A DNA stretch of 64,000 nucleotides from Sphingomonas baiyangensis. Its GTDB lineage: Bacteria > Pseudomonadota > Alphaproteobacteria > Sphingomonadales > Sphingomonadaceae. Under the pieces are notes generated by a model. It made no database searches and was not told the DNA's origin. It worked only from the letters and a program-made list of their open reading frames with translations. This document shows, in pieces, positions 1-64,000 of the stretch; within the stretch, counting starts at the first letter, position 1; each line of letters begins with the position of its first letter. The stretch covers positions 2,547,668-2,611,667 of the forward strand of contig NZ_SWKR01000002.1 of the NCBI RefSeq assembly GCF_005144715.1, in the 5' to 3' direction. The translations under genes and the position numbers were made by a program.

Positions 1-44
1 TAAGCCGCGCCGGCGTGGCGCTGATCGACAAGGCCGACCAGTGA
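1..44 (+). CDS. 3' end of an upstream flagellar gene (possibly FliO), partial
   Basis: The frame ending in TGA at 42-44 reads SRAGVALIDKADQ and is cut by the window edge. Its stop overlaps the ATG of fliP (TGATG), so it belongs to the same operon. In flagellar operons of this layout fliO or fliN precedes fliP, which is why FliO is suggested; thirteen residues are too few to identify the protein. Confidence 0.45.
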   Translation, partial: SRAGVALIDKADQ

Positions 45-865
45 TGCGCCTGCTGCTTGCTTTTCTCCTGATGCTGACGGCGCTTCTCGCCGCCGATCCG
101 GCACTTGCCCAGACGATCCAGCCCGCCGCCCCCGCGCCGCAGGTGCAGGCGCCGCAGCCCGGCGTGGGCGATGCGCTCGACCGTGCACTCGGCGATCTCG
201 CGCGCAATTCGGGCGGGCAGACGGGCGGCGAGGCGCCGCTGTCGCTGTCGCTGCAAGTCCTCATCATCATGGGGCTGCTCACGATTCTGCCGGGCATCCT
301 CTTGATGATGACCAGCTTCACGCGGATCATCATCGTGCTGGCCGTGCTGCGGCAGGCACTGGGATTGCAGCAGACGCCGCCCAACCAGGTGCTGATCGGC
401 CTCAGCCTGTTCCTCAGCCTGTTCGTGATGGCGCCCACCATCTCGCACATCAACACCGCCGCGATCGAGCCCTATTCGGCCGGCCGCATCAACGCGACGC
501 AGATGATTGAGGTAGGCGGCGGATCGCTTCACGCCTTCATGCTCAAGCAGACGCGCGTGAAGGACATCACGATGTTCTCCGACATCGCTAAGACCGGCCC
601 CTATGCCAATCCGGCCGACGTGCCTTTCTCGGTGCTGCTCCCCGCCTTCGTCACCAGCGAGTTGAAGACGGCGTTCCAGATCGGCTTCATGATCTTCCTG
701 CCGTTCATCGTCATCGACCTCGTCGTCGCCACGGTGCTGATGAGCCTCGGCATGATGATGCTGTCGCCCACCATCATCTCGCTGCCGTTCAAGCTCCTGC
801 TGTTCGTGCTGGTCGACGGCTGGGCGCTGACGATGGGCAGCCTTGCCAACAGTTTCGTGAGCTAG
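44..865 (+). CDS. fliP: Flagellar export gate protein FliP
   Basis: FliP is an integral membrane subunit of the flagellar type III export gate, forming the FliP5-FliQ4-FliR1 core in the inner membrane. The 273-residue product begins with a cleavable-looking signal (MRLLLAFLLMLTALLA then ALAQ), followed by a proline/glutamine-rich spacer and the conserved membrane core, including ILLMMTSFTRIIIVLAVLRQ and NQVLIGLSLFLSLFVMAPT. It is slightly longer than typical FliP (about 245) because of the N-terminal spacer. A GTG sits one codon upstream (41); ATG 44 is preferred because it overlaps the preceding stop. fliQ follows after 4 bases, so the genes are co-transcribed. Identity is secure. Confidence 0.96.
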   Translation: MRLLLAFLLMLTALLAADPALAQTIQPAAPAPQVQAPQPGVGDALDRALGDLARNSGGQTGGEAPLSLSLQVLIIMGLLTILPGILLMMTSFTRIIIVLAVLRQALGLQQTPPNQVLIGLSLFLSLFVMAPTISHINTAAIEPYSAGRINATQMIEVGGGSLHAFMLKQTRVKDITMFSDIAKTGPYANPADVPFSVLLPAFVTSELKTAFQIGFMIFLPFIVIDLVVATVLMSLGMMMLSPTIISLPFKLLLFVLVDGWALTMGSLANSFVS

Positions 866-869
866 CGCG

Positions 870-1139
870 ATGGACGCCGACTATTTCCTCACCGTCGCGC
901 GGCAGGCGATGTGGATTCTCGCACTCGCCTCGGCGCCGATCCTGCTGCCCGCGCTCGTCTCGGGCCTCGTCCTCGGTATGGTGCAGGCCGCCACGTCGAT
1001 CCAGGAGCAGACGCTGTCGTTCGTGCCCAAGCTGATCGTCGTCGCGGTCAGCCTCGTCATCTTCGGCGGCATGATCCTGGGGCTGATCGGCGACTTCACC
1101 ATCAGCATCTTCGAACGCATTCCCGATCTGGTGCGATAG
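870..1139 (+). CDS. fliQ: Flagellar export gate protein FliQ
   Basis: FliQ is a small two-helix subunit of the flagellar export gate. The 89-residue length is the family norm. Two hydrophobic helices (about residues 12-40 and 52-76) flank the charged turn with the characteristic ATSIQEQTLSFVPK stretch. It lies between fliP and fliR with gaps of 4 and 3 bases, as expected for a tightly packed export-gate operon. Confidence 0.96.
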   Translation: MDADYFLTVARQAMWILALASAPILLPALVSGLVLGMVQAATSIQEQTLSFVPKLIVVAVSLVIFGGMILGLIGDFTISIFERIPDLVR

Positions 1140-1142
1140 GTC

Positions 1143-1916
1143 GTGCTCGGCCTCGGCCTCGCGATCGAACCGGCGATCTGGACATTGGTGTTCACCATGC
1201 TGCGCGTGGGCGCCGCGTTCCTCGTGGCGCCGGTGTTCAGTTCAGTATCGGTGCCCGTCACCGTGCGCGTCAGCCTGACGGGGGCGATCGGCATCCTCGT
1301 AATGAACGCGATGCCGGTGCCCGCCCCGACGCAGGTGTTCGCGCTCACCACCGTCCTGGCCGCCGCCGCCGAAATCCTCGTCGGCCTCGCGCTTGGCTTC
1401 ATTCTCCAGATTGCCTTCGCCGCGCCGCTGGTGGCGAGCGAAGTCATCGGCACCTCGATGGGCATCGGTTTCGCCACCGCGATCAACCCGCAATCGGGCG
1501 CCTCGACGCCGGCGCTCGGCAATTTCCTGTCGATCCTGATGACGCTGCTGTTCCTCTCGATCGACGGCCATCTGGTGCTCGTCGACCTGATCCTGCGCAG
1601 CTACACGCTGCTGCCGCCGGGCGAGGCGTGGCTGGGCGCGGCGGCGCTGCGCAACATCGCGCTGTTCGGCGGCTATGCGTTTCTGGCGGGCCTGCTGCTC
1701 GCGCTGCCCGTGGGCTTCCTGCTCCTTTCGATCAACCTCATCGTGGGCATGCTCTCGCGCTCGGCGCCCGCGCTCAACCTGTTCGCCGTCGGCCTGCCCG
1801 CCAGCCTGCTCGCCGGCGTGGTCGCGCTGTTCGTCGCGATGCCCGCGATGGGTGAGTATATGCTCGTCGTCATCCGTGAGGCGCTCGACGCCACGCAGAC
1901 GCTGGTGCTCGGCTGA
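1143..1916 (+). CDS. fliR: Flagellar export gate protein FliR
   Basis: FliR is the single-copy membrane subunit that completes the FliPQR export gate. The 257-residue protein has about six hydrophobic segments and FliR-like stretches such as AINPQSGASTPALGNFL. Translation starts at GTG 1143, three bases after fliQ; no ATG near this position keeps the first helix. Its TGA (1914-1916) overlaps the ATG of flhB at 1916, which suggests translational coupling of the gate and switch proteins. Confidence 0.95.
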   Translation: MLGLGLAIEPAIWTLVFTMLRVGAAFLVAPVFSSVSVPVTVRVSLTGAIGILVMNAMPVPAPTQVFALTTVLAAAAEILVGLALGFILQIAFAAPLVASEVIGTSMGIGFATAINPQSGASTPALGNFLSILMTLLFLSIDGHLVLVDLILRSYTLLPPGEAWLGAAALRNIALFGGYAFLAGLLLALPVGFLLLSINLIVGMLSRSAPALNLFAVGLPASLLAGVVALFVAMPAMGEYMLVVIREALDATQTLVLG

Positions 1917-3052
1917 TGGCGGAGACCGCGGGCGAAAAGACCGAAGCCCCAACACCCAAGCGCAAGAAGAAAGCCATCGAGCAGGGCGATGTCCTGAAGT
2001 CGAAGGAGTTCGGTGCGGCGGTCGTCATCCTGCTGGGCTGCGGCTGGCTCGTCATGCTGGGATCGGCGCTGCTCGGCGCGATCGGCGAGGTGATGAAGGC
2101 GAGCTTCGTGTTCGGCCGCGCCGATGTCGAGGATTTCGCGCCCGATCGCGCGATCTGGGATGCCGGGTGGACGCTGGCGCCGTCGGTGGGCGGGCTGCTC
2201 GCGCTCACCTTCGTCGCCGCGATCGTCAGCCAGGCGGCGCTCGGCGGGCTGCGTTTCAACGGCACGCTGATCGCGCCCAAGGCTTCGCGCATCAATCCGG
2301 GCGCGGGTCTCAAGCGTATCTTCGGGCCGCAAGGGTGGATTGAGCTCGGCAAATCGCTGCTCAAGGTCGTGCTGCTCGGCGCGATCGGCTGGTGGCTGAT
2401 CGACGGGACCGCGACGCGCACGCTCGGCGTCGCCTCGGCCGATCTCGGTCGCGCACTAGGCGCGATGGGCGACGACCTGACGCTGTTGCTGTTCGCGATG
2501 GCAGGCGGCCTCGCGCTGATCGCGGGCATCGACGTGCCGATCCAGGCGGTTCGGCGCATGGGCAAGCTCCGCATGAGCAAGCAGGAGATCAAGGACGAGC
2601 ACAAGCAGACCGAGGGAAGCCCCGAGGCCAAGGGCGCGCAGCGCCAGCGCCAGCGCGAGATGGCGCGCGGCGGGATGCGCAAGAAGTTGGGCGAGGCGCA
2701 TGTCGTGCTCACCAACCCCACGCATTTCGCTGTCGCATTGCGCTACGACAATGGCCGCGATCAGGTGCCCGTGGTGGTTGCCAAGGGACGCGGCGCCACC
2801 GCGCTCGCGATCCGCGACGTGGCGGGCGAGATGGCGGTGCCCGTGCTCGAATATCCCACCCTTGCGCGCGCCGTCTACTACACCACGCGCGAAGGGCAGG
2901 AGATTCGCGACGACCTGTATCTGGCGATTGCGACGGTTCTCGCTTTCGTGTTCGGCGTCAATCGCGCGGCGGGCGGCATGCCGCCGCCGGTGCTGGTGCC
3001 GGCGGGCGCACGCTTTGACGAAAACGGCAATCCGACGCCCGATCGCGCTTAA
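1916..3052 (+). CDS. flhB: Flagellar export switch protein FlhB
   Basis: FlhB is the membrane switch that changes flagellar export from rod/hook to filament substrates by self-cleavage. The 378-residue protein has the usual N-terminal ETAGEKTEAPTPKR sequence, four hydrophobic segments between residues 35 and 215, and a cytoplasmic domain. The autocleavage motif N267-P268-T269-H270 is intact (codons 2714-2725), so substrate switching should work. The C-terminal tail after about residue 355 is proline-rich. It overlaps fliR by one base and precedes fliD by about 50 bases. Confidence 0.97.
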   Translation: MAETAGEKTEAPTPKRKKKAIEQGDVLKSKEFGAAVVILLGCGWLVMLGSALLGAIGEVMKASFVFGRADVEDFAPDRAIWDAGWTLAPSVGGLLALTFVAAIVSQAALGGLRFNGTLIAPKASRINPGAGLKRIFGPQGWIELGKSLLKVVLLGAIGWWLIDGTATRTLGVASADLGRALGAMGDDLTLLLFAMAGGLALIAGIDVPIQAVRRMGKLRMSKQEIKDEHKQTEGSPEAKGAQRQRQREMARGGMRKKLGEAHVVLTNPTHFAVALRYDNGRDQVPVVVAKGRGATALAIRDVAGEMAVPVLEYPTLARAVYYTTREGQEIRDDLYLAIATVLAFVFGVNRAAGGMPPPVLVPAGARFDENGNPTPDRA

Positions 3053-3103
3053 GAACAGGCCGTTCGGGTCGCTTGAACAGATAGCCGGCGGGGGGAATTT
3101 CGC

Positions 3104-4522
3104 GTGACCATCGAATCGATCGCCAAGACGCTGGGCACCGGATCGGGCATCGACATCGGTGCGCTGGTGACGAGCCTCGTCGACGCGCAGTTCGCCAACC
3201 GCACCGAGCGGCTCGACACACGCAGCGAGACGCTGACCGCGCAGATATCGAGCGCGTCCGAGCTCAAGAACGCGATCAGCGGCTTCTCGGCGGCGCTGGC
3301 CTCGCTCACGCGCAGCGGTACGCTCACCACACAGCCGACGAGCTCGAAGCCCGATATCCTCGGCGTGAGCGTGCAGCCGGGCAGCACCGCGCGGGCTTCG
3401 GCCGCCGATATCGAGGTGCGCCAGATCGCCACCGCGCAGACCGTGCACAGCCGTCTCGAGACGCGCGGCAGCGCGGCGACGGTCGGCACAGGCACGCTCA
3501 CCTTCACCTTCGGCAAGGCCGAGATCGAGGACGGCGCGTTCACCGGCTTCACGCCCGGTGCGGGCGAGGCGGTGACGGTCGAGATCGGCACCGCTGACGC
3601 GACGCTCGACGGCATCGCCGCCAAGATCAACGCCGCCGGCATATCGGTGCGTGCGAGCGTGCTGAGCGATGGCAATGGCGCGCGGCTGGTGCTCAAGGGT
3701 GCGACGGGCGAGAGCCAGGCATTCGAGATGAACGTGGCCGAGACCGGCACGCCGGGCCTCGCTGCGCTCGCGGTAGGGCGGACCGGCACGCAGTCGACCG
3801 TCAGCACCGCGGCGGGCGATGCGCTGCTGCGCGTCGACGGCGTCGATCTCCAGCGCGCGAGCAATACGATCAACAATATCGTGCCCGGCGTACGGCTCGA
3901 TCTGGTGACTGCGCAGCCCGGCACCGTCGTGCGGATCGGCACCACCGCGCCCGTGACCGCGCTGGGGCAGGCGGTGGAGGACGTCGTCGCCACCTATAAC
4001 GAACTGCGCGCGATGCTCGCCGAGGCGACCGATCCGGTTACCGGCCCGCTGCGCAGCGATAATGCCGCACGCAACCTGAGCGACCAGTTGCGCCGCCTCG
4101 CCGCGCAACCGCTCGTCGCCAACGCCGCGCCGGGCGTACCCAACACGCTGGCCGAGCTCGGCGTCGCCACCAATCGCGACGGCACGCTGAGCGTCGACGC
4201 CGTGCGGCTGACGCGCGTGCTGACCGAACAACCGCAAGCCGTGGAGGCGATCTTCGCGAGCGGCGGCGGGCTTACCACTGCGCTGGCAAGCATCGCGACG
4301 GCGGCGACGAGCCGCAGCACCGGCTTGGGCGCCAGCGAGGCGCGCTATACCGACCAGCAGATGGACGTCGCCGACGAGCGCGCCAAGGCGCTCGAGAGTG
4401 CCGAGGCGCTGCGCGTGCGGATGACGCAGCAGTTCGCCAGCATGGATGCCAAGGTGGCGGTGTACAAGTCGACACAGACCTTCCTCGAGCAGCAGGTCGA
4501 CGCCTGGAACGCGCAGCGCTGA
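3104..4522 (+). CDS. fliD: Flagellar filament cap protein FliD
   Basis: FliD (HAP2) caps the flagellum tip and helps flagellin assemble. The 472-residue sequence has the family's N-terminal signature (LGTGSGIDIGALVTSLVDAQ) and a C-terminal helical region rich in A, E and R, both ends being the usual coiled-coil parts. The central part is the variable beta domain. Start is GTG 3104, preceded by a GGGGGAA Shine-Dalgarno at about 3091; no ATG start retains the conserved N terminus. It is followed after 4 bases by fliS. Confidence 0.92.
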   Translation: MTIESIAKTLGTGSGIDIGALVTSLVDAQFANRTERLDTRSETLTAQISSASELKNAISGFSAALASLTRSGTLTTQPTSSKPDILGVSVQPGSTARASAADIEVRQIATAQTVHSRLETRGSAATVGTGTLTFTFGKAEIEDGAFTGFTPGAGEAVTVEIGTADATLDGIAAKINAAGISVRASVLSDGNGARLVLKGATGESQAFEMNVAETGTPGLAALAVGRTGTQSTVSTAAGDALLRVDGVDLQRASNTINNIVPGVRLDLVTAQPGTVVRIGTTAPVTALGQAVEDVVATYNELRAMLAEATDPVTGPLRSDNAARNLSDQLRRLAAQPLVANAAPGVPNTLAELGVATNRDGTLSVDAVRLTRVLTEQPQAVEAIFASGGGLTTALASIATAATSRSTGLGASEARYTDQQMDVADERAKALESAEALRVRMTQQFASMDAKVAVYKSTQTFLEQQVDAWNAQR

Positions 4523-4526
4523 CGCC

Positions 4527-4928
4527 ATGCCGCGCTACGCCACCGCGCTCGCCGCCGACCCGGCGACGACCTATCGCCAGATCGACCTGACCGCGCGCAC
4601 GCAGTCGGCCGACCCGCACATGCTTGTCACCTTGCTCTACGACGAATTGATCGCCGCGCTGGGGGCGGCCGCCTGGGCGACCGAACGGCGCAACTTCAAG
4701 GTGAAGGGAGAACGCGTGACACGCGCCACCGCGATCCTGTTCGCGCTCGAGGCCGGGCTCGATTTCGACAAGGGCGGCGCGGCGGCGCAGTCGTTCGCGA
4801 CGCTCTATCGCGCCTCGCGCCAGCAGGTGGTCGATGCCAGCATCGGCAACGACCCCGCCCCCTTCCGCCGCGTGGCCGGCGACATCGCCGACATCGCGCA
4901 AGCTTGGAAGGCGATGCGGCCGCAGTGA
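4527..4928 (+). CDS. fliS: Flagellin chaperone FliS
   Basis: FliS binds newly made flagellin in the cytoplasm and prevents premature polymerisation. The 133-residue product starts MPRYATALAADPATTYRQID and contains the family core DPHMLVTLLYDELIAALGAA, predicted to be an all-helical bundle. The open frame extends upstream into fliD, but ATG 4527 four bases after the fliD stop gives the normal FliS length and N terminus. No flagellin gene is in the window. Confidence 0.9.
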   Translation: MPRYATALAADPATTYRQIDLTARTQSADPHMLVTLLYDELIAALGAAAWATERRNFKVKGERVTRATAILFALEAGLDFDKGGAAAQSFATLYRASRQQVVDASIGNDPAPFRRVAGDIADIAQAWKAMRPQ

Positions 4929-4986
4929 GCGCCGTTGCGGCGTATCGCTCGATTTCGCGACCCGCCGTTCCGCGCTATCAAGGCGC

Positions 4987-5424
4987 ATGGTCGAGATCGT
5001 AAGCTATGCCGACTGGCACTTTGCAGGGGTCGAAGCGCTGTGGGAAGCGGTGTTTCAGCACGATCCGCCGTGGAACCGCGCGGCAGTAGCGATCCCGGCG
5101 AAGCTGCTCGTCCAACCCGAGCTTTTCATCGTCGCCGAAACGTCCGGCCATGTCGTGGGCACGATCATGGCGGGCTATGACGGCCATCGAGGCTGGCTCT
5201 ACAGCGTCGCGGTGCGGCCCGACCATCAACGACAAGGCGCCGGGTCGCGGATGCTCGCCGAAGCCGAGCGTCGACTGGCGCGAGCCGGCTGCACCAAGAT
5301 CAACCTCCAGGTACGAACCACAAATGACGGCGCCGCGGCATTCTATCGCCGGCACGGTTATCTCGAAGAACAACGTGTCAGCATGGGCAAACGGCTAGCG
5401 GGCGCATGCCCGACACAGGTGTGA
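4987..5424 (+). CDS. GNAT family N-acetyltransferase
   Basis: This 145-residue protein has the GNAT fold signature: the acetyl-CoA-binding motif A (SVAVRPDHQRQGAGSRML, about residues 73-90) and the C-terminal NDGAAAFYRRHGYLEE motif typical of the YpeA/RimI-like branch. It should acetylate an amine on a small molecule or protein N terminus; the substrate cannot be read from the sequence. The frame is open further upstream, but ATG 4987 gives a full-length domain. It converges with the aminotransferase gene on the other strand. Confidence 0.85.
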   Translation: MVEIVSYADWHFAGVEALWEAVFQHDPPWNRAAVAIPAKLLVQPELFIVAETSGHVVGTIMAGYDGHRGWLYSVAVRPDHQRQGAGSRMLAEAERRLARAGCTKINLQVRTTNDGAAAFYRRHGYLEEQRVSMGKRLAGACPTQV

Positions 5425-5448
5425 CGCTTGCCCCCGGCCGGCGCGGTT

Positions 5449-6663
5449 TCAGCGCCGGGCGACGTTCATCACCTTAGCCAGTGCGGCGGCGGCCTCGTGC
5501 ATATCGGCTTCGCCGAGTGTCGGATGCACCAGCAGCATCAGGCTTTCGCGGCCGAGGCGCACGGCGTTGGGCAGGCGCTGCGCGGGGCCCAGCTTCGCCT
5601 CGACGAACGCTTTCTCGAGATAGATCTCGCTGCAACTACCGGTGAAGCAGGGCACGCCCTCGGCGGTCACGGCGGCGGCGATGCGCTGGTTGTCCCAGCC
5701 GTCGGCCAGCGCATCGGCATCGACCTGAACATAATATTTGTAGCGCGCATGGCGCACGCCCGCGGGCAGTGTCGCGACGTGCAGCCCGGCCACGCCGCCC
5801 AAGCCTTCGTCGAGCGCCTCGGCATTGGCGATGCGTCGCGCGGTCCAGCCGGGCAGCTTGGCGAGTTGCAGCCGGCCGATCGCCGCCTGGAATTCGGTCA
5901 GGCGCCAGTTGGTGCCGAAGCTCTCGTGCAGCCAGCGAAAGCCCGGCGCATGCTCCCGCTCGAACACCGCCGCGTAGGATTTTCCGTGGTCCTTGTAGGC
6001 CCAGGCGGTGCGGTAACGCTCCTCGTCGTCGAGCACGAGCAGCCCGCCTTCGCCGCCGGTGGTGATGATCTTGTCTTGGCAGAACGAGAAGGCGGCGGCG
6101 TCGCCGAAGCTGCCGACGGGCTCGCCGTCGATCTCGGCGCCATGCGCCTGCGCGCAATCCTCGATCACCACCAGCCCGCGCTCGCGCGCCAGCGCCATGA
6201 TGCCGCGCATGTCGCACGGCCAGCCCGCCAGATGCACCGCGATGATCGCGCGCGTGGCGGGGGTGAGCACCGCGGCGATCGTCTCGGGCGTGATGTTCTG
6301 CGTGACCGGATCGACATCGGCGAGCACCGGCGTCGCGCCGCGCATCACCACGGCGCTGGCCGAGGCGATGAAGGTGCGCGGCGTCGTCACCACCTCGTCG
6401 CCCGGCCCGATGCCATAGGCCATCAGCGCGAGTTCGAGCGCCAGCGTGCCGTTGGCGAGCGCGATGGCATGACGCGCGCCGAGCGCTGCCGCATAATCGG
6501 CCTCGAAGTCGCGCACCTCGCTGCCCGTCCACTGGTTGACGCGGCCGGTGCGCAGGGTCTGTGCGGCAGCCTCAACCTCGTCGTCGGCGAAATGCGGCCA
6601 GGGGGCGAACGGCCGCTCGCGCAGCGGCGTGCCGCCATCGATCGCCAGCGTGGCATGGCTCAT
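5449..6663 (-). CDS. DegT/DnrJ/EryC1 family PLP-dependent aminotransferase
   Basis: These enzymes transfer an amino group to keto-sugars or cyclitols on the way to glycans or antibiotics. The 404-residue sequence has the family pattern: N-terminal GGTPLRERPFAPWP, the phosphate-binding ANGTLALELALMAYG, the acidic VVIEDCAQAHGA, and the PLP lysine K198 in FCQDKIITTGGEGG. Start is ATG 6663; the open frame continues upstream but without similarity. It resembles cyclitol/AHBA-synthase-like members as much as perosamine-type ones, so the substrate is open. Its position next to flagellar genes would allow a role in flagellin or surface glycan modification, but no other glycan gene is nearby. Confidence 0.85.
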   Translation of the reverse strand: MSHATLAIDGGTPLRERPFAPWPHFADDEVEAAAQTLRTGRVNQWTGSEVRDFEADYAAALGARHAIALANGTLALELALMAYGIGPGDEVVTTPRTFIASASAVVMRGATPVLADVDPVTQNITPETIAAVLTPATRAIIAVHLAGWPCDMRGIMALARERGLVVIEDCAQAHGAEIDGEPVGSFGDAAAFSFCQDKIITTGGEGGLLVLDDEERYRTAWAYKDHGKSYAAVFEREHAPGFRWLHESFGTNWRLTEFQAAIGRLQLAKLPGWTARRIANAEALDEGLGGVAGLHVATLPAGVRHARYKYYVQVDADALADGWDNQRIAAAVTAEGVPCFTGSCSEIYLEKAFVEAKLGPAQRLPNAVRLGRESLMLLVHPTLGEADMHEAAAALAKVMNVARR

Positions 6664-6749
6664 GTGCAGGCTTCCCCGTCGGCCGCCCCGCGCGGCGCTC
6701 TCGCGGCGCTTTCGGCCAAGCCGGTGCGTCGCGCAAGCCCCGGCCGGGC

Positions 6750-6775
6750 GGAACCGCGGCAACGCCTCGCCGGTT
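6750..6775 (+). promoter_or_regulatory. Candidate EcfG-type general stress promoter
   Basis: GGAAC at 6750-6754 is followed after 17 bases by GGTT at 6772-6775, about 30 bases before the ATG at 6805. The published alphaproteobacterial EcfG pattern is GGAAC-N16/17-CGTT, so one position differs. The same arrangement is found before the SDR gene at 54757. Inferred from sequence only. Confidence 0.4.
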
Positions 6776-6804
6776 GAACGCGCATCGCAAAGCAGGAGCA
6801 TGTC

Positions 6805-7125
6805 ATGGCCGTCACCGAATCCCCCGCGCGCAGCAACGGGCGCATCCTCGCAACGGTGGTCGGCCTCGTCGCGGCCGGCGTCGGCGCCAATGCGGCACGA
6901 CGTGCGCTGTCGCGCCGGGCGCAGCGCAAGGCGATCGGCGGCCACGCCGTTTCCGATCTTCAGGCGTTGGGCGAACCACGCGACGCGTCGGCGCGCGCAC
7001 CCGAGGCGTTCCGCCCCGATCCCACCGCGCCGGTCAGCGAGGCCGATCGTGCGGCGCTGGCGCCTGCCACTGGGCCCGTTCCGAGCATCGCCCAGCCGCG
7101 CGGCGCCGTTGCGGCGCAGCCCTGA
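6805..7125 (+). CDS. Small membrane-anchored hypothetical protein
   Basis: The 106-residue product has one hydrophobic helix (about residues 13-30, ILATVVGLVAAGVGANAA) followed by a basic patch RRALSRRAQRK and a proline- and alanine-rich, probably disordered tail. It therefore looks like a single-pass inner-membrane protein with a short cytoplasmic tail. An AGGAG ribosome site lies 6 bases before ATG 6805. No family is recognised. The stress-type promoter candidate in front suggests stress-induced expression. Confidence 0.6.
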   Translation: MAVTESPARSNGRILATVVGLVAAGVGANAARRALSRRAQRKAIGGHAVSDLQALGEPRDASARAPEAFRPDPTAPVSEADRAALAPATGPVPSIAQPRGAVAAQP

Positions 7126-7214
7126 CCCGCCCCGGGGACCCAAACGTTTCGGCACCGTCGCAACCTTATCGGCTTCCCCGCATTGACGCAGGACCAAGCA
7201 ACAGGAGGTCGAGT

Positions 7215-7592
7215 ATGCGTGCATTGACGATCGGGATCATCGGAGCAGCGACGATGGTCGCGGGATGTAGCCAATATGGCGGCGGCGGGCTGTTCGGCGG
7301 TGCGGGCATCGGCGGCGATCCCTATTATGCCGAGCAATATTATCGCGACGGACCCAATTATGCGCCGCGTCGCCTGAGCCGCAACGACCGCATCTATGCC
7401 GGTCGCGACGGCCGCTATTATTGCCGCCGCAACGACGGCACCACGGGCCTGATCGTCGGCGGTATCGCGGGTGGTGCGCTCGGCTCGATCATCTCGCCGG
7501 GCGGCTCGGGCCTGCTCGGTGCACTGCTGGGCGGTGCAGCGGGTGCCGCGGCAGGCGAAGCGATCGATCGCGACAACGTGACCTGCCGCTGA
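7215..7592 (+). CDS. Glycine-zipper outer-membrane lipoprotein
   Basis: This 125-residue protein has a lipoprotein signal with lipobox V-A-G-C18, a Gly/Tyr/Arg-rich middle, and a C-terminal glycine-zipper segment (about residues 77-115: GLIVGGIAGGALGSIISPGG and more). It belongs to the broad 17-kDa-antigen/Rcn-like glycine-zipper group of envelope lipoproteins of unknown role. ATG 7215 has a strong AGGAGG ribosome site. A rho-independent terminator follows 18 bases after the stop. Confidence 0.75.
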   Translation: MRALTIGIIGAATMVAGCSQYGGGGLFGGAGIGGDPYYAEQYYRDGPNYAPRRLSRNDRIYAGRDGRYYCRRNDGTTGLIVGGIAGGALGSIISPGGSGLLGALLGGAAGAAAGEAIDRDNVTCR

Positions 7593-7610
7593 CAAGACGG
7601 ACGAAAATAG

Positions 7611-7645
7611 AGCCCCCGGACGCACGACGCGGCCGGGGGCTTTTC
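7611..7645. terminator. Rho-independent terminator between convergent genes
   Basis: GCCCCCGG at 7612-7619 pairs with CCGGGGGC at 7633-7640, followed by TTTT on the + strand. It closes the lipoprotein gene. It lies only 21 bases from the stop of the convergent phosphatase gene and could slow that transcript as well, although the minus side lacks a clear T-run. Confidence 0.85.
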
Positions 7646-7665
7646 TATGTGCAGGTGCGGCGGGC

Positions 7666-8157
7666 TCAGGCAGCCATCACGGTACGCGTCTTCGCGATCG
7701 CGTCGACGAGCGCACTGGCGCCAAGCGTCACGTCGGCAAGCGTCTCGGCAAAGGCGTCGTCGCCGCCCGTATAGGGATCGAACACGTCCTCGCCCTCGCG
7801 TCCCGGGACATGATCGAGCAGCAGCGACACCTGCGCGGTGGCATCGTCGGGGCGTATCGATTCGATGTCGCTGCGGTTCGACCGGTCGAGCGCCACGATG
7901 TGCGTGAACCGATAGAAATCGGCGACCTCGAACTGGCGCGCGCGATAGCCCTTGATATCGAGGCCCGCGCGTTCGGCTGTTGTGATCGCGCGCCGATCGG
8001 GCGGTTGGCCGACATGCCAATCGCCGGTGCCGGCCGAATCGACGCGCACCGGCACGTCGCGACGATCGGCTTCGGCACGCATTGCCGCCTTGGCGAGCGG
8101 CGAGCGGCAGATATTGCCGAGGCACACGAACAGCACCGCCGGTTCGGGCGTCGCCAT
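7666..8157 (-). CDS. Low-molecular-weight protein tyrosine phosphatase
   Basis: The 163-residue protein carries the LMW-PTP active-site loop C12-LGNIC-R18-S19 directly after a beta strand (VLFV) and the late general-acid motif D127-P-Y. Family members dephosphorylate phosphotyrosine proteins in the cytoplasm, in bacteria often tyrosine kinases that control polysaccharide export. No kinase or polysaccharide gene is in the window, so its partner is unknown. ATG 8157 is chosen; a GTG two codons upstream would add two residues. Confidence 0.9.
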   Translation of the reverse strand: MATPEPAVLFVCLGNICRSPLAKAAMRAEADRRDVPVRVDSAGTGDWHVGQPPDRRAITTAERAGLDIKGYRARQFEVADFYRFTHIVALDRSNRSDIESIRPDDATAQVSLLLDHVPGREGEDVFDPYTGGDDAFAETLADVTLGASALVDAIAKTRTVMAA

Positions 8158-8167
8158 GTTCACGCGA

Positions 8168-8689
8168 TCAGCTCCGCCGGAACACGCCGCAGGCGATGCG
8201 ACCGCCGGCATTGCCCGAAGGGTCGGTACGCAGGTCGTCGGCGCCGGCATGGACGATGAAAGCCGAACCATCGGCATCGAACATGCCGTCGAGCGTGCCG
8301 GCGGGCAGCGTGAACTGCCCGCTGCCGCTACCGTCGGCGGCGATCGTCACGTTGGGCATGTCGCCGGCGTGCGGACCGGCGGGGTTCTGCGTGCCATGCT
8401 GCGCGTTGGTGGGGTTCCAATGGCCGCCGGCACTTTCGAACCCCGGCGCGTCGCAGCGGCCGGTGGTATGGACATGCACCGCATGCACGCCGGGCGGCAT
8501 GTTGCGCGCATCGAGGCTGACGACGATGTTACCGTTGCTTTCCGACGCCGTCGCGCGACCGACCGCCTGCCCGTTGGCAGTGGTCAGATCGGCGACTGCG
8601 GCGGCATCGCCGCCTGTCATGCCGTCATTCATGGCGCAGGCGCCCAGCGCCAGCGCGGCGGCGGGGATAAGGGCAAGCGATCGGCGCAT
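8168..8689 (-). CDS. sodC: Copper/zinc superoxide dismutase (lipoprotein form)
   Basis: SodC converts superoxide to oxygen and peroxide outside the cytoplasm. The 173-residue protein begins with a lipobox (LALGA-C18), so it is probably membrane-anchored on the periplasmic side. Metal ligands are in place: H72 and H74 (HVH), bridging H90 (GGHWNP), H98, H107, D110 (GPHAGDMPN) and H147 (FIVHAGADD). C79 and C167 can form the conserved disulfide. The phosphatase gene starts 11 bases downstream of its stop, so the two may share a transcript. Confidence 0.93.
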   Translation of the reverse strand: MRRSLALIPAAALALGACAMNDGMTGGDAAAVADLTTANGQAVGRATASESNGNIVVSLDARNMPPGVHAVHVHTTGRCDAPGFESAGGHWNPTNAQHGTQNPAGPHAGDMPNVTIAADGSGSGQFTLPAGTLDGMFDADGSAFIVHAGADDLRTDPSGNAGGRIACGVFRRS

Positions 8690-8734
8690 CTTGGGTCTCC
8701 TCGCGAATACAGCGTCCCAATCGCTCGGCGCGCG

Positions 8735-9748
8735 TCAGGGTTCCGTGCGGCGGGCGGCGGCCATGCCCCGCACGATGCGCGCCGCAAGGCCCGGACCACG
8801 ATACACCAGCGCCGAATAGAGCTGCACCATCACGGCGCCGGCATCGATGCGGCGCAGCGCCTCGTCGGCCGAATCGATGCCGCCGGCCGAAATGAGCGGC
8901 AGCGCGCCATCGGCCATGGCATGCGCCTCGGCGAGCTTGGCGCGCGCCAGTGCGCGCAGCGGCGCGCCCGACAGGCCGCCTGCCTCGCGTGCGTTGGGCG
9001 AGCGCAGCGTCGATGGGCGCGAGATGGTGGTGTTCGACACGATCAGCGCATCGACATGGTTGTCGACCGCTGCGCGCACCGCGACCTCAATGCCCGCGCG
9101 GTCGAGATCGGGGGCGATCTTGAGGAACAGCGGCACGCGACCGCCGGCGGCGTGGCGCGCTGCGTCGCTCGCGGCGAGCAGTTCGCCGAGCGCCGGCTGC
9201 GCCTGGAGATCGCGCAGTCCCGGCGTGTTGGGGCTGCTCACGTTGATCGTGACGTAATCGGCATGCGGCGCGACACGTGCGACGGCCCTGGCATAATCGG
9301 CGACGCGATCGGCCGAATCCTTGTTCGCGCCGACATTGACGCCGAGCACGCCCGTGCGCCTGCGTGCCGCCGCGAGGCGTGGCAGCGCGCCCTCGACGCC
9401 GCCATTGTTGAAGCCCATGCGATTGACGACGCCATCGTCGTCTACGAGCCGGAACAGGCGCGGGCGCGGATTGCCCGGTTGGGGGAGCGGCGTGAGCGTC
9501 CCCACCTCGACCGCGCCGAAGCCCAGGCCGAAAAAGCCGGCGATCGCCTGCGCATCCTTGTCGACGCCCGCCGCCAGCCCCAGCCGGTTGCGAAAGCGCA
9601 GCCCGGCGATCTCGACGGGATCGTCGGGCAGCGATGGCGCGAACGGTGTGCCTGCCGCGCCCCAGCGCGCGAGCGCGGTGATCGTCAGGCCGTGCGCGCG
9701 TTCGGGGTCGAGCGCGAACAGCGCGGGGCGGGCGAGAGCGGCGAACAT
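8735..9748 (-). CDS. pyrD: Dihydroorotate dehydrogenase (quinone), class 2
   Basis: PyrD oxidises dihydroorotate to orotate in pyrimidine synthesis and passes electrons to quinone. The 337-residue length matches class 2 enzymes (about 336), with the N-terminal membrane-associated helical part ARPALFALDPERAHGL and the FMN-barrel motifs GTLTPLPQPGNPRPRLFRL, NRMGFNNGG, NVSSPNTPGLRDLQ and LISAGGI. ATG 9748 is chosen because it matches the family start; an in-frame ATG 12 codons upstream adds only basic residues. Confidence 0.94.
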   Translation of the reverse strand: MFAALARPALFALDPERAHGLTITALARWGAAGTPFAPSLPDDPVEIAGLRFRNRLGLAAGVDKDAQAIAGFFGLGFGAVEVGTLTPLPQPGNPRPRLFRLVDDDGVVNRMGFNNGGVEGALPRLAAARRRTGVLGVNVGANKDSADRVADYARAVARVAPHADYVTINVSSPNTPGLRDLQAQPALGELLAASDAARHAAGGRVPLFLKIAPDLDRAGIEVAVRAAVDNHVDALIVSNTTISRPSTLRSPNAREAGGLSGAPLRALARAKLAEAHAMADGALPLISAGGIDSADEALRRIDAGAVMVQLYSALVYRGPGLAARIVRGMAAARRTEP

Positions 9749-9807
9749 GGCGGCGCGTTTCGCATCGCGGCGGGACGCGCGCAAAAGGAAAATTGCGCGT
9801 TCACGCT

Positions 9808-9900
9808 ATGTCGGATTCATCCAAGACCGAATCGGTACGACTCGCCTATCCGATCGTTGCGACCCGAGGGGGCTTTCTAACAGGGGGCACCTTCTTCTGA
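9808..9900 (+). CDS. Putative 30-residue peptide ORF
   Basis: ATG 9808 opens 30 codons ending at TGA 9898-9900. The peptide begins MSDSSKTESVRLAYP and ends GGFLTGGTFF, with two Gly-Gly pairs and a hydrophobic end. The stop abuts a strong terminator hairpin, so a short transcript of about 100-150 bases is plausible. The ribosome site is weak: AAAAGGAAAA lies about 17 bases upstream. It could be a peptide gene or a small RNA; no family is recognised. Confidence 0.35.
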   Translation: MSDSSKTESVRLAYPIVATRGGFLTGGTFF

Positions 9901-9934
9901 GGCGGCCGGCATTCGTGTCGGTCGCCTCTTTTTT
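9899..9934 (+). terminator. Strong rho-independent terminator upstream of the AraC-type gene
   Basis: GAGGCG at 9899-9904 pairs with CGCCTC at 9923-9928 and is followed by six T. The only gene before it in this direction is the 30-codon ORF at 9808, because pyrD points the other way. The terminator therefore marks a short independent transcript. Confidence 0.8.
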
Positions 9935-10007
9935 GTGGCGGGTGGTTTCGCTAGCGTAAACCAACGACAGTCGCGCCGGACGTCGCCGGCGTATTTTCCG
10001 CGAGCCA

Positions 10008-10835
10008 ATGATGCAGATCGATTTCGCGCATCCATCATCTGCCGTCGCGCCCTATGTCTCGACCTTCTATTATTATCGCTGCGACGATGCCGTGGTCGAG
10101 GGCGTCGAACGCGCCGATGTCGGCCAGATCCGCTTCATGCTGAAGGGGCACGGCGCGCTGCGCTTTCCAGGCGGCCATGTCGAACCCTCGTGCCCGGTGA
10201 TGGTGAGTGGGCCCGGCACCGGCGCGGCATCGTGGCGTGTCGAGGGACCATTCCATTGTTTCGGCATGGCGTTGCGCCCGGTCGGATGGGGCGCGCTGAT
10301 CGGCATTCCCGCCGACGAGCGCGCCGATCATGTGACCGATGGCGTCGCGGTGTTCGGGCAGGAAGCGGCGGCGCTGTACGATGCGCTAGCGACCTGCGAC
10401 GGCGGCGTCGAGGCGATGGTCGCGCTGGCCGAGCCGTTCATCGTTCGCTATGCGCGCCCGCTGCCGATCGCGCACCAGCAGTTGTGCGAAGCGGTGCGGA
10501 TATGGCTGGCCAACCCGCTGCCGCAGCCCGTCGCTGCGCTCTATGCGTCGCTCGCCATCTCGCCGCGCCAGACCGAGCGGCTGGTGAACCGCTATTTCGG
10601 CGCGCCACCCAAATTGCTCGAACGCAAGTTCCGCGCGCTGCATGCCGCCGCCGCCTTGCTCGACGGTGCCGACGCCGCCGATATCGCCGGCGCCTTCTAT
10701 GACCAGAGCCACATGATCCGCGAGATCCGGCACTTCACCGGCCACACGCCCGGCGCGCTCGCCACGCGCATCGATCCGCTGCTGGCACTGACGCTCCAGC
10801 CGCAGGCATTCAACGAGCTGGCGCCACCGGGTTGA
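10008..10835 (+). CDS. AraC-family transcriptional regulator
   Basis: This 275-residue protein has an N-terminal cupin-like sensor half and a C-terminal AraC helix-turn-helix domain. The last part, with the ISPRQTERLVNRYFGAPPK helix-turn-helix and DQSHMIREIRHFTGHTPG, is typical of AraC DNA binding. The effector and targets are unknown. It stands alone between the terminator at 9934 and the Rrf2 gene that heads the suf operon (gap 22 bases), so it might be co-transcribed with suf. A second ATG follows directly at 10011. Confidence 0.85.
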   Translation: MMQIDFAHPSSAVAPYVSTFYYYRCDDAVVEGVERADVGQIRFMLKGHGALRFPGGHVEPSCPVMVSGPGTGAASWRVEGPFHCFGMALRPVGWGALIGIPADERADHVTDGVAVFGQEAAALYDALATCDGGVEAMVALAEPFIVRYARPLPIAHQQLCEAVRIWLANPLPQPVAALYASLAISPRQTERLVNRYFGAPPKLLERKFRALHAAAALLDGADAADIAGAFYDQSHMIREIRHFTGHTPGALATRIDPLLALTLQPQAFNELAPPG

Positions 10836-10857
10836 CCCGCACCGCACGAGCGCCCAC

Positions 10858-11343
10858 ATGCAATCGGACGATTTCATTCCGATTGGGACCAAAGTGCGCC
10901 TCTCCGCCCAGGCCGATTATGCCGTCGTGATGTTGCAGGCCGCCGCGCGCCATTGCGGCGGCACGCGGCTGAACGCCACGCTCCTCGCGGCCGAGACGGC
11001 GCTGCCGCTGCCGACGGTGCAGAAGCTCGTCAGCCGGCTCTCGGCTGCCGGCCTGATCGAAAGCTCGCGCGGCACCGGCGGCGGCTTTCGCCTGGCGCGC
11101 CCGCCCGCCGCGATCAGCCTGGCCGAGATCATCGAAGCGATCGAGGGGCCGATCGCGCTGACGCCCTGCGTCGATGCCGGGCGCCACGATTGCGCGGCCG
11201 AGGGCAATTGCCGCGTCCAGCCGCACTGGAACGGCGTGAACGACGTGGTGCGCGGCGCGCTCGCCGCGATCAGCCTGGCGGCGCTCGCTTCCCCGATCAC
11301 TATCGCCGCGCCACGTGCGCCGGCGAACGAGGTACATGCATGA
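10858..11343 (+). CDS. Rrf2-family Fe-S-responsive regulator of the suf operon
   Basis: Rrf2/IscR/SufR proteins sense Fe-S cluster status through a cysteine-bound cluster and control Fe-S assembly genes. The 161-residue protein has the winged-helix start [19 protein letters not shown], the recognition region [21 protein letters not shown], and three cysteines C104, C112 and C118 spaced as a cluster site. Family members usually begin (M)[10 protein letters not shown], so GTG at 10894 is a possible true start instead of ATG 10858. Its stop overlaps the sufB start, placing it as first gene of the operon and probable autoregulator. Confidence 0.9.
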
Positions 11344-12806
11344 TGGCCACCCGCAATGCCGAGGCGCTCGCCGCCGCCAACAAGAAGTATGAATGGGGTT
11401 TCAGCTCGGACATCGAGCAGGACTTCGCGCCCAAGGGGCTGAGCGAGGAAACAGTCCGCTTCATCTCGGCCAAGAAGAACGAGCCCGAATGGATGCTCGA
11501 CTGGCGGCTGAAGGCTTTTCGCCTGTGGCAGACGATGGAAGCGCCCGACTGGGCGAAGCTGAACGTCCCGCCGATCGACTATCAGGACGCCTATTACTAC
11601 GCCGAGCCCAAGGCGAAGCCCAAGCTGGGCAGCCTCGACGAGGTCGATCCCGAAATCCTGCGCGTCTACGAGAAGCTCGGCATCCCGATCGAGGAGCAGA
11701 AGGTACTCGCGGGCGTCGAGGGCGAGCGGAAGGTTGCGGTCGATGCGGTGTTCGACAGCGTCTCGGTCGCCACCACCTTTCGCAAGGAATTGGAGGCCGC
11801 CGGCGTCATCTTCCGCTCGATCAGTGAGGCGATCCGCGAATATCCCGATCTGGTCCGCCAGTGGCTGGGCAAGGTCGTGCCGATGCGCGACAATTATTTC
11901 GCGACGCTCAATTGCGCGGTCTTTTCGGATGGCACCTTTGTCTACATTCCCGAGGGCGTGCGCTGCCCGATGGAGCTTTCCACCTATTTCCGCATCAACG
12001 CCGAGAATACCGGCCAATTCGAACGCACGCTGATCGTGGCCGACAAGGGCGCGTACGTCTCGTATCTCGAAGGCTGCACCGCGCCGATGCGCGACGAGAA
12101 CCAGCTGCATGCCGCCGTTGTCGAGCTGGTCGCGCTCGATGATGCCGAGATCAAATATTCGACCGTGCAGAACTGGTATCCCGGCGACGAGAACGGCAAG
12201 GGCGGCATCTACAATTTCGTCACCAAGCGCGCTTTGTGCCAGGGCCGCAACAGCAAGGTGAGCTGGACGCAGGTCGAGACGGGCAGCGCGATCACCTGGA
12301 AGTACCCAAGCTGCGTGCTGAACGGCGAGAACTCGGTCGGCGAGTTCTATTCGGTCGCCGTCACCAACGGGCGCCAGCAGGCCGATACGGGCACCAAGAT
12401 GATCCACAACGGCAAGGGCAGCCGCTCGACGATCGTGTCGAAGGGTATTTCGGCCGGGCGCAGCGACAACACCTATCGCGGGCTGGTGCGCGTGGCGCCG
12501 GGCGCCGAGGGCGTGCGCAACTTCACGCAGTGCGATTCGCTGCTGCTCGGCGAGCAGTGCGGCGCGCACACGGTGCCCTATATCGAGGTGCGCAATCCTT
12601 CGGCGCAGATCGAGCACGAGGCGACGACGAGCAAGATCAGCGACGACCAAATGTTCTATGCGATGCAGCGCGGGCTCGATGCCGAAAGCGCGGTGGCGCT
12701 GATCGTCAACGGCTTCGCCAAGGAAGTGCTGCAGCAGCTGCCGATGGAGTTCGCGGTCGAGGCGCAGAAGCTGCTGGGGATCAGCCTTGAGGGGAGCGTG
12801 GGGTGA
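11340..12806 (+). CDS. sufB: Fe-S cluster assembly scaffold SufB
   Basis: SufB with SufC and SufD forms the scaffold on which new Fe-S clusters are built in the cytoplasm. The 488-residue protein contains the conserved start [40 protein letters not shown], and the C-terminal beta-helix stretch [19 protein letters not shown]. Start ATG 11340 (followed by a second ATG) overlaps the rrf2 stop, implying coupling. A palindromic repeat and the 66-residue gene separate it from sufC. Confidence 0.97.
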
Positions 12807-12825
12807 ACGTCATTCCTACCCGTCA

Positions 12826-12910
12826 TGCCGGACTTGGTCCGGCATCTACCGCACAGCTTCTGGCGGCGGCGCGAGGGGAGACGTGGACCCCGGAACAAGT
12901 CCGGGGTGAC
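12826..12910. repeat. Two palindromic repeat elements inside the suf operon
   Basis: TGCCGGAC at 12826-12833 pairs with GTCCGGCA at 12837-12844, and a second palindrome spans 12883-12910 (core ACCCCGGAACAAGTCCGGGG). The second is base-for-base identical to the element at 20458-20485 and to the reverse complement of 20350-20377. Such elements are dispersed in sphingomonad genomes. Here they interrupt an otherwise overlapping operon between sufB and the 66-aa gene. Confidence 0.85.
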
Positions 12911-12930
12911 GGTGAGGTGGGTCAGCGGCA

Positions 12931-13130
12931 GTGACCAGATTCGATCTTGCCGACACGTTAGAACGCTTCGTCGGCGATGCGCCGCACTGCGGCGATTACG
13001 AGTGGGATGACTTCACATCGGTTAAGCAGTCGCCTGAACTTGAGCCATATCGCCAACGGCTGCTGCTCCAGGGCGATGGCCTATTCGACATCGACGAAAT
13101 CCGCCAAATCATCATCGAACTGAGAACCTG

Positions 13131-13131
<1 letters not shown>
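12931..13131 (+). CDS. 66-residue acidic hypothetical protein within the suf operon
   Basis: The product starts at GTG 12931 and is acidic, with the stretch GDYEWDDFTSVKQSPELEPY and a C-terminal helix IDEIRQIIIELRT. No cysteine cluster or membrane segment is seen; there is one cysteine. Its TGA overlaps the sufC ATG (13129-13133), so translation is coupled to sufC. Its base composition is visibly less GC-rich and its codons more mixed than those of the suf genes, and a repeat element lies just upstream, so it looks like a later insertion. Function unknown. Confidence 0.65.
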
Positions 13132-13873
<742 letters not shown>

Positions 13874-13874
<1 letters not shown>

Positions 13875-14248
13875 TGACGGCGCGACAGGGCTGGATCGGC
13901 TTCGCGCTCGGCGTAGGGCTGTGGGCGTGCGGCGCGATGATCGTGCATTTCCTGCCGTTCCTGTTCGACGGCGGCGTCGCGACGGCGGCGATGTTCGGCG
14001 TGGGCATCGTCACCAGCCTCGTCACCGTCGCGGCGGCGCGGCTGTTGGGGCAGGCGCGGGGCCCCGCGCTGGTCGCGATGATGGCGCTCGGCACCGGTGC
14101 GGCGCTGCTGCTCGACGGCATCGGCTTCGCGTTCGTGCCCGATGTCTATGCCGGCGTCAGCTTCGCGAGTCAGGCGGGGGCGGCGTTCATCATGTGGGCG
14201 GGCGGCACCGGGCTGCTGCTCGCGCTGTGGCAGGAGCGCGCGCGATGA
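13874..14248 (+). CDS. Four-helix membrane protein (DUF5367-like) in the suf operon
   Basis: The 124-residue product has four hydrophobic segments (starting near residues 6, 33, 65 and 97) and short loops; the last helix ends in WQERAR. It resembles DUF5367-type small membrane proteins, which have no known function. The ATG overlaps the sufC stop and its own TGA overlaps the sufD ATG at 14245, so it is made with the Suf proteins. A role in Fe-S assembly is not established. A GTG at 13871 is an alternative start. Confidence 0.75.
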
Positions 14249-15324
14249 GCATCACGCTTCCCACACGCCGCGACGAGGCCTGGCGCTGGGCCGATCTCGA
14301 TACGCTCAGCGCGGCGCGCACGACGCCGCGCGCCGAGATTGGCGATGCTGCCGACCATTTCCTCGATCTCGATGGGCCGCGGCTGGTGTTTGTCGACGGC
14401 GCGTTCGATGCCGCGCGGAGCGATCCGCGTCGCGTCAGGGTGCAGGCGATTGCCGCCGAGACCGCGCATCCGCTGGGCATGCATGCCGCCGGCACCGGCT
14501 GGTCGCTCGACCTCGATGCCAGCGAGGCCGAGACGTGCATTCAGATCGCGCATTTGGGCAGCGGCGGCGAGAGCCATGTGCCGGCCACCCTTACGCTCGG
14601 CCGCGACGCGGTGGCGAGCGTGGTGGAAAGCTATGCCGGCAGCGGCTGGGCCAATCGCCTCACGCGCATCCGGCTGGCCGAAGGCGCGCGGCTGATGCGA
14701 TCGGTACGGCTGGTGCAGTCGGCAGGCTTCGTGTCGCTGCGCGAGGAAGCCGAGATCGGCCAGGCGGCGAGCCTGGTCAGCATCTTTCTCGGCGCCGGCG
14801 GGATGGGAAGCCGGATCGACGGCGAACTGGTGGTGACGGGCGATGGCGGTTTCGCCGAGATGGGCGGCGCGCTGCTGACGCGCGGCGAGCAGCGGCAGGA
14901 ATGTGCGGTTGCAGTGCGCCATGCGGCGCTCGACGGATCGAGCATGCAATTGTGGCGCGCCGTCGCCGCCGATCGCTCGGCCGCGAGCCTTGCCGCGCGC
15001 GTCGAGGTGGCGCGCGGCGCGCAGAAGACCGATGGCGAGCAGTCGCTGCGCGGCCTGCTGCTCGACCGCACCGCGACGGTGAACCTCAAGCCCGAGCTCG
15101 AGATCTTCGCCGACGACGTGAAGTGTGCGCACGGCGCGACGGTGGGCGAGCTCGATCGCGCGGCGATGTTCTATCTACAGTCGCGCGGCCTGCCCGAAGG
15201 CGTCGCCAAGGCTCTGCTGACGCGTGCCTTCGTCGCCGATGCGATCGATCGCATCGGCGAGGAGCCGGTGCGCGCGGCGTTCCTCGCCGATGCCGAGGCA
15301 TGGCTCGCGGAGGCGCTGGCATGA
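14245..15324 (+). CDS. sufD: Fe-S assembly scaffold subunit SufD
   Basis: SufD is the partner of SufB in the SufBCD scaffold. The 359-residue sequence starts TLPTRRDEAWRWADLDTL, a typical SufD opening, and ends with the conserved DRTATVNLKPELEIFADDVK and CAHGATVGELDRAAMFYLQ region that carries the Cys/His pair used at the SufB-SufD interface. It overlaps the membrane-protein gene and sufS by 4 bases each. Confidence 0.96.
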   Translation: MSITLPTRRDEAWRWADLDTLSAARTTPRAEIGDAADHFLDLDGPRLVFVDGAFDAARSDPRRVRVQAIAAETAHPLGMHAAGTGWSLDLDASEAETCIQIAHLGSGGESHVPATLTLGRDAVASVVESYAGSGWANRLTRIRLAEGARLMRSVRLVQSAGFVSLREEAEIGQAASLVSIFLGAGGMGSRIDGELVVTGDGGFAEMGGALLTRGEQRQECAVAVRHAALDGSSMQLWRAVAADRSAASLAARVEVARGAQKTDGEQSLRGLLLDRTATVNLKPELEIFADDVKCAHGATVGELDRAAMFYLQSRGLPEGVAKALLTRAFVADAIDRIGEEPVRAAFLADAEAWLAEALA

Positions 15325-16535
15325 CGGTGCTCACCGCTGCCCGCCCACTCGACGCGCTCGCCGATTTCCCCGCGATCCCGGCGGGCTGGGCCTATCTCGA
15401 CACCGCCGCCACCGCGCAGAAGCCGCAGGCGGTGATCGATGCCATCGCGCGCGGCTATGACAGCGCCTATGCGACGGTGCATCGCGGCGTCTATCAGCGA
15501 TCGGCCGACATGACGCTGGCCTATGAAGCTGCGCGCCGGCGCGTGGCCGAGTTCATCGGCGCCGCCGCGCCCGAGGAATGCGTGTTCGTGCGCGGCGCCA
15601 CCGAAGGCATCAATCTCGTCGCGCAGAGCTGGGCCGCGACCAATCTCAGGCCCGGCGACCGCATCATGCTGTCGCTGCTCGAGCATCATTCGAACATCGT
15701 GCCGTGGCAGATGGTCGCCGAGCGCACGGGCGCGGTGATCGACGTGGCGCCGCTGACGTCCGATCACGCGATCGATCTCGATGCGATGGCAGCGATGCTG
15801 ACGCCGCAACACAAGCTGGTGGCGCTGGCGCACGTGTCGAACGTCACGGGTGCGATCCTCGATGCGCGCCGCGCCGCCGATCTGGCGCATGGCGTCGGTG
15901 CGAAGCTGCTGCTCGATGGCTGCCAGGCGGTGCCGCGCCTGACCGTCGATGTGGCGGCGCTCGGTTGCGACTTCTACGTGTTCTCGGGCCACAAGCTCTA
16001 TGGCCCGACGGGCATCGGCGTGCTGTGGGCGCGTGGCGAGCTGCTCGCGGCGATGCCGCCCTGGCAGGGCGGCGGCGCGATGATCGACAAGGTGTCGTTC
16101 GCCGGCACGAGCTATGCGCCGCCGCCCGCGCGCTTCGAGGCGGGGACTCCGCACATCGTCGGCGCGCTGGGGCTGCACGCGGCGATCGACTATGTCGAGG
16201 CGATCGGCCTCGATGCCATCCACGCGCATGAATCGGCGCTGGTCGCCGCCGCGCGCGAGGCGCTGTCGGGCTTCAATTCGGTAACGCTTTATGGCCCCGA
16301 GAATTCGGCAGGCATCGTCAGCTTCGCGATCGAGGGGGTGCATCCGCACGACATCGGCACCATCTTGGACGAAGCGAAGGTGGCGATCCGCGCGGGCCAC
16401 CATTGCGCGCAGCCGCTGATGGACGCTCTCGGCATACCCGCCACCGCGCGCGCCAGCTTCGGCGTGTATAACGGCCCTGCCGACGTCGAGGCGCTGGCTC
16501 GAGGCATCGAACGCGTAACACGGATATTCGGATGA
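15321..16535 (+). CDS. sufS: Cysteine desulfurase SufS
   Basis: SufS is a PLP enzyme that takes sulfur from cysteine and supplies it for cluster building. The 404-residue sequence has the PLP lysine K225 in FSGHKLYGPTG, the EHHSN motif at 121-125 and the active-site cysteine C362 in RAGHHCAQPLM, the short loop typical of group II desulfurases. No SufE or SufU gene is in the window, so its sulfur acceptor is encoded elsewhere. Start ATG 15321 overlaps the sufD stop. Confidence 0.97.
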   Translation: MTVLTAARPLDALADFPAIPAGWAYLDTAATAQKPQAVIDAIARGYDSAYATVHRGVYQRSADMTLAYEAARRRVAEFIGAAAPEECVFVRGATEGINLVAQSWAATNLRPGDRIMLSLLEHHSNIVPWQMVAERTGAVIDVAPLTSDHAIDLDAMAAMLTPQHKLVALAHVSNVTGAILDARRAADLAHGVGAKLLLDGCQAVPRLTVDVAALGCDFYVFSGHKLYGPTGIGVLWARGELLAAMPPWQGGGAMIDKVSFAGTSYAPPPARFEAGTPHIVGALGLHAAIDYVEAIGLDAIHAHESALVAAAREALSGFNSVTLYGPENSAGIVSFAIEGVHPHDIGTILDEAKVAIRAGHHCAQPLMDALGIPATARASFGVYNGPADVEALARGIERVTRIFG

Positions 16536-16993
16536 TGGACGGCAAGCTGAAGATCGAGGAAGTCGAAGGCGTCGAGGCGCCGCCGCGTGCGCGCGTCGAT
16601 ACTGAAGAAGCGCCGCAGGAGCGCCGTCGCGACTATCTCGACGGGTTCCTGGCGGCGAAGCCCGAGGGCATGGCGGCGGGGCAGCCCGGCGGCGCCACCT
16701 ATGACGCGATCATCGATGCGCTGAAGGATATCTTCGACCCCGAGATTCCGGTGAACATCTACGACCTTGGCCTCATCTACGGCGTCGAGGTGACCGAGGA
16801 CGGCCACGCCGTCGTCACGATGACGCTGACCACGCCGCATTGCCCGGTCGCCGAATCGATGCCGATGGAAGTCGAGCTGCGCGTCGGCGCGGTGCCCGGC
16901 GTCGGTACGGTCGACGTCAATCTGGTATGGGATCCGCCCTGGGACCCGATGAAGATGTCCGACGAGGCGCGGCTCGAACTGGGGATGCTGTGA
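16532..16993 (+). CDS. sufT: SUF-system maturation protein SufT (DUF59/MIP18 family)
   Basis: SufT-type proteins help deliver Fe-S clusters to target enzymes. The 153-residue protein has an N-terminal charged extension (to about residue 50) and a DUF59 domain with DPEIPVNIYDLGLIYGVEV and TTPHCPVAES (the conserved cysteine), ending VWDPPWDPMKMSDEARLELG. It sits between sufS and the A-type carrier with overlaps on both sides. Confidence 0.93.
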   Translation: MMDGKLKIEEVEGVEAPPRARVDTEEAPQERRRDYLDGFLAAKPEGMAAGQPGGATYDAIIDALKDIFDPEIPVNIYDLGLIYGVEVTEDGHAVVTMTLTTPHCPVAESMPMEVELRVGAVPGVGTVDVNLVWDPPWDPMKMSDEARLELGML

Positions 16994-17346
16994 TGGCCAC
17001 CACGACACGGCAGCGCCCCCAGGCGATCATGCTCACGCCTGCCGCCGAGCGTCGCGTCGCCGATCTGATGGCGCGCGCGCCCGAGGGCGCGATCGGCGTC
17101 AAGCTCTCCACCCCGCGGCGCGGCTGTTCGGGGCTTGCCTATTCGGTCGACTATGTCACCGCCGCCGATCCGATGGACGAGCGGATCGAGACGCCCGGTG
17201 GCAGCTTCTTCGTCGATGGCGGATCGGTCCTGTACCTGATCGGATCGACGATGGACTGGGTGGAGGACGACTTCACCGCGGGCTTCGTGTTCGCCAATCC
17301 CAACGCGAAGGGTGCTTGCGGCTGCGGCGAGAGCTTTACGGTCTAG
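16993..17346 (+). CDS. A-type Fe-S carrier (SufA/IscA/ErpA family)
   Basis: A-type carriers accept nascent clusters and hand them to apoproteins. The 117-residue protein has the three canonical cysteines C45 (RRGCSGLAY), C109 and C111 (GACGCGESF). Its place as last gene of the suf operon fits SufA. ATG 16993 overlaps the sufT stop. Its TAG (17344-17346) overlaps the stop of the convergent thioesterase gene. Confidence 0.95.
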   Translation: MATTTRQRPQAIMLTPAAERRVADLMARAPEGAIGVKLSTPRRGCSGLAYSVDYVTAADPMDERIETPGGSFFVDGGSVLYLIGSTMDWVEDDFTAGFVFANPNAKGACGCGESFTV

Positions 17347-17738
17347 GCCGCCGACGCCGATACGCGCGTGAGCATGTAGTGCATCCGCGCCGCTGCGATC
17401 GGGCGGGTACGGTCTTCCTGCCACGCCATCGCCTCGACATTCGCGATGCGTGTGCCCAGCCGGGTGACGATGCCCTGCGCCCAGGTCTCGCGTTCGCGCC
17501 CGCCGCGCATGTAATCGATCGTGACGTTGATCGGCTTGATCCGGTCGCCTTCGTCGCCCAGCGCGTGCGAGAGCGCCGCGATCGCCGCCATCTCGAGCAG
17601 GCCTGCGATCGCGCCGCCGTGGAGGAAGCCGGGCCGGCCGATTACCGCCCCGCCGAACGCCATCGTCAGCAGCGGTGGCTCGCCCGGCGCACTGGCGAGC
17701 GCGATGCCCAGCGTATCGGCATAGGGCGGCAGCTTCAT
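17343..17738 (-). CDS. PaaI-type hotdog thioesterase (first of two)
   Basis: This 131-residue protein has a single hotdog domain with the PaaI/4HBT pattern GRPGFLHGGAIAGLLEMAAIAAL, where the HGG turn and following helix carry the catalytic residues, and RIKPINVTIDYMRGG as a central strand. Members hydrolyse acyl-CoA thioesters; the substrate is unknown. Its start overlaps the stop of the next thioesterase gene by 4 bases, so the two are co-translated and may form a mixed assembly. Confidence 0.85.
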   Translation of the reverse strand: MKLPPYADTLGIALASAPGEPPLLTMAFGGAVIGRPGFLHGGAIAGLLEMAAIAALSHALGDEGDRIKPINVTIDYMRGGRERETWAQGIVTRLGTRIANVEAMAWQEDRTRPIAAARMHYMLTRVSASAA

Positions 17739-18178
17739 GCGCCGGTACCCGTGAACATGAAGGTGCCCGCGACATGCGCGAGTGGATCGTCGGCGTCGCC
17801 GTCATGCGCCTGGCCGCGCACGAATGCGATCGATCGCGTCAGGCGGTAGCATTCGCCGCGCCCGATCACGGTGCGGCCGGGGGTGGCGGGGCGCAGATAG
17901 TCGACGCGTAGGTCGAGCGTCGCCTGCGGCACGAAGCCGCCGCGCCGGATCCACACCGCGCAGCTCGTCGCCATGTCCATCAGCGCGATGATCGCGCCCG
18001 ATGCCATCACGCCGGTATCGGGCTGGCCGATCAGCCTGGCGTCATAGGGCAGCGCCAGTTCGCACCAGTCGGCAGCGTGACGCTCGTAGCGCACGCCGAG
18101 CATGCCGCCATGGCCGATGCGCGCATCGAACAGGCGTTGCAGGCTGCTGGGATCAAAGGGGATTGCCGGTGCGTCCAC
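17735..18178 (-). CDS. PaaI-type hotdog thioesterase (second of two)
   Basis: The 147-residue protein is a second hotdog protein with LIGQPDTGVMASGAIIALMD and ATLDLRVDYLRPATPG. The usual HGG of the PaaI motif is replaced by ASG, so the active-site geometry may differ from that of its neighbour. Start is GTG 18178. It is first gene of the two-gene unit and both are transcribed away from the crotonase gene. The pair could act on short acyl-CoAs made by the nearby crotonase and thiolase, but this is only proximity. Confidence 0.82.
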   Translation of the reverse strand: MDAPAIPFDPSSLQRLFDARIGHGGMLGVRYERHAADWCELALPYDARLIGQPDTGVMASGAIIALMDMATSCAVWIRRGGFVPQATLDLRVDYLRPATPGRTVIGRGECYRLTRSIAFVRGQAHDGDADDPLAHVAGTFMFTGTGA

Positions 18179-18335
18179 GCCCGCGCCTTAGGGGCGGTGC
18201 GGCGCCGTGGCAATCAGGCAGGCGGGCCTTCCCGATCGGCGGGGCTTAAGTAGCCATACCCATATGGCGAAAAGAGTTCGCATTCCAACCCGTAGCGAGC
18301 CATAGATGCCATACCCGATCTCCTACAGGTGCCTC

Positions 18336-19121
18336 ATGAGCGATGCGCGCATAACCACCACGATCGACGGCGGCGTTGCCGATATACGGCTGGCGCGGCC
18401 CGACAAGATGAACGCGCTCGATCCCGCGATGTTCGCCGCCATCACCGACGCGGTCGAGACGCTGGGTGCGACGTCCGGCCTGCGCGCGGTGGTGCTTTCG
18501 GGCGAGGGGCGGGCGTTCTGCGCGGGGCTCGACATGGCGGCGATGGCGAGCGGCGGCATCGGTGCGCCGCTTGCCGAGCGCACGCATGGCGACGCCAATC
18601 TGTACCAGCATATCGCCTGGGGATGGCGCACGCTGCCGGTGCCGGTGATCGCGGCGGTGCATGGCATCGCCTTTGGCGGCGGGTTGCAGATCGCCGCCGG
18701 CGCCGACATCCGCATCGCCGCGCCGGCCACGCGCCTCGCGGTGATGGAGATGAAATGGGGCATCGTCCCCGACATGGCGGGCTATGCGCTGTGGCGCGGC
18801 TGCGTGCGCGACGATGCGCTGCGCGAGCTGGCCTATACCGCGCGCGAATTCACCGCCGAGGAAGGCGTGGCGCTGGGCTTCGTCACGCGCATCGCCGCCG
18901 ACCCCCATGCCGAGGCGATGGCGCTGGCGCGTGCCATCGCGGCGCGCAATCCGCATGCGGTCCGCGCGGCCAAGGCGCTCGCCAATCGCGCGGCCGATGC
19001 CGACAGCGCAACGATCCTTCAGGCCGAAAGCGATGCGCAGGCGCTATTGCTGCGCACGCCCAACCAGATCGAGGCGGTGCGCGCCAATATGGAAAAGCGC
19101 GATCCCCGCTTCACCGATTGA
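18336..19121 (+). CDS. Enoyl-CoA hydratase/isomerase (crotonase) family protein
   Basis: Crotonases act on acyl-CoA thioesters. The 261-residue protein has the oxyanion-hole motifs [17 protein letters not shown] and [21 protein letters not shown]. The typical second glutamate region reads [11 protein letters not shown], giving an acid at the active site. ATG 18336 starts [17 protein letters not shown], the usual start; an ATG ten codons upstream exists. It is followed after 10 bases by a thiolase, suggesting a small beta-oxidation-type unit. Confidence 0.88.
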
Positions 19122-19131
19122 AAGGAAGTCC

Positions 19132-20325
19132 ATGCGCGAAGCCGCTATCGTTTCCACCGCGCGTACCGGCATCGGCAAGGCCGGGCGCGGCTGGTTCAAT
19201 GCCACCGAAGCGCCGGTGCTGGGCGGGCATGTGCTGCGCTCGGCGATCGAACGTGCGGGTATCGACCCCGCGCGGATCGATGACGTGTTCTTCGGCGCAG
19301 GCAACCAGTGGGGGACGCAGGGGGCCAATCTTGCGCGCATGAGCCTGTTCGCCGCGGGCCTGCCGCAGACGGTGCCGGCGTTCAGCCTCGATCGCAAATG
19401 CGGCTCGGGCCTCAACGCGGTAGCGCTGGCGGCGCGATCGATCATCGCCGGCGATATCGACATGGCATTGGCGGGCGGCATGGAATCGATCAGCCTGACG
19501 ATGAAGGACGCGCCGCGATACGTGAACCAGTCGGTGATCGCCGAAGTGCCGCATGCCTATATGGCGATGATCGAGACCGCCGAGATCGTCGCCGAACGCT
19601 ATGGCATCAGCCGCGAGGCGCAGGATGCGTTCGCCGCGCAGAGCCAGCAGCGGGCCACCGCCGCACGCGACGCCGGCCGCTTCGATGCCGAGATAGCGCC
19701 GATCACCGTCGAGCAGGCGCTGTTCGAGAAGGACGGGACGCCGGCGGGAACGCGCGTGGTGACGGTGACGAGCGACGAGGGCATCCGCGCCGGCACCACC
19801 GCCGAAGTGCTGGGCGGGCTCAAGCCCGTCTGGAAGGACGGGCAGGTGGTGAAGGAGGGCAAGTATGTCACCGCGGGCAATGCCAGCCAGCTGTCGGACG
19901 GCGCCGCCGCGCAGCTGGTGATGGACCGCGCCACTGCCGAGGCCGAGGGGCTGCCGGTGCTCGGCATCTATCGCAGCTTCCAGGTGGCCGGGTGTGCGCC
20001 CGAGGAGATGGGCATCGGCCCCGTCTTCGCGATCCCCAAGCTGCTGGCGAAGGCCGGTCTCTCGATCGACGATATCGGGCTGTGGGAGCTCAACGAGGCG
20101 TTCGCCAGCCAGTGCCTCTATTGCCGCGACCATTTGGGCATCGATCCCGAGCGCTACAATGTCGATGGCGGCGCGATCGCGGTCGGCCATCCCTTCGGCA
20201 TGAGCGGCAGCCGGCTGGTGGGTCATGCGCTGATCGAGGGCAAGCGGCGCGGCGTGCGCTGGGTAGTGGTGTCGATGTGCACGGCGGGCGGCATGGGCGC
20301 GGCGGGGCTGTTCGAGATCGTGTAG
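19132..20325 (+). CDS. Acetyl-CoA acyltransferase (thiolase)
   Basis: Thiolases cleave 3-ketoacyl-CoA with CoA or run the condensation in reverse. The 397-residue protein has nucleophile C90 (DRKCGSGLN), H353 (AVGHPFG) and C383 (VSMCTAGG), all intact. An AAAGGAAG ribosome site precedes ATG 19132. Together with the crotonase upstream it fits fatty-acid or aromatic acyl-CoA degradation; the chain-length preference cannot be read. Confidence 0.93.
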
Positions 20326-20349
20326 GCGAGCGGCTGGCGCTCCCTAGCC

Positions 20350-20485
20350 GTCACCCCGGACTTGTTCCGGGGTCCACGGTGCAGCGGGCGTGGTGGATTT
20401 GGGTCGCGCGCGAGGGTGCAAGCGGCGCTATGACGCTGCCATAGCGCTTCGGGCGCGGTGGACCCCGGAACAAGTCCGGGGTGAC
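20350..20485. repeat. Pair of identical 28-nt palindromic elements in inverted orientation
   Basis: The element at 20350-20377 is the exact reverse complement of that at 20458-20485, 80 bases apart. Each is itself a palindrome (ACCCCGGA/TCCGGGGT arms). Both match the suf-operon copy at 12883-12910 exactly. They fill the gap between the convergent thiolase and dnaE2 genes and could fold into a long hairpin in either transcript, acting as transcript ends; no T-run is present. Confidence 0.85.
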
Positions 20486-20509
20486 GGGAAGCGTTTGCGA
20501 AACGCAGCC

Positions 20510-23500
20510 TCAATGGAAGTCGCGTGATTTCTGGCGGATGGCGTCTTCGGGATCGCAGCCGTCGCGAAAGGCGGGGTGGTAGTGCGAGCGCACGCGCGGC
20601 TTCCATTCGGGATCGCCGCGATCGGGCGATCCGCCGCCGCCGGGGCGCGACAGGCGCGGCATGTCGATGTCGCCGATCGCGTGGAGCATGGGGGTATAGT
20701 CCTCGATCCGGTCGGTGATGACGTGGATCACCTGGCCCTCGCGCTGCACGCGCCCCACTACGCCAATCATCGCCGCCGACATCACGGTGCGGCGCTGCGC
20801 CTCGAACCGGTCGGGCCACAGGATCGCGTTGGCGACGCCGGTTTCGTCCTCGATCGTGATGAACAGCACGCCCTTGGCGCTGCCGGGCTTCTGGCGCACG
20901 AGGATGATGCCTGCCACCTCGACCCGTGCCCCGTCCTTCAGTCGCGCGAGATCGGCGCAGCGTGTGATGCGGCGGCGCGTGAAGGCATCGCGCAGGAAGC
21001 TGAGTGGATGCGCGCGCAGCGATAGCTGGGTGGCGCGGTAATCCTCGACCACTTCGCGCCCGGCGGTCAGCGGATCGAGCGCTACCGCAGGCTCGGCGAG
21101 TTCGGGGGTAAGGCCGCCGGCGCGCGCATCGGCGGCGGCGAACAGCGGCAGCGGCGCGGCACCCAGCCCCTTGATCGCCCAGAGCGCCTGCCGCCGGTCG
21201 AGCCCCAGCGCATGGAAGCCATCGGCGCGCGCGATCTTCTCGAGCGCCGCCAGCGGCACGCCCGAGCGGCGCCACACATCCTCGATCGAGGTGAACGGCG
21301 CCGCGCCGCGCGCCGCGACGATCGCGGCGGCATGGACGTTCGACAGTCCCGCGACGACGCGCAGGCCCAGCCGCAGCGGCAGGTAGCGCTGCCCCGTCTC
21401 CTGCTCGACCAGCGTATCCCAGCGGCTGGCGTTGATGCATACCGGCCGCACCTCGACGCCATGCTCGCGCGCGTCGCGCACGATCTGTGCGGGCGCATAG
21501 AAGCCCATCGGCTGCGCATTGAGCAGTGCCGCGCAGAAGATGTCGGGATGGTGGCACTTCATCCAGCACGAGGCATAGGCGATCTTGGCGAAGCTCGCGG
21601 CGTGGCTTTCGGGAAAGCCGTAGCTGCCGAACCCTTCGATCTGCCTAACCAGCCGGCCGGCGAAGTCGGTGGCGATGCCGTTGGCCTGCATCCCCGCCAC
21701 CAGCTTGTCGCGAAAGCGGCTGACGCCGCCGGTGAACTTGAACGTCGCCATCGCACGGCGCAGCTCGTCGGCCTCGGCGGGGGTGAAGCCGGCACCGACG
21801 ATCGCCACCTTCATCGCCTGTTCCTGGAACAGCGGCACGCCCAGCGTCTGTTCGAGCACATGGCGCAGTGCCTCGTTGGGATATTCGACGCGCTCGCGCC
21901 CTTCGCGGCGCTTGAGATAGGGGTGCACCATGTCGCCCTGGATCGGCCCCGGCCGCACGATCGCCACTTCGATCACCAGATCGTAGAACCGGACGGGCTT
22001 CATGCGCGGCAGCATCGCCATCTGCGCGCGGCTCTCGATCTGGAACACACCCAGCGTATCGGCGCGCTGGATCATCGCGAAGGTCTCGGGATCGTCGGTC
22101 TGCATCTCGGGGCTTGCCATGTCGATGCGCACGCCCTTGTGCGCATCGAGCAGCTCGAAGGCGCGGCGCATGCAGCCCAGCATCCCGAGGCCGAGCACGT
22201 CGACCTTCATGAAGCCCAGTTCCTCGATATCGTCCTTTTCCCATTCGATCACCCAACGGTCTTGCATCGCAGCGGGCTCGACGGGGACGAGATCGGCCAG
22301 CCGGTCGCGCGAGAGCACGAAGCCGCCGGGATGCTGCGACAGATGGCGCGGCGTGCCGATCAGCTCGCGCGCGAGTTCGAGCGTGAGCGCGATGCGCGGG
22401 TCGCCGGCGTCGAGGTTGAGCTGTTCGACATGCTCGGCGGAAACGCCCTGCTCTGACCAGCCCCAGACCTGCCCGGCGAGCGCGCCGGTCATGTCTTCGG
22501 GCAGGCCCAGCGCCTTGCCCACCTCGCGCACCGCGCCGCGTGCGCGGAAGCGGCTGACCACGGCGGTGAGTGCAGCATGATCGTGGCCATAGGTCTGGTA
22601 GATCCACTGGATCACTTCCTCGCGCCGCTCATGCTCGAAATCGACATCGATATCGGGCGGCTCGTTGCGGCTGGGCGAGATGAAGCGCTCGAACAGCAGC
22701 CGGTGCTGGATCGGATCGATCGAGGTGATGCCGAGCACGAAGCAGACCATCGAATTGGCCGCCGACCCGCGACCCTGGCACAATATCTCCTGGCTGCGCG
22801 CGAACTGGACGATCGAATTGACCGTCAGGAAATAGGGCGCGTAGCCCATCGCCTCGATCGCGCGCAGCTCGTATTCGAGCAGGTCGCGATAGGCAGCTGG
22901 AACCGCGCCATCGAAGCGCCGGTCAAGCGCGGCGCGTGACATCGCTTCCAATGCCTGTTGCGGCGTGCGGCCCGACATCACGACCTCGTCGGGATATTGG
23001 TACGAAAGCTCGCGCGGCGTGAAAGTGCAGCGCTCTGCGATCGTGCGCGTGGCGGCGATGGCATCGGGATGGTCGCGAAAGCGCCGCGCCATCTCGTCGG
23101 GCGGCATGAGGTGACGGCCGGCGATGCGCTCGCGCCGGCTGCCCAGATCGTCGATCGTGCATTTGTGGCGGATCGCGGTGAGCACGTCCTGCAAAAGCCG
23201 CCGGTCGGGATGATGATAGAGGATGTCGCCGGTGGCGAGCGGGGCGAGGCCGTGTGCACGCGCGGCGCCGGTCAGCCGGTGCAGCCGCAGCGCATCGTCG
23301 GGCCGGCGTTGCAGCGCCAGCGCGACATGGCCGCGTCCGGCACCGAAGATATCGGCCATCGCGCCGAGCGCGTGGGGATCGCCTTCATCGGCGAGGCCGG
23401 GGACGAGTGCCGCGACCAGCCCATCGGCATGGGCCGCGACATCCTCCCAGTGCAGGAAGCATTGCCCCTTCTCGCCCCGCCGGCGATCAGCGCGCAGCTT

Positions 23501-23800
23501 GCCCGCGGTCAGCAGGCGCGTGAGATTGCTCCAGCCGCCGCGATCCTCGGGCCAGACAAGCAGCGACACGCCATCGACCAGATCGAGCCGGCAGCCCGGG
23601 ATCAGCCGGATCGGCGCGGCCTGTCGAGAGACCTGCTCGGACGCGACCAAAGCGCGCACGATCCCGCCTACCGAATTGCGATCAGTGACGCCGAGCACGT
23701 CGTGGCCCATCAGCGCGGCGGTCGAGAACAGCTCCTCAGGCGATGAGGCGCCGCGCAGGAACGAGAAATGCGTCGTGACACTCAGTTCGGCGTAGCGCAT
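20510..23800 (-). CDS. dnaE2: Error-prone DNA polymerase DnaE2 (ImuC)
   Basis: DnaE2 is the C-family polymerase that performs mutagenic translesion synthesis with ImuA and ImuB. The 1096-residue protein opens with a PHP domain (MRYAELSVTTHFSFLRGASS, GVTDRNSVGG) and has the polymerase core with QGRGSAANSMVCFVLGIT, SRNEPPDIDVDFEHERREEV (catalytic aspartates) and GFMKVDVLGLGMLG, then the helix-hairpin-helix and OB regions. ATG 23800 matches the family start; an ATG at 23824 would overlap imuB. It is last in the imuA-imuB-dnaE2 unit under the LexA box at 26606. Confidence 0.95.
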   Translation of the reverse strand: MRYAELSVTTHFSFLRGASSPEELFSTAALMGHDVLGVTDRNSVGGIVRALVASEQVSRQAAPIRLIPGCRLDLVDGVSLLVWPEDRGGWSNLTRLLTAGKLRADRRRGEKGQCFLHWEDVAAHADGLVAALVPGLADEGDPHALGAMADIFGAGRGHVALALQRRPDDALRLHRLTGAARAHGLAPLATGDILYHHPDRRLLQDVLTAIRHKCTIDDLGSRRERIAGRHLMPPDEMARRFRDHPDAIAATRTIAERCTFTPRELSYQYPDEVVMSGRTPQQALEAMSRAALDRRFDGAVPAAYRDLLEYELRAIEAMGYAPYFLTVNSIVQFARSQEILCQGRGSAANSMVCFVLGITSIDPIQHRLLFERFISPSRNEPPDIDVDFEHERREEVIQWIYQTYGHDHAALTAVVSRFRARGAVREVGKALGLPEDMTGALAGQVWGWSEQGVSAEHVEQLNLDAGDPRIALTLELARELIGTPRHLSQHPGGFVLSRDRLADLVPVEPAAMQDRWVIEWEKDDIEELGFMKVDVLGLGMLGCMRRAFELLDAHKGVRIDMASPEMQTDDPETFAMIQRADTLGVFQIESRAQMAMLPRMKPVRFYDLVIEVAIVRPGPIQGDMVHPYLKRREGRERVEYPNEALRHVLEQTLGVPLFQEQAMKVAIVGAGFTPAEADELRRAMATFKFTGGVSRFRDKLVAGMQANGIATDFAGRLVRQIEGFGSYGFPESHAASFAKIAYASCWMKCHHPDIFCAALLNAQPMGFYAPAQIVRDAREHGVEVRPVCINASRWDTLVEQETGQRYLPLRLGLRVVAGLSNVHAAAIVAARGAAPFTSIEDVWRRSGVPLAALEKIARADGFHALGLDRRQALWAIKGLGAAPLPLFAAADARAGGLTPELAEPAVALDPLTAGREVVEDYRATQLSLRAHPLSFLRDAFTRRRITRCADLARLKDGARVEVAGIILVRQKPGSAKGVLFITIEDETGVANAILWPDRFEAQRRTVMSAAMIGVVGRVQREGQVIHVITDRIEDYTPMLHAIGDIDMPRLSRPGGGGSPDRGDPEWKPRVRSHYHPAFRDGCDPEDAIRQKSRDFH

Positions 23801-23807
23801 CGCGGCT

Positions 23808-25916
23808 TCACCCGAACAGGCCATGGAGCCACCAGCTCAGGTCGCCTGTTGCGGTGCGTTCACCGTCGCCTCGGCGGTATAGCCAGAAGCGGCGGCCGGC
23901 ATCGTCCTCGACGCGAAAATAGTCGCGCACGGCATCGCGCTCGGCGCCGCGGCGCCACCATTCGCCATGGATGCGCTCGGGCCCGTCGGCGCGCGCCACG
24001 CGATAGCTTTTGCCGCGCCATGTGAAGCGCATCGGCGCATGATCGGGCAGCAGCGCCATCACGTCGTCGAGCCGCTCGGGCCGCCTGAGCAGGCGCGGCG
24101 GGCGATGCCAGCGTGGGTGCCATGCGCCGGGCGGCGCGCTGCGATCGAGCCGGCGAACATCGTCGGCATGCAGGCGGGCAGCGGGGGGCGCGGCCGTGTC
24201 GAGTGGCGGGGCCGGGGCGACCGAGCGTTCGGGTACGTCGCTTTCGACCGCGCGGTTACGCCACAGTCGCGCCATGCCGATGCGATTGGCGATGGCATCG
24301 ACCAGGGGCGCCAGATCGGGCGCGGTTTCGGCATCGAGCCGTTCGACCAGTTCCTGCGGCCCGAGCGGCTCGGCACGGCGGACGTGCAGCGCCATCGCGT
24401 CGATGCCGTAGCCGGGTTCAATCTCGTCGATCCGCCGTGCGATCAGTCGCAACAGATGCGCGGGATCGCGGCTGGCGCGCGCCAGACCGATGCGCAGCCG
24501 CTGCGGCACATGATCGACACGCTCGGCCACCAGTTCGACCGCGCGCGCACCCATGCCCTGGGTGGCGAGCGCGGCGCAGAGCTGCGGCACCAGCACGCCC
24601 AGCCAGTGCGCGATCGCCTCGGCAGTGCCGATGGGTTCGAGAAAGCCCTGCCGGCAGAGGATCGCCTCACGCGGGATCACCGGATCGAGCGGTTCGGGCA
24701 GGTGGCCCAGCGCCTGGTCGAGCCGGTGCAGCACGCGGGCGAAGCGCCGCGCGATCGGCGCGCGCGGCATTGCGGCAAGCTGGCCGACATGCTCGACGCC
24801 CAGCCGCCGCAGCAATTCGAGATCGGCGGCATCGGCACGCAGCGCGGCGAGCGGCAGCGGGGCGAGCGCATCGGCCTGCGCGCGCGGCGGCACGATGACG
24901 CTGCCCTGTGCCTCGGCAAGCGACGACGTGGTGGGGCGCGTGCGACGATAGGGGCCTTCGTGGCGCGGATGGCGGATTCGGCCGGTGGGGCGCAGCCCGG
25001 CATGACGCGGCGGCGGCGGATCGAACGCCGCTGCATCGCCGGCGGGCGGCGCGCCGAAATGCGCCAGTGCCCAGGCGGCGCCCGGCGTGTCGGCGATGGC
25101 GATGCGTGCCCGATGCCCAAGCCGCGCCATCAGCCGCACGAGCCGCGCCGCCATCGCCGCCTCGCCGCCGAACAGATGAGCGACGCCGGTGAGATCGATC
25201 AGCAGCGTGTCGTCGCCCTCGACCGCGACGGTAGGACTGAAGCGCCGCGCCAGCGCGATCGCGAGGCGATGCAGCGCGTGCGCGTCACCTTCGGGATCGG
25301 CGGCATGTGCTTCGATCCCCGGCACGCTGGCGCGCGCGGCGGTGAGCGCCATGCCGGGGCGGATGCCCTGCGCGCGTGCCTGCGGACATGCGGCGATGAT
25401 CTCGACGCGCGCGCCGCGCCGTGCGGTGGTGACGCGGAGTGGGGTAAGAGTTTCCGCGACATGCGAGAGATCTCTGCTTTTCGATGCGGGGCCGCACCCA
25501 TCCACCTCCGCCTTCGGCGGCGGTCCCCCTCCCCGTACCGGGGAAGTTTGGGCAGGGCCGCTGGCAGCCTTCAGGCTGAACGGCACGGCGCCGCGTGCCT
25601 CGTCAGGGCGCAGCGCGCGGAAGGGATGGTCGGCGGCTTCGGCGCGGCGGCCGAGCTCGCGCATCGGCGGGCGCTGGTGCGCGGGCATGCGGGCGATCGC
25701 CTCGGCGGTGTCGGCACGCGCCCAGCGCGCGCCGGGACGCCAGCCGGGCGTGTTGGGCACCGAGCATTCGCCCACGCGCTCGGCAGCGACGGCAGCGGCG
25801 AGGCCCGAGGCGTCGATGGGGAGCGCGGCTTCAGGCGGCGCGGGGAGTGGCGTTGCCATGCGCGCCAGCCGTTCGATCGGCCATTGCGGCAGGCAGAGCG
25901 CAGCGACCCGTTTCAT
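23808..25916 (-). CDS. imuB: Mutasome protein ImuB, with an N-terminal insertion
   Basis: ImuB is a catalytically inactive Y-family polymerase relative that bridges DnaE2, ImuA and the beta clamp. The product begins MKRVAALCLPQWPIERLAR and has the family blocks RPGMALTAARASVPGIEAHA, LLIDLTGVAHLFGGEAAM and IADTPGAAWALAHFGAPPAG. At 702 residues it is clearly longer than usual ImuB (about 500). Most extra length lies at residues about 20-175, between the first strand and the finger region. Part of this insert (residues about 118-145, SPVRGGGPPPKAEVDG) is the translation of a dispersed palindromic repeat. Its start overlaps imuA by 86 bases. Confidence 0.9.
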   Translation of the reverse strand: MKRVAALCLPQWPIERLARMATPLPAPPEAALPIDASGLAAAVAAERVGECSVPNTPGWRPGARWARADTAEAIARMPAHQRPPMRELGRRAEAADHPFRALRPDEARGAVPFSLKAASGPAQTSPVRGGGPPPKAEVDGCGPASKSRDLSHVAETLTPLRVTTARRGARVEIIAACPQARAQGIRPGMALTAARASVPGIEAHAADPEGDAHALHRLAIALARRFSPTVAVEGDDTLLIDLTGVAHLFGGEAAMAARLVRLMARLGHRARIAIADTPGAAWALAHFGAPPAGDAAAFDPPPPRHAGLRPTGRIRHPRHEGPYRRTRPTTSSLAEAQGSVIVPPRAQADALAPLPLAALRADAADLELLRRLGVEHVGQLAAMPRAPIARRFARVLHRLDQALGHLPEPLDPVIPREAILCRQGFLEPIGTAEAIAHWLGVLVPQLCAALATQGMGARAVELVAERVDHVPQRLRIGLARASRDPAHLLRLIARRIDEIEPGYGIDAMALHVRRAEPLGPQELVERLDAETAPDLAPLVDAIANRIGMARLWRNRAVESDVPERSVAPAPPLDTAAPPAARLHADDVRRLDRSAPPGAWHPRWHRPPRLLRRPERLDDVMALLPDHAPMRFTWRGKSYRVARADGPERIHGEWWRRGAERDAVRDYFRVEDDAGRRFWLYRRGDGERTATGDLSWWLHGLFG
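25521..25544. repeat. Dispersed palindromic repeat inside imuB
   Basis: The 24 bases here match 23 of 24 bases at 35471-35494 inside glyS. The core is a CCCCGTACCGGGG palindrome preceded by CGGTCCCCCT. It lies in the imuB reading frame without breaking it. Confidence 0.8.
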
Positions 25917-26583
25917 CGCAAGCCTCCATGATCCATTCGCCCGTCTCGCCGCCGCGCTGCCGGGCAAGCGCCACGCGCCAGCGTGGCCGGCCGACGCCCG
26001 CCACACCGCGCGGCAGCGGCGTCGAAGGTGCGCAGCCGATGCGCCAGCGCGTGATCGCCGCCGAAGGGACGGCAAGCGGATCGCCATCCACGCGGCCATG
26101 GCGCTTGAGCATCAGCGCGATCGTGCGCCCACCTTCGGCGGCCAGTTGCAGGCGGCGCGTGGCGGGCATCGCGACGCGCTTGGCCTCGCCGATCACCGCG
26201 CCCAGCCCACGGTGGCGCAATCCCTCCTCCATCAGTGCCAGCACCTCGGCATCGTCGGCGGCCTCGGCATGGATGACACGCTCGGGCGAGAGCCCCGCCT
26301 GCATCAGTCCCGGCGCGAACAGGTCGCGCCGCCGCACCACCCACAGCACCGGCCCCCAGGCGCGTGCGGCGATACCGGCGAGGAACAGCGTGGCGGCGGC
26401 ATCGTCGCTGAGGTCGGCGCTTTCGCCGGCCACTTCGTGCAACGCATCGAGCCGGAGGCCGCCAGCCGCCAGCCGCGCATCGACCGCGCCCAGCCCGAAC
26501 GGCAGCGCGGGGCGGCGGCGGAAACCGCTTCCCTCTATGGCGCTCAGCGTTTCGCGCAGGGCAGACAGGCGTTGGGCGGACAT
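25831..26583 (-). CDS. imuA: Mutasome protein ImuA (RecA-like)
   Basis: ImuA is a RecA/SulA-related protein needed for DnaE2-dependent mutagenesis. The 250-residue protein starts MSAQRLSALRETLSAIEG, then PALPFGLGAVDARLAAGGLR and LHEVAGESAD, the usual ImuA opening that replaces the RecA P-loop region. The last 28 codons overlap the start of imuB in another frame, a long overlap, but no earlier stop occurs. It is the first gene after the LexA box. Confidence 0.88.
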   Translation of the reverse strand: MSAQRLSALRETLSAIEGSGFRRRPALPFGLGAVDARLAAGGLRLDALHEVAGESADLSDDAAATLFLAGIAARAWGPVLWVVRRRDLFAPGLMQAGLSPERVIHAEAADDAEVLALMEEGLRHRGLGAVIGEAKRVAMPATRRLQLAAEGGRTIALMLKRHGRVDGDPLAVPSAAITRWRIGCAPSTPLPRGVAGVGRPRWRVALARQRGGETGEWIMEACDETGRCALPAAMADRTAGAHGNATPRAA

Positions 26584-26605
26584 TACGACTCGATCGAACC
26601 AGAAT

Positions 26606-26620
26606 GTTCCTATTCTGTTC
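26606..26620 (-). promoter_or_regulatory. LexA box (SOS operator) for imuA-imuB-dnaE2
   Basis: GTTC-CTATTCT-GTTC matches the alphaproteobacterial LexA operator GTTC-N7-GTTC exactly. It lies 23 bases upstream of the imuA ATG, where a bound repressor would block the promoter. An additional GAAC half-site is at 26596-26599. The cassette is therefore expected to be induced by DNA damage. Confidence 0.88.
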
Positions 26621-26749
26621 CATGCGAGTGCAGAGTCAATGCCCGGCTTTGGCGGGGGTCTGGTAATTACATTTGAAACTTTATAACAGACTCCCAACGC
26701 GACTCCGGGCGTTGTCCCCGATACCGAGCGCGGCGATCTGGAGAGTGCA

Positions 26750-28045
26750 TTGACCGGCGACACGCACGCCAACCGGCCCAAATTGACGCTGCACGTGCCC
26801 GAGCCCAAGTTCCGGCCGGGCGACAAGGCCGACTTCAGCGATGTGGAGGTGCCGCCCGCCGGCGCCGCCCGCCGGCCCGAACACGGCGACGCAGCCGCAA
26901 GTTTCCACGAGCTTGCCTATGGCATGGTTCGCGTGCTCGACGATGCGGGCCGCGCGGTCGGTCCCTGGGCGCCGCGCCTGTCGCCCGATCGGTTGCGCCA
27001 GATGCTGCGCTACATGGTCACGCTGCGCGCATTCGACGAACGCATGTTCCGCGCCCAGCGCCAAGGCAAGACCAGCTTCTACATGAAGGCGACCGGCGAG
27101 GAGGCGGTGGCCGTCGCGGCGACCATGGCGTTGCAGCGCGACGACATGACCTTTCCCAGCTATCGCCAGCAGGGCATCCTCATCGCGCGCGACTGGTCGC
27201 TGGTCGACATGATGAACCAGATCTATTCGAATCGCGGCGACCGCCTGCAGGGCAAGCAGCTGCCGATCATGTATTCGACCAAGGAAGGCGCGTTCTTCTC
27301 GATCTCGGGCAACCTCGCCACGCAATATCCGCAGGCGGTGGGCTGGGCGATGGCGTCGGCGGCCAAGGGCGACAGCCGCATCGCGGCAGTCTGGTGCGGC
27401 GAGGGATCGACCGCCGAGGGCGATTTCCATTCGGCCTGCACCTTCGCCAGCGTCTATCGTGCGCCCGTCATCCTCAACGTCGTCAACAACCAGTGGGCGA
27501 TCTCGAGCTTTTCGGGCTTTGCGGGGGCCGAGGCGACGACCTTCGCGGCGCGCGCGGTAGGCTATGGCATCGCCGGGCTGCGCATCGACGGCAACGATGC
27601 GCTCGCCGTCTATGCCGCCACCGAATGGGCCGCCGAGCGCGCGCGCACCAACCAGGGGCCGACGCTGATCGAGCATTTCACCTATCGCGCCGAGGGCCAT
27701 TCGACGTCGGACGATCCCTCGCAATATCGCTCGGCCGACGAGGCGAGCGAATGGCCGCTCGGCGATCCCGTCCGGCGGCTGCGCGATCACCTGATCGCGA
27801 TCGGCGAATGGGATGACGAGCGCCACAAGGCGCAGGATCTGGAAATCGCCGAGATGGTGAAGAAGGCGCAGAAGGAAGCCGAGGCCAACGGCATCCTCGG
27901 CCATGGCCTGCACCAGCCGCTCGACACACTGTTCGAGGGCGTGTTCGAGGAAATGCCATGGCATTTGCGCGAGCAGCAGGCGCAGATGCTTGCCGAGGAA
28001 GCCGAGAGCGGCCGCCCCTGGGCGCGCAAGGAGGGCGGGCGATGA
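26750..28045 (+). CDS. 2-oxoisovalerate-type dehydrogenase E1 component, alpha subunit
   Basis: E1alpha, with E1beta, decarboxylates branched-chain 2-oxo acids using thiamine diphosphate. The 431-residue sequence has the ThDP-binding GEGSTAEGDFHSACTFAS...NNQWAIS pattern and the phosphorylation-loop-like YRAEGHSTSDDPSQYR. The start is TTG 26750, preceded by GGAGAG; the next in-frame ATG would cut conserved sequence. E1beta overlaps by 4 bases and E2 follows, giving the E1a-E1b-E2 order of bkd operons. No E3 gene is in the window. Confidence 0.92.
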   Translation: MTGDTHANRPKLTLHVPEPKFRPGDKADFSDVEVPPAGAARRPEHGDAAASFHELAYGMVRVLDDAGRAVGPWAPRLSPDRLRQMLRYMVTLRAFDERMFRAQRQGKTSFYMKATGEEAVAVAATMALQRDDMTFPSYRQQGILIARDWSLVDMMNQIYSNRGDRLQGKQLPIMYSTKEGAFFSISGNLATQYPQAVGWAMASAAKGDSRIAAVWCGEGSTAEGDFHSACTFASVYRAPVILNVVNNQWAISSFSGFAGAEATTFAARAVGYGIAGLRIDGNDALAVYAATEWAAERARTNQGPTLIEHFTYRAEGHSTSDDPSQYRSADEASEWPLGDPVRRLRDHLIAIGEWDDERHKAQDLEIAEMVKKAQKEAEANGILGHGLHQPLDTLFEGVFEEMPWHLREQQAQMLAEEAESGRPWARKEGGR

Positions 28046-29103
28046 GCGAAATGATCGAGGCGCCCGCCATCGCCGACGAGGCCGGCGCAAGCGTCCAGAT
28101 GAACATGATCCAGGCGATCAATTCGGCGATGGACGTGATGATGGCGCGCGACGCCGACGTCGTCGTGATGGGCGAGGATGTCGGCTATTTCGGCGGCGTG
28201 TTCCGCGCCACCGCGGGCCTGCAGAAGAAGTTCGGCAAGACGCGCGTGTTCGATACGCCGATCACCGAATGCGGCATCATCGGCGTGGCGGTGGGCATGG
28301 GTGCCTATGGCCTGCGCCCGGTGCCCGAAATCCAGTTCGCCGATTACATCTATCCCGCGCTCGACCAGCTCGTGTCCGAAGCTGCGCGGCTGCGCTATCG
28401 CTCGGCGGGCGAGTTCACCGCGCCGATCACCGTGCGTTCGCCCTTCGGCGGCGGCATCTTCGGCGGGCAGACGCATTCGCAGTCGCCCGAGGGTATCTTC
28501 ACGCATGTCTCGGGCATCAAGACGGTGATCCCCGCGACGCCCTATGACGCCAAGGGCCTGCTGATCGCCGCGATCGAGGACAACGACCCCGTGTTGTTCT
28601 TCGAGCCCAAGCGCATCTACAATGGCCCTTTCGACGGCCAGTGGGATGGGCCCGCCAAGAGCTGGGCGGGCCACAAGGCCGCACAGGTGCCCGAAGGCTA
28701 TTACCGCATCCCGCTCGGCAAGGCTTCGATCGTGCGCGAAGGCGGCGACGTCACCATTCTTGCCTATGGCACGATGGTGCATGTCGCGCTGGCGGTGGTC
28801 GAGGCGGCGGGCGTCGATGCCGAGGTGATCGACCTGCGCACGCTGGTGCCGCTCGACATCGAGACGATCGAGGCATCGGTGAAGAAGACCGGCCGCTGCA
28901 TGATCGTCCACGAAGCGACGCGCACCGCGGGCTTCGGCGCCGAATTGTCGGCACTGGTGCAGGAACGCTGCTTCCACCATCTCGAAGCGCCGATCGAGCG
29001 CGTGACGGGCTTCGACACGCCCTATCCGCACAGCCTCGAATGGGCGTATTTCCCCGGCCCGGTGCGCATCGGCATGGCGCTCAAGAAGATCATGAAGGAC
29101 TGA
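28042..29103 (+). CDS. 2-oxoisovalerate-type dehydrogenase E1 component, beta subunit
   Basis: This 353-residue transketolase-like subunit completes the E1 active site. Conserved blocks are VVVMGEDVGYFGGVFRATAG, FDTPITECGIIGVAVGMGAY, FGGGIFGGQTHSQSPEGIF and the C-terminal RVTGFDTPYPHSLEWAYFPG. ATG 28042 overlaps the E1alpha stop, consistent with 1:1 synthesis of the two subunits. E2 begins 7 bases after its stop. Confidence 0.94.
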   Translation: MSEMIEAPAIADEAGASVQMNMIQAINSAMDVMMARDADVVVMGEDVGYFGGVFRATAGLQKKFGKTRVFDTPITECGIIGVAVGMGAYGLRPVPEIQFADYIYPALDQLVSEAARLRYRSAGEFTAPITVRSPFGGGIFGGQTHSQSPEGIFTHVSGIKTVIPATPYDAKGLLIAAIEDNDPVLFFEPKRIYNGPFDGQWDGPAKSWAGHKAAQVPEGYYRIPLGKASIVREGGDVTILAYGTMVHVALAVVEAAGVDAEVIDLRTLVPLDIETIEASVKKTGRCMIVHEATRTAGFGAELSALVQERCFHHLEAPIERVTGFDTPYPHSLEWAYFPGPVRIGMALKKIMKD

Positions 29104-29110
29104 CCGGCAC

Positions 29111-30385
29111 ATGGCTCTGTTCAAGTTCCGCCTGCCCGATATCGGCGAAGGCATCTCCGAAGCCGAGATCGTCGCGTGGCACGTCAAGGTGGGCGACCGT
29201 GTCGAGGAGGACCAGCAGCTCGCCGACATGATGACCGACAAGGCGACCGTCGAGATGGAGTCGCCGGTATCGGGCGTGGTGGTCGAGCTGGCGGGCGAAG
29301 TCGGCGATCAGGTGCCGATCGGATCGACGCTGGCGGTCATCGAGGTCGAGGGTGATGATGCGGCGGACACCGCCGATGCCGAACCCGAGGTCGAGGAGCA
29401 GATCGAGGCCGAGACGCCGGGCGTGGATGAGGTAACCGAGCCACCCGTTGCCGCTCCTACGGCGCCGGCAAAGTCTGCCGCGCCTGCGCCCGAGGCATCG
29501 TCGCCGCCAGTTGACGAACCTGCCGTTCGTGTCACCGCATCGCCGGCAGTGCGCGCGCGGGCCAAGGCGCTGGGCGTCGATCTGGCGCAAGTGAAGGCCG
29601 ATGGCGCGCATGTCCGTCATGCCGATCTCGATGCGTATCTGCGCTATGGCGCGAGCGAGGGCTATCATGCGCCGCACGCCCGCCGGGCGCGGGCCGACGA
29701 GACGGTGAAGGTCATCGGCATGCGCCGCCGCATCGCCGAGAACATGGCGGCCTCCAAGCGCAACATCCCGCATTTCACCTATGTCGACGAAATCGACGTG
29801 ACCGCGCTCGAGGCGATGCGCGGCGACCTCAATGCCAATCGCGGTCAGCGTCCCAAGCTGACGATGCTGCCGTTCCTGATCGTCGCGATCTGCCGGACGC
29901 TGCCCGATTTCCCGATGCTCAACGCCCGCTATGACGACGAGGCCGGCGTGGTGACGCGCAGTGGCGCGGTGCATCTGGGCATGGCAACGCAGACTGATGC
30001 CGGGCTGATGGTGCCCGTCATCCGCGACGCGCAGGACCGCAACATCTGGCAGCTCGCCAGCGAGATCACGCGGCTGGCCGAGGCGGCACGCACCGGCAAG
30101 GCGAAGTCCGACGAGCTTTCGGGATCGACGATCACCGTCACCTCGCTGGGTCCGCTCGGCGGCATCGCGACCACGCCGGTCATTAACCGGCCCGAGGTAG
30201 CGATCCTGGGTCCGAACAAGATCGTCGAGCGGCCGGTATTTTCGGGCGACGACATCGTCCGCGCCAAGCTGATGAATTTCTCGATCAGCTGCGACCACCG
30301 CGTCGTCGATGGCTGGGATGCAGCCAGCTTCGTCGCCGCACTCAAGAAGCTGGTCGAAACGCCGGTGCTGCTGTTCGCCGACTAA
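29111..30385 (+). CDS. Branched-chain 2-oxoacid dehydrogenase E2 (dihydrolipoyl acyltransferase)
   Basis: E2 is the core that moves the acyl group from lipoate to CoA. The 424 residues hold one lipoyl domain (1-80, lipoyl lysine K44 in MTDKATVEMES), an acidic and Ala/Pro linker, an E3/E1-binding domain (about 138-178, ASPAVRARAKALGVDLAQVK), and the catalytic domain with active-site H396 and D400 in SCDHRVVDGWDAA. All key residues are present. Its 3' end overlaps the convergent bioY frame by 44 bases. Confidence 0.94.
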   Translation: MALFKFRLPDIGEGISEAEIVAWHVKVGDRVEEDQQLADMMTDKATVEMESPVSGVVVELAGEVGDQVPIGSTLAVIEVEGDDAADTADAEPEVEEQIEAETPGVDEVTEPPVAAPTAPAKSAAPAPEASSPPVDEPAVRVTASPAVRARAKALGVDLAQVKADGAHVRHADLDAYLRYGASEGYHAPHARRARADETVKVIGMRRRIAENMAASKRNIPHFTYVDEIDVTALEAMRGDLNANRGQRPKLTMLPFLIVAICRTLPDFPMLNARYDDEAGVVTRSGAVHLGMATQTDAGLMVPVIRDAQDRNIWQLASEITRLAEAARTGKAKSDELSGSTITVTSLGPLGGIATTPVINRPEVAILGPNKIVERPVFSGDDIVRAKLMNFSISCDHRVVDGWDAASFVAALKKLVETPVLLFAD

Positions 30386-30842
30386 GCAGCAACAGGATGC
30401 CCGCGCCCGCCGCCGATTTGGCGAGCGCGCCGGGCAGGAAGGGCAGCACGCCGCTTGCGATCGCCGCTTTGGCGCTGATAGCGGCGGCGAGCCACAGGCC
30501 GCCGAGCGCCAGGCACAGCGCGTTGGCTGCCAGCATCAGCCCGAGGGCGCGGCCGGGGCGCGCCGCCCATCCGCGTGCAGCGAGCCGGCCGACCAGCCAT
30601 GCCGCCATCGGAAACGCAGCAAGGTAGCCGCCGCCCGGCCCGGTGAAGCGTGCAATGCCCGATGCGCCCTCGGCCAGCACCGGCGCGCCGAGTGCGCCCG
30701 CCGCCAGCCACGCGAGCACCGCCGCGGTGCCGAGGCGGGCGCCGAGCAGCGCGCCGATGAGCGGGACGACGAGCGTTTGCAGCGTGATCGGCACCGGCTG
30801 CATCGGAATCGCGACGTACGAGGCGAGTACCAGCGCCATCAT
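30342..30842 (-). CDS. bioY: Biotin transporter BioY
   Basis: BioY is the substrate-binding membrane component of biotin uptake. The sequence contains the family hallmark IPMQPVPITLQTLVVPLIGALLG in pieces, followed by five further hydrophobic segments and GPGGGYLAAFPMAAWLVGRL. ATG 30842 gives 166 residues and would trim the first helix. The frame is open upstream and a CTG at 30890, overlapping the previous stop as CTGA, would give the usual length of about 183. The start is therefore uncertain. It follows ppdK and a 62-aa gene, and converges with E2. Confidence 0.82.
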   Translation of the reverse strand: MMALVLASYVAIPMQPVPITLQTLVVPLIGALLGARLGTAAVLAWLAAGALGAPVLAEGASGIARFTGPGGGYLAAFPMAAWLVGRLAARGWAARPGRALGLMLAANALCLALGGLWLAAAISAKAAIASGVLPFLPGALAKSAAGAGILLLLSRRTAAPAFRPAS

Positions 30843-30886
30843 GGCGACGAGCAGCGCGCCTACCCGCCGCGCCGGCGTGGCGAGCG

Positions 30887-31071
30887 TCAGAACGGCAGGA
30901 TTTCCGGCCCGCCGGGCCAGATCCAGTCCTCGGTCCAGTCGGCGCCGGCGAGCAGCGTCGTGATGATCGCCCCCAGCAGCAGCAGGTCGAACAGCGCCAC
31001 CGCCGCGAAGGTCCAATAGGGATGCAGCCCGGCGATCCGGTCCATGCCGCCGCGCGTCAACCTGTCGCCGC

Positions 31072-31075
<4 letters not shown>
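30887..31075 (-). CDS. 62-residue single-pass membrane protein
   Basis: The product has one hydrophobic helix (about residues 23-43, FAAVALFDLLLLGAIITTLL) and a tryptophan-rich end (DWTEDWIWPGGPEILPF). Its ATG overlaps the ppdK stop (ATGA at 31072-31075), so it is probably translated by coupling to ppdK. No family is recognised. It lies between ppdK and bioY in one transcription unit. Confidence 0.65.
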
Positions 31076-33738
<2,663 letters not shown>

Positions 33739-33813
33739 GCTGGTCCCTCGATCGGCTGGAAGTTCACACAAGTTCACGCGCTATGCGCGGGCGCGGCGGG
33801 TGAACGACGGCGA

Positions 33814-36345
33814 TCACCCTTCAATCCGCGAGAAATCGGCCACGCTGTGCACGGCGGCGCGCACGCGGGCGAGCAGCGCGAGGCGCGCCTGGCGCTTCGC
33901 CGGATCGGCATCGTTGACGGTCACGCTTTCAAAGAACGCATCGATCGGCGCGCGCAAGCCCGCGAGCGCCGCCATCGCCGCTTCGAAATCCTCATCCGCC
34001 ACCGCTTGCGCGGCAGCGGGTTCGGCAGCGTCGAGCGCGGCGACAAGATCGGTTTCGGCCTTTTCGGGCGTGTAGGACAGCGAATTCTGCGCCGAGGCGC
34101 CGCCGGGGCTACCGGGCGCGTGCTCGGAAGCCGCGAAGGCGGCGACGACGGGCGCGAAGCCGCGATCGGTATCGACCTCGACCAGCGGGTCTTCCTCGCC
34201 GGTCTGGGGGATGCCGGCGCCGTCGCGATCGATCGCATGGATGCGCTGTTCGGCGGGCGTGCGCGGGGATTCGGTGCCGAACGGCTCGGACGCGGCGGCG
34301 GCTGCGTCCAGCGTGGCGGGGGGTTCCGCTCGCTCGCCGGCCGACGCTGCTTGTGGCGCGGTGGACCCCGGCACGAGGCCGGGGTGACGAGGTGGGGTTT
34401 CGCCGACGCCTTCCTTCTTGAGGATGTTGGCGGCGCGCTTGTAGCCCGCGAGCAGGTTGGCGCCCTCGGGCGTGGTGACGAACGCCTGAAGCGCATGGAC
34501 GCGCGCGAGCAGGCGGACGAGATCGTCCTCGCCACCGAGCGCGAACACGGCGTCGATCAGGTCATGGCGGACGCCGGCTTCGCGCTGCTGGACTTTGAGG
34601 CGGTCGGCGAAGAACCGTGCCAGATTTTGCTCAGTCTCGCCGAAGAAAATCTTCTCGAACTTTGCGAGATCGTCCTCGCAGGCCGCAAGCAACGCCCGCT
34701 CCAAACGAAAGCGTAGCGATTTGCGCACGACAATCGCGATTACGGCCAAGGCGGCACGGCGAAGCGCGAACGGGTCTTTCGAACCCGTCGGCGGCATATT
34801 CTCGATATAAAACTGAACAATTGTATCCAGCTTGTCCGCCAGCGATACCGCCACCGTTACCGGCGCCGTCGGTACTTCATCGTCCTGCCCAACCGGCTTG
34901 TAGTGATCGCGCACCGCTTCCCACACCTCTGTGGGCTCGCCCTGGGCGCGGGCGTAATAGCCGCCCATCAGGCCCTGCAATTCGGGGAACTCGCCCACCA
35001 TGCCAGTGACGAGATCGGCCTTGGCGAGCCGCGCGGCGCGTTCGGCCATGTCGGCCAAATCTCCCCTCCCTGGAAGGGAGGGGTTGGGGGTGGGTTGGAC
35101 CTTCGAGGCACGGTCTTGAGCGCCATCACCCACCCCCGGCCCCTCCCTTCCAGGGAGGGGGGCAGCAGGAACGATCCCCTCCTCCACCAGCCAGCGCGCG
35201 AGTTTGGCCACGCGCTCGACCTTGTCGGCGACGGTGCCGAGCTTTTCGTGGAAGACGATCTTTTCGAGCTTCTTCGCCTGCTCGTCGAGCGGCAGCTTGA
35301 GGTCGGTATCGTAGAAGAAGCGCGCGTCGCTGAGGCGGGCGGCCAGTACCTTCTGGTTGCCGGCGACGATCTTCGCGCCGCCGTCCTTCGCATCGATATT
35401 GGCGACGCAGATGAAGGCGTTGGTCAACTGCCGCGCGCGCGCTACCCCTCCACCATCCGGCTGCGCCGGACGGTCCCCCTCCCCGTTCCGGGGAGATGTT
35501 TCGAGGACGAAATATTTCTGGTTCACGCGTGCGGTGAGCTGGATCACCTCGGGGGGCACGCTGAGGAAGCCGGGGTCGAAGCGGCCGAGGAGCGGCACCG
35601 GCCATTCGGTGAGGCCGGCATTCTCGGCGACGAGTCCCTCGTCCTCGACCAGTGTCAGGCCGGCATCGGCGGCGAGCGCCGTGGCGCGCTCGCGGATCAA
35701 GGCGCGGCGTTCGTCCTGATCGACGATGACGTGGCATGCGCGCAGCTTTTCGACATAGTCGTGCGCGCCGCCCAGCGTGATCGGGCCGGGCGCGTGGAAG
35801 CGGTGGCCGAGCGTGGCGTAGCCGCTTTCGATGCCGGCGATCTCGCAGGGCACCAGTTTCTCGCCGAAGATCGCGACGATGCCCTGGAGCGGGCGCACCC
35901 AGCGCATGCTCTCGGTCGAGCGCGAGGCATCGCCCCAGCGCATCGACTTGGGCCAGGGGAAGGCGCGGACGATCGCGGGGATCGCGGCGGCGAGCACGTC
36001 ACCCGTCGCGCGGCCGGGCTTTTCGGTGACGGCGAACCAGATGCCGTCGCGCTCGGTCAAGGCGTCGCGGGCAAGGCCGGTCTTGCGCAGGAAGCCTTCG
36101 AGCGCCGCCTCGGGTGCCGAGGTGCGCGGGCCCTTCATTTCCTCGCGCACCGCCTCGGTCGCCTGTGGCAGGCCGCGTGCGATCAGCGCCAGCCGGCGCG
36201 GGGTGGCGTAGGTGACGATCCCGGCGGCGGCGATGCCGGCCTTCGCCAGCTCGGCGACGAACAGCTTTTCGAGATCGGCGCGCGCGCGGTCCTGCATGCG
36301 CGCGGGGATTTCCTCCGATCGCAGCTCGAGCAGGAAATCGGTCAC
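33814..36345 (-). CDS. glyS: Glycyl-tRNA synthetase beta subunit, expanded by repeat insertions
   Basis: GlyS and GlyQ form the alpha2beta2 enzyme that charges tRNA-Gly. The product starts [20 protein letters not shown] and ends with the anticodon-binding-type region [19 protein letters not shown]...[18 protein letters not shown]. Start is GTG 36345, overlapping the glyQ stop (GTGA). At 843 residues it exceeds the usual 690-700. The excess sits in three in-frame insertions made of dispersed repeats: residues about 284-305, about 393-430 and about 650-755. The last is a low-complexity A/E/P-rich linker opening [12 protein letters not shown]. The frame stays open, so the protein is probably functional with surface loops. 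Confidence 0.92.
34361..34388. repeat. 28-nt palindromic element inside glyS (third insertion)
   Basis: This copy differs from the identical intergenic copies at 12883-12910 and 20458-20485 in only three central bases. Read on the minus strand in the glyS frame it encodes HPGLVPGST, residues about 653-662. Confidence 0.85.
35063..35160. repeat. 32-nt inverted repeat pair inside glyS (second insertion)
   Basis: The arm at 35063-35094 pairs with 35129-35160 at 30 of 32 positions. Each arm holds a CCCTCCCTGGAAGGGAGGG-type palindrome. The pair encodes glyS residues about 396-428 ([15 protein letters not shown] and [12 protein letters not shown]). Confidence 0.85.
35471..35494. repeat. Dispersed palindromic repeat inside glyS (first insertion)
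   Basis: Twenty-three of 24 bases match the copy inside imuB at 25521-25544. On the minus strand it encodes [10 protein letters not shown] in the glyS frame, residues about 285-293. Confidence 0.85.
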
Positions 36346-37241
36346 AGCGACCACTCCGGGAAACGCGCCTGCCATTCGGGCGTCATCCGCTCGATCTGCT
36401 TGGCGCACGCGCCCTTCGCCAGATCGCGCACGCGGCCCATATAGGCCTGCCGCTCGGCGACCGAGATGACGCCGCGTGCCTGCAACAGGTTGAACACATG
36501 GCTGGCCTTCACCGCCTGCTCATAGGCGGGGATGGGCAGGTCGGCGGCCAAGCTGTTCTCGCACTCGGCGGCGTGCTTCCTGAACTGGTCAAACAGTCGA
36601 TCGGTATCGGCGACCTCGAAATTCCAGGCCGACATCTGGCGTTCGTTCTCGAGGAATACCTCGCCGTACGTCACGCCCTCGTCGTTGAAGGCGAGATCGT
36701 ACACGCTGTCGACATTCTGGATGTACATCGCCAGCCGTTCGAGCCCGTAGGTGAGCTCGCCCGCCACGGGCTTGCAATCGAACCCGCCCATCTGCTGGAA
36801 ATAGGTGAACTGCGTGACTTCCATGCCGTCGCACCACACTTCCCAGCCGAGGCCCCAGGCACCCAATGTGGGCGATTCCCAATCATCCTCGACGAAGCGG
36901 ATGTCGTGCGCCAGCATGTCGATGCCGATCGCGGCGAGGCTGCCCAGATATTGCTCCTGCAGGTCGGCGGGCGAGGGCTTCAGGATCACCTGATACTGGT
37001 AGTAATGCTGGAGCCGGTTGGGGTTCTCGCCATAGCGGCCGTCGGTGGGGCGGCGGCAGGGCTGGACGAAGGCGGCGTTCCACGGCTGCGGCCCCAGCGC
37101 GCGCAGCGTAGTGGCGGTGTGGAAGGTGCCGGCGCCCATCTCGAGGTCATAGGGTTGCAGGATCAGGCAGCCGCGCGCGCTCCAGTAATCGTGGAGCGTC
37201 AGGATCATGCGCTGGAAGCTCATCGGAGCGGGAGTGGACAC
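36342..37241 (-). CDS. glyQ: Glycyl-tRNA synthetase alpha subunit
   Basis: GlyQ carries the class II catalytic core of the two-subunit glycyl-tRNA synthetase. The 299-residue sequence has [40 protein letters not shown] and the motif [20 protein letters not shown], as in the family (about 290-300 residues). Start is GTG 37241; an ATG at 37223 is possible. It overlaps glyS by 4 bases. An 8-bp hairpin lies just upstream (37259-37279). Confidence 0.96.
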
Positions 37242-37258
37242 CGTCGCAGCCTTCGCGT

Positions 37259-37279
37259 GTGCGGGAGAAAATCCCGCAC
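37259..37279. other. Perfect 8-bp hairpin upstream of glyQ
   Basis: GTGCGGGA (37259-37266) and TCCCGCAC (37272-37279) flank a 5-base loop, 18 bases before the glyQ start codon. There is no T-run on either side, so it is not a standard terminator. It lies in the divergent region between glyQ and the TraB-family gene and could be a 5' UTR structure or an operator. Confidence 0.5.
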
Positions 37280-37356
37280 CCCTTGGCGCAGCGTCGCGGG
37301 GGGGTCAATGGCGCGGCCTTTCGACAAGCCGGCGCTTTGCGCTATCGCGGGCGGCG

Positions 37357-38235
37357 ATGCTGCGCCTCGCCCTCCTTGCGCTTGCCGCCCTCGCGCTTGC
37401 CAGCCCCGTCGCCCCGCGCGAGCCGCAGCCGGCGACCCCGCCCCTGTGGGTGGTGCGCGATGCCGACACGGTGATCTGGCTGTTCGGCAGCGTCCACTGG
37501 CTCAAACCCGAACTCGGCTGGTTCGACGCGCGCGTGCGCGCCGCCTTCGATGCCGCCGACACGCTGGTGCTCGAGACGCCGCCCGCCGACCCGGCCGTGG
37601 CGCGGCGCGTGCAGGATGCCATCGGCAAGACCAGCGAGGGCCCGACGCTGCCCGAGCGGCTGCCGCCGGGCTATGCCGCGAAACTCGCGACGGCGCTCGC
37701 CGAACTCGGCTATCCTGAAGGCGCGTTCGACCGGGTGAAGCCGTGGCTGGCCGCGACGACGCTGTCGGTGCTGCCGCTCCGGCGGCAGGGCTATGACCCG
37801 CGCGAAGGGGTGGAGGCAGTGCTCACCGATGCCGCGCGGCGCGCGGGCAAGCCGATCATCGGCCTCGAGCCGCGCGCCGAGCAGCTCGGCTATTTCGACG
37901 ATTTGCCCGAGGAAGTGCAGATGGCGATGCTGACGCGCCAGCTCGACAATCTGGATGCGGCGACCGAATCGACCGATCGCGTGCTTGCCGCCTGGGTGGC
38001 GGGCGACGCGGCGGTGCTCGGCGCACTGGTCGACGACGACCAGCGCCAATCCTCGGCGGCGTTCACCGAGACAATCCTGACGCGCCGCAACGCGCGCTGG
38101 GCGGCATGGATAAAGGCGCGGCTGGCGCAGCCCGGGCAGGTGTTCATGGCGGTGGGGGTCGGCCATCTGACGGGGCGCGATACGGTACAGCGCGCGCTCG
38201 CGCGGCGCGGCGTGCGCATGGCGCGCGTGCAGTGA
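37357..38235 (+). CDS. TraB/GumN family protein
   Basis: The 292-residue protein starts with a signal peptide (LRLALLALAALALASPVAP) and then shows the TraB/GumN pattern: WVVRDADTVIWLFGSVHWLK near the N terminus and VFMAVGVGHLTGRDTVQRAL near the C terminus, the two conserved GxxH stretches. Family members are suspected metal-dependent proteases (Tiki-like) but bacterial roles are not settled. It is probably periplasmic. The DUF485-actP pair follows after 31 bases. Confidence 0.85.
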   Translation: MLRLALLALAALALASPVAPREPQPATPPLWVVRDADTVIWLFGSVHWLKPELGWFDARVRAAFDAADTLVLETPPADPAVARRVQDAIGKTSEGPTLPERLPPGYAAKLATALAELGYPEGAFDRVKPWLAATTLSVLPLRRQGYDPREGVEAVLTDAARRAGKPIIGLEPRAEQLGYFDDLPEEVQMAMLTRQLDNLDAATESTDRVLAAWVAGDAAVLGALVDDDQRQSSAAFTETILTRRNARWAAWIKARLAQPGQVFMAVGVGHLTGRDTVQRALARRGVRMARVQ

Positions 38236-38266
38236 ATAGCGCCTTGCCGCGCCGCGCGGCATCGGC

Positions 38267-38605
38267 ATGATGGCGGCCATGCAAGGCGAAGGCGCGGCCG
38301 AACCCGATATCGAGGCGATCGCGCGCGATCCGCGCTACATCGCGCTGGTGCGGCGGCGCTCGCGCTTCACCTGGGGGCTGAGCGCGGTGATGCTCGTCGG
38401 CTATTTCGGCTTCATCCTCGCCGTCGCCTTCGCCAAGCCGCTGCTCGCGCGGCCGATCGCGGCGGGGGGCGTGACATCGTGGGGGATCGCCATCGGCTTT
38501 GGCGTGATCCTGCTCGCGATCGTGCTGACGGGCATCTATGTGCGCCGCGCCAATCGCGATTTCGATCTTGTCGCGGCCGATCTCGCGCGCGATTTCGCCG
38601 CGTGA
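38267..38605 (+). CDS. DUF485 inner-membrane protein, partner of the acetate symporter
   Basis: The 112-residue protein has two hydrophobic helices (about residues 38-60 and 70-92) and the DUF485 pattern [23 protein letters not shown]485 genes (yjcH type) regularly precede actP. Here its stop overlaps the actP GTG, so they are made together. Its exact role in acetate uptake is not known. Confidence 0.9.
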
Positions 38606-40287
38606 GGATCGCGCTCGCCGCCGCAGCGCTGCTCGCGCCCGTGCCGCTACACGCCGCCTCCGTCGACGCGCCCACGCCCACCAACTGGCCGGCGATCGCG
38701 ATGTTCGCGGCGTTCGCGCTGTTCACGCTCGGCATCACGCGCTGGGCGGCGCGGCGCACGCGATCGGCGGCCGATTTCTATACCGCGGGCGGCGGCATCA
38801 CCGGCTTCCAGAACGGCCTCGCGATCGCGGGCGATTATATGTCGGCGGCCTCGTTCCTCGGCATCTCGGCGCAGATCTTCAGCGACGGTTATGATGGGCT
38901 GATCTATTCGATCGGCTTCCTCGTCGGCTGGCCGATCATCCTGTTCCTGATGGCCGAGCGGCTGCGCAACCTGGGGCGCTTCACCTTCGCCGACGTCGCC
39001 TCGTTCCGCTTCGCGCAGGCGCCGGTGCGCGTGTTCGCCGCCGTGAGCACGCTGGTGGTGGTGCTGTTCTACCTGATCGCGCAGATGGTGGGCGCGGGGC
39101 AGCTCATCCGGCTGCTGTTCGGCATCGACTATGCGCTTGCGGTGACGATCGTCGGCGCGCTGATGACGCTCTATGTGCTGTTCGGCGGCATGACCGCGAC
39201 GACATGGGTGCAGATCATCAAGGCGGTGCTGCTGCTGGGCAGCGCCAGCTTCATGGCGGTGATGGTGCTCGCCCCGTTCGGCTTCTCGCCCGAGGCGCTG
39301 TTCGCGCGCGCGGTGGACGTGAAGACGGGCCTCGCCGCCGCGGCGGGCGCCGCGCCCGAGGCGGCAGCGGCGGCGGGACGCGCGATCATGGCGCCGGGCG
39401 GCTTCATCCGCGATCCCATATCGGCGATCTCGTTCGGCATGGCGCTGATGTTCGGCACCGCGGGCCTGCCGCATATCCTGATGCGTTTCTTCACCGTGCC
39501 CGATGCGCGCGCGGCGCGCAGCTCGGTGCTGTGGGCGACGGGGTGGATCGGCTATTTCTATCTGCTGACCTTCATCATCGGCTTCGGCGCGATCGTGCTG
39601 GTGGCGAGCGAGCCGGCCTATCTTGATCCCGCCGGGGGCTTGCGCGGCGGCGCCAACATGGCGGCGATCCATCTGGCGCAGGCGATCGGCGGCGACCTGT
39701 TCCTCGGCTTCATCTCGGCCGTCGCCTTCGCCACGATCCTTGCGGTGGTCGCCGGCCTCACGCTGTCGGGCGCGTCGGCAGTAGGGCATGATCTCTACGC
39801 GACAGTGGTGAAGCGCGGCACCGCCACCTCGGCGCAGGAGCTCAAGGTCTCGCGCCGCACGGTGCTGGTGCTGGCGGTGGTCGCGATCCTGCTCGGCATC
39901 GCCTTCGAGCAGCAGAATGTCGCGTTCATGGTGAGCCTTGCCTTCGCGATCGCGGCATCGGGCAATTTCCCCGTGCTGCTGATGGCGCTGCTGTGGCCGG
40001 GTGCGACGACGCGCGGCGTGGTGGCGGGAGGCAGCGTGGGGCTGGTGCTGGCGCTGGTGCTGACCATTCTGTCGCCGGCGGTATGGGTGGCGGTGCTCGG
40101 CTTTGCCGACCCCGTCTTTCCCTATTCGTCGCCGGCGATCTTCTCGGTGCCCATTGCCTTCGCGACGATCTGGATCGTCTCGCGGCTCGATCGCTCGCCA
40201 CGCGCGGCGGTGGATCGCGGCGGCTATGCCGCGCAGCGCGTGCGTGCCGAAACGGGGCGGGGGGCAAGCGGCGCGCAAGCGCATTGA
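38602..40287 (+). CDS. actP: Cation/acetate symporter ActP
   Basis: ActP imports acetate with sodium or protons and belongs to the solute:sodium symporter family. The 561-residue protein has an N-terminal signal-like segment and about 13 hydrophobic segments, with [56 protein letters not shown] and [20 protein letters not shown] as markers. Start is GTG 38602, overlapping the DUF485 stop. The C-terminal 30 residues are basic and probably cytoplasmic. Confidence 0.92.
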
Positions 40288-40390
40288 ACGATCAACGATT
40301 GTCGCCCCGCGCGCATCGTGGCAGAAGCGGCGCCGGCGAGCCGCGAATCGGCCGCCACGGGTCGCGCCGAGTGTTTTCCGGGGGGAAGAT

Positions 40391-40972
40391 ATGGCTGCGA
40401 CCGCGCGACACATCATGGTCATCGAACCGTCCGACGCGCTGCGCGCGCGCTATGTCGCGACGCTTGCCGAGGCGGGATATTGGGTGCGCGGATCGGCGAC
40501 GCCCGCGCAGTGCGACGCGGCGATCGCCGAGGCGCCTGCCGACATCGTCGTGCTCGACCTGACGCGGCCGGTGTTGCGCGCGGTTCCGAACGGTCGCGCA
40601 CCCGCAGCCGACGCGCTGCCTATCGATCCCGTCGCGCTGCTCGATCGCCACGCCGCGCTGCAGCGGCTGGCCTTTGGCGGGCTGGTGATCGACGCGCTGG
40701 CGCGCACGCTGCATCACGGCGCGCAACCGATCATGCTCACGCGCGGCGAATTCACCTTGTTGTGGCTGCTCGCCTCGGCACGCGGCGCGGTGCTGACGCG
40801 CGACCGGCTGTGCAACGCGGTGGCGCGCACGCCCGCCGACAGCGATCCGCGGACTGCCGACGCGCTGGTGCGCCGCATCCGCCGCAAGATCGAACCCGTG
40901 GCGGGCGGCGGCATCGTGCTGACGGTGCCGGGCCTCGGCTATCGGCTGGGCGCGGAGGTACGTGCTGCCTGA
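40391..40972 (+). CDS. OmpR-type winged-helix regulator with a shortened receiver domain
   Basis: The 193-residue protein has an N-terminal receiver-like half (HIMVIEPSDALRARYVATLA; putative phospho-acceptor D56 in VVLDLTRP) and a C-terminal OmpR/PhoB winged helix (about 95-190: LTRGEFTLLWLLASARGAVL, TADALVRRIRRKIEP, GLGYRLGAE). Only about 35 residues separate D56 from the DNA-binding domain, so the second half of a normal receiver, including the conserved Lys/Thr switch region, is missing. Phosphorylation control is therefore doubtful. No sensor kinase is adjacent. It lies 258 bases upstream of the giant surface-protein gene and is a candidate regulator of it. Confidence 0.82.
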   Translation: MAATARHIMVIEPSDALRARYVATLAEAGYWVRGSATPAQCDAAIAEAPADIVVLDLTRPVLRAVPNGRAPAADALPIDPVALLDRHAALQRLAFGGLVIDALARTLHHGAQPIMLTRGEFTLLWLLASARGAVLTRDRLCNAVARTPADSDPRTADALVRRIRRKIEPVAGGGIVLTVPGLGYRLGAEVRAA

Positions 40973-40979
40973 GCGGCGC

Positions 40980-41010
40980 CGAACATTTGTTCGCTGTCCA
41001 CATCCTGTCC
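40980..41010 (+). promoter_or_regulatory. Candidate operator upstream of the giant gene: palindrome plus 11-bp-spaced direct repeat
   Basis: CGAACA-TT-TGTTCG forms a perfect palindrome at 40980-40993. It is followed at once by CTGTCC at 40994-40999 and CTGTCC at 41005-41010, exactly 11 bases apart, the geometry used by OmpR/PhoB-type dimers (PhoB box CTGTCAT repeats). The rest of the 258-base gap down to 41230 shows no further gene; an AGGCGGGGGAGAAG ribosome site ends it. Function is inferred only. Confidence 0.45.
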
Positions 41011-41230
41011 GTTGTCAGCCGCTGACGATGCCGCGAACGTCGGCGCACGCAGGGATCAGGCAGGGCGCGGCCGGGCGGGGTGGAACCCGACGGCGGCGGG
41101 CACGGTGCCGGACCGGCGGATAGCGGGGTCGTGACAGCATTGGAACCGTGGCGCTGCGCAGGCGGCGGCCGCGCATGTTGTGGCGCATCCGCCCGGTCCG
41201 CTCCTTCCTGAAGGCGGGGGAGAAGCGGGC

Positions 41231-44200
41231 ATGGCGATCATCACGTTGAACCGGGGCGAGGATTTCGCGCCTTCCATTCGCGGCGAGCACATGGTGTTCG
41301 GCACGCGCGAAGGCGCCGAGACGATCCGCGTCGACCTGTCGGCCGACACGCGCGTGGTGCTCGACGGATCGTTCAACGCCGGCGGCGACCATGTGATCGT
41401 GAGCGGCATCGGCCCGGGGCTGACGATGCAGCGCTCGGGTGCCGCCGTCATCTTCGCGATGCCCGATGGCGGATCGCTGGTGGTGCCGGTGGGATCGGCG
41501 GCGATCACCGTCGAGGTCGGCGGCGAGACCTTCATGCTCCAGTTCCGCGACGGCGCGGTGATGTTCGGCGACGCGGTGGTGGGCAACGACCCCGCGCCGC
41601 TGCCGTTCGACAACGAAGCGCCCATCTTCGCCGCCGACGCCGCCGTCACCATCGACGAGAACGGCACGCTGGTGCGCGCGACGGGCGGCGCCGGGGACGC
41701 CGATGGCGATGCGCTCGCCTATCGCATCGTCGGCGGCGACGATGCCGCGCTGTTCGTCATCGACGCCGAGACGGGCGCGCTGTCGCTGCGCGACGCGCCC
41801 GATTTCGAGGCGCCGGGCGATAGCGATGGCGACAATGTCTATCGTGTCGAGATCGCCGCGTCCGACGGGCTCGCTGAAACGCGCCAGACGATCGCGGTGA
41901 CGGTCGCCAATCTGAACGAGGCGGCGCCGGTGCTCGACGTGCCCGCGACGGTGGAGATCGACGAGAACGGAACCGCGATCGTGACGGTCGCGGCGAGCGA
42001 CGCCGATGGCGACACGCCGCGCTTCGCCATCGCCGGCGGCGCCGATGCCGCGCTGTTCACGATCGACGGCGCGACGGGCGCGCTCGCATTCCGCGATGCT
42101 CCCGATTTCGAGATGCCGGGCGATGCCGATGGCGACAATCGCTACGACGTGGTGGTCAGCGCGAGCGACGGTACGCTGACCGCGACGCAGGCGATCGAGG
42201 TCCGCGTCGGCGACGTGAACGACGAGGCGCCGGTGTTCGTATCGCCCGCCACGGCGACGGTCGCCGAGAACAGCCTCGTGCCCGTGCGGCTGCCGCTGAT
42301 CGTGGCGCGCGCCGAGGACGCCGACAGCACGACCATCCGCTACGCGATTGCCGAGGGCGGCGACGGCGCGCTGTTCACGATCGACGCCGAGAGCGGCGAA
42401 CTGCGGCTGCGCGCGCCGCTCGACTTCGAGGCACCGGCCGACGCGAACCGCGACAATGTGTACGAGCTGGTGCTCGAGGCGAGCGACGGCGCGAATATCG
42501 GACGGCAGACGGTGCGCGTGAGCGTGACCGATGTCGACGAGACCGCGCCGCCACCGCCACCCCCTCCGCCGCCTCCGCCTCCTCCGCCACCCCCGCCGCC
42601 GCCGCCCCCGCCACCGCCTCCGCCGAACGAGGCGCCGGTCATTACCACTGCCGCCGCGCTCGGCGTCGACGAGAACGCGCTCGCGGTCGTCACCGTCGCC
42701 GCGACCGATGCCGATGGCGATACGATCACCTATGGGCTGGCGGGCGGCGCCGATGCCGCGCGCTTCGAGATCGACGCCGTGACGGGCGCGCTGCGCTTCC
42801 GCGCCGCCCCCGATTTCGAGACGCCGGGCGATGCCGACGGCAACAACGCCTATCAGGTGACGGTCTCGGCGAGCGACGGCACGGCGACCGTCACCAAGGC
42901 GCTCACCGTCACCGTCGCCGACCTCAACGACGAGGCGCCGGTCATCACCTCGGCGGCGAGCGTCTCGACGCCCGAGAACCGCCTGGCGACGGGGCTCACC
43001 GTCACCGCGACCGATGCCGATGGCGACACGCCGGCTTTCCGCATTTCGGGCGGCGCCGATGCCGCGCTGTTCCGCATCGATGCGACGACGGGCGCGCTGT
43101 CATTCGCTGCCGCGCCCGATTTCGAGGCGCCGGGCGACGCCAATCTCGACAATCGCTACCTCGTCGAGGTCGAGGCGAGCGACGGGGCGAACGCGACGCG
43201 CCAGATCGTCACCGTGATCGTCACCGATGTCGACGAGACGCCGGCGGGCGCGCTCGAGGCGGCGCTCGCCAACGACAGCGGCCGCAGCGCGACCGACGGC
43301 ATCACCAACGACGCGACGATCGCGGGCAGCATCGACCCCGCCAATGCCGGTGCGCTGCGCTTAATGCTCGATGGCGGCGCGGCGATCGACCTGTCGGCGC
43401 TGGTGCAGAGCGACGGCAGCTTCAGCTTCGACCTTGCCGATCTGCCCGGCGTCACGCTGGCGCAGGGCGCACGCATCGCGCGCATCGAGGCGGGCGACGA
43501 AAGCGTCGAGGTGGCGTTCACCTATGACAGCATCGTGCCGACCGGCGGCAGCGTCGCGCTGGCGCGCTCGTCCGACAGCGGCACGATCGGCGACAACATC
43601 ACCGCGCAGGGCAGCGTCACGCTCGTCGGCACGGGCGCCGAGGCGGGCGCGAGCGTCACGATCGCGGGCGCGCCGGCAACGGTGGTGACGGGCGCGGGGC
43701 GCTTCACGCTCGAGGACGTGGCGCTCGTCGAGGGTGCCAACCGCCTGTCGGTGCGGCTGTCCGACGCGGCGGGCAACGAGACGTTCGTGAGCCTCGAGGT
43801 CGAGCGCATCGCGGGCGGCGCCGAGAGCGACATGGTGCTGTTCTGGAACAATGTCGCGCTCGAGGTGATCGCGGGGTCGGCCGCACCTCCGGGCGTCGCC
43901 AGCCGCGCGCTCGCGATGCAGAGCGTGGCGGTGTACGACGCGATCAGCGCGATCGACGGGTCGCCGCCCCTGTGGGTCAATCTCGATGCCGGCGCCAATG
44001 CCAGCATCGACGCGGCGGTCGCCTATGCGTCCTATGCGATGCTGCTGGCGATCTTCCCCGGCCGCAAGGACGTGCTCGACGCGCGGCTGGCCGAAGTCGC
44101 CGACCAGCTCGGCAGCGGCGCGTCGCTCGCCGAGGGGCGGGCGCTGGGCGAGGGGATGGCCGAGATCATCTTCGCGCTGCGCGAGGGCGACGGCTACGAC

Positions 44201-47200
44201 GCCTATGTCACGCATGCCGGCGGCAGCGCGCCGGGCGAATGGGTGGCGACGGGGCCAATGTACGGCGAGCCCGAGCTGCCGCAATGGGCGAGCCTCGACA
44301 CCTTCGTCATCAGCCGGCCCGACGAATTCCGCGCCGGGCCGCCGCCCGCGCTCGACAGTGCCGAATATGCCGCCGACTTCAACGAAGTGAAGGCACTGGG
44401 TGCGGCCGATTCGACCACGCGCACCGCCGACCAGACGCAGATCGCCGCCTTCTGGCGCGACGGCATCGGCACCGCGACGCCGCCCGGCCACTGGAACGAC
44501 ATCGCCGAAGTGGCGGCCGAGATGACGGGCGCGGGGATCGGCGCCAATGCGCGCATGTTCGCGATGCTCAACCTGGCGCTCGCCGACGCGTCGATCGCGG
44601 CGTGGGATACCAAATATTTCTACAGCGGCTGGCGCCCCGAGACGGCGATCGCGCGCGCCGACGAGGACGGCAATGCGCTGACCGAGGCCGATGCCGACTG
44701 GGTGCCGCTCCAGTTCAGCCCCGCGCATCCCGACTATGTATCGGGCCACTCGACCTATAGCGGCGCGGGCGCGGCGGTGCTGACGCATCTGTTCGGCGAG
44801 GATTTTGCCTTCACCGTCGGCTCGCCGACGGTGGCCGGCATCACGCGCGACTTCGACAGCTTCGCGCACGCCGCCGACGAGGCGGGGCGCAGCCGCATCT
44901 ATGGCGGCATCCATTTCGAGTTCTCGAACGCCGCGGGCAAGGCGATCGGCAGCGATGTGGGCGCGGCGGTGATCGACGCGCTGTCGCGCAGCGAGGACCG
45001 GCAGGGGCCGCGTATCGTCGTCACCAGCGACGACGACCAGGTGGTGCGCGCCGCGCTGGCGATCGAGGGTTTCGCGATCGACAATCTGTCAGGCGTCGAG
45101 GGTCTGGAAGCGCGCATCGACGGCGGCGACTGGGAAAGCATCGCCTCCGACCAGCTCGGCCGCTTCGCGCTGTCGGCAGGCGGCGACGACGGTGAGCATC
45201 TCATCGAACTGCGCGCCGACGACGCTGCGGGCAACGCATCGGCAGTGGTCGAATATCGCTACACCGTCGACAGTCTGGCGCCGACGCTTGCCTTCAGCGG
45301 GTTCGCCGACGGCGCGGTGCTGGCAGCGGGGGCGCGCATCGCGGGGCTTGCCGACGGCACCGGATCGACGATCACCGCGCTTTCCTACGCGGTCGATGGC
45401 GGGCGCGACGTGCCGATCGGCTTCGATGCCGGTGGCCGGTTCGACGCGGCGTTCGACATCGCCGCGCTGGCGGCCGGCGGGCACCGCGTGACGCTCACCG
45501 CGCGCGACGCGGCGGGCAACAGCGTCACGCAGACGCTCGACTTCAGCATCGCCGATGCCGCGCCCTTCACCGTGACGGCGATGACGCCGCGCGCCGGATC
45601 GGGCGAAGTCGGGCTGACGCAGCGGCCGCAGGTGACCTTCTCGAAGGCGGTCGACCCCGCGAGCCTGACCGAAGACAGCTTCTACGCGACCGACGCCGAC
45701 GGCAATGTGCTCGCCGCCAGCATCGTCGTCGCCGCCGATGCGCGCAGCGCCTATCTGTTCTTCGACGAGGCGATGCCCGGCGCGCAGCGCATCACGGTAC
45801 ATCTCGATGGCGAGGCGGTGCGCGCCGCCGATGGCGCGCTGCTCGATGGCGACCGCAACGGCGCCGCCGGCGGCGACTATGCCGGCAGCTTCACCACGAT
45901 CAACGACGCGCCCGTGGCCGGCACGACGATCACCGGCTTCGTCGTGGGGCCGGGCGCCGACCTCAAGCCGATGACGCCCGACGATTTCCGCGCCGGGCCC
46001 GACGGCGTGCCGCACACCGCCGACGATGTGTTCCTCGAACGGCTCGCGGGCGTGAAGGTGTGGATCCTCGGCCGCGAAAGCGAGGCGGTCTATACCGATG
46101 CCAATGGCGCATTCACGCTCACCAGCGTGCCCGGCGGCGTGGTGAAGGTGGCGATCGACGGCCGCACCGCGACCAACGCGCCCGAGGGCGTGTTCTTCCC
46201 CGAGATGGTGATGGACGTGCGCGTCCGGCCCGGCGTGGAGAACACGCTGATGGGGACGATGGGCTCGACCGATCTACAGGCCGACAACCTGACGCGCGGC
46301 GAAGTGTATCTGCCGCGCATCAGCAAGGAGATCCTCGTCGAGGTGAGCGACACCGAGACGACCTATGTGGTCGCCAAGGGCGACGACTATACCGGCCTGA
46401 CGCAGGCCGAGCGCGACCGCCTGACGCTGGAGGTGAAGCCGGGATCGGTGCTTGGCGAGGACGGCCAGCCGGTGGCTGGCGCGCAGGTTGGCATCTCGAC
46501 GGTGCCGCCCGAGCTGGTGCGCGACATGCTGCCTGACGGGCTGTTGCAGCACACCTTCGACATCACCATCCAGGCGCCCGGCGCGGCGGTGTTCGCCGAA
46601 CCGCTCCAGATGATCTTCCCCAACACCTTCGGCGCGGCGCCGGGCACGCAGCTTAACTTCCTGAGCTTCGACCACACGACGGGCCGCCTCGTCATCGAGG
46701 GCACCGCGACCGTCTCGGCCGACGGGCTTTCGGTCGTCACCGATCCGGGCACGGGCATCAGCAAGCCCGGCTGGCACGGCCTGACGCCGCCGGGATCGCC
46801 GACGGGCCTGCCCAACAATCCCGATCCGCGCCGTCCCGACAGGCCCGACGAGCCCGATCCCGACAAGCCCGACGAGCCGGAAAAGCCGCCGTGCGAGGGT
46901 AATGGCATCGACGGCGCCGAATTCCTGGGCATCGCCAAGGAAGTGGCATTCACCTTCAAGAACACGCTGCAGGAACTCGGGCGCTTCGGGCAGATCGCCA
47001 AGTGCATCACCGACATCGCCGACAAGGCTGCCGAGATCTTCAACACCGGCTCGACGCTGGCGGGATCGATCTTCTCGAGCAGCTCGTCGGTATGGGTCGA
47101 CGCGTTCAAGAGCGCCGATGCGATCAAGCAGGGCATCAAACTCGCCGTCGACAAGGTGTTCAGCGAGGCGACGGGCCAGACGATCAGCAAGGCCAAGGCC

Positions 47201-50200
47201 GCGGTCGAGCTGGGCATCGGCACGCTCAAGACCGCCGAGAAGACGCTCGAGGCGCTGCGCTCGACCTCGACCGATCCCGATTGCGCGACGCCGGGCATCG
47301 ACGGCGCGCTCGCCGCGATCAAGGCGACGCTGTTCCTGGCCAGCCAGGTCAAGAGCGCGATCGCGTTCGGCGAGAATCTGGCGTCGCTCGCCAAGGGCGC
47401 GGCCGTGAAGGCGACCTTCGAGGCAGTGTGCGCCGTGGTCGACAAGATCAAGTTCATCCTCGACATCAAGGGCCTGTCGCCCTCGGCGGCGTCCGATGCC
47501 GATCTGGTGGCGCTGGCGCGCGCTGCCGCCGATGGCGACGAGACCTCGCTCGGCGACCTGCTGACCGCCGAGGAGCTCGCCGAGCTGCAGGGCCTGCTCG
47601 CCGAGCTCGACGCGGCCAATGCGCAGCTCGTGATCGACACCGCGCTGCCTGCCGACCGCCCCGCCGACGCGATGCTCGACCAGTTCATCGACTGGGCCGA
47701 TTACGGCCTTGCCGACCTGTCCTACGGCATGTCGACCTTCCTCGATCTTTCGGGCGGCGCCTATTACGTCATCGAAGGCGGGCCGCAGCCGATCCGCGGC
47801 CGGCTCGAGGCCGACGGCACGCTCGACGTGTTCCTGCCCGCCGAGACGGTGCTGACGCTGCGCGTGCTCGACCTTGCCAATGGGCTGATCGGCGAGACGG
47901 TGTTCACCACCGGCCGTTCGGGCCAGTCGACGAGCATTCCGCTGCCCGATCTCTACGGCAGCGCCGGGCTGCCCGACACCGATGGCGACGGCCTGCCCGA
48001 CGAAGCCGAAACGATCGTCGGCACCAGCGTGACGCTGGCCGATACCGATGGCGACGGGCTGTCGGACCTGTTCGAGCTCGAGAACGACCTAAATCCGCTG
48101 GGCGACTTCCCCGCCGCGACGGGCGTGGTTGCCTCGATCGACACCGGCAATGCCGCGGTGGTCGAAGTGGTGACGGTGGCGGGCCTCGGCTCGTCGGCGG
48201 CGCGCCTCGCCTTCGTGCAGGCGGGCGATGCGCTCTCGATCGTCGATATCGCGCAGCCGATGAACCCCGTGCTCGTCGCGCGGCTTGCGGTGGCGGGGGG
48301 TGCTACCGACGTCGCGGTCGACGTCGCCGCCGGGCTCGCGGCGATCGCCACGGGAGCGGGCATCCGCATCGTCGATGTCGGCGATCCGGCGGCGCCGGCG
48401 CTGCTCGCGACGTTCGATTTCGATGCGCGGCAGGTCGAGCTGGTCGACGGGCTGCTCGTCGCGAGTGACGGCAGCCGGCTGCTGCTGGTCGACCCCGCGA
48501 CGGGCGAGGTGCTGGCCGAACGGACGATGGGCGCGACCGTGAGCGCGCTCGCGATCGAGGGCGACCGGCTCTATGTGCTCGCGGGCAACACGCTGTCGGC
48601 CTTCACCGTCGCCGCCGAGGGCGAGCTGATCGGGCATGACAGCATCACCGTGCCGCAGGTGTCGGTCAATCCGCAGCTCTTCGCGGGCGGCGGGCATGTG
48701 TATGTGCCGGGCTATAACGGCTTCACCGGCGGCTATGCGACGATCGACGTGCGCGATCCCGATGCGCTGGTGCTGGCAAGCGGCATCGACAATGGCGGGC
48801 TGCCGGGCAGCGACATCGCGCTCAACGGCTCGGGCCTGGCGGTGATCGTGGGCGAGGTGGGCGGCGTGTTCGGCGTCAACGCGATCGACGTGATCGACGC
48901 GAGCGACCCCGCCGACACGGGTACGCTGGTGACGCGCTACGAAGTGGGCGCCGCGCCGACGGCGGTGTCGATCGCCTCGGGCTTCGCCTTTGTCGGCGAT
49001 GCGACGGGCGGCTTCCACGTCGTCAACTATTCGGGCTTCGATACCGCGGGCATCGCGCCCACCGTAACGCTTGGCGGGCTGCCTGCCGATGTCGATACGG
49101 CGGCGGCGGGTCTCCAGTGGATCGAGGGCCGCGACATCGAGCTTGCCGCGACCGTCGCCGACGACGTGCAGGTCCGCCAGGTCGAGGTGCTGGTTAACGG
49201 GCAGGTGCAGACGATCGATACGGGCTTCCCGTTCGATCTGGGCGTGCGCGTGCCGACGCTGGCCGAGAATGGCGACGTGGCGACCTTCACCGTGCAGCTG
49301 CGCGTCACCGACATGGGCGGCAATATCGGCCTGTCCGAACTGGTGACGGTCGAGCTGGTGCCCGATACCGTCGCGCCGGCGCTGATCCGCTCGAACATCT
49401 CGGACGGGCAGACGGTGGGGCAGTCGTTCCGCACCTTCACCTTCGTGTTCGACGAGGCGCTCGACGCCGATTTTGTCTCGATCGACAGCTTCAGCCTGCT
49501 GCCGGCAGGCGGCGGCGACGCGATCGCGCCCGCGGCGTTCCAGCTGCGCGATGGCGGCCGCGCGATCCGCGTCACCTTCGACGCGCTGCCGACGGGCGAC
49601 TACGACCTCGCCATCGCCGATGGCGCGCTGCGCGACAAGGCGGGCAATATGGCCGCGCCCGAGGTGGGCGAGGCGAGCTTCCGCGTCGCCGACTTCTCGA
49701 TCCTGTGGACGGGCGCCGCGAGCGACGACTGGAACGATCCGGCCAACTGGAATCTCGGCCGCGTGCCCGACGAGACCGACGACGTCGGCATCTCGCTGTC
49801 CGATGGCGGCATCGTGACGATCCGCAGCGGCACCGAGGTGACGGTGGCGACGATCACCTCGAACGCCGAGATCGTGGTGGCGGGCGGCCTGAAGATGACG
49901 CTGGGGTCGATCGACACGCTGACGATCACCAACGGCCGCGTCGACGTGGCCGACAGCCTGACGCTCAACAGCTTCGACATGCCCGGCTATGGCTATGTCT
50001 CGGGCACTGGCGACATCATGGTCCGCGACGGCGGTACGCTGCGATACGGCCAGTTCGAAGGCACCGGCGCGCTGGTGGTGCGCGACGGCGCCGAGATGCT
50101 GTTCGGCGATCCGCACGACCCCGACCAGCCCTATTCGAGCAGCTATCTCTACATCGGCAAGCCGGTCGTCATCGAGGGCGATGTCGTGGTGGGCGCGACG

Positions 50201-53200
50201 CAACTCTATTTCGGCGTGGCAAGCTATGACGACGAGGCGCAGGCGTACGTCTATCTGCCCGGCATCCTCGACGTGCGCGACGGCGGCAGCCTGACGCTCG
50301 ATGGGCCGCGCGCCGACCTCTACAGCTATTATACCAATGTCGAGAACCGCCTGACCGTCGCTCCCGGCGGCATGCTGCGCAAGACCGGCGGCGGCACCTC
50401 CGACATCGGCATCGCGCTCGAAGCGACGCCCGAGATCGTCGAGGGGACGGTGGCGATCGCGAGCTACGGCGAATATCGCATCCCCGCCGGCGCGGTGATC
50501 GACGAGCTCGTCGTACGCGGCGGCACGGTCTGGATCGACGGCGACGCGACGATCGGCACGCTGCGGATGGAAGGCGGCACGATCCTCGGCGACGGCGATC
50601 TCACCATCGCCACGGCGCTCGAATGGCATGGCGGCACGATGACGGGCGCGGGCACGCTGGTGATCGGCGCCGATGCCACGGCCTCGATCGGTCGCGAGCC
50701 CGATCCCGACGGCTATGTCTCGCAGGAATCGGTATCGCTCGGGCGTACGATGCAGGTCGAGGGCGAGGTGGTTCTGGGCGACGTCTATGTCGGCCTCAAC
50801 ACCAGCGTCTATGACAGCGATGCGGGGCGCTACGATTATTTCGACGGCCGGATCGCGGTCGCCGAGGGCGGCGACCTTGCGATCGCCGGCACCGCGCGCA
50901 TCTACAACGGCAACCGCGACGGCACGCCCGACATCGACGGGCCGGTCACGGTGCGTCCCGATGCGGTTCTGCAGGTGCAGTATGAAGCCGACAGCGCCGG
51001 CATGACGGTGGACGGCACGCTCTATGTGGATGGCGGCGTGTTCCATCTGCGCGCAGGTCATGCGATCGACGCTATCATCGTGCGCCAGGGCGGCATGGTG
51101 ATCGTCGAGGACGATGTGACGCTGCCCGAGCTCTACATCGAAAGCGGCACGCTGACGGGCGCGGGCGACCTCACCGTCACCAGCAGCTTCGACTGGCGCG
51201 AGGGTACGCTGATGGGCGAAGGCAGGCTGGTGCTTGCCGATGGCGTGGCGGCGGCGCTCGGCGGCGCGGCCGATCCGGCCAATCCCGATTCCAACCGCTC
51301 GCTGACGCTCGGCCGCACGATCGAGACGAGCGACGACGTGACGGTCGGCAACGCCTATCTCTATAGCCCCGACACGATCTACGATCCCATATCGCGCAGC
51401 TATGTCGCCAACGCCGGCGGCATCGTCGCGAGCGGCGACGCGCAGGTGACGCTTGCGGGCTTCGTGTACCTGCACGGCGCGCGCGACCCGATCGCGCTTG
51501 CCGATGCGGCGACGGTGGTCAAGACGGGCGAGGACATCCTCTATCTGCTGGTGCCCTTCGACGATCCGATCGCCGCCGATGCGGGGACGATCTTGTTGCA
51601 GTCGGGCGGCAGCTGGTCGCTGCCGGCGGGTGCCTTCGCCGCCAACCTGACCGTGGCGGGCGGGCGGCTGACGGTGGCCGACGCATCGAGCGTGGGGCGG
51701 CTGGTGTTCCAGAGCGGCACGATCGACGGCGACGGCACGCTGACGGTGACCGAGTCGATGCACTGGACCGGCGGCTGCATGACCGGCACCGGCCAGACGG
51801 TGATCGATGCCGGCGCCGAGGCGGTGTTCGGCGTCGAGCATGGCGGCGATGGCGGCCAGTCGATCTACTATCAGTATCTCGACCGTCACCTGACGATCGA
51901 GGGCAGCGCGCTGGTCGAGCAGGCCTATATCCTGATCGGCTCGGCGACGGGCGGTGTCGCGATGCCCGGCACGCTCGAAGTGGCGAGCGGCGGCACGCTG
52001 ACGCTGGACGGCCGCTACAGCGACATCTTCCGCGGATCGAGCAGCGTGGGCGGCTCGTTCGTCAACGACGGCGACGTCGTCAAGGTGGGCGGCGGCCGAT
52101 CGGAGATCGATGCCGCCCTGACGATCTCGGGCAGCGGCAGCTATGTTGCCGAAGAGGGCGTGATCGACCTGCCTTCGGGCGATGTAGGCACGCTTCCGGT
52201 CATCCCGCCGCTCGCCGATGCGGGCGACGTGATCGGCGCGAACACCGTGGTCACGCTTACCGACGGCACCGTGCTCGACGCGCTGACGCTCAATGGCGGC
52301 ACGCTCATCGTCGAAGGCAATGTGACGATCGGCACGCTGGTGATGAAGGCCGGCACGCTCATAGGCGACGGCACGCTGACGATCGACGACCGGCTCGACT
52401 GGGTGGGCGGGCACATGGCCGATACCGGCGTGACGCGCATCGCCGCGACCGCGACGGGCATGATCGGGCGGCCGACCAACAGCGACGCCCAGCCCTCGAT
52501 CACCTACCCCTATCTCTCGCGCGAGCTCGAGATCGCGGGCGATGTCGTGATCGAGCAGGCCTATATGTACCTGGGCTTAGGCTATTATTCCGATGCAGAC
52601 GATGCCTGGGTGTATCTGCCCGGCGTCATCGACGTCGAGGCCGGCGGATCGCTCACGCTCGAGGGCGGCAATGCCGATATCGACTGGAGCAGCGCGCGCG
52701 GGTCGATCACCGTCGATCCGGCGGGCAGCCTCATCAAGCAGGGCGGCGGCACCAGCAACCTCATTGCCGACTTCACCGGCGCGGTGACGGTGACCGAGGG
52801 CACGCTGCGGCTCTATTCGGACGAATCGACGCTGACCGGCGCGAGCGGCGACGGCACGCTCGACCTGTGGGGCGGCACGCTCAGCGTCGACGCCGCGCTC
52901 AGCATCGCCAGTTTCTCGATCAGCGGCGGCGTGCTCGACGGCGACGGCTCGATCGCGATTACCGACCGGTTCGATTTCCTCGGCGGCACGATCACGCTCG
53001 CGGGGGGCATCACCGTCGAGGAAAGCGCGTCGATGCGCTTCGGGCGCGATCTCGGCCCCGGCGACGGCGATTATTCGGGCGCCGGCTATCTCGCCACCGA
53101 TCTGCTGATCGAGGGCGAGGCGGCGATGGAGGGCTTCCGGCTCTACATGGGCACCAGCACCTACGACTACGACCTCCAGAGCTGGGTCTATTCCGACGGT

Positions 53201-54751
53201 GCGCTGACCGTCGCCGACGGCGCGTCGATGACCTTCGAGGGGCCGGGCAACTATCTCTACGACGGCAATGGGCGGCCCGATAACCGCTTCGTCGCCGAGC
53301 CGGGTGCCAGCGTCACGCATGTCGGCGAGGGCGCGGTGCAGTTCGCGATCGAGATCGAGGGTATCGAGGCGCTGCTGGGGAGCGTGACGATCGTCTCGGG
53401 CGGCGTCTATCGCCTGACGGCCGACAGCGACGTCACGCATATCCGCCTCGACGGCGGTACGCTGATCGTCGAGGAGGATGCCGATCTCGCCTCGCTGATC
53501 GTCGCCTCGGGCACGGTGGCGGGCGCGGGGCGCCTGACGATCACCGACACGCTCGACATCCAATACGGCACGATAATCAACACCGGCGGCACGCTGGTGG
53601 CCGAGGGCGCCGCGATGCGGCTGGCCGAGCTTCGCCCGGTCGTGAGCAACACGTCCTATCTGTACCTCGGCACCGACCTGACGATCGCCGGTACGGCGCT
53701 GATCGAGAAGGGCGCGTCGTATCTCGGCTATTCGGCGACGGTGGAAGGCACGTCCTATGGCGGCGAGGGCACGATCCGCGTCGTCGACGGCGGCGCGATC
53801 GAGGTGCGCGGCAACCAGAGCAGCTTCTACGACTATTACAATCTCGACAATGCCGTCGTCGTCGAGGCGGGCGGCAGCCTGACCAAGACGGGCACCGGCA
53901 CGCTCGATCTGGGCGCGGCGCTCTCGGGCGGCATCGAGGTGGTAGACGGTCGCGTGTCGCTGTCGGGCAATGGCGAGCTCAGGCTGACCAACGGCATGCA
54001 CTATGACGAACTGGTGATGACCGGCGGCACGCTAACGATCGAGGGCAACGTCACGATCGGCCGGCTCGTGCAGAGCGGCGGCACGCTGACGGGCGACGGC
54101 ACGCTCACCGTCACCGGCCATTATGGCTGGAGCGGCGGCACGCTTGTGGGCGACGGCGCCACCGTGATCGACGCAGGCGCGACGATGCTGCTGGGCCGCG
54201 CCTTCGATGCCGATGCGACGGGCGCATCGCACGGCATGACGCTGCTGCGCGACCTGTCGATCGAAGGCGAGGCGAGCTTCGCGCAGGCCAATCTGGTGAT
54301 GGCGAGCTATGGCTATGATGCCGAGGGCAACTGGATGGTGCAGGGCGGCACGCTGACCGTAGAGACCGGCGGCACGCTGGCGTTCGAGGGGCCGTTCAGC
54401 GATGTGCTCGACTATGCCGGCACGGCAGGCGCGGCGGCGATCGTCAACAACGGCACGATCATCAAGCGCGGCGACGGCACCTCGACGATCGCCCCCACGA
54501 TCGACTTCACCGACAATGGCACGCTGGTGATCGAAAGCGGCACGCTCGTTCATTCGGGCAGCGGATCGCCCGCGCCGCTCGGCATCGCGCTGTCCGATCT
54601 GCTGGCGAGCGTGACGACCGACGATGCGGGGCTGTTCGACGATCCCGCCGATGCGCCTGCGGTCATCATCGCCGAGCCGGTGTCGGCGGCGGGGCTGGTG
54701 CTGCTCGACGATGTGGTGAGCGTCATGCACCCGATGATCCCGGTGGCGTGA
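41231..54751 (+). CDS. Giant multidomain surface/secreted protein with a vanadium-haloperoxidase module
   Basis: One intact frame of 4506 codons. Modules, by residue: N-terminal beta domain without signal peptide (1-127); cadherin-like repeats (130-438, three); 26 prolines (440-465); two more cadherin-like repeats (466-672); Ig-like (673-865); vanadium haloperoxidase/PAP2-like domain (868-1253) with K1128-x6-R1135-P, S1171-G-H1173 and S1221-R1222-x5-H1228; Ig-like and SbsA-type domains (1258-1560); a SdrD/carboxypeptidase-like module (about 1570-1650); Asp/Pro linker (1858-1888); a helical region with C1888, C1925, C2018 and C2067; D-x-D-G-D-G calcium-type repeats (2245-2290); LVIVD-like propeller (2295-2600); Ig-like domains (2600-2820); about eight beta-solenoid units (2823-4456). 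There is no autotransporter barrel. The missing signal and hydrophobic C terminus suggest type I secretion, but no transporter genes are nearby. GGAGAAG precedes ATG 41231; an ATG 17 codons upstream is less likely. Confidence 0.9.
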   Translation: MAIITLNRGEDFAPSIRGEHMVFGTREGAETIRVDLSADTRVVLDGSFNAGGDHVIVSGIGPGLTMQRSGAAVIFAMPDGGSLVVPVGSAAITVEVGGETFMLQFRDGAVMFGDAVVGNDPAPLPFDNEAPIFAADAAVTIDENGTLVRATGGAGDADGDALAYRIVGGDDAALFVIDAETGALSLRDAPDFEAPGDSDGDNVYRVEIAASDGLAETRQTIAVTVANLNEAAPVLDVPATVEIDENGTAIVTVAASDADGDTPRFAIAGGADAALFTIDGATGALAFRDAPDFEMPGDADGDNRYDVVVSASDGTLTATQAIEVRVGDVNDEAPVFVSPATATVAENSLVPVRLPLIVARAEDADSTTIRYAIAEGGDGALFTIDAESGELRLRAPLDFEAPADANRDNVYELVLEASDGANIGRQTVRVSVTDVDETAPPPPPPPPPPPPPPPPPPPPPPPPPPNEAPVITTAAALGVDENALAVVTVAATDADGDTITYGLAGGADAARFEIDAVTGALRFRAAPDFETPGDADGNNAYQVTVSASDGTATVTKALTVTVADLNDEAPVITSAASVSTPENRLATGLTVTATDADGDTPAFRISGGADAALFRIDATTGALSFAAAPDFEAPGDANLDNRYLVEVEASDGANATRQIVTVIVTDVDETPAGALEAALANDSGRSATDGITNDATIAGSIDPANAGALRLMLDGGAAIDLSALVQSDGSFSFDLADLPGVTLAQGARIARIEAGDESVEVAFTYDSIVPTGGSVALARSSDSGTIGDNITAQGSVTLVGTGAEAGASVTIAGAPATVVTGAGRFTLEDVALVEGANRLSVRLSDAAGNETFVSLEVERIAGGAESDMVLFWNNVALEVIAGSAAPPGVASRALAMQSVAVYDAISAIDGSPPLWVNLDAGANASIDAAVAYASYAMLLAIFPGRKDVLDARLAEVADQLGSGASLAEGRALGEGMAEIIFALREGDGYDAYVTHAGGSAPGEWVATGPMYGEPELPQWASLDTFVISRPDEFRAGPPPALDSAEYAADFNEVKALGAADSTTRTADQTQIAAFWRDGIGTATPPGHWNDIAEVAAEMTGAGIGANARMFAMLNLALADASIAAWDTKYFYSGWRPETAIARADEDGNALTEADADWVPLQFSPAHPDYVSGHSTYSGAGAAVLTHLFGEDFAFTVGSPTVAGITRDFDSFAHAADEAGRSRIYGGIHFEFSNAAGKAIGSDVGAAVIDALSRSEDRQGPRIVVTSDDDQVVRAALAIEGFAIDNLSGVEGLEARIDGGDWESIASDQLGRFALSAGGDDGEHLIELRADDAAGNASAVVEYRYTVDSLAPTLAFSGFADGAVLAAGARIAGLADGTGSTITALSYAVDGGRDVPIGFDAGGRFDAAFDIAALAAGGHRVTLTARDAAGNSVTQTLDFSIADAAPFTVTAMTPRAGSGEVGLTQRPQVTFSKAVDPASLTEDSFYATDADGNVLAASIVVAADARSAYLFFDEAMPGAQRITVHLDGEAVRAADGALLDGDRNGAAGGDYAGSFTTINDAPVAGTTITGFVVGPGADLKPMTPDDFRAGPDGVPHTADDVFLERLAGVKVWILGRESEAVYTDANGAFTLTSVPGGVVKVAIDGRTATNAPEGVFFPEMVMDVRVRPGVENTLMGTMGSTDLQADNLTRGEVYLPRISKEILVEVSDTETTYVVAKGDDYTGLTQAERDRLTLEVKPGSVLGEDGQPVAGAQVGISTVPPELVRDMLPDGLLQHTFDITIQAPGAAVFAEPLQMIFPNTFGAAPGTQLNFLSFDHTTGRLVIEGTATVSADGLSVVTDPGTGISKPGWHGLTPPGSPTGLPNNPDPRRPDRPDEPDPDKPDEPEKPPCEGNGIDGAEFLGIAKEVAFTFKNTLQELGRFGQIAKCITDIADKAAEIFNTGSTLAGSIFSSSSSVWVDAFKSADAIKQGIKLAVDKVFSEATGQTISKAKAAVELGIGTLKTAEKTLEALRSTSTDPDCATPGIDGALAAIKATLFLASQVKSAIAFGENLASLAKGAAVKATFEAVCAVVDKIKFILDIKGLSPSAASDADLVALARAAADGDETSLGDLLTAEELAELQGLLAELDAANAQLVIDTALPADRPADAMLDQFIDWADYGLADLSYGMSTFLDLSGGAYYVIEGGPQPIRGRLEADGTLDVFLPAETVLTLRVLDLANGLIGETVFTTGRSGQSTSIPLPDLYGSAGLPDTDGDGLPDEAETIVGTSVTLADTDGDGLSDLFELENDLNPLGDFPAATGVVASIDTGNAAVVEVVTVAGLGSSAARLAFVQAGDALSIVDIAQPMNPVLVARLAVAGGATDVAVDVAAGLAAIATGAGIRIVDVGDPAAPALLATFDFDARQVELVDGLLVASDGSRLLLVDPATGEVLAERTMGATVSALAIEGDRLYVLAGNTLSAFTVAAEGELIGHDSITVPQVSVNPQLFAGGGHVYVPGYNGFTGGYATIDVRDPDALVLASGIDNGGLPGSDIALNGSGLAVIVGEVGGVFGVNAIDVIDASDPADTGTLVTRYEVGAAPTAVSIASGFAFVGDATGGFHVVNYSGFDTAGIAPTVTLGGLPADVDTAAAGLQWIEGRDIELAATVADDVQVRQVEVLVNGQVQTIDTGFPFDLGVRVPTLAENGDVATFTVQLRVTDMGGNIGLSELVTVELVPDTVAPALIRSNISDGQTVGQSFRTFTFVFDEALDADFVSIDSFSLLPAGGGDAIAPAAFQLRDGGRAIRVTFDALPTGDYDLAIADGALRDKAGNMAAPEVGEASFRVADFSILWTGAASDDWNDPANWNLGRVPDETDDVGISLSDGGIVTIRSGTEVTVATITSNAEIVVAGGLKMTLGSIDTLTITNGRVDVADSLTLNSFDMPGYGYVSGTGDIMVRDGGTLRYGQFEGTGALVVRDGAEMLFGDPHDPDQPYSSSYLYIGKPVVIEGDVVVGATQLYFGVASYDDEAQAYVYLPGILDVRDGGSLTLDGPRADLYSYYTNVENRLTVAPGGMLRKTGGGTSDIGIALEATPEIVEGTVAIASYGEYRIPAGAVIDELVVRGGTVWIDGDATIGTLRMEGGTILGDGDLTIATALEWHGGTMTGAGTLVIGADATASIGREPDPDGYVSQESVSLGRTMQVEGEVVLGDVYVGLNTSVYDSDAGRYDYFDGRIAVAEGGDLAIAGTARIYNGNRDGTPDIDGPVTVRPDAVLQVQYEADSAGMTVDGTLYVDGGVFHLRAGHAIDAIIVRQGGMVIVEDDVTLPELYIESGTLTGAGDLTVTSSFDWREGTLMGEGRLVLADGVAAALGGAADPANPDSNRSLTLGRTIETSDDVTVGNAYLYSPDTIYDPISRSYVANAGGIVASGDAQVTLAGFVYLHGARDPIALADAATVVKTGEDILYLLVPFDDPIAADAGTILLQSGGSWSLPAGAFAANLTVAGGRLTVADASSVGRLVFQSGTIDGDGTLTVTESMHWTGGCMTGTGQTVIDAGAEAVFGVEHGGDGGQSIYYQYLDRHLTIEGSALVEQAYILIGSATGGVAMPGTLEVASGGTLTLDGRYSDIFRGSSSVGGSFVNDGDVVKVGGGRSEIDAALTISGSGSYVAEEGVIDLPSGDVGTLPVIPPLADAGDVIGANTVVTLTDGTVLDALTLNGGTLIVEGNVTIGTLVMKAGTLIGDGTLTIDDRLDWVGGHMADTGVTRIAATATGMIGRPTNSDAQPSITYPYLSRELEIAGDVVIEQAYMYLGLGYYSDADDAWVYLPGVIDVEAGGSLTLEGGNADIDWSSARGSITVDPAGSLIKQGGGTSNLIADFTGAVTVTEGTLRLYSDESTLTGASGDGTLDLWGGTLSVDAALSIASFSISGGVLDGDGSIAITDRFDFLGGTITLAGGITVEESASMRFGRDLGPGDGDYSGAGYLATDLLIEGEAAMEGFRLYMGTSTYDYDLQSWVYSDGALTVADGASMTFEGPGNYLYDGNGRPDNRFVAEPGASVTHVGEGAVQFAIEIEGIEALLGSVTIVSGGVYRLTADSDVTHIRLDGGTLIVEEDADLASLIVASGTVAGAGRLTITDTLDIQYGTIINTGGTLVAEGAAMRLAELRPVVSNTSYLYLGTDLTIAGTALIEKGASYLGYSATVEGTSYGGEGTIRVVDGGAIEVRGNQSSFYDYYNLDNAVVVEAGGSLTKTGTGTLDLGAALSGGIEVVDGRVSLSGNGELRLTNGMHYDELVMTGGTLTIEGNVTIGRLVQSGGTLTGDGTLTVTGHYGWSGGTLVGDGATVIDAGATMLLGRAFDADATGASHGMTLLRDLSIEGEASFAQANLVMASYGYDAEGNWMVQGGTLTVETGGTLAFEGPFSDVLDYAGTAGAAAIVNNGTIIKRGDGTSTIAPTIDFTDNGTLVIESGTLVHSGSGSPAPLGIALSDLLASVTTDDAGLFDDPADAPAVIIAEPVSAAGLVLLDDVVSVMHPMIPVA
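42548..42625 (+). repeat. Run of 26 proline codons in the giant gene
   Basis: Twenty-six consecutive CCN codons encode residues 440-465, a stiff polyproline rod between cadherin-like repeats 3 and 4. All four proline codons are mixed, which suggests selection for the peptide rather than fresh slippage. Confidence 0.95.
49867..54190 (+). repeat. Array of about eight beta-solenoid coding repeats, 565-650 bases each
   Basis: Related units recur with their GGT(L/V)-type anchor near 49880, 50520, 51089, 51660, 52296, 52871, 53455 and 54023. Each unit reads roughly GGTL-V-G-VTIGTL, then SGTLxGDGTLTV, W-GG-M-G, an Ala-rich strand, YLYLGR-type sequence and GGSLTLEG. The DNA repeats are diverged, so this is an old array. 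The unit pattern fits a right-handed beta helix. Confidence 0.8.
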
Positions 54752-54756
54752 CGCGC

Positions 54757-54782
54757 GGAACCCCGCTGCCGGCCGGCTGGTT
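54757..54782 (+). promoter_or_regulatory. Candidate EcfG-type general stress promoter
   Basis: GGAAC at 54757-54761 is followed after 17 bases by GGTT at 54779-54782, 34 bases before the SDR start codon. Spacing and both boxes equal the candidate at 6750-6775. It overlaps a CGGCTGGT/ACCAGCCG hairpin at 54774-54791 that might also end the giant transcript. Confidence 0.45.
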
Positions 54783-54815
54783 GACCAGCCGAGCCAGCAG
54801 CCGGGAGCCGCAACG

Positions 54816-55667
54816 ATGACCGACACGATCGACATGATCCACGAAGACGCGCTGCCGGGGCACGAGAGCAGGCTCGACCCCAAGCCCGAATGGCAGCCGC
54901 GCTATCCCGGATCGGGTCGACTGGCGGGCAAGGTGGCGATCGTGACCGGCGCCGACAGCGGCATCGGGCGCGGGGTGGCGGCACTCTATGCGCGCGAGGG
55001 CGCCGATGTCGCGATCCTCTATCTGTGCGAGCATGATGACGCCGCCGAGACCGCGCGCATCGTGCGCGAAGAGGGCAGGCGCGCGCTGACGATCGCGGGC
55101 GACGTGGGCGACAAGGCGTTCTGCGAGGAGGCGGTGGCGCAAGTGGTGCGCGAGCTCGGCCGGCTCGACGTGCTGGTCAACAATGCCGGCGAGCAGCATC
55201 CCGACAAGGACATTCGCGACATCACCGACGAGCAGCTGCGGCGCACCTTCCAGACCAACATCTTTTCGATGTTCTACATGGTGCAGGCCGCGCGGGCGCA
55301 CCTGAAGGCCGGGGCGGCGATCGTCAACTGCACGAGCGTGACGATGTACAACGGGTCGAAGGAACTGCTCGACTATTCGGCGACCAAGGGCGCGATCACC
55401 GCGTTCACCCGCAGCCTGTCCGAAAATCTGGTGAGTGAGGGCATCCGCGTCAACGCGGTGGCGCCCGGCCCCATCTGGACGCCGCTCAACCCCTTTGGCG
55501 GTGCCAGCCCCGAGAAGCTGGAGAATTTCGGCGAGAAGACGCCGATGGGTCGCCCCGGCCAGCCCAACGAAGTGGCGCCCGCCTTCCTGTTCCTGGCGTG
55601 TGAGGATTCGAGTTACATGTCCGGGCAGGTGCTCCACCCCAATGGCGGGATGGTGGTGAACGGGTGA
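54816..55667 (+). CDS. Short-chain dehydrogenase/reductase (YghA/YdaD-like)
   Basis: The 283-residue oxidoreductase has the NAD(P)-binding TGADSGIGRG, the NNAG motif in VLVNNAGEQHPDK, and the catalytic YSATKGAI (Y-x3-K) with an upstream serine in NCTSVTMY. The N-terminal 35-residue extension with PKPEWQPRYPGSGRL is typical of the stress-associated YghA/YdaD branch. The substrate is unknown. The promoter candidate in front fits stress induction. Confidence 0.9.
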   Translation: MTDTIDMIHEDALPGHESRLDPKPEWQPRYPGSGRLAGKVAIVTGADSGIGRGVAALYAREGADVAILYLCEHDDAAETARIVREEGRRALTIAGDVGDKAFCEEAVAQVVRELGRLDVLVNNAGEQHPDKDIRDITDEQLRRTFQTNIFSMFYMVQAARAHLKAGAAIVNCTSVTMYNGSKELLDYSATKGAITAFTRSLSENLVSEGIRVNAVAPGPIWTPLNPFGGASPEKLENFGEKTPMGRPGQPNEVAPAFLFLACEDSSYMSGQVLHPNGGMVVNG

Positions 55668-55687
55668 GAACGAGGCATTCGCACCCT

Positions 55688-55840
55688 ATCCGTTCGTGCC
55701 GAGTAGAAACCGAGTAGCGCCGCCAGGCGCGTATCGAGGGTTCGTATCGAGGCATGGCGACCGCGACCCACCTCCCTCGATACGCGCCTTCGATACGGCG
55801 GCAGCTCCGCCTACTCAGTCGCTACTCGGGACGAACGGAT
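55688..55840. repeat. 153-bp nested inverted-repeat element
   Basis: Outer arms 55688-55706 and 55822-55840 pair at 18 of 19 positions. Inner arms 55726-55740 and 55774-55788 pair perfectly over 15 bases (GGCGCGTATCGAGGG and its complement). The element fills most of the gap between the convergent SDR and PEBP genes and contains no ORF of note. It looks like a dispersed repeat of a family different from the 28-nt element. Confidence 0.75.
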
Positions 55841-55880
55841 TGGGGATGAGCGCTATCCCTCACTGCACCGCCGACGCGAT

Positions 55881-56507
55881 TTACCCCGCCGCCTTCGCCA
55901 CCCCCCCCACCGGCCCCACAGGCTTCTCCTCGCCGCGCGAATAGGTGCCCGTCAGCAGCCCGGCGGCGAGCACACGGCCGTGCATCGCCTTGAGCACCGT
56001 CGAGCGGCCGGGATTGTCCTTCACGTCGGGGCCGTCGGCGAGCGCGAAGAGCTGGAAGGCATAATGATGCACGCCGTGGCCGGTGGGCGGATCGGGCGGC
56101 AGCCAGCCTTCGGCGCGGTAGCTGTTGCGGCCGACATCGCTGCCGTCGTCGCTGGCGCGGCGCTTGTCGGCGACGATCGCGCCTTCCTTCAGTTCGCCGT
56201 CGCCCGGCGGCAGATCCCACACCACGGCGTGCACCAGCGGCGATGGCGTGGGCGCATCGGCATCCTCGACGAGCAGTGCGACGCGCACCGTCTCGGGCGG
56301 CAGGCCCGTCCAGAACAGGGGCGGCGAGATGCCGGCGCCATCGGCGGTGAAGCGCTCGGGCAGCCGCGCGCCATCGGCGAAGGCGGGGCTGGCGAGGCGG
56401 ATCGAGGTGAAGCTGCCGAGGCCAGGCTGGACGATCGCGAGCTTCTCCTCGCCCGCGCGCAGGCCCTTCAGCGCCTTGCCGAGCCATGACGGGACATGTT
56501 CGAGCAT
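55881..56507 (-). CDS. YbhB/YbcL-type phosphatidylethanolamine-binding-like (PEBP) protein
   Basis: The 208-residue protein has the bacterial PEBP core: SPAFADGARLPERFTADGAG, SPPLFWTGLPPETVRVALLV, EDADAPTPSPLVHAVVWDLP and the ligand-loop TGHGVHHYAFQLFAL. Bacterial family members are soluble proteins of uncertain role. A strong AGGGGGG ribosome site precedes ATG 56507. It lies 14 bases downstream of the GST gene, on the same transcript. Confidence 0.88.
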   Translation of the reverse strand: MLEHVPSWLGKALKGLRAGEEKLAIVQPGLGSFTSIRLASPAFADGARLPERFTADGAGISPPLFWTGLPPETVRVALLVEDADAPTPSPLVHAVVWDLPPGDGELKEGAIVADKRRASDDGSDVGRNSYRAEGWLPPDPPTGHGVHHYAFQLFALADGPDVKDNPGRSTVLKAMHGRVLAAGLLTGTYSRGEEKPVGPVGGVAKAAG

Positions 56508-56520
56508 GATGGTCCCCCCT

Positions 56521-57198
56521 TTACAGGTCGAGTTTCTCGTAATCGGCGTGCGGGCTCACGACTTCCATCCGCTCGGCGAGCAGCGGGCGGAAGCTCGGGC
56601 GGCTCTTCATGCCGACATACCAGCGCTTGGTCGTCTCGTGGCTCTTCCAGTCGATGCCGCCCAGATAGTCGGCGATCGAGATCTGCGCGGCGGCGGCAAG
56701 GTCGGCGAGGCTGATCGTCGAGCCGGCGATCCATTTGCGGTTGTCGAGCAGGTAATCGGTATAGTCGAGATGCGCGACCGCGGCCTTCATCGCCTCGCGC
56801 AGCCGCCCGGCATCGGGCGATTCGCGCAGTACCAGCCGTTTCTCCATGCGCTCCTTGAGCAGGGGGGCGGTGATGTCGCGGTAGAAGAAGGTGTCGAACC
56901 ACGTCACCAGCCGGCGGATCTCGGCGCGGTCGGCCGAGGTGCCGCCGAGCATCGACGCCTTGTCGACCGTCTCCTCGAAATATTCGCAGATCGCCATCGA
57001 ATCGATCATCGGCAGGGCCGCCGGGCGCTCGGAATTGACCATCACCGGCGTCTGGCCGGCGGGGTTCATCTGGAGGAACTCGTCGCGCCGCAGCCACGGC
57101 GATTCGCGCCGCGGCTCGTACCCCACGCCTTTCTCGGCCAGCAGGATGCGCAGCTTGCGCGAGAAGGGGCAGAGCGGGAACTGGTAGAGCAGCCACAT
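56521..57198 (-). CDS. Glutathione S-transferase family protein
   Basis: The 225-residue protein has the thioredoxin-like N-terminal domain (MWLLYQFPLCPFSRKLRILL; CPFS in the active-site position) and an all-helical C-terminal domain with SLADLAAAAQISIADYLGG. ATG 57198 is the natural start; the frame is open upstream through a repeat element. The substrate is unknown; the CPFS motif suggests beta/omega-like glutathione thiol chemistry. Confidence 0.88.
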   Translation of the reverse strand: MWLLYQFPLCPFSRKLRILLAEKGVGYEPRRESPWLRRDEFLQMNPAGQTPVMVNSERPAALPMIDSMAICEYFEETVDKASMLGGTSADRAEIRRLVTWFDTFFYRDITAPLLKERMEKRLVLRESPDAGRLREAMKAAVAHLDYTDYLLDNRKWIAGSTISLADLAAAAQISIADYLGGIDWKSHETTKRWYVGMKSRPSFRPLLAERMEVVSPHADYEKLDL

Positions 57199-57259
57199 GC
57201 CCCGACTGTTAGGGAGCAAGAGGCGGCGTGGGAAGGCGAAAGCGGTGGCGAAGGTTCGC

Positions 57260-57337
57260 GTCACCCCAGCGAAAGCTGGGGTCTTGTACCGCGAAAGTGC
57301 GCTTGCGGCTCGAGACCCCAGCTTTCGCTGGGGTGAC
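57260..57337. repeat. Exact 25-bp inverted repeat (palindromic element pair)
   Basis: 57260-57284 is the exact reverse complement of 57313-57337, with 28 bases between. Each arm is also a palindrome around CCCCAGC...GCTGGGG. It fills the gap between glpX and the GST gene, both on the minus strand, and could form a long stem in a joint transcript. Confidence 0.85.
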
Positions 57338-57345
57338 GATCATGG

Positions 57346-58326
57346 CTATCCGATGCGATGCTCGCCGCGGACCCAGCGCACCGTGCCCGAGCTCGAGCGC
57401 ATCACCACGCTCTCGGTGGTCATCACCTTGCCCTTGCGCTTGACGCCTTCGAGCAGCGATCCGTCGGTCACGCCGGTGGCGGCGAAGATGCAGTCGCCGC
57501 TCGCCAGCTCGTCGAGGTCGTAGACCTTGTCGAGATCGTCGATGCCCCATTTGCGCGCGCGCGCACGCTCGTCGTCGTTGCGGAACAGGAGCCGGCCCTT
57601 GAACTGGCCGCCGACGCAGCGCAGCGCCGCGCATGCCAGCACGCCCTCGGGCGCGCCGCCCGATCCCATATAGACGTCGATCGTGGTGTCGGGATCGGTG
57701 GTGGCGATGACGCCCGCCACGTCGCCGTCGCCGATCAGCACCACGCCGCAGCCGATGCCGCGCAGCTCGGCGATGAGCTTCTCGTGGCGCGGGCGATCGA
57801 GCACGCAGGCGATCACCTCGTTGGGCTGCACGCCCTTGGCGGCGGCGATGGCGGCGATGTTCTCGGTCGGCGACTTGTCGAGATCGATGACACCGGCGGG
57901 ATAGCCGGGACCGACCGCCAGCTTGTCCATATACACGTCGGGGGCGTTGAGCAGGCAGCCTTCCTCGGCGATGGCGAGCACGGCGAGCGCGTTGGGGCCG
58001 GCCTTGGCGGTGATCGTCGTGCCTTCCAAGGGGTCGAGCGCGATGTCGATCTTTGGCCCCTTGCCGGGTGCCGAGCCGACCTTCTCGCCGATGAACAGCA
58101 TCGGCGCCTCGTCGCGCTCGCCCTCGCCGATCACGACGGTGCCGTCCATGTAGAGGTCGTTGAGCGCCTCGCGCATCGCCTCGACGGCGGCGGCGTCGGC
58201 GGCCTTCTCGTCGCCGCGTCCCACCAGGCTCGATGCCGCGATCGCCGCCGCCTCGGTCACGCGGACCATCTCGAGCACGAGAACGCGATCGAGAACCTTG
58301 CTCGCCGACTGCATGATCTTGGCCAT
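57346..58326 (-). CDS. glpX: Fructose-1,6-bisphosphatase class II
   Basis: GlpX removes the 1-phosphate of fructose bisphosphate in gluconeogenesis. The 326-residue protein has the class II motifs VVIGEGERDEAPMLFIGEKV, the metal-binding DPLEGTTITAKAGPNALAVL, and YMGSGGAPEGVLACAALRC. ATG 58326 is given, but the GGGAAGG ribosome site touches it; ATG 58314, 12 bases further, has a better spaced site and would remove four residues. Confidence 0.94.
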   Translation of the reverse strand: MAKIMQSASKVLDRVLVLEMVRVTEAAAIAASSLVGRGDEKAADAAAVEAMREALNDLYMDGTVVIGEGERDEAPMLFIGEKVGSAPGKGPKIDIALDPLEGTTITAKAGPNALAVLAIAEEGCLLNAPDVYMDKLAVGPGYPAGVIDLDKSPTENIAAIAAAKGVQPNEVIACVLDRPRHEKLIAELRGIGCGVVLIGDGDVAGVIATTDPDTTIDVYMGSGGAPEGVLACAALRCVGGQFKGRLLFRNDDERARARKWGIDDLDKVYDLDELASGDCIFAATGVTDGSLLEGVKRKGKVMTTESVVMRSSSGTVRWVRGEHRIG

Positions 58327-58443
58327 CCTTCCCGAAATCGTTGGCGGCGCGATAGGCGAGGGCGGCGCGAAGGGCAACCGGACGAACAACTTGCCGCCAC
58401 ATTGCTGCGCTGTGTTGGGTACATCCTGCCGGAGGCTCCGCCG

Positions 58444-58788
58444 ATGCTGCTTGCGTTGTTGCTCGCCCAGACGATCGACGCCGACCGGCTGCTCGCCGAC
58501 CATGCCGACGCGACGCGCGCGGCGATCCGCTGCGAGACCGACGTCGGCGACGAGATCGTCGTATGCGCGCTGCGCGACGCCGACCGCTTCCGCGTGCCCT
58601 TCATCGAGCTGACGCCGGGCGACCCCAAGATCATCGACGTGCCCGCCGAACGCGCGCGGCTGATCGCATCGCCGAACAACTGCCAGCAAATGGCCTTGAG
58701 CGTGAGCGGCTGCGGGATGGTGGGCGTGACGATGTCGACCTCGGGCGGGCGCGTGCAGCTTTCGCGCCCGCGGCCGCTCGCGCCCTGA
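58444..58788 (+). CDS. Small exported hypothetical protein
   Basis: The 114-residue product opens with a short hydrophobic segment (MLLALLLAQTIDADRL), possibly a signal peptide, and contains the pattern RCETDVGDEIVVCALRDADRFRV in two parts, a motif seen in small sphingomonad envelope proteins. Four cysteines (CETDVGDEIVVC, NNC and SGC) could form two disulfides in the periplasm. It diverges from glpX. Function unknown. Confidence 0.6.
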   Translation: MLLALLLAQTIDADRLLADHADATRAAIRCETDVGDEIVVCALRDADRFRVPFIELTPGDPKIIDVPAERARLIASPNNCQQMALSVSGCGMVGVTMSTSGGRVQLSRPRPLAP

Positions 58789-58875
58789 ACCTTGGTTGGT
58801 GCGGTACGGCCCCGGCGGCTTGCATCGCGAGCAGGATGCGGGCAATTCGAACATCCGGAATGTTTGGAGACGCCC

Positions 58876-60060
58876 ATGACGCCGCAGCCCGTATCCAGCC
58901 AGGGCGGTATCGACGCCGATAGCTTCGACGCGTTCATCGAGCAGCTTCGCCGCTATGTGCGCGACCGGCTGATCCCTGCCGAGGCGCAGGTGATCGCCGA
59001 GGATGCGATACCCGAGCCGATCCTGCGCGAGATGCGCGACATGGGGCTGTTCGGGCTGACGATGCCGGCCGAATATGGCGGCGCAGGCATGAATGTAAGC
59101 CAGTATGTCGAGGCGATCCGGCAGCTGAGCTATGCGCTGCCGGCCTATCGCTCGATCACCTCGATCAATCTCGGCATGGTCTGTTCGGCGATCAAGAATG
59201 GCGGCACCGATGCGCAGAAGGCCGAATGGCTGCCGCGGCTGGCGGCGGGCGAGATCGCGAGCTTCGGGCTGACCGAACCCGGCAGCGGCAGCGATTCGGC
59301 GGCGATGCAGACGATGGCGGTGCGGGATGGCGATGACTGGGTGCTCAACGGCACCAAGCGCTACATCACCAACGCGCCCTTCGCGAAGCTGGCGCTGGTG
59401 ATGGCGCGTACCTCGCGCGAGACGCTGCCCAAGAACGCGCACGTCTCGGCGTTTCTCGTGCCGATGGACCCGCCGGGCGTGAGCGTCGGCAAATCGGACA
59501 GGAAGATGGGGCAGGCGGGCAGCCACATCGCCGACATCATGCTCGACGATGTGCGCCTGCCTGCCGATGCGCTGCTGGGCGGCGAGGAGGGGCGAGGCTT
59601 CGCGCTCGCGATGCAAAGCCTCGACAATGGGCGCCTGTCGATCGCCGCGGCGAGCGCGGGCTATGGCCGCCGTATCCTCGACACCGCGATGCGCTACGCG
59701 ACCGAGCGCCGTGCCTTCGGCGTGCCGATCGCCGAGTTCCAGCTCATCCAGGCGATGCTCGCCGACAGCGAGATCGAGCTCTACGCCGCCGAATGCATGA
59801 TCGCCGATGCGTGCCGGCGCATCGATGCCGGCGAGAAGGTGCTGCGCAAGGCGGCGGCGACCAAGGTGTTCGCCTCCGAAGCGTGCGGGCGCATCGCTGA
59901 TCGCTGCGTGCAGGTGCATGGCGGCGCGGGCTATCTGGCCGAATACGAGGCCGAGCGCTTCTATCGCGATGCGCGCATCTACCGCATCTACGAAGGCACC
60001 ACGCAGATCCTGCAACTGGCGATCGCCAAGAACATGCTGCGCGAGTTCGCCAGCGTCTGA
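58876..60060 (+). CDS. Acyl-CoA dehydrogenase
   Basis: This FAD enzyme introduces a double bond into acyl-CoA. The 394 residues show the usual order: helical N domain, SFGLTEPGSGSDSAAMQTMA (FAD and substrate loop), the beta domain, and a C-terminal helical domain with HGGAGYLAEYEAERFYRDAR. The catalytic base is E373 in IYEGTTQI. ATG 58876 is the only sensible start. Chain-length preference is not readable. It may serve the same pathway as the crotonase and thiolase at 18-20 kb, though it is unlinked. Confidence 0.92.
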   Translation: MTPQPVSSQGGIDADSFDAFIEQLRRYVRDRLIPAEAQVIAEDAIPEPILREMRDMGLFGLTMPAEYGGAGMNVSQYVEAIRQLSYALPAYRSITSINLGMVCSAIKNGGTDAQKAEWLPRLAAGEIASFGLTEPGSGSDSAAMQTMAVRDGDDWVLNGTKRYITNAPFAKLALVMARTSRETLPKNAHVSAFLVPMDPPGVSVGKSDRKMGQAGSHIADIMLDDVRLPADALLGGEEGRGFALAMQSLDNGRLSIAAASAGYGRRILDTAMRYATERRAFGVPIAEFQLIQAMLADSEIELYAAECMIADACRRIDAGEKVLRKAAATKVFASEACGRIADRCVQVHGGAGYLAEYEAERFYRDARIYRIYEGTTQILQLAIAKNMLREFASV

Positions 60061-60125
60061 TCGGCCGGGTCGGCGCTTGGCGTGGCGTGTGCGGCATGCC
60101 ATCCTTGCCGCAAAGGGAGGGTCGC

Positions 60126-61199
60126 TTGTCCATCATCCGCATCGCGCTGGCGCTTGCCGTGCTGTTCTTCACCCCCGCCGCGATGGCGCAGACCGCCTGG
60201 CCCTTTGTCGAGCGCGACCATGTGCTTCGCGATTTCGCGTTCAAGACCGGCGAGCGGATGGACGTGCGGATGCACTATCGCGTCGCCGGCACGCCGCGGC
60301 GCGATGCCAAGGGCCGCGTCACCAACGCGGTGATGATCCTGCACGGCACCGGCGGAGCGGGATCGCAGTTTCTGGCACCCCACTTCGCCGATGCGCTCTA
60401 TGCGCCCGGCGCGCCGTTCGATCTGGCGAAAACCTATGTGATCCTGCCCGACAATATCGGCCATGGCGGATCGTCGAAGCCGTCCGACGGGATGCGCATG
60501 GCGTTTCCGCGCTACGACTATGACGACATGGTCGATGCGCAGCGCCGCCTGCTGGGCGAGGCGCTGGGCGTCGATCGCCCGCGGCTCATCATCGGCACGT
60601 CGATGGGGTGCATGCACGCCTTCGTCTGGGGTACGCGCTACCCGCAGGCGCCGCGCGCGCTGATGCCGCTGGCGTGCATGCCCGTCGAGATCGCCGGATT
60701 GAACCGCATGTGGCGGCAGCTGCTGATCGACGGGATCAAGGCCGATCCGGCCTGGGCGGGCGGCGACTATAGCGCGCAGCCGCAGGCGGGGTTGCGCAAT
60801 GCGGCATCGCTGCTGATCGTGGCGGGCGCCGCGCCGCTGGCGCTGCAACGCGCCTATCCAACGCGCGAGGCCGCCGAGCAGGCCGCCGCCGAGCGCGTGG
60901 CGAACTATATGCGCGGCTTCGATGCCAACGACATGATCTACCAGTTCGATTCGTCGCGCACCTACAATCCCTGGCCGCTGCTCGAGCGCATGACCGCGCC
61001 GACCGTGTGGATCAATTCGGCCGACGACTTCATCAACCCGCGCAACCTGCCCTTCCCCGCACAGGCGATCGAGCGCTTGCCCGATGCGCGCTTCAAGCTG
61101 GTGCCCGAGACCGAGGAGACCTTCGGCCACGGCACGCATACGCGGCCCGACTTCTGGATCGACGACCTGCGCGAGCTGCTGGCGCGCACCGAAGGCTGA
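60126..61199 (+). CDS. Secreted alpha/beta hydrolase (homoserine acetyltransferase-like fold)
   Basis: The 357-residue protein has a signal peptide (IIRIALALAVLFFTPAAMAQ) and an alpha/beta-hydrolase fold: AVMILHGTGGAGSQF (oxyanion loop), nucleophile serine in IGTSMGCMHAF, aspartate in INSADDFINPRNLP and histidine in ETFGHGTHTRP. The overall pattern is that of MetX-like hydrolases but with export, so it is probably an esterase acting in the periplasm. Start is TTG 60126, placed 6 bases after AAAGGGAGG; a GTG at 60087 is less likely because it would precede the signal peptide by 13 residues. Confidence 0.85.
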   Translation: MSIIRIALALAVLFFTPAAMAQTAWPFVERDHVLRDFAFKTGERMDVRMHYRVAGTPRRDAKGRVTNAVMILHGTGGAGSQFLAPHFADALYAPGAPFDLAKTYVILPDNIGHGGSSKPSDGMRMAFPRYDYDDMVDAQRRLLGEALGVDRPRLIIGTSMGCMHAFVWGTRYPQAPRALMPLACMPVEIAGLNRMWRQLLIDGIKADPAWAGGDYSAQPQAGLRNAASLLIVAGAAPLALQRAYPTREAAEQAAAERVANYMRGFDANDMIYQFDSSRTYNPWPLLERMTAPTVWINSADDFINPRNLPFPAQAIERLPDARFKLVPETEETFGHGTHTRPDFWIDDLRELLARTEG

Positions 61200-61240
61200 C
61201 GCGTGCGTCGTTGTCGGGCAACGCTCGCCCCGGACTGCCG

Positions 61241-61390
61241 CTAGTCGCGGCCGACGCTGGTGGGCGGCGTCGCGAGGTGCGGCACGTCGGGATCGAACAG
61301 CGCCACCAGCAGCAGCACCGCCGCCAGCAGCGCCGCGACGATCAGCGCCGCGAACCATGGCGGCGGCCGCGTGCCGCGCCCGCCGGTCAC
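61241..61390 (-). CDS. 49-residue single-pass membrane protein coupled to the antiporter gene
   Basis: GTG 61390 overlaps the antiporter TGA (GTGA at 61387-61390), and the frame runs to TAG at 61241-61243. The product is basic and Pro-rich at the start (TGGRGTRPPPW), then one helix FAALIVAALLAAVLLLVALF, then a polar tail ending SVGRD. The coupling and the clean helix argue for a real small protein, perhaps an antiporter accessory subunit. Confidence 0.6.
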   Translation of the reverse strand: MTGGRGTRPPPWFAALIVAALLAAVLLLVALFDPDVPHLATPPTSVGRD

Positions 61391-63042
61391 GGCGCCGCCG
61401 CCTCGGCGACGCCGCCCGCCAGCGCCGCCATGCAGATCGCGGTCTCGCGCTCGCCCATCACCACCTGATCGGCGCCATGCCGTTCGAGATACGCCACCTC
61501 GTCGTCCGAATGCGCGCGCGCGACGATACGCAGATCGGTACTGGCGGCGCGCGCTCGCGCCGCGATGACGCCGGCTTCATAGCCTTCGGGGATGGCGATC
61601 AGCAGCGTCGCGGCGCTTGCCAGGTCGGCGCGTGCGAGCGTGGCCATGTCGGTGGCATCGCCGCGCACGGTGTCGAACCCCGCTTCGCGCGCTGCCGCGA
61701 CGATATCGGGCTGGTCCTCGACCACCACCACGCGGTAGCCGGCATCGCGCATCCGCGGCGCAAGCAGCCGGCCGACGCGGCCATAGCCGACGAGCACGAC
61801 ATGGCGACCGCTGCCGGGCGGCGGCGGCGCCACCACTTCGGCATCGACACGCGGCGCCGGCGAGCGACCCTGCTTGACGATGAGCTTGAAGATGAGCGGG
61901 TTGAGCAGGATCGACAGGATCGCGCTTGCCAGGATCAGGTCGCGCGCGGCATCGGGCAGCACGCCCAGATTGCTGCCCAGCCCCGCGAGGATGAAGCTGA
62001 ACTCGCCGATCTGCGCAAGGCTGGCCGATACGGTGAAGGCGGTACCGTTGCCATGGCCGAAGGCGCGCACGATCGCAAAGGCCGCGAGCGACTTGCCGAT
62101 GACGATGATCGCCACCGTCGCCAGCAGCTCGAGCGGCTGGTCGACCACCACGGCGGGGTCGAACAACATGCCCACCGACACGAAGAACAATACGGCGAAG
62201 GCATCGCGCAGCGGCAGCGTCTCCTCGGCGGCGCGGCGGCTGAGCTGCGTTTCGCCGAGGATCATGCCGGCGAAGAACGCGCCGAGCGCGAACGACACGT
62301 CGAACACGAACGCCGCGCCGAACGCCACGCCGAGCGCGATCGCGAGCACGGCGAGCCGGAACAGCTCGCGCGAGCCGGTATGCACCACCCAGTGCAGCAG
62401 CCACGGGATGAAACGACGCCCGACGACGAGCATCAGCGCGAAGAAGCCCGTCACCTTGAGCGCCACCGCGCCCATCGAGCGCAGGATCTCGGCACCGCCC
62501 GCGCCATCGGGGTTGTTCTGCACCGCGACGATCGCGGGCAGCAGCACCAGCGCCAGCACCATCGCCAGATCCTCGACGATCAGCCAGCCGACGGTGATGC
62601 GCCCGCGCTCGGTCTCGACAAGGTCGCGCGCCTGCAGCGCGCGCAGCAGTACCACGGTGCTGGCGACCGACAGCGCAAGGCCGAACACGATGCTCGCGGT
62701 GAGCGTCCATCCCAGCCACAGCCCGAGCGCGGCACCGAGCGCGGTGGCCGTCGCGATCTGCACCACGGCGCCCGGAATCGCGACGCGGCGCACCGACATC
62801 AGATCCTTGAGCGAGAAATGCAGGCCGACGCCGAACATCAGGAGGATGACGCCGAGTTCGGCAAGCTCGGCGGCCAGCCGCCCGTCGGCGACGAAGCCCG
62901 GCGTGAACGGGCCGACGAGCACGCCGGCGAGCAGATAGCCCGCGATCGGCGAGATGCGCAGCCGGTGCGCGATGGCGCCGGCGATGAAGGCGAGCACCAG
63001 TCCTGCGACGACGATGCCGATGAGCGGCGTCACATGATGCAT
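61387..63042 (-). CDS. CPA2-type potassium/proton antiporter (YbaL/KefB-like)
   Basis: The 551-residue protein has about twelve hydrophobic segments (1-385) of the CPA2 monovalent cation:proton antiporter family, with ISPIAGYLLAGVLVGPFTPG, LLMFGVGLHFSLKDLMSVRR and FFAGMILGETQLSRRA. A cytoplasmic RCK/TrkA-N domain follows (about 415-540, VVLVGYGRVGRLL, a GxGxxG nucleotide site). It probably moves K+ or Na+ against H+ across the inner membrane under nucleotide control. A 19-codon upstream frame overlaps its start. Confidence 0.9.
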   Translation of the reverse strand: MHHVTPLIGIVVAGLVLAFIAGAIAHRLRISPIAGYLLAGVLVGPFTPGFVADGRLAAELAELGVILLMFGVGLHFSLKDLMSVRRVAIPGAVVQIATATALGAALGLWLGWTLTASIVFGLALSVASTVVLLRALQARDLVETERGRITVGWLIVEDLAMVLALVLLPAIVAVQNNPDGAGGAEILRSMGAVALKVTGFFALMLVVGRRFIPWLLHWVVHTGSRELFRLAVLAIALGVAFGAAFVFDVSFALGAFFAGMILGETQLSRRAAEETLPLRDAFAVLFFVSVGMLFDPAVVVDQPLELLATVAIIVIGKSLAAFAIVRAFGHGNGTAFTVSASLAQIGEFSFILAGLGSNLGVLPDAARDLILASAILSILLNPLIFKLIVKQGRSPAPRVDAEVVAPPPPGSGRHVVLVGYGRVGRLLAPRMRDAGYRVVVVEDQPDIVAAAREAGFDTVRGDATDMATLARADLASAATLLIAIPEGYEAGVIAARARAASTDLRIVARAHSDDEVAYLERHGADQVVMGERETAICMAALAGGVAEAAAP

Positions 63043-63111
63043 GGCGCACCTCGCGGGGCCGGCGGGAAGGGGAAGGCGGTAGGGGTCATGGGCACCTCGC
63101 GAGCAGACACG

Positions 63112-63132
63112 AAAACGGCGCCCGGCGGGCGC
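63112..63132 (-). terminator. Rho-independent terminator candidate after the 122-aa gene
   Basis: On the minus strand GCGCCCG (63132-63126) pairs with CGGGCGC (63124-63118) around a one-base centre, followed by CG and TTTT. The tight loop means the real stem is shorter, about six pairs. It would separate the 122-aa gene from the antiporter gene. Confidence 0.5.
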
Positions 63133-63142
63133 AGCGGATCGG

Positions 63143-63511
63143 TCAGCGCGCAGGCGGCGCCTGTGGCTGGACGAGGTTGCGCAGCGCGCGGTCGGGCGGC
63201 GCGCGGGCCGGCGGCGTCGCGAACCGCGCGGGCGGGCGCGCTGTCGCGACGAGCGCGATGGCGAGTGTCAGGAGCGCCATCGTTAGGATCGCGCCGCCTG
63301 CGCGCTCGACCGCCGATTTCTGGATCGTCGCGCCCGGCGCCAGCAACGACACATCGGCAGTGGCCGCGCTGAACGCCGATCCGCGCCCGCGCTCGAGCGG
63401 CGCGGCGACCGGTGCCACGGCGTGACCCAGCACCATCGCCACCATCGCCAGCGCGATCAGCCGCGCAAGCAACACGCGCCATCTACCGGCAAGGGGGAGC
63501 GGAACGGCCAT
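63143..63511 (-). CDS. Hypothetical membrane protein, 122 residues
   Basis: The product has a first hydrophobic helix (about residues 12-37, VLLARLIALAMVAMVLGHAVAPVA in part), a central hydrophilic loop, a second helix (about 69-84, AILTMALLTLAIALVA), and an Arg/Pro/Ala-rich tail. This predicts two membrane passes. ATG 63511 has GAGCGGAACGG-side sequence but a fair AGCAATGG context only; the frame is open upstream. No family is recognised. Confidence 0.45.
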   Translation of the reverse strand: MAVPLPLAGRWRVLLARLIALAMVAMVLGHAVAPVAAPLERGRGSAFSAATADVSLLAPGATIQKSAVERAGGAILTMALLTLAIALVATARPPARFATPPARAPPDRALRNLVQPQAPPAR

Positions 63512-63676
63512 TGCTTGCGAAATAGGTATTGCCGGGGCTGGCCGCCAGCGGTGCAGTGCCGGGTAGTGGACGCGTAAAGCCGCACGGGATCTTCGTCGGG
63601 CTGGCACTGCGCCGAAAGCTGCCTGTCCGCTATCGCCCCACTTGCGAACATCTCGCGCGCGCCACAAAATGCGACC

Positions 63677-64000
63677 ATGGGCAGAATCGACATCCAGCGT
63701 GAGGCTGTTCCTCAGGTCGTAGCGGACGTTCGAATGTACGACGTGGCGGATGGTGGCAGGAGCAGCCCCGCTCAGCCGGGCTGGGCCTGTCCAGTGATGG
63801 TGTGTAAGGCCGAGCCGCGACAAGGTTATGACGCGCTTCCGTTGCTTCGCGACCAACCGCTGGAAGCGGGTGAGCGACGACAGCTGGGCTTTGTATTTCT
63901 TGCGCCTGAGACGGCGGTAGCAGCGATCGAAAAAGCGGGTCGCTTCTATCTGTGGGAAGGTCGCTTCATCGGCGAGGCGACCGTGGTTGCGAACGGTAGC
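63677..64000 (+). CDS. Partial gene, EF-Tu-like beta-barrel hypothetical protein
   Basis: ATG 63677 opens a frame that runs without stop to the window end (108 codons). The sequence has VVADVRMYDVADGGRSSPAQ near the start and LGFVFLAPE...GRFYLWEGRFIGEATVV near the end. This layout resembles stand-alone proteins with an EF-Tu domain-3-like beta barrel (GGRxxP...G at the start, FxxxEGxxxIGxGxV at the end). Its base composition is lower in GC than the genes to its left. The identification is tentative. Confidence 0.5.
   Translation, partial: MGRIDIQREAVPQVVADVRMYDVADGGRSSPAQPGWACPVMVCKAEPRQGYDALPLLRDQPLEAGERRQLGFVFLAPETAVAAIEKAGRFYLWEGRFIGEATVVANGS

Follow-up and report, generated by a model that had tools for sequence, protein, structure and literature searches.

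Our analysis shows that the imuB gene of Sphingomonas baiyangensis contains, in frame and within a part encoding a low-confidence linker of the protein, one copy of a short palindromic repeat of the REP (repetitive extragenic palindromic) kind, designated here family A. REP-type repeats recur within imuB of the relatives: inverted repeats or family-A matches were found in this gene at 27 of the 44 clade loci among the best 80 of 577 confirmed places, and at 28 of 45 when the single copy of the window is added. The window is the whole stretch of DNA that was analyzed (64,000 nucleotides); L and G numbers denote loci and genomes, and the principal features are listed in Table 1. The imuB repeat feature is real, recurrent, well defined and ordinary in kind, and is most likely neutral; it very probably represents a tolerated in-frame insertion of a REP-like element into a flexible ImuB linker.

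Table 1. Coordinates of the features discussed in the text (positions in the window).
Feature	Position	Strand	Description
dnaE2	20510..23824	-	Error-prone polymerase, downstream of imuB; 1314.5 bits
imuB	23808..25916	-	702 aa; Y-family homologue with IMS, IMS_C and DUF6504 matches
Second, older insert in imuB	24912..25046	-	Residues ~291-335; low confidence; common to S. spermidinifaciens
Family-A two-hairpin palindromic element in imuB	25496..25546	+	51 bp; encodes residues 124-141 (TSPVRGGGPPPKAEVDGC)
Conserved sphingomonad ImuB segment	25632..25766	-	Residues 51-95, C..GWRPGARWAR..HQRPPMRELGRRAEAA
imuA-like gene	25831..26583	-	Upstream of imuB; 51 bits to NF033429, below the cut-off of 150
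Third palindromic repeat in glyS	34349..34402		Residues 648-666; CGTC-like
Second palindromic pair in glyS, CCCCTCCCTGGAAGGGAGGGG family	35063..35160		Residues 396-428
Family-A element in glyS	35444..35496	+	Encodes residues 284-301

The Family-A Element

In the collected copies, a family-A unit is 46–53 bp long and consists of ACCCCTCCACC, a variable stem-loop and then GGTCCCCCTCCCCGTNCCGGGGAGG. The alignment contains 25 rows, two of the 27 collected copies having been excluded for their deviating ends. With the imuB stretch as the query, 22 matches (itself included) were revealed in the S. baiyangensis genome. The covariance model of the family recovered the imuB copy with an E-value of 3.2e-14 and gave 34 matches at E ≤ 0.01 in this genome, possibly a lower bound, as 150 of 4713 candidates were scored. 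Family A was present in all 14 genus genomes searched, with 1 to 136 matches in each of the other 13, and three genomes of other genera gave 0, 2 (weak) and 0 matches (150 candidates scored per genome). Six strong copies were found in the 464 kb formed by the window and 20 stretches of 20 kb.

The covariation score of the alignment was 0.217 versus 0.072 ± 0.011 after shuffling, above all 500 shuffles, and slid controls gave 0.036–0.072. The proportion of paired cells (91.5% vs. 82.0 ± 1.0) and the number of cells with a double-sided change (36 vs. 13.2 ± 2.3) also exceeded the shuffled values. The double changes were confined to the first helix, the second stem being barely variable. Two measures did not rise above the shuffles: pairs changed on both sides (6 vs. 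4.9, with 89 of the 500 shuffles reaching 6) and further pair types (11 vs. 12.0). The first stem of family A is maintained by compensatory change. Among the 23 own-genome copies listed, three inverted pairs were spaced by 76–82 bp, one inverted pair by 395 bp, and one pair was direct; one of the inverted pairs folds as a single long hairpin. With its many genomic copies, compensated stem and frequent inverted pairs, family A is REP-like. By inspection, it does not have the characters of the CGTC REP superfamily (an unpaired CGTC tag, a stem of 8–9 bp starting from A-T, and a CCA tail), whereas CGTCATCCC..GATCCA is present in other repeats that lie in relatives' imuB genes (e.g., those of L135 and L163). 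Identity with a known Rfam RNA was rejected, there being 0 matches at gathering scores at positions 20000–38000 of the window.

All six reading frames are open in 24 of the 25 aligned copies, and five in the remaining one, so translation can continue through an insertion if its length is suitable. Over 22 copies, five of the six possible settings of strand and phase were used; as strand and phase vary, the encoded peptides vary between species.

Host Genes of Family A in S. baiyangensis

The first-pass annotation had linked the repeat of imuB to one in glyS, and this link was borne out. Positions 25521–25544 and 35471–35494 (glyS) are equal at 23 of 24 bases, and nothing elsewhere in the window reaches 19 of 24. 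Both stretches lie inside one element type of 51–53 bp. The imuB repeat belongs to the glyS repeat family and is in frame in both genes.

In the S. baiyangensis genome, family A occurs within ligD, metH, murD, truB, glyS and imuB. The products LigD, MetH, MurD, TruB and GlyS match their own profiles, and the element lies between or beside the domains with the frame kept. The codon score over 28 family-A copies was by itself too weak for gene calling, and the named genes are those confirmed by profile matches; three other open reading frames spanning family A (L083, L077 and L064) had no profile match.

The gene glyS (33814–36345), coding for the beta subunit of glycyl-tRNA synthetase, carries three in-frame palindromic repeats from three families, of which the third reads CGTCACCCCGG..CCGGGGTCCA on the coding strand. 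Elsewhere in the window, positions 57259–57338 hold an inverted repeat of 34 nt with a 12-nt spacer, starting with CGTCACCCC, which is probably another REP dimer, and a long run of degenerate direct repeats at ~41700–54500 perhaps encodes a large repetitive surface protein.

The imuB Cassette and the N-Terminal Linker of ImuB

The cassette comprises a protein with the Y-family fold, an adjoining DnaE2 and an upstream gene with a sub-cut-off ImuA match. The listed fold matches of the AlphaFold model of ImuB (47 aligned sequences, mean pLDDT 74.2, pTM 0.54) are Y-family polymerases. Neither dnaE2 nor the imuA-like gene of the window contains a family-A match. A second ImuB is encoded in the S. 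baiyangensis genome (C2:1845617-1847422; L050); it is shorter, carries the conserved segment described below and has no family-A match.

An insert of about 150 residues, predicted to be disordered and encoded in part by the repeat, had been proposed in the first-pass annotation for the N-terminal region of ImuB. We found about 140 residues between residue 21 and the strand starting at residue 161, and much of this linker has a pLDDT below 50, i.e., low model confidence (residues 28–36, 49–65, 89–103, 106–133 and 135–155); further on, the same holds for residues 294–310, 312–335, 521–531, 560–564 and 591–607. The repeat is part of the insert, as claimed, but only residues 124–141 come from the element. 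Positions 25480–25860, which encode residues 19–146, are mostly a lineage feature that is also found in relatives without the family-A repeat; more distant ImuBs (e.g., L033) have only a short link from the first strand/helix to the second strand.

The conserved segment of the insert is N-terminal to the repeat-encoded residues, and relatives have the segment without the repeat. Across 14 genus ImuBs of two paralogous types, C51, R60-P61-G62-A63, W65-A66, H80, P83, R86, G89-R90, E93 and A95 are invariant. Of 82 rows (the best 80 of 577 loci plus the two ImuBs of the window's genome), a sample selected by similarity, 78 have Trp65 and 65 have E93; the segment is missing from more distant ImuBs, both of the order and of the genus. 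S. spermidinifaciens L112, whose row is closest to the window's ImuB in the tree, has the segment and continues into the next strand, the family-A element being absent. Since the segment is broadly conserved and L112 has the insert without the element, we infer that the insert is a lineage feature to which the repeat was added later; an origin of the whole insert from the repeat was rejected on the same grounds. As one part of what would speak against its proposal, the first-pass annotation named the presence of the insert without the repeat in most relatives, and this was largely the case in the present sample. A family-A match in imuB was found at 13 of the 44 clade loci (best 80 of 577), at L179 outside the clade, in G004 and in the window.

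No good Pfam match was obtained for the segment, and one of ten sequences scanned singly gave a weak match (E 0.022). Searched alone against 289 class genomes, with at most 22 candidates scored per genome, it gave two matches (its own genome, and a weak one with a stop), and none in the genus genome G010 or in two genomes of the same family. In sphingomonad ImuBs the segment (C..GWRPGARWAR..HQRPPMRELGRRSEAA) shows strong conservation; it looks like a possible binding motif and may interact with a binding partner. A second linker block, roughly IRYPGxGPHPDK..GSNDAGA..FFDTGR..TVARVC, was observed in the ImuBs of L039 and L041–L046; it is absent from the window's ImuB.

The older insert at residues ~291–335 is possibly, and we state this tentatively, a decayed CGTC-type REP dimer. 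A search with positions 24896–25060 gave no DNA repeat match (40 of 177 candidates scored), so the suggestion of a REP origin comes from position and a weak resemblance. Clear REP-type inserts occupy the same loop in four relatives (L117, L119, L133 and L174).

Recurrence of Repeats in imuB

The locus set comprises the best 80 of 577 confirmed places, with distant ImuBs under-sampled; counts out of 44 refer to its clade loci and counts out of 45 to these plus the window. Several loci lie on contigs that also belong to G genomes (e.g., L135/G023, L163/G002 and L145/G009). In the tree, the ImuB core of L120 is identical to that of L128; L123 is a near-copy of L125. Contig ends truncate L128 and L174, and some residues close to the start of L133 are unread. 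Inverted repeats were scanned with a score of at least 17 and a loop of at most 160, and genes were called by codon score.

In the 80-locus set, 28 inverted repeats were found over 161,121 bp of imuB (0.174 per kb), 16 over 1,068,606 bp of other called genes (0.015 per kb) and 53 over 406,163 bp of intergenic DNA (0.13 per kb). The density in imuB is thus about 12 times that in other genes and similar to that of intergenic DNA. When the 44 clade imuBs were codon-shuffled, 0–1 inverted repeats per set were obtained in 20 sets, as against the 28 observed. At the clade loci, 23 of the 55 family-A matches lie inside imuB, though this gene makes up 10.5% of the bases, and ten of the 44 clade loci have an inverted family-A pair in imuB; G004 also has such a pair elsewhere in the gene. 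Seventeen of the 45 clade imuBs have neither an inverted repeat nor a family-A match. On the tree, the inverted-repeat label changed at least 14 times, and at least 11 of these changes are forced by starred branches.

Among the other 36 loci of this set, no inverted repeat was found in imuB, and the only family-A copy in the gene was that of Sphingosinicella terrae L179. The resulting contrast (28 of 45 in the clade vs. 1 of 37) is weak and confounded, because family-A matches number one in the 713 kb of these 36 loci and 55 in the 923 kb of the clade loci. The long inverted repeat of L116 lies in the ImuB core and was counted as chance: it is within the 28 inverted repeats and outside the 22 of 44 given below, and L116 enters the 27 of 44 through its family-A pair in imuB. 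An inverted repeat of L122 outside ImuB also looks like chance. The contig of L184 is labeled Arthrobacter sp. TPD3018; its ImuB falls among sphingomonad ones in the tree, and the label is probably wrong.

Insertion Sites and Decay

Three parts of ImuB were found to receive inserts. One is the N-terminal stretch that precedes C51, another extends from motif 2 as far as residue 160, and the last is the loop after GAAWALARF (~291–335). All three are covered by stretches with a pLDDT below 50 in the window's model, although a low score is to be expected for inserted residues in any case. No inserts were seen at the low-confidence stretches 521–531, 560–564 and 591–607. Several clade members (e.g., L114, L119, L120 and L122) do not have the HQRPPMREL part, and a repeat stands in its place. 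The linker reaches 401 residues in the clade versus at most 41 in 37 other rows (best 80 of 577 plus the window's two), these lengths being approximate because only the window's row has a residue in the right-hand anchor column.

A CGTC-type dimer in the linker of six close relatives is intact in some of them and mutated in others; at the same place, L144 has one arm left and L187 has extra copies. That the hairpin is lost while the gene stays agrees more with a tolerated insertion in decay than with a conserved function.

Other Genes Hit and Spared

Two further genes were repeatedly struck in the best 80 of 577 loci. With the L116 core match omitted, inverted repeats were present in imuB at 22 of 44 clade loci, in the gene for the dihydrolipoyl acyltransferase E2 of pyruvate dehydrogenase at nine of 32, and in dnaE2, identified by similarity, in six of 44 clade genes and none of 36 others. 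The similarity-based count gave 45 imuB-like genes, 23 of them with a repeat, the difference being one extra gene and the L116 core match; dnaE2 defined by adjacency to imuB gave three inverted repeats in 61 genes, some having been dropped by the distance and length limits. At the same clade loci, inverted repeats were absent from imuA (0 of 35), E1 alpha (0 of 32) and E1 beta (0 of 32), and genes without a match in the window had one in 1 of 428 cases.

The inserts of E2 (L118, L119, L124, L126, L134, L143, L146, L150 and L154) follow a PGVEE-type linker and precede VLASPAVRARA, i.e., they lie between the lipoyl and E3-binding domains. Those of dnaE2 (L124, L133, L136, L148, L163 and L187) share a single loop between WDT and LPLRLG. 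The density of inverted repeats at the clade loci is 0.224 per kb in E2 versus 0.286 per kb in imuB; a metabolic gene struck at nearly the density of imuB, with imuA, E1 alpha and E1 beta spared, favors tolerance rather than targeting. A repair-linked bias is possible, since imuB is hit more often than E2 and two of the three struck genes belong to one SOS cassette.

Probable Origin and Possible Effects of the Insertion

In the reading that we consider very probable, the imuB element would be one copy of a non-coding REP-like repeat, mobile or formerly mobile, that entered in frame where a flexible link joins the first strand/helix of the ImuB palm to its second strand. Its survival would be explained by the lack of a stop codon in any frame and by the tolerance of the link for added residues. 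ImuB would have been struck repeatedly because it offers three tolerant places, namely the main linker, the residues preceding C51 and the loop at ~291–335. The predicted peptide is probably neutral and would decay over time.

An alternative is that the REP-encoded peptides alter ImuB, and also DnaE2, tuning their contacts or activity, and were selected for changed mutability. The recurrence of insertions in imuB and dnaE2 agrees with such selection, and DnaE2 is listed along with further repair genes as REP-tagged by Di Nocera et al. (2013; PMC3733652), who suggest mutator effects. However, the different families, strands and phases yield different peptides, the copies decay in close relatives, and the metabolic E2 is struck at a similar density. 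In addition, the regions of ImuB in contact with ImuA/RecA, DnaE2 and the clamp lie in its C-terminal part in the systems described in PMC6511836, and the N-terminal linker with the repeat is far from them in sequence. We therefore consider selection for changed mutability unlikely, and the altered clamp or DnaE2 contacts suggested in the first-pass annotation are unsupported; an effect of the repeat on the mutasome is possible. Also improbable is the broader proposal that most of the growth of the Sphingomonas ImuB linker came from REPs that repeatedly inserted in frame, duplicated and decayed, and that this growth tunes mutasome assembly and hence the SOS mutation rate of each species.

Action at the level of nucleic acid, in which a hairpin in mRNA or DNA would tune the translation, stability or transcription of imuB and dnaE2, is quite unlikely. 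The hairpins are stable, with DNA folding z-scores of -2.55 to -3.73 for three single family-A copies or strands and of -10.7 for one pair, and REPs are often held to act as RNA elements (PMC3733652). Nevertheless, hairpin arms are mutated or lost at the same place in close relatives, the repeat-free imuBs by either test amount to 17 of 45 in the clade (best 80 of 577), and the position of the repeat within the gene varies.

It is very unlikely that insertion targets SOS-induced or otherwise exposed DNA, the imuB-dnaE2 operon being preferred rather than tolerant. The shared SOS cassette of two of the three struck genes would fit such targeting; imuA, which adjoins imuB, is nevertheless spared, E2 is struck but its neighbors E1 alpha and E1 beta are not, and family A also lies in ligD, metH, murD, truB and glyS of the S. 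baiyangensis genome. Finally, chance likeness was rejected: a GC content of 68% makes short hairpins common, but the 34 genome matches, the E-value of the imuB copy, a covariation above every shuffle and the contrast with codon-shuffled genes argue against it.

Comparison With Known Systems

Palindromic elements that lie in frame within genes of functional proteins are known from Rickettsia (RPEs), and family A resembles them in this respect; RPEs are 105–146 bp long, and family A is ~51 bp. REPINs pair with RAYT transposases. In this they differ from family A, since no RAYT gene (Y1_Tnp, PF01797) was matched in the S. baiyangensis genome, with five of 14 control genomes positive, and two of 21 genus genomes have one; a RAYT driver defined by PF01797 was rejected on these counts. 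REPINs (PMC3116915) and family A are alike in having paired inverted REPs able to form one long hairpin.

In-frame insertion of REPs is a known kind of event. GTAG and CGTC REPs have been described inside many genes, DnaE2 among them, REP-tagged TruB and tRNA synthetase genes have been reported with S. alaskensis among the hosts, and CGTC REPs have no dedicated transposase (Di Nocera et al., 2013; PMC3733652). Family A shares with the intragenic REPs of that study short palindromes, often in inverted dimers, inside open reading frames; unlike them, it has no CGTC or GTAG tag and consists of two hairpins. ImuB and “dihydrolipo” are absent from the main text of that paper, and ImuB may be in its supplementary gene list. 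Our literature searches returned nothing on REPs together with ImuB, or on intragenic REPs in Sphingomonas; the records found for ImuB with Sphingomonas concern the conifer needle microbiome and a radiation-resistant Knollia species. As far as these searches go, the additions made here are ImuB as a sink for repeats, the comparison of struck and spared genes, and family A itself.

Both readings of intragenic REPs, as neutral flexible linkers or loops and as a source of altered mutability, were already raised in 2013 (PMC3733652). Beyond that work, our analysis provides the recurrence by clade, the density in comparison with other genes and a decay series, and it thereby offers a comparative case for the question posed then, whether REPs single out repair genes or merely survive in flexible linkers. 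It also shows how an interdomain linker can grow in frame through selfish repeats.
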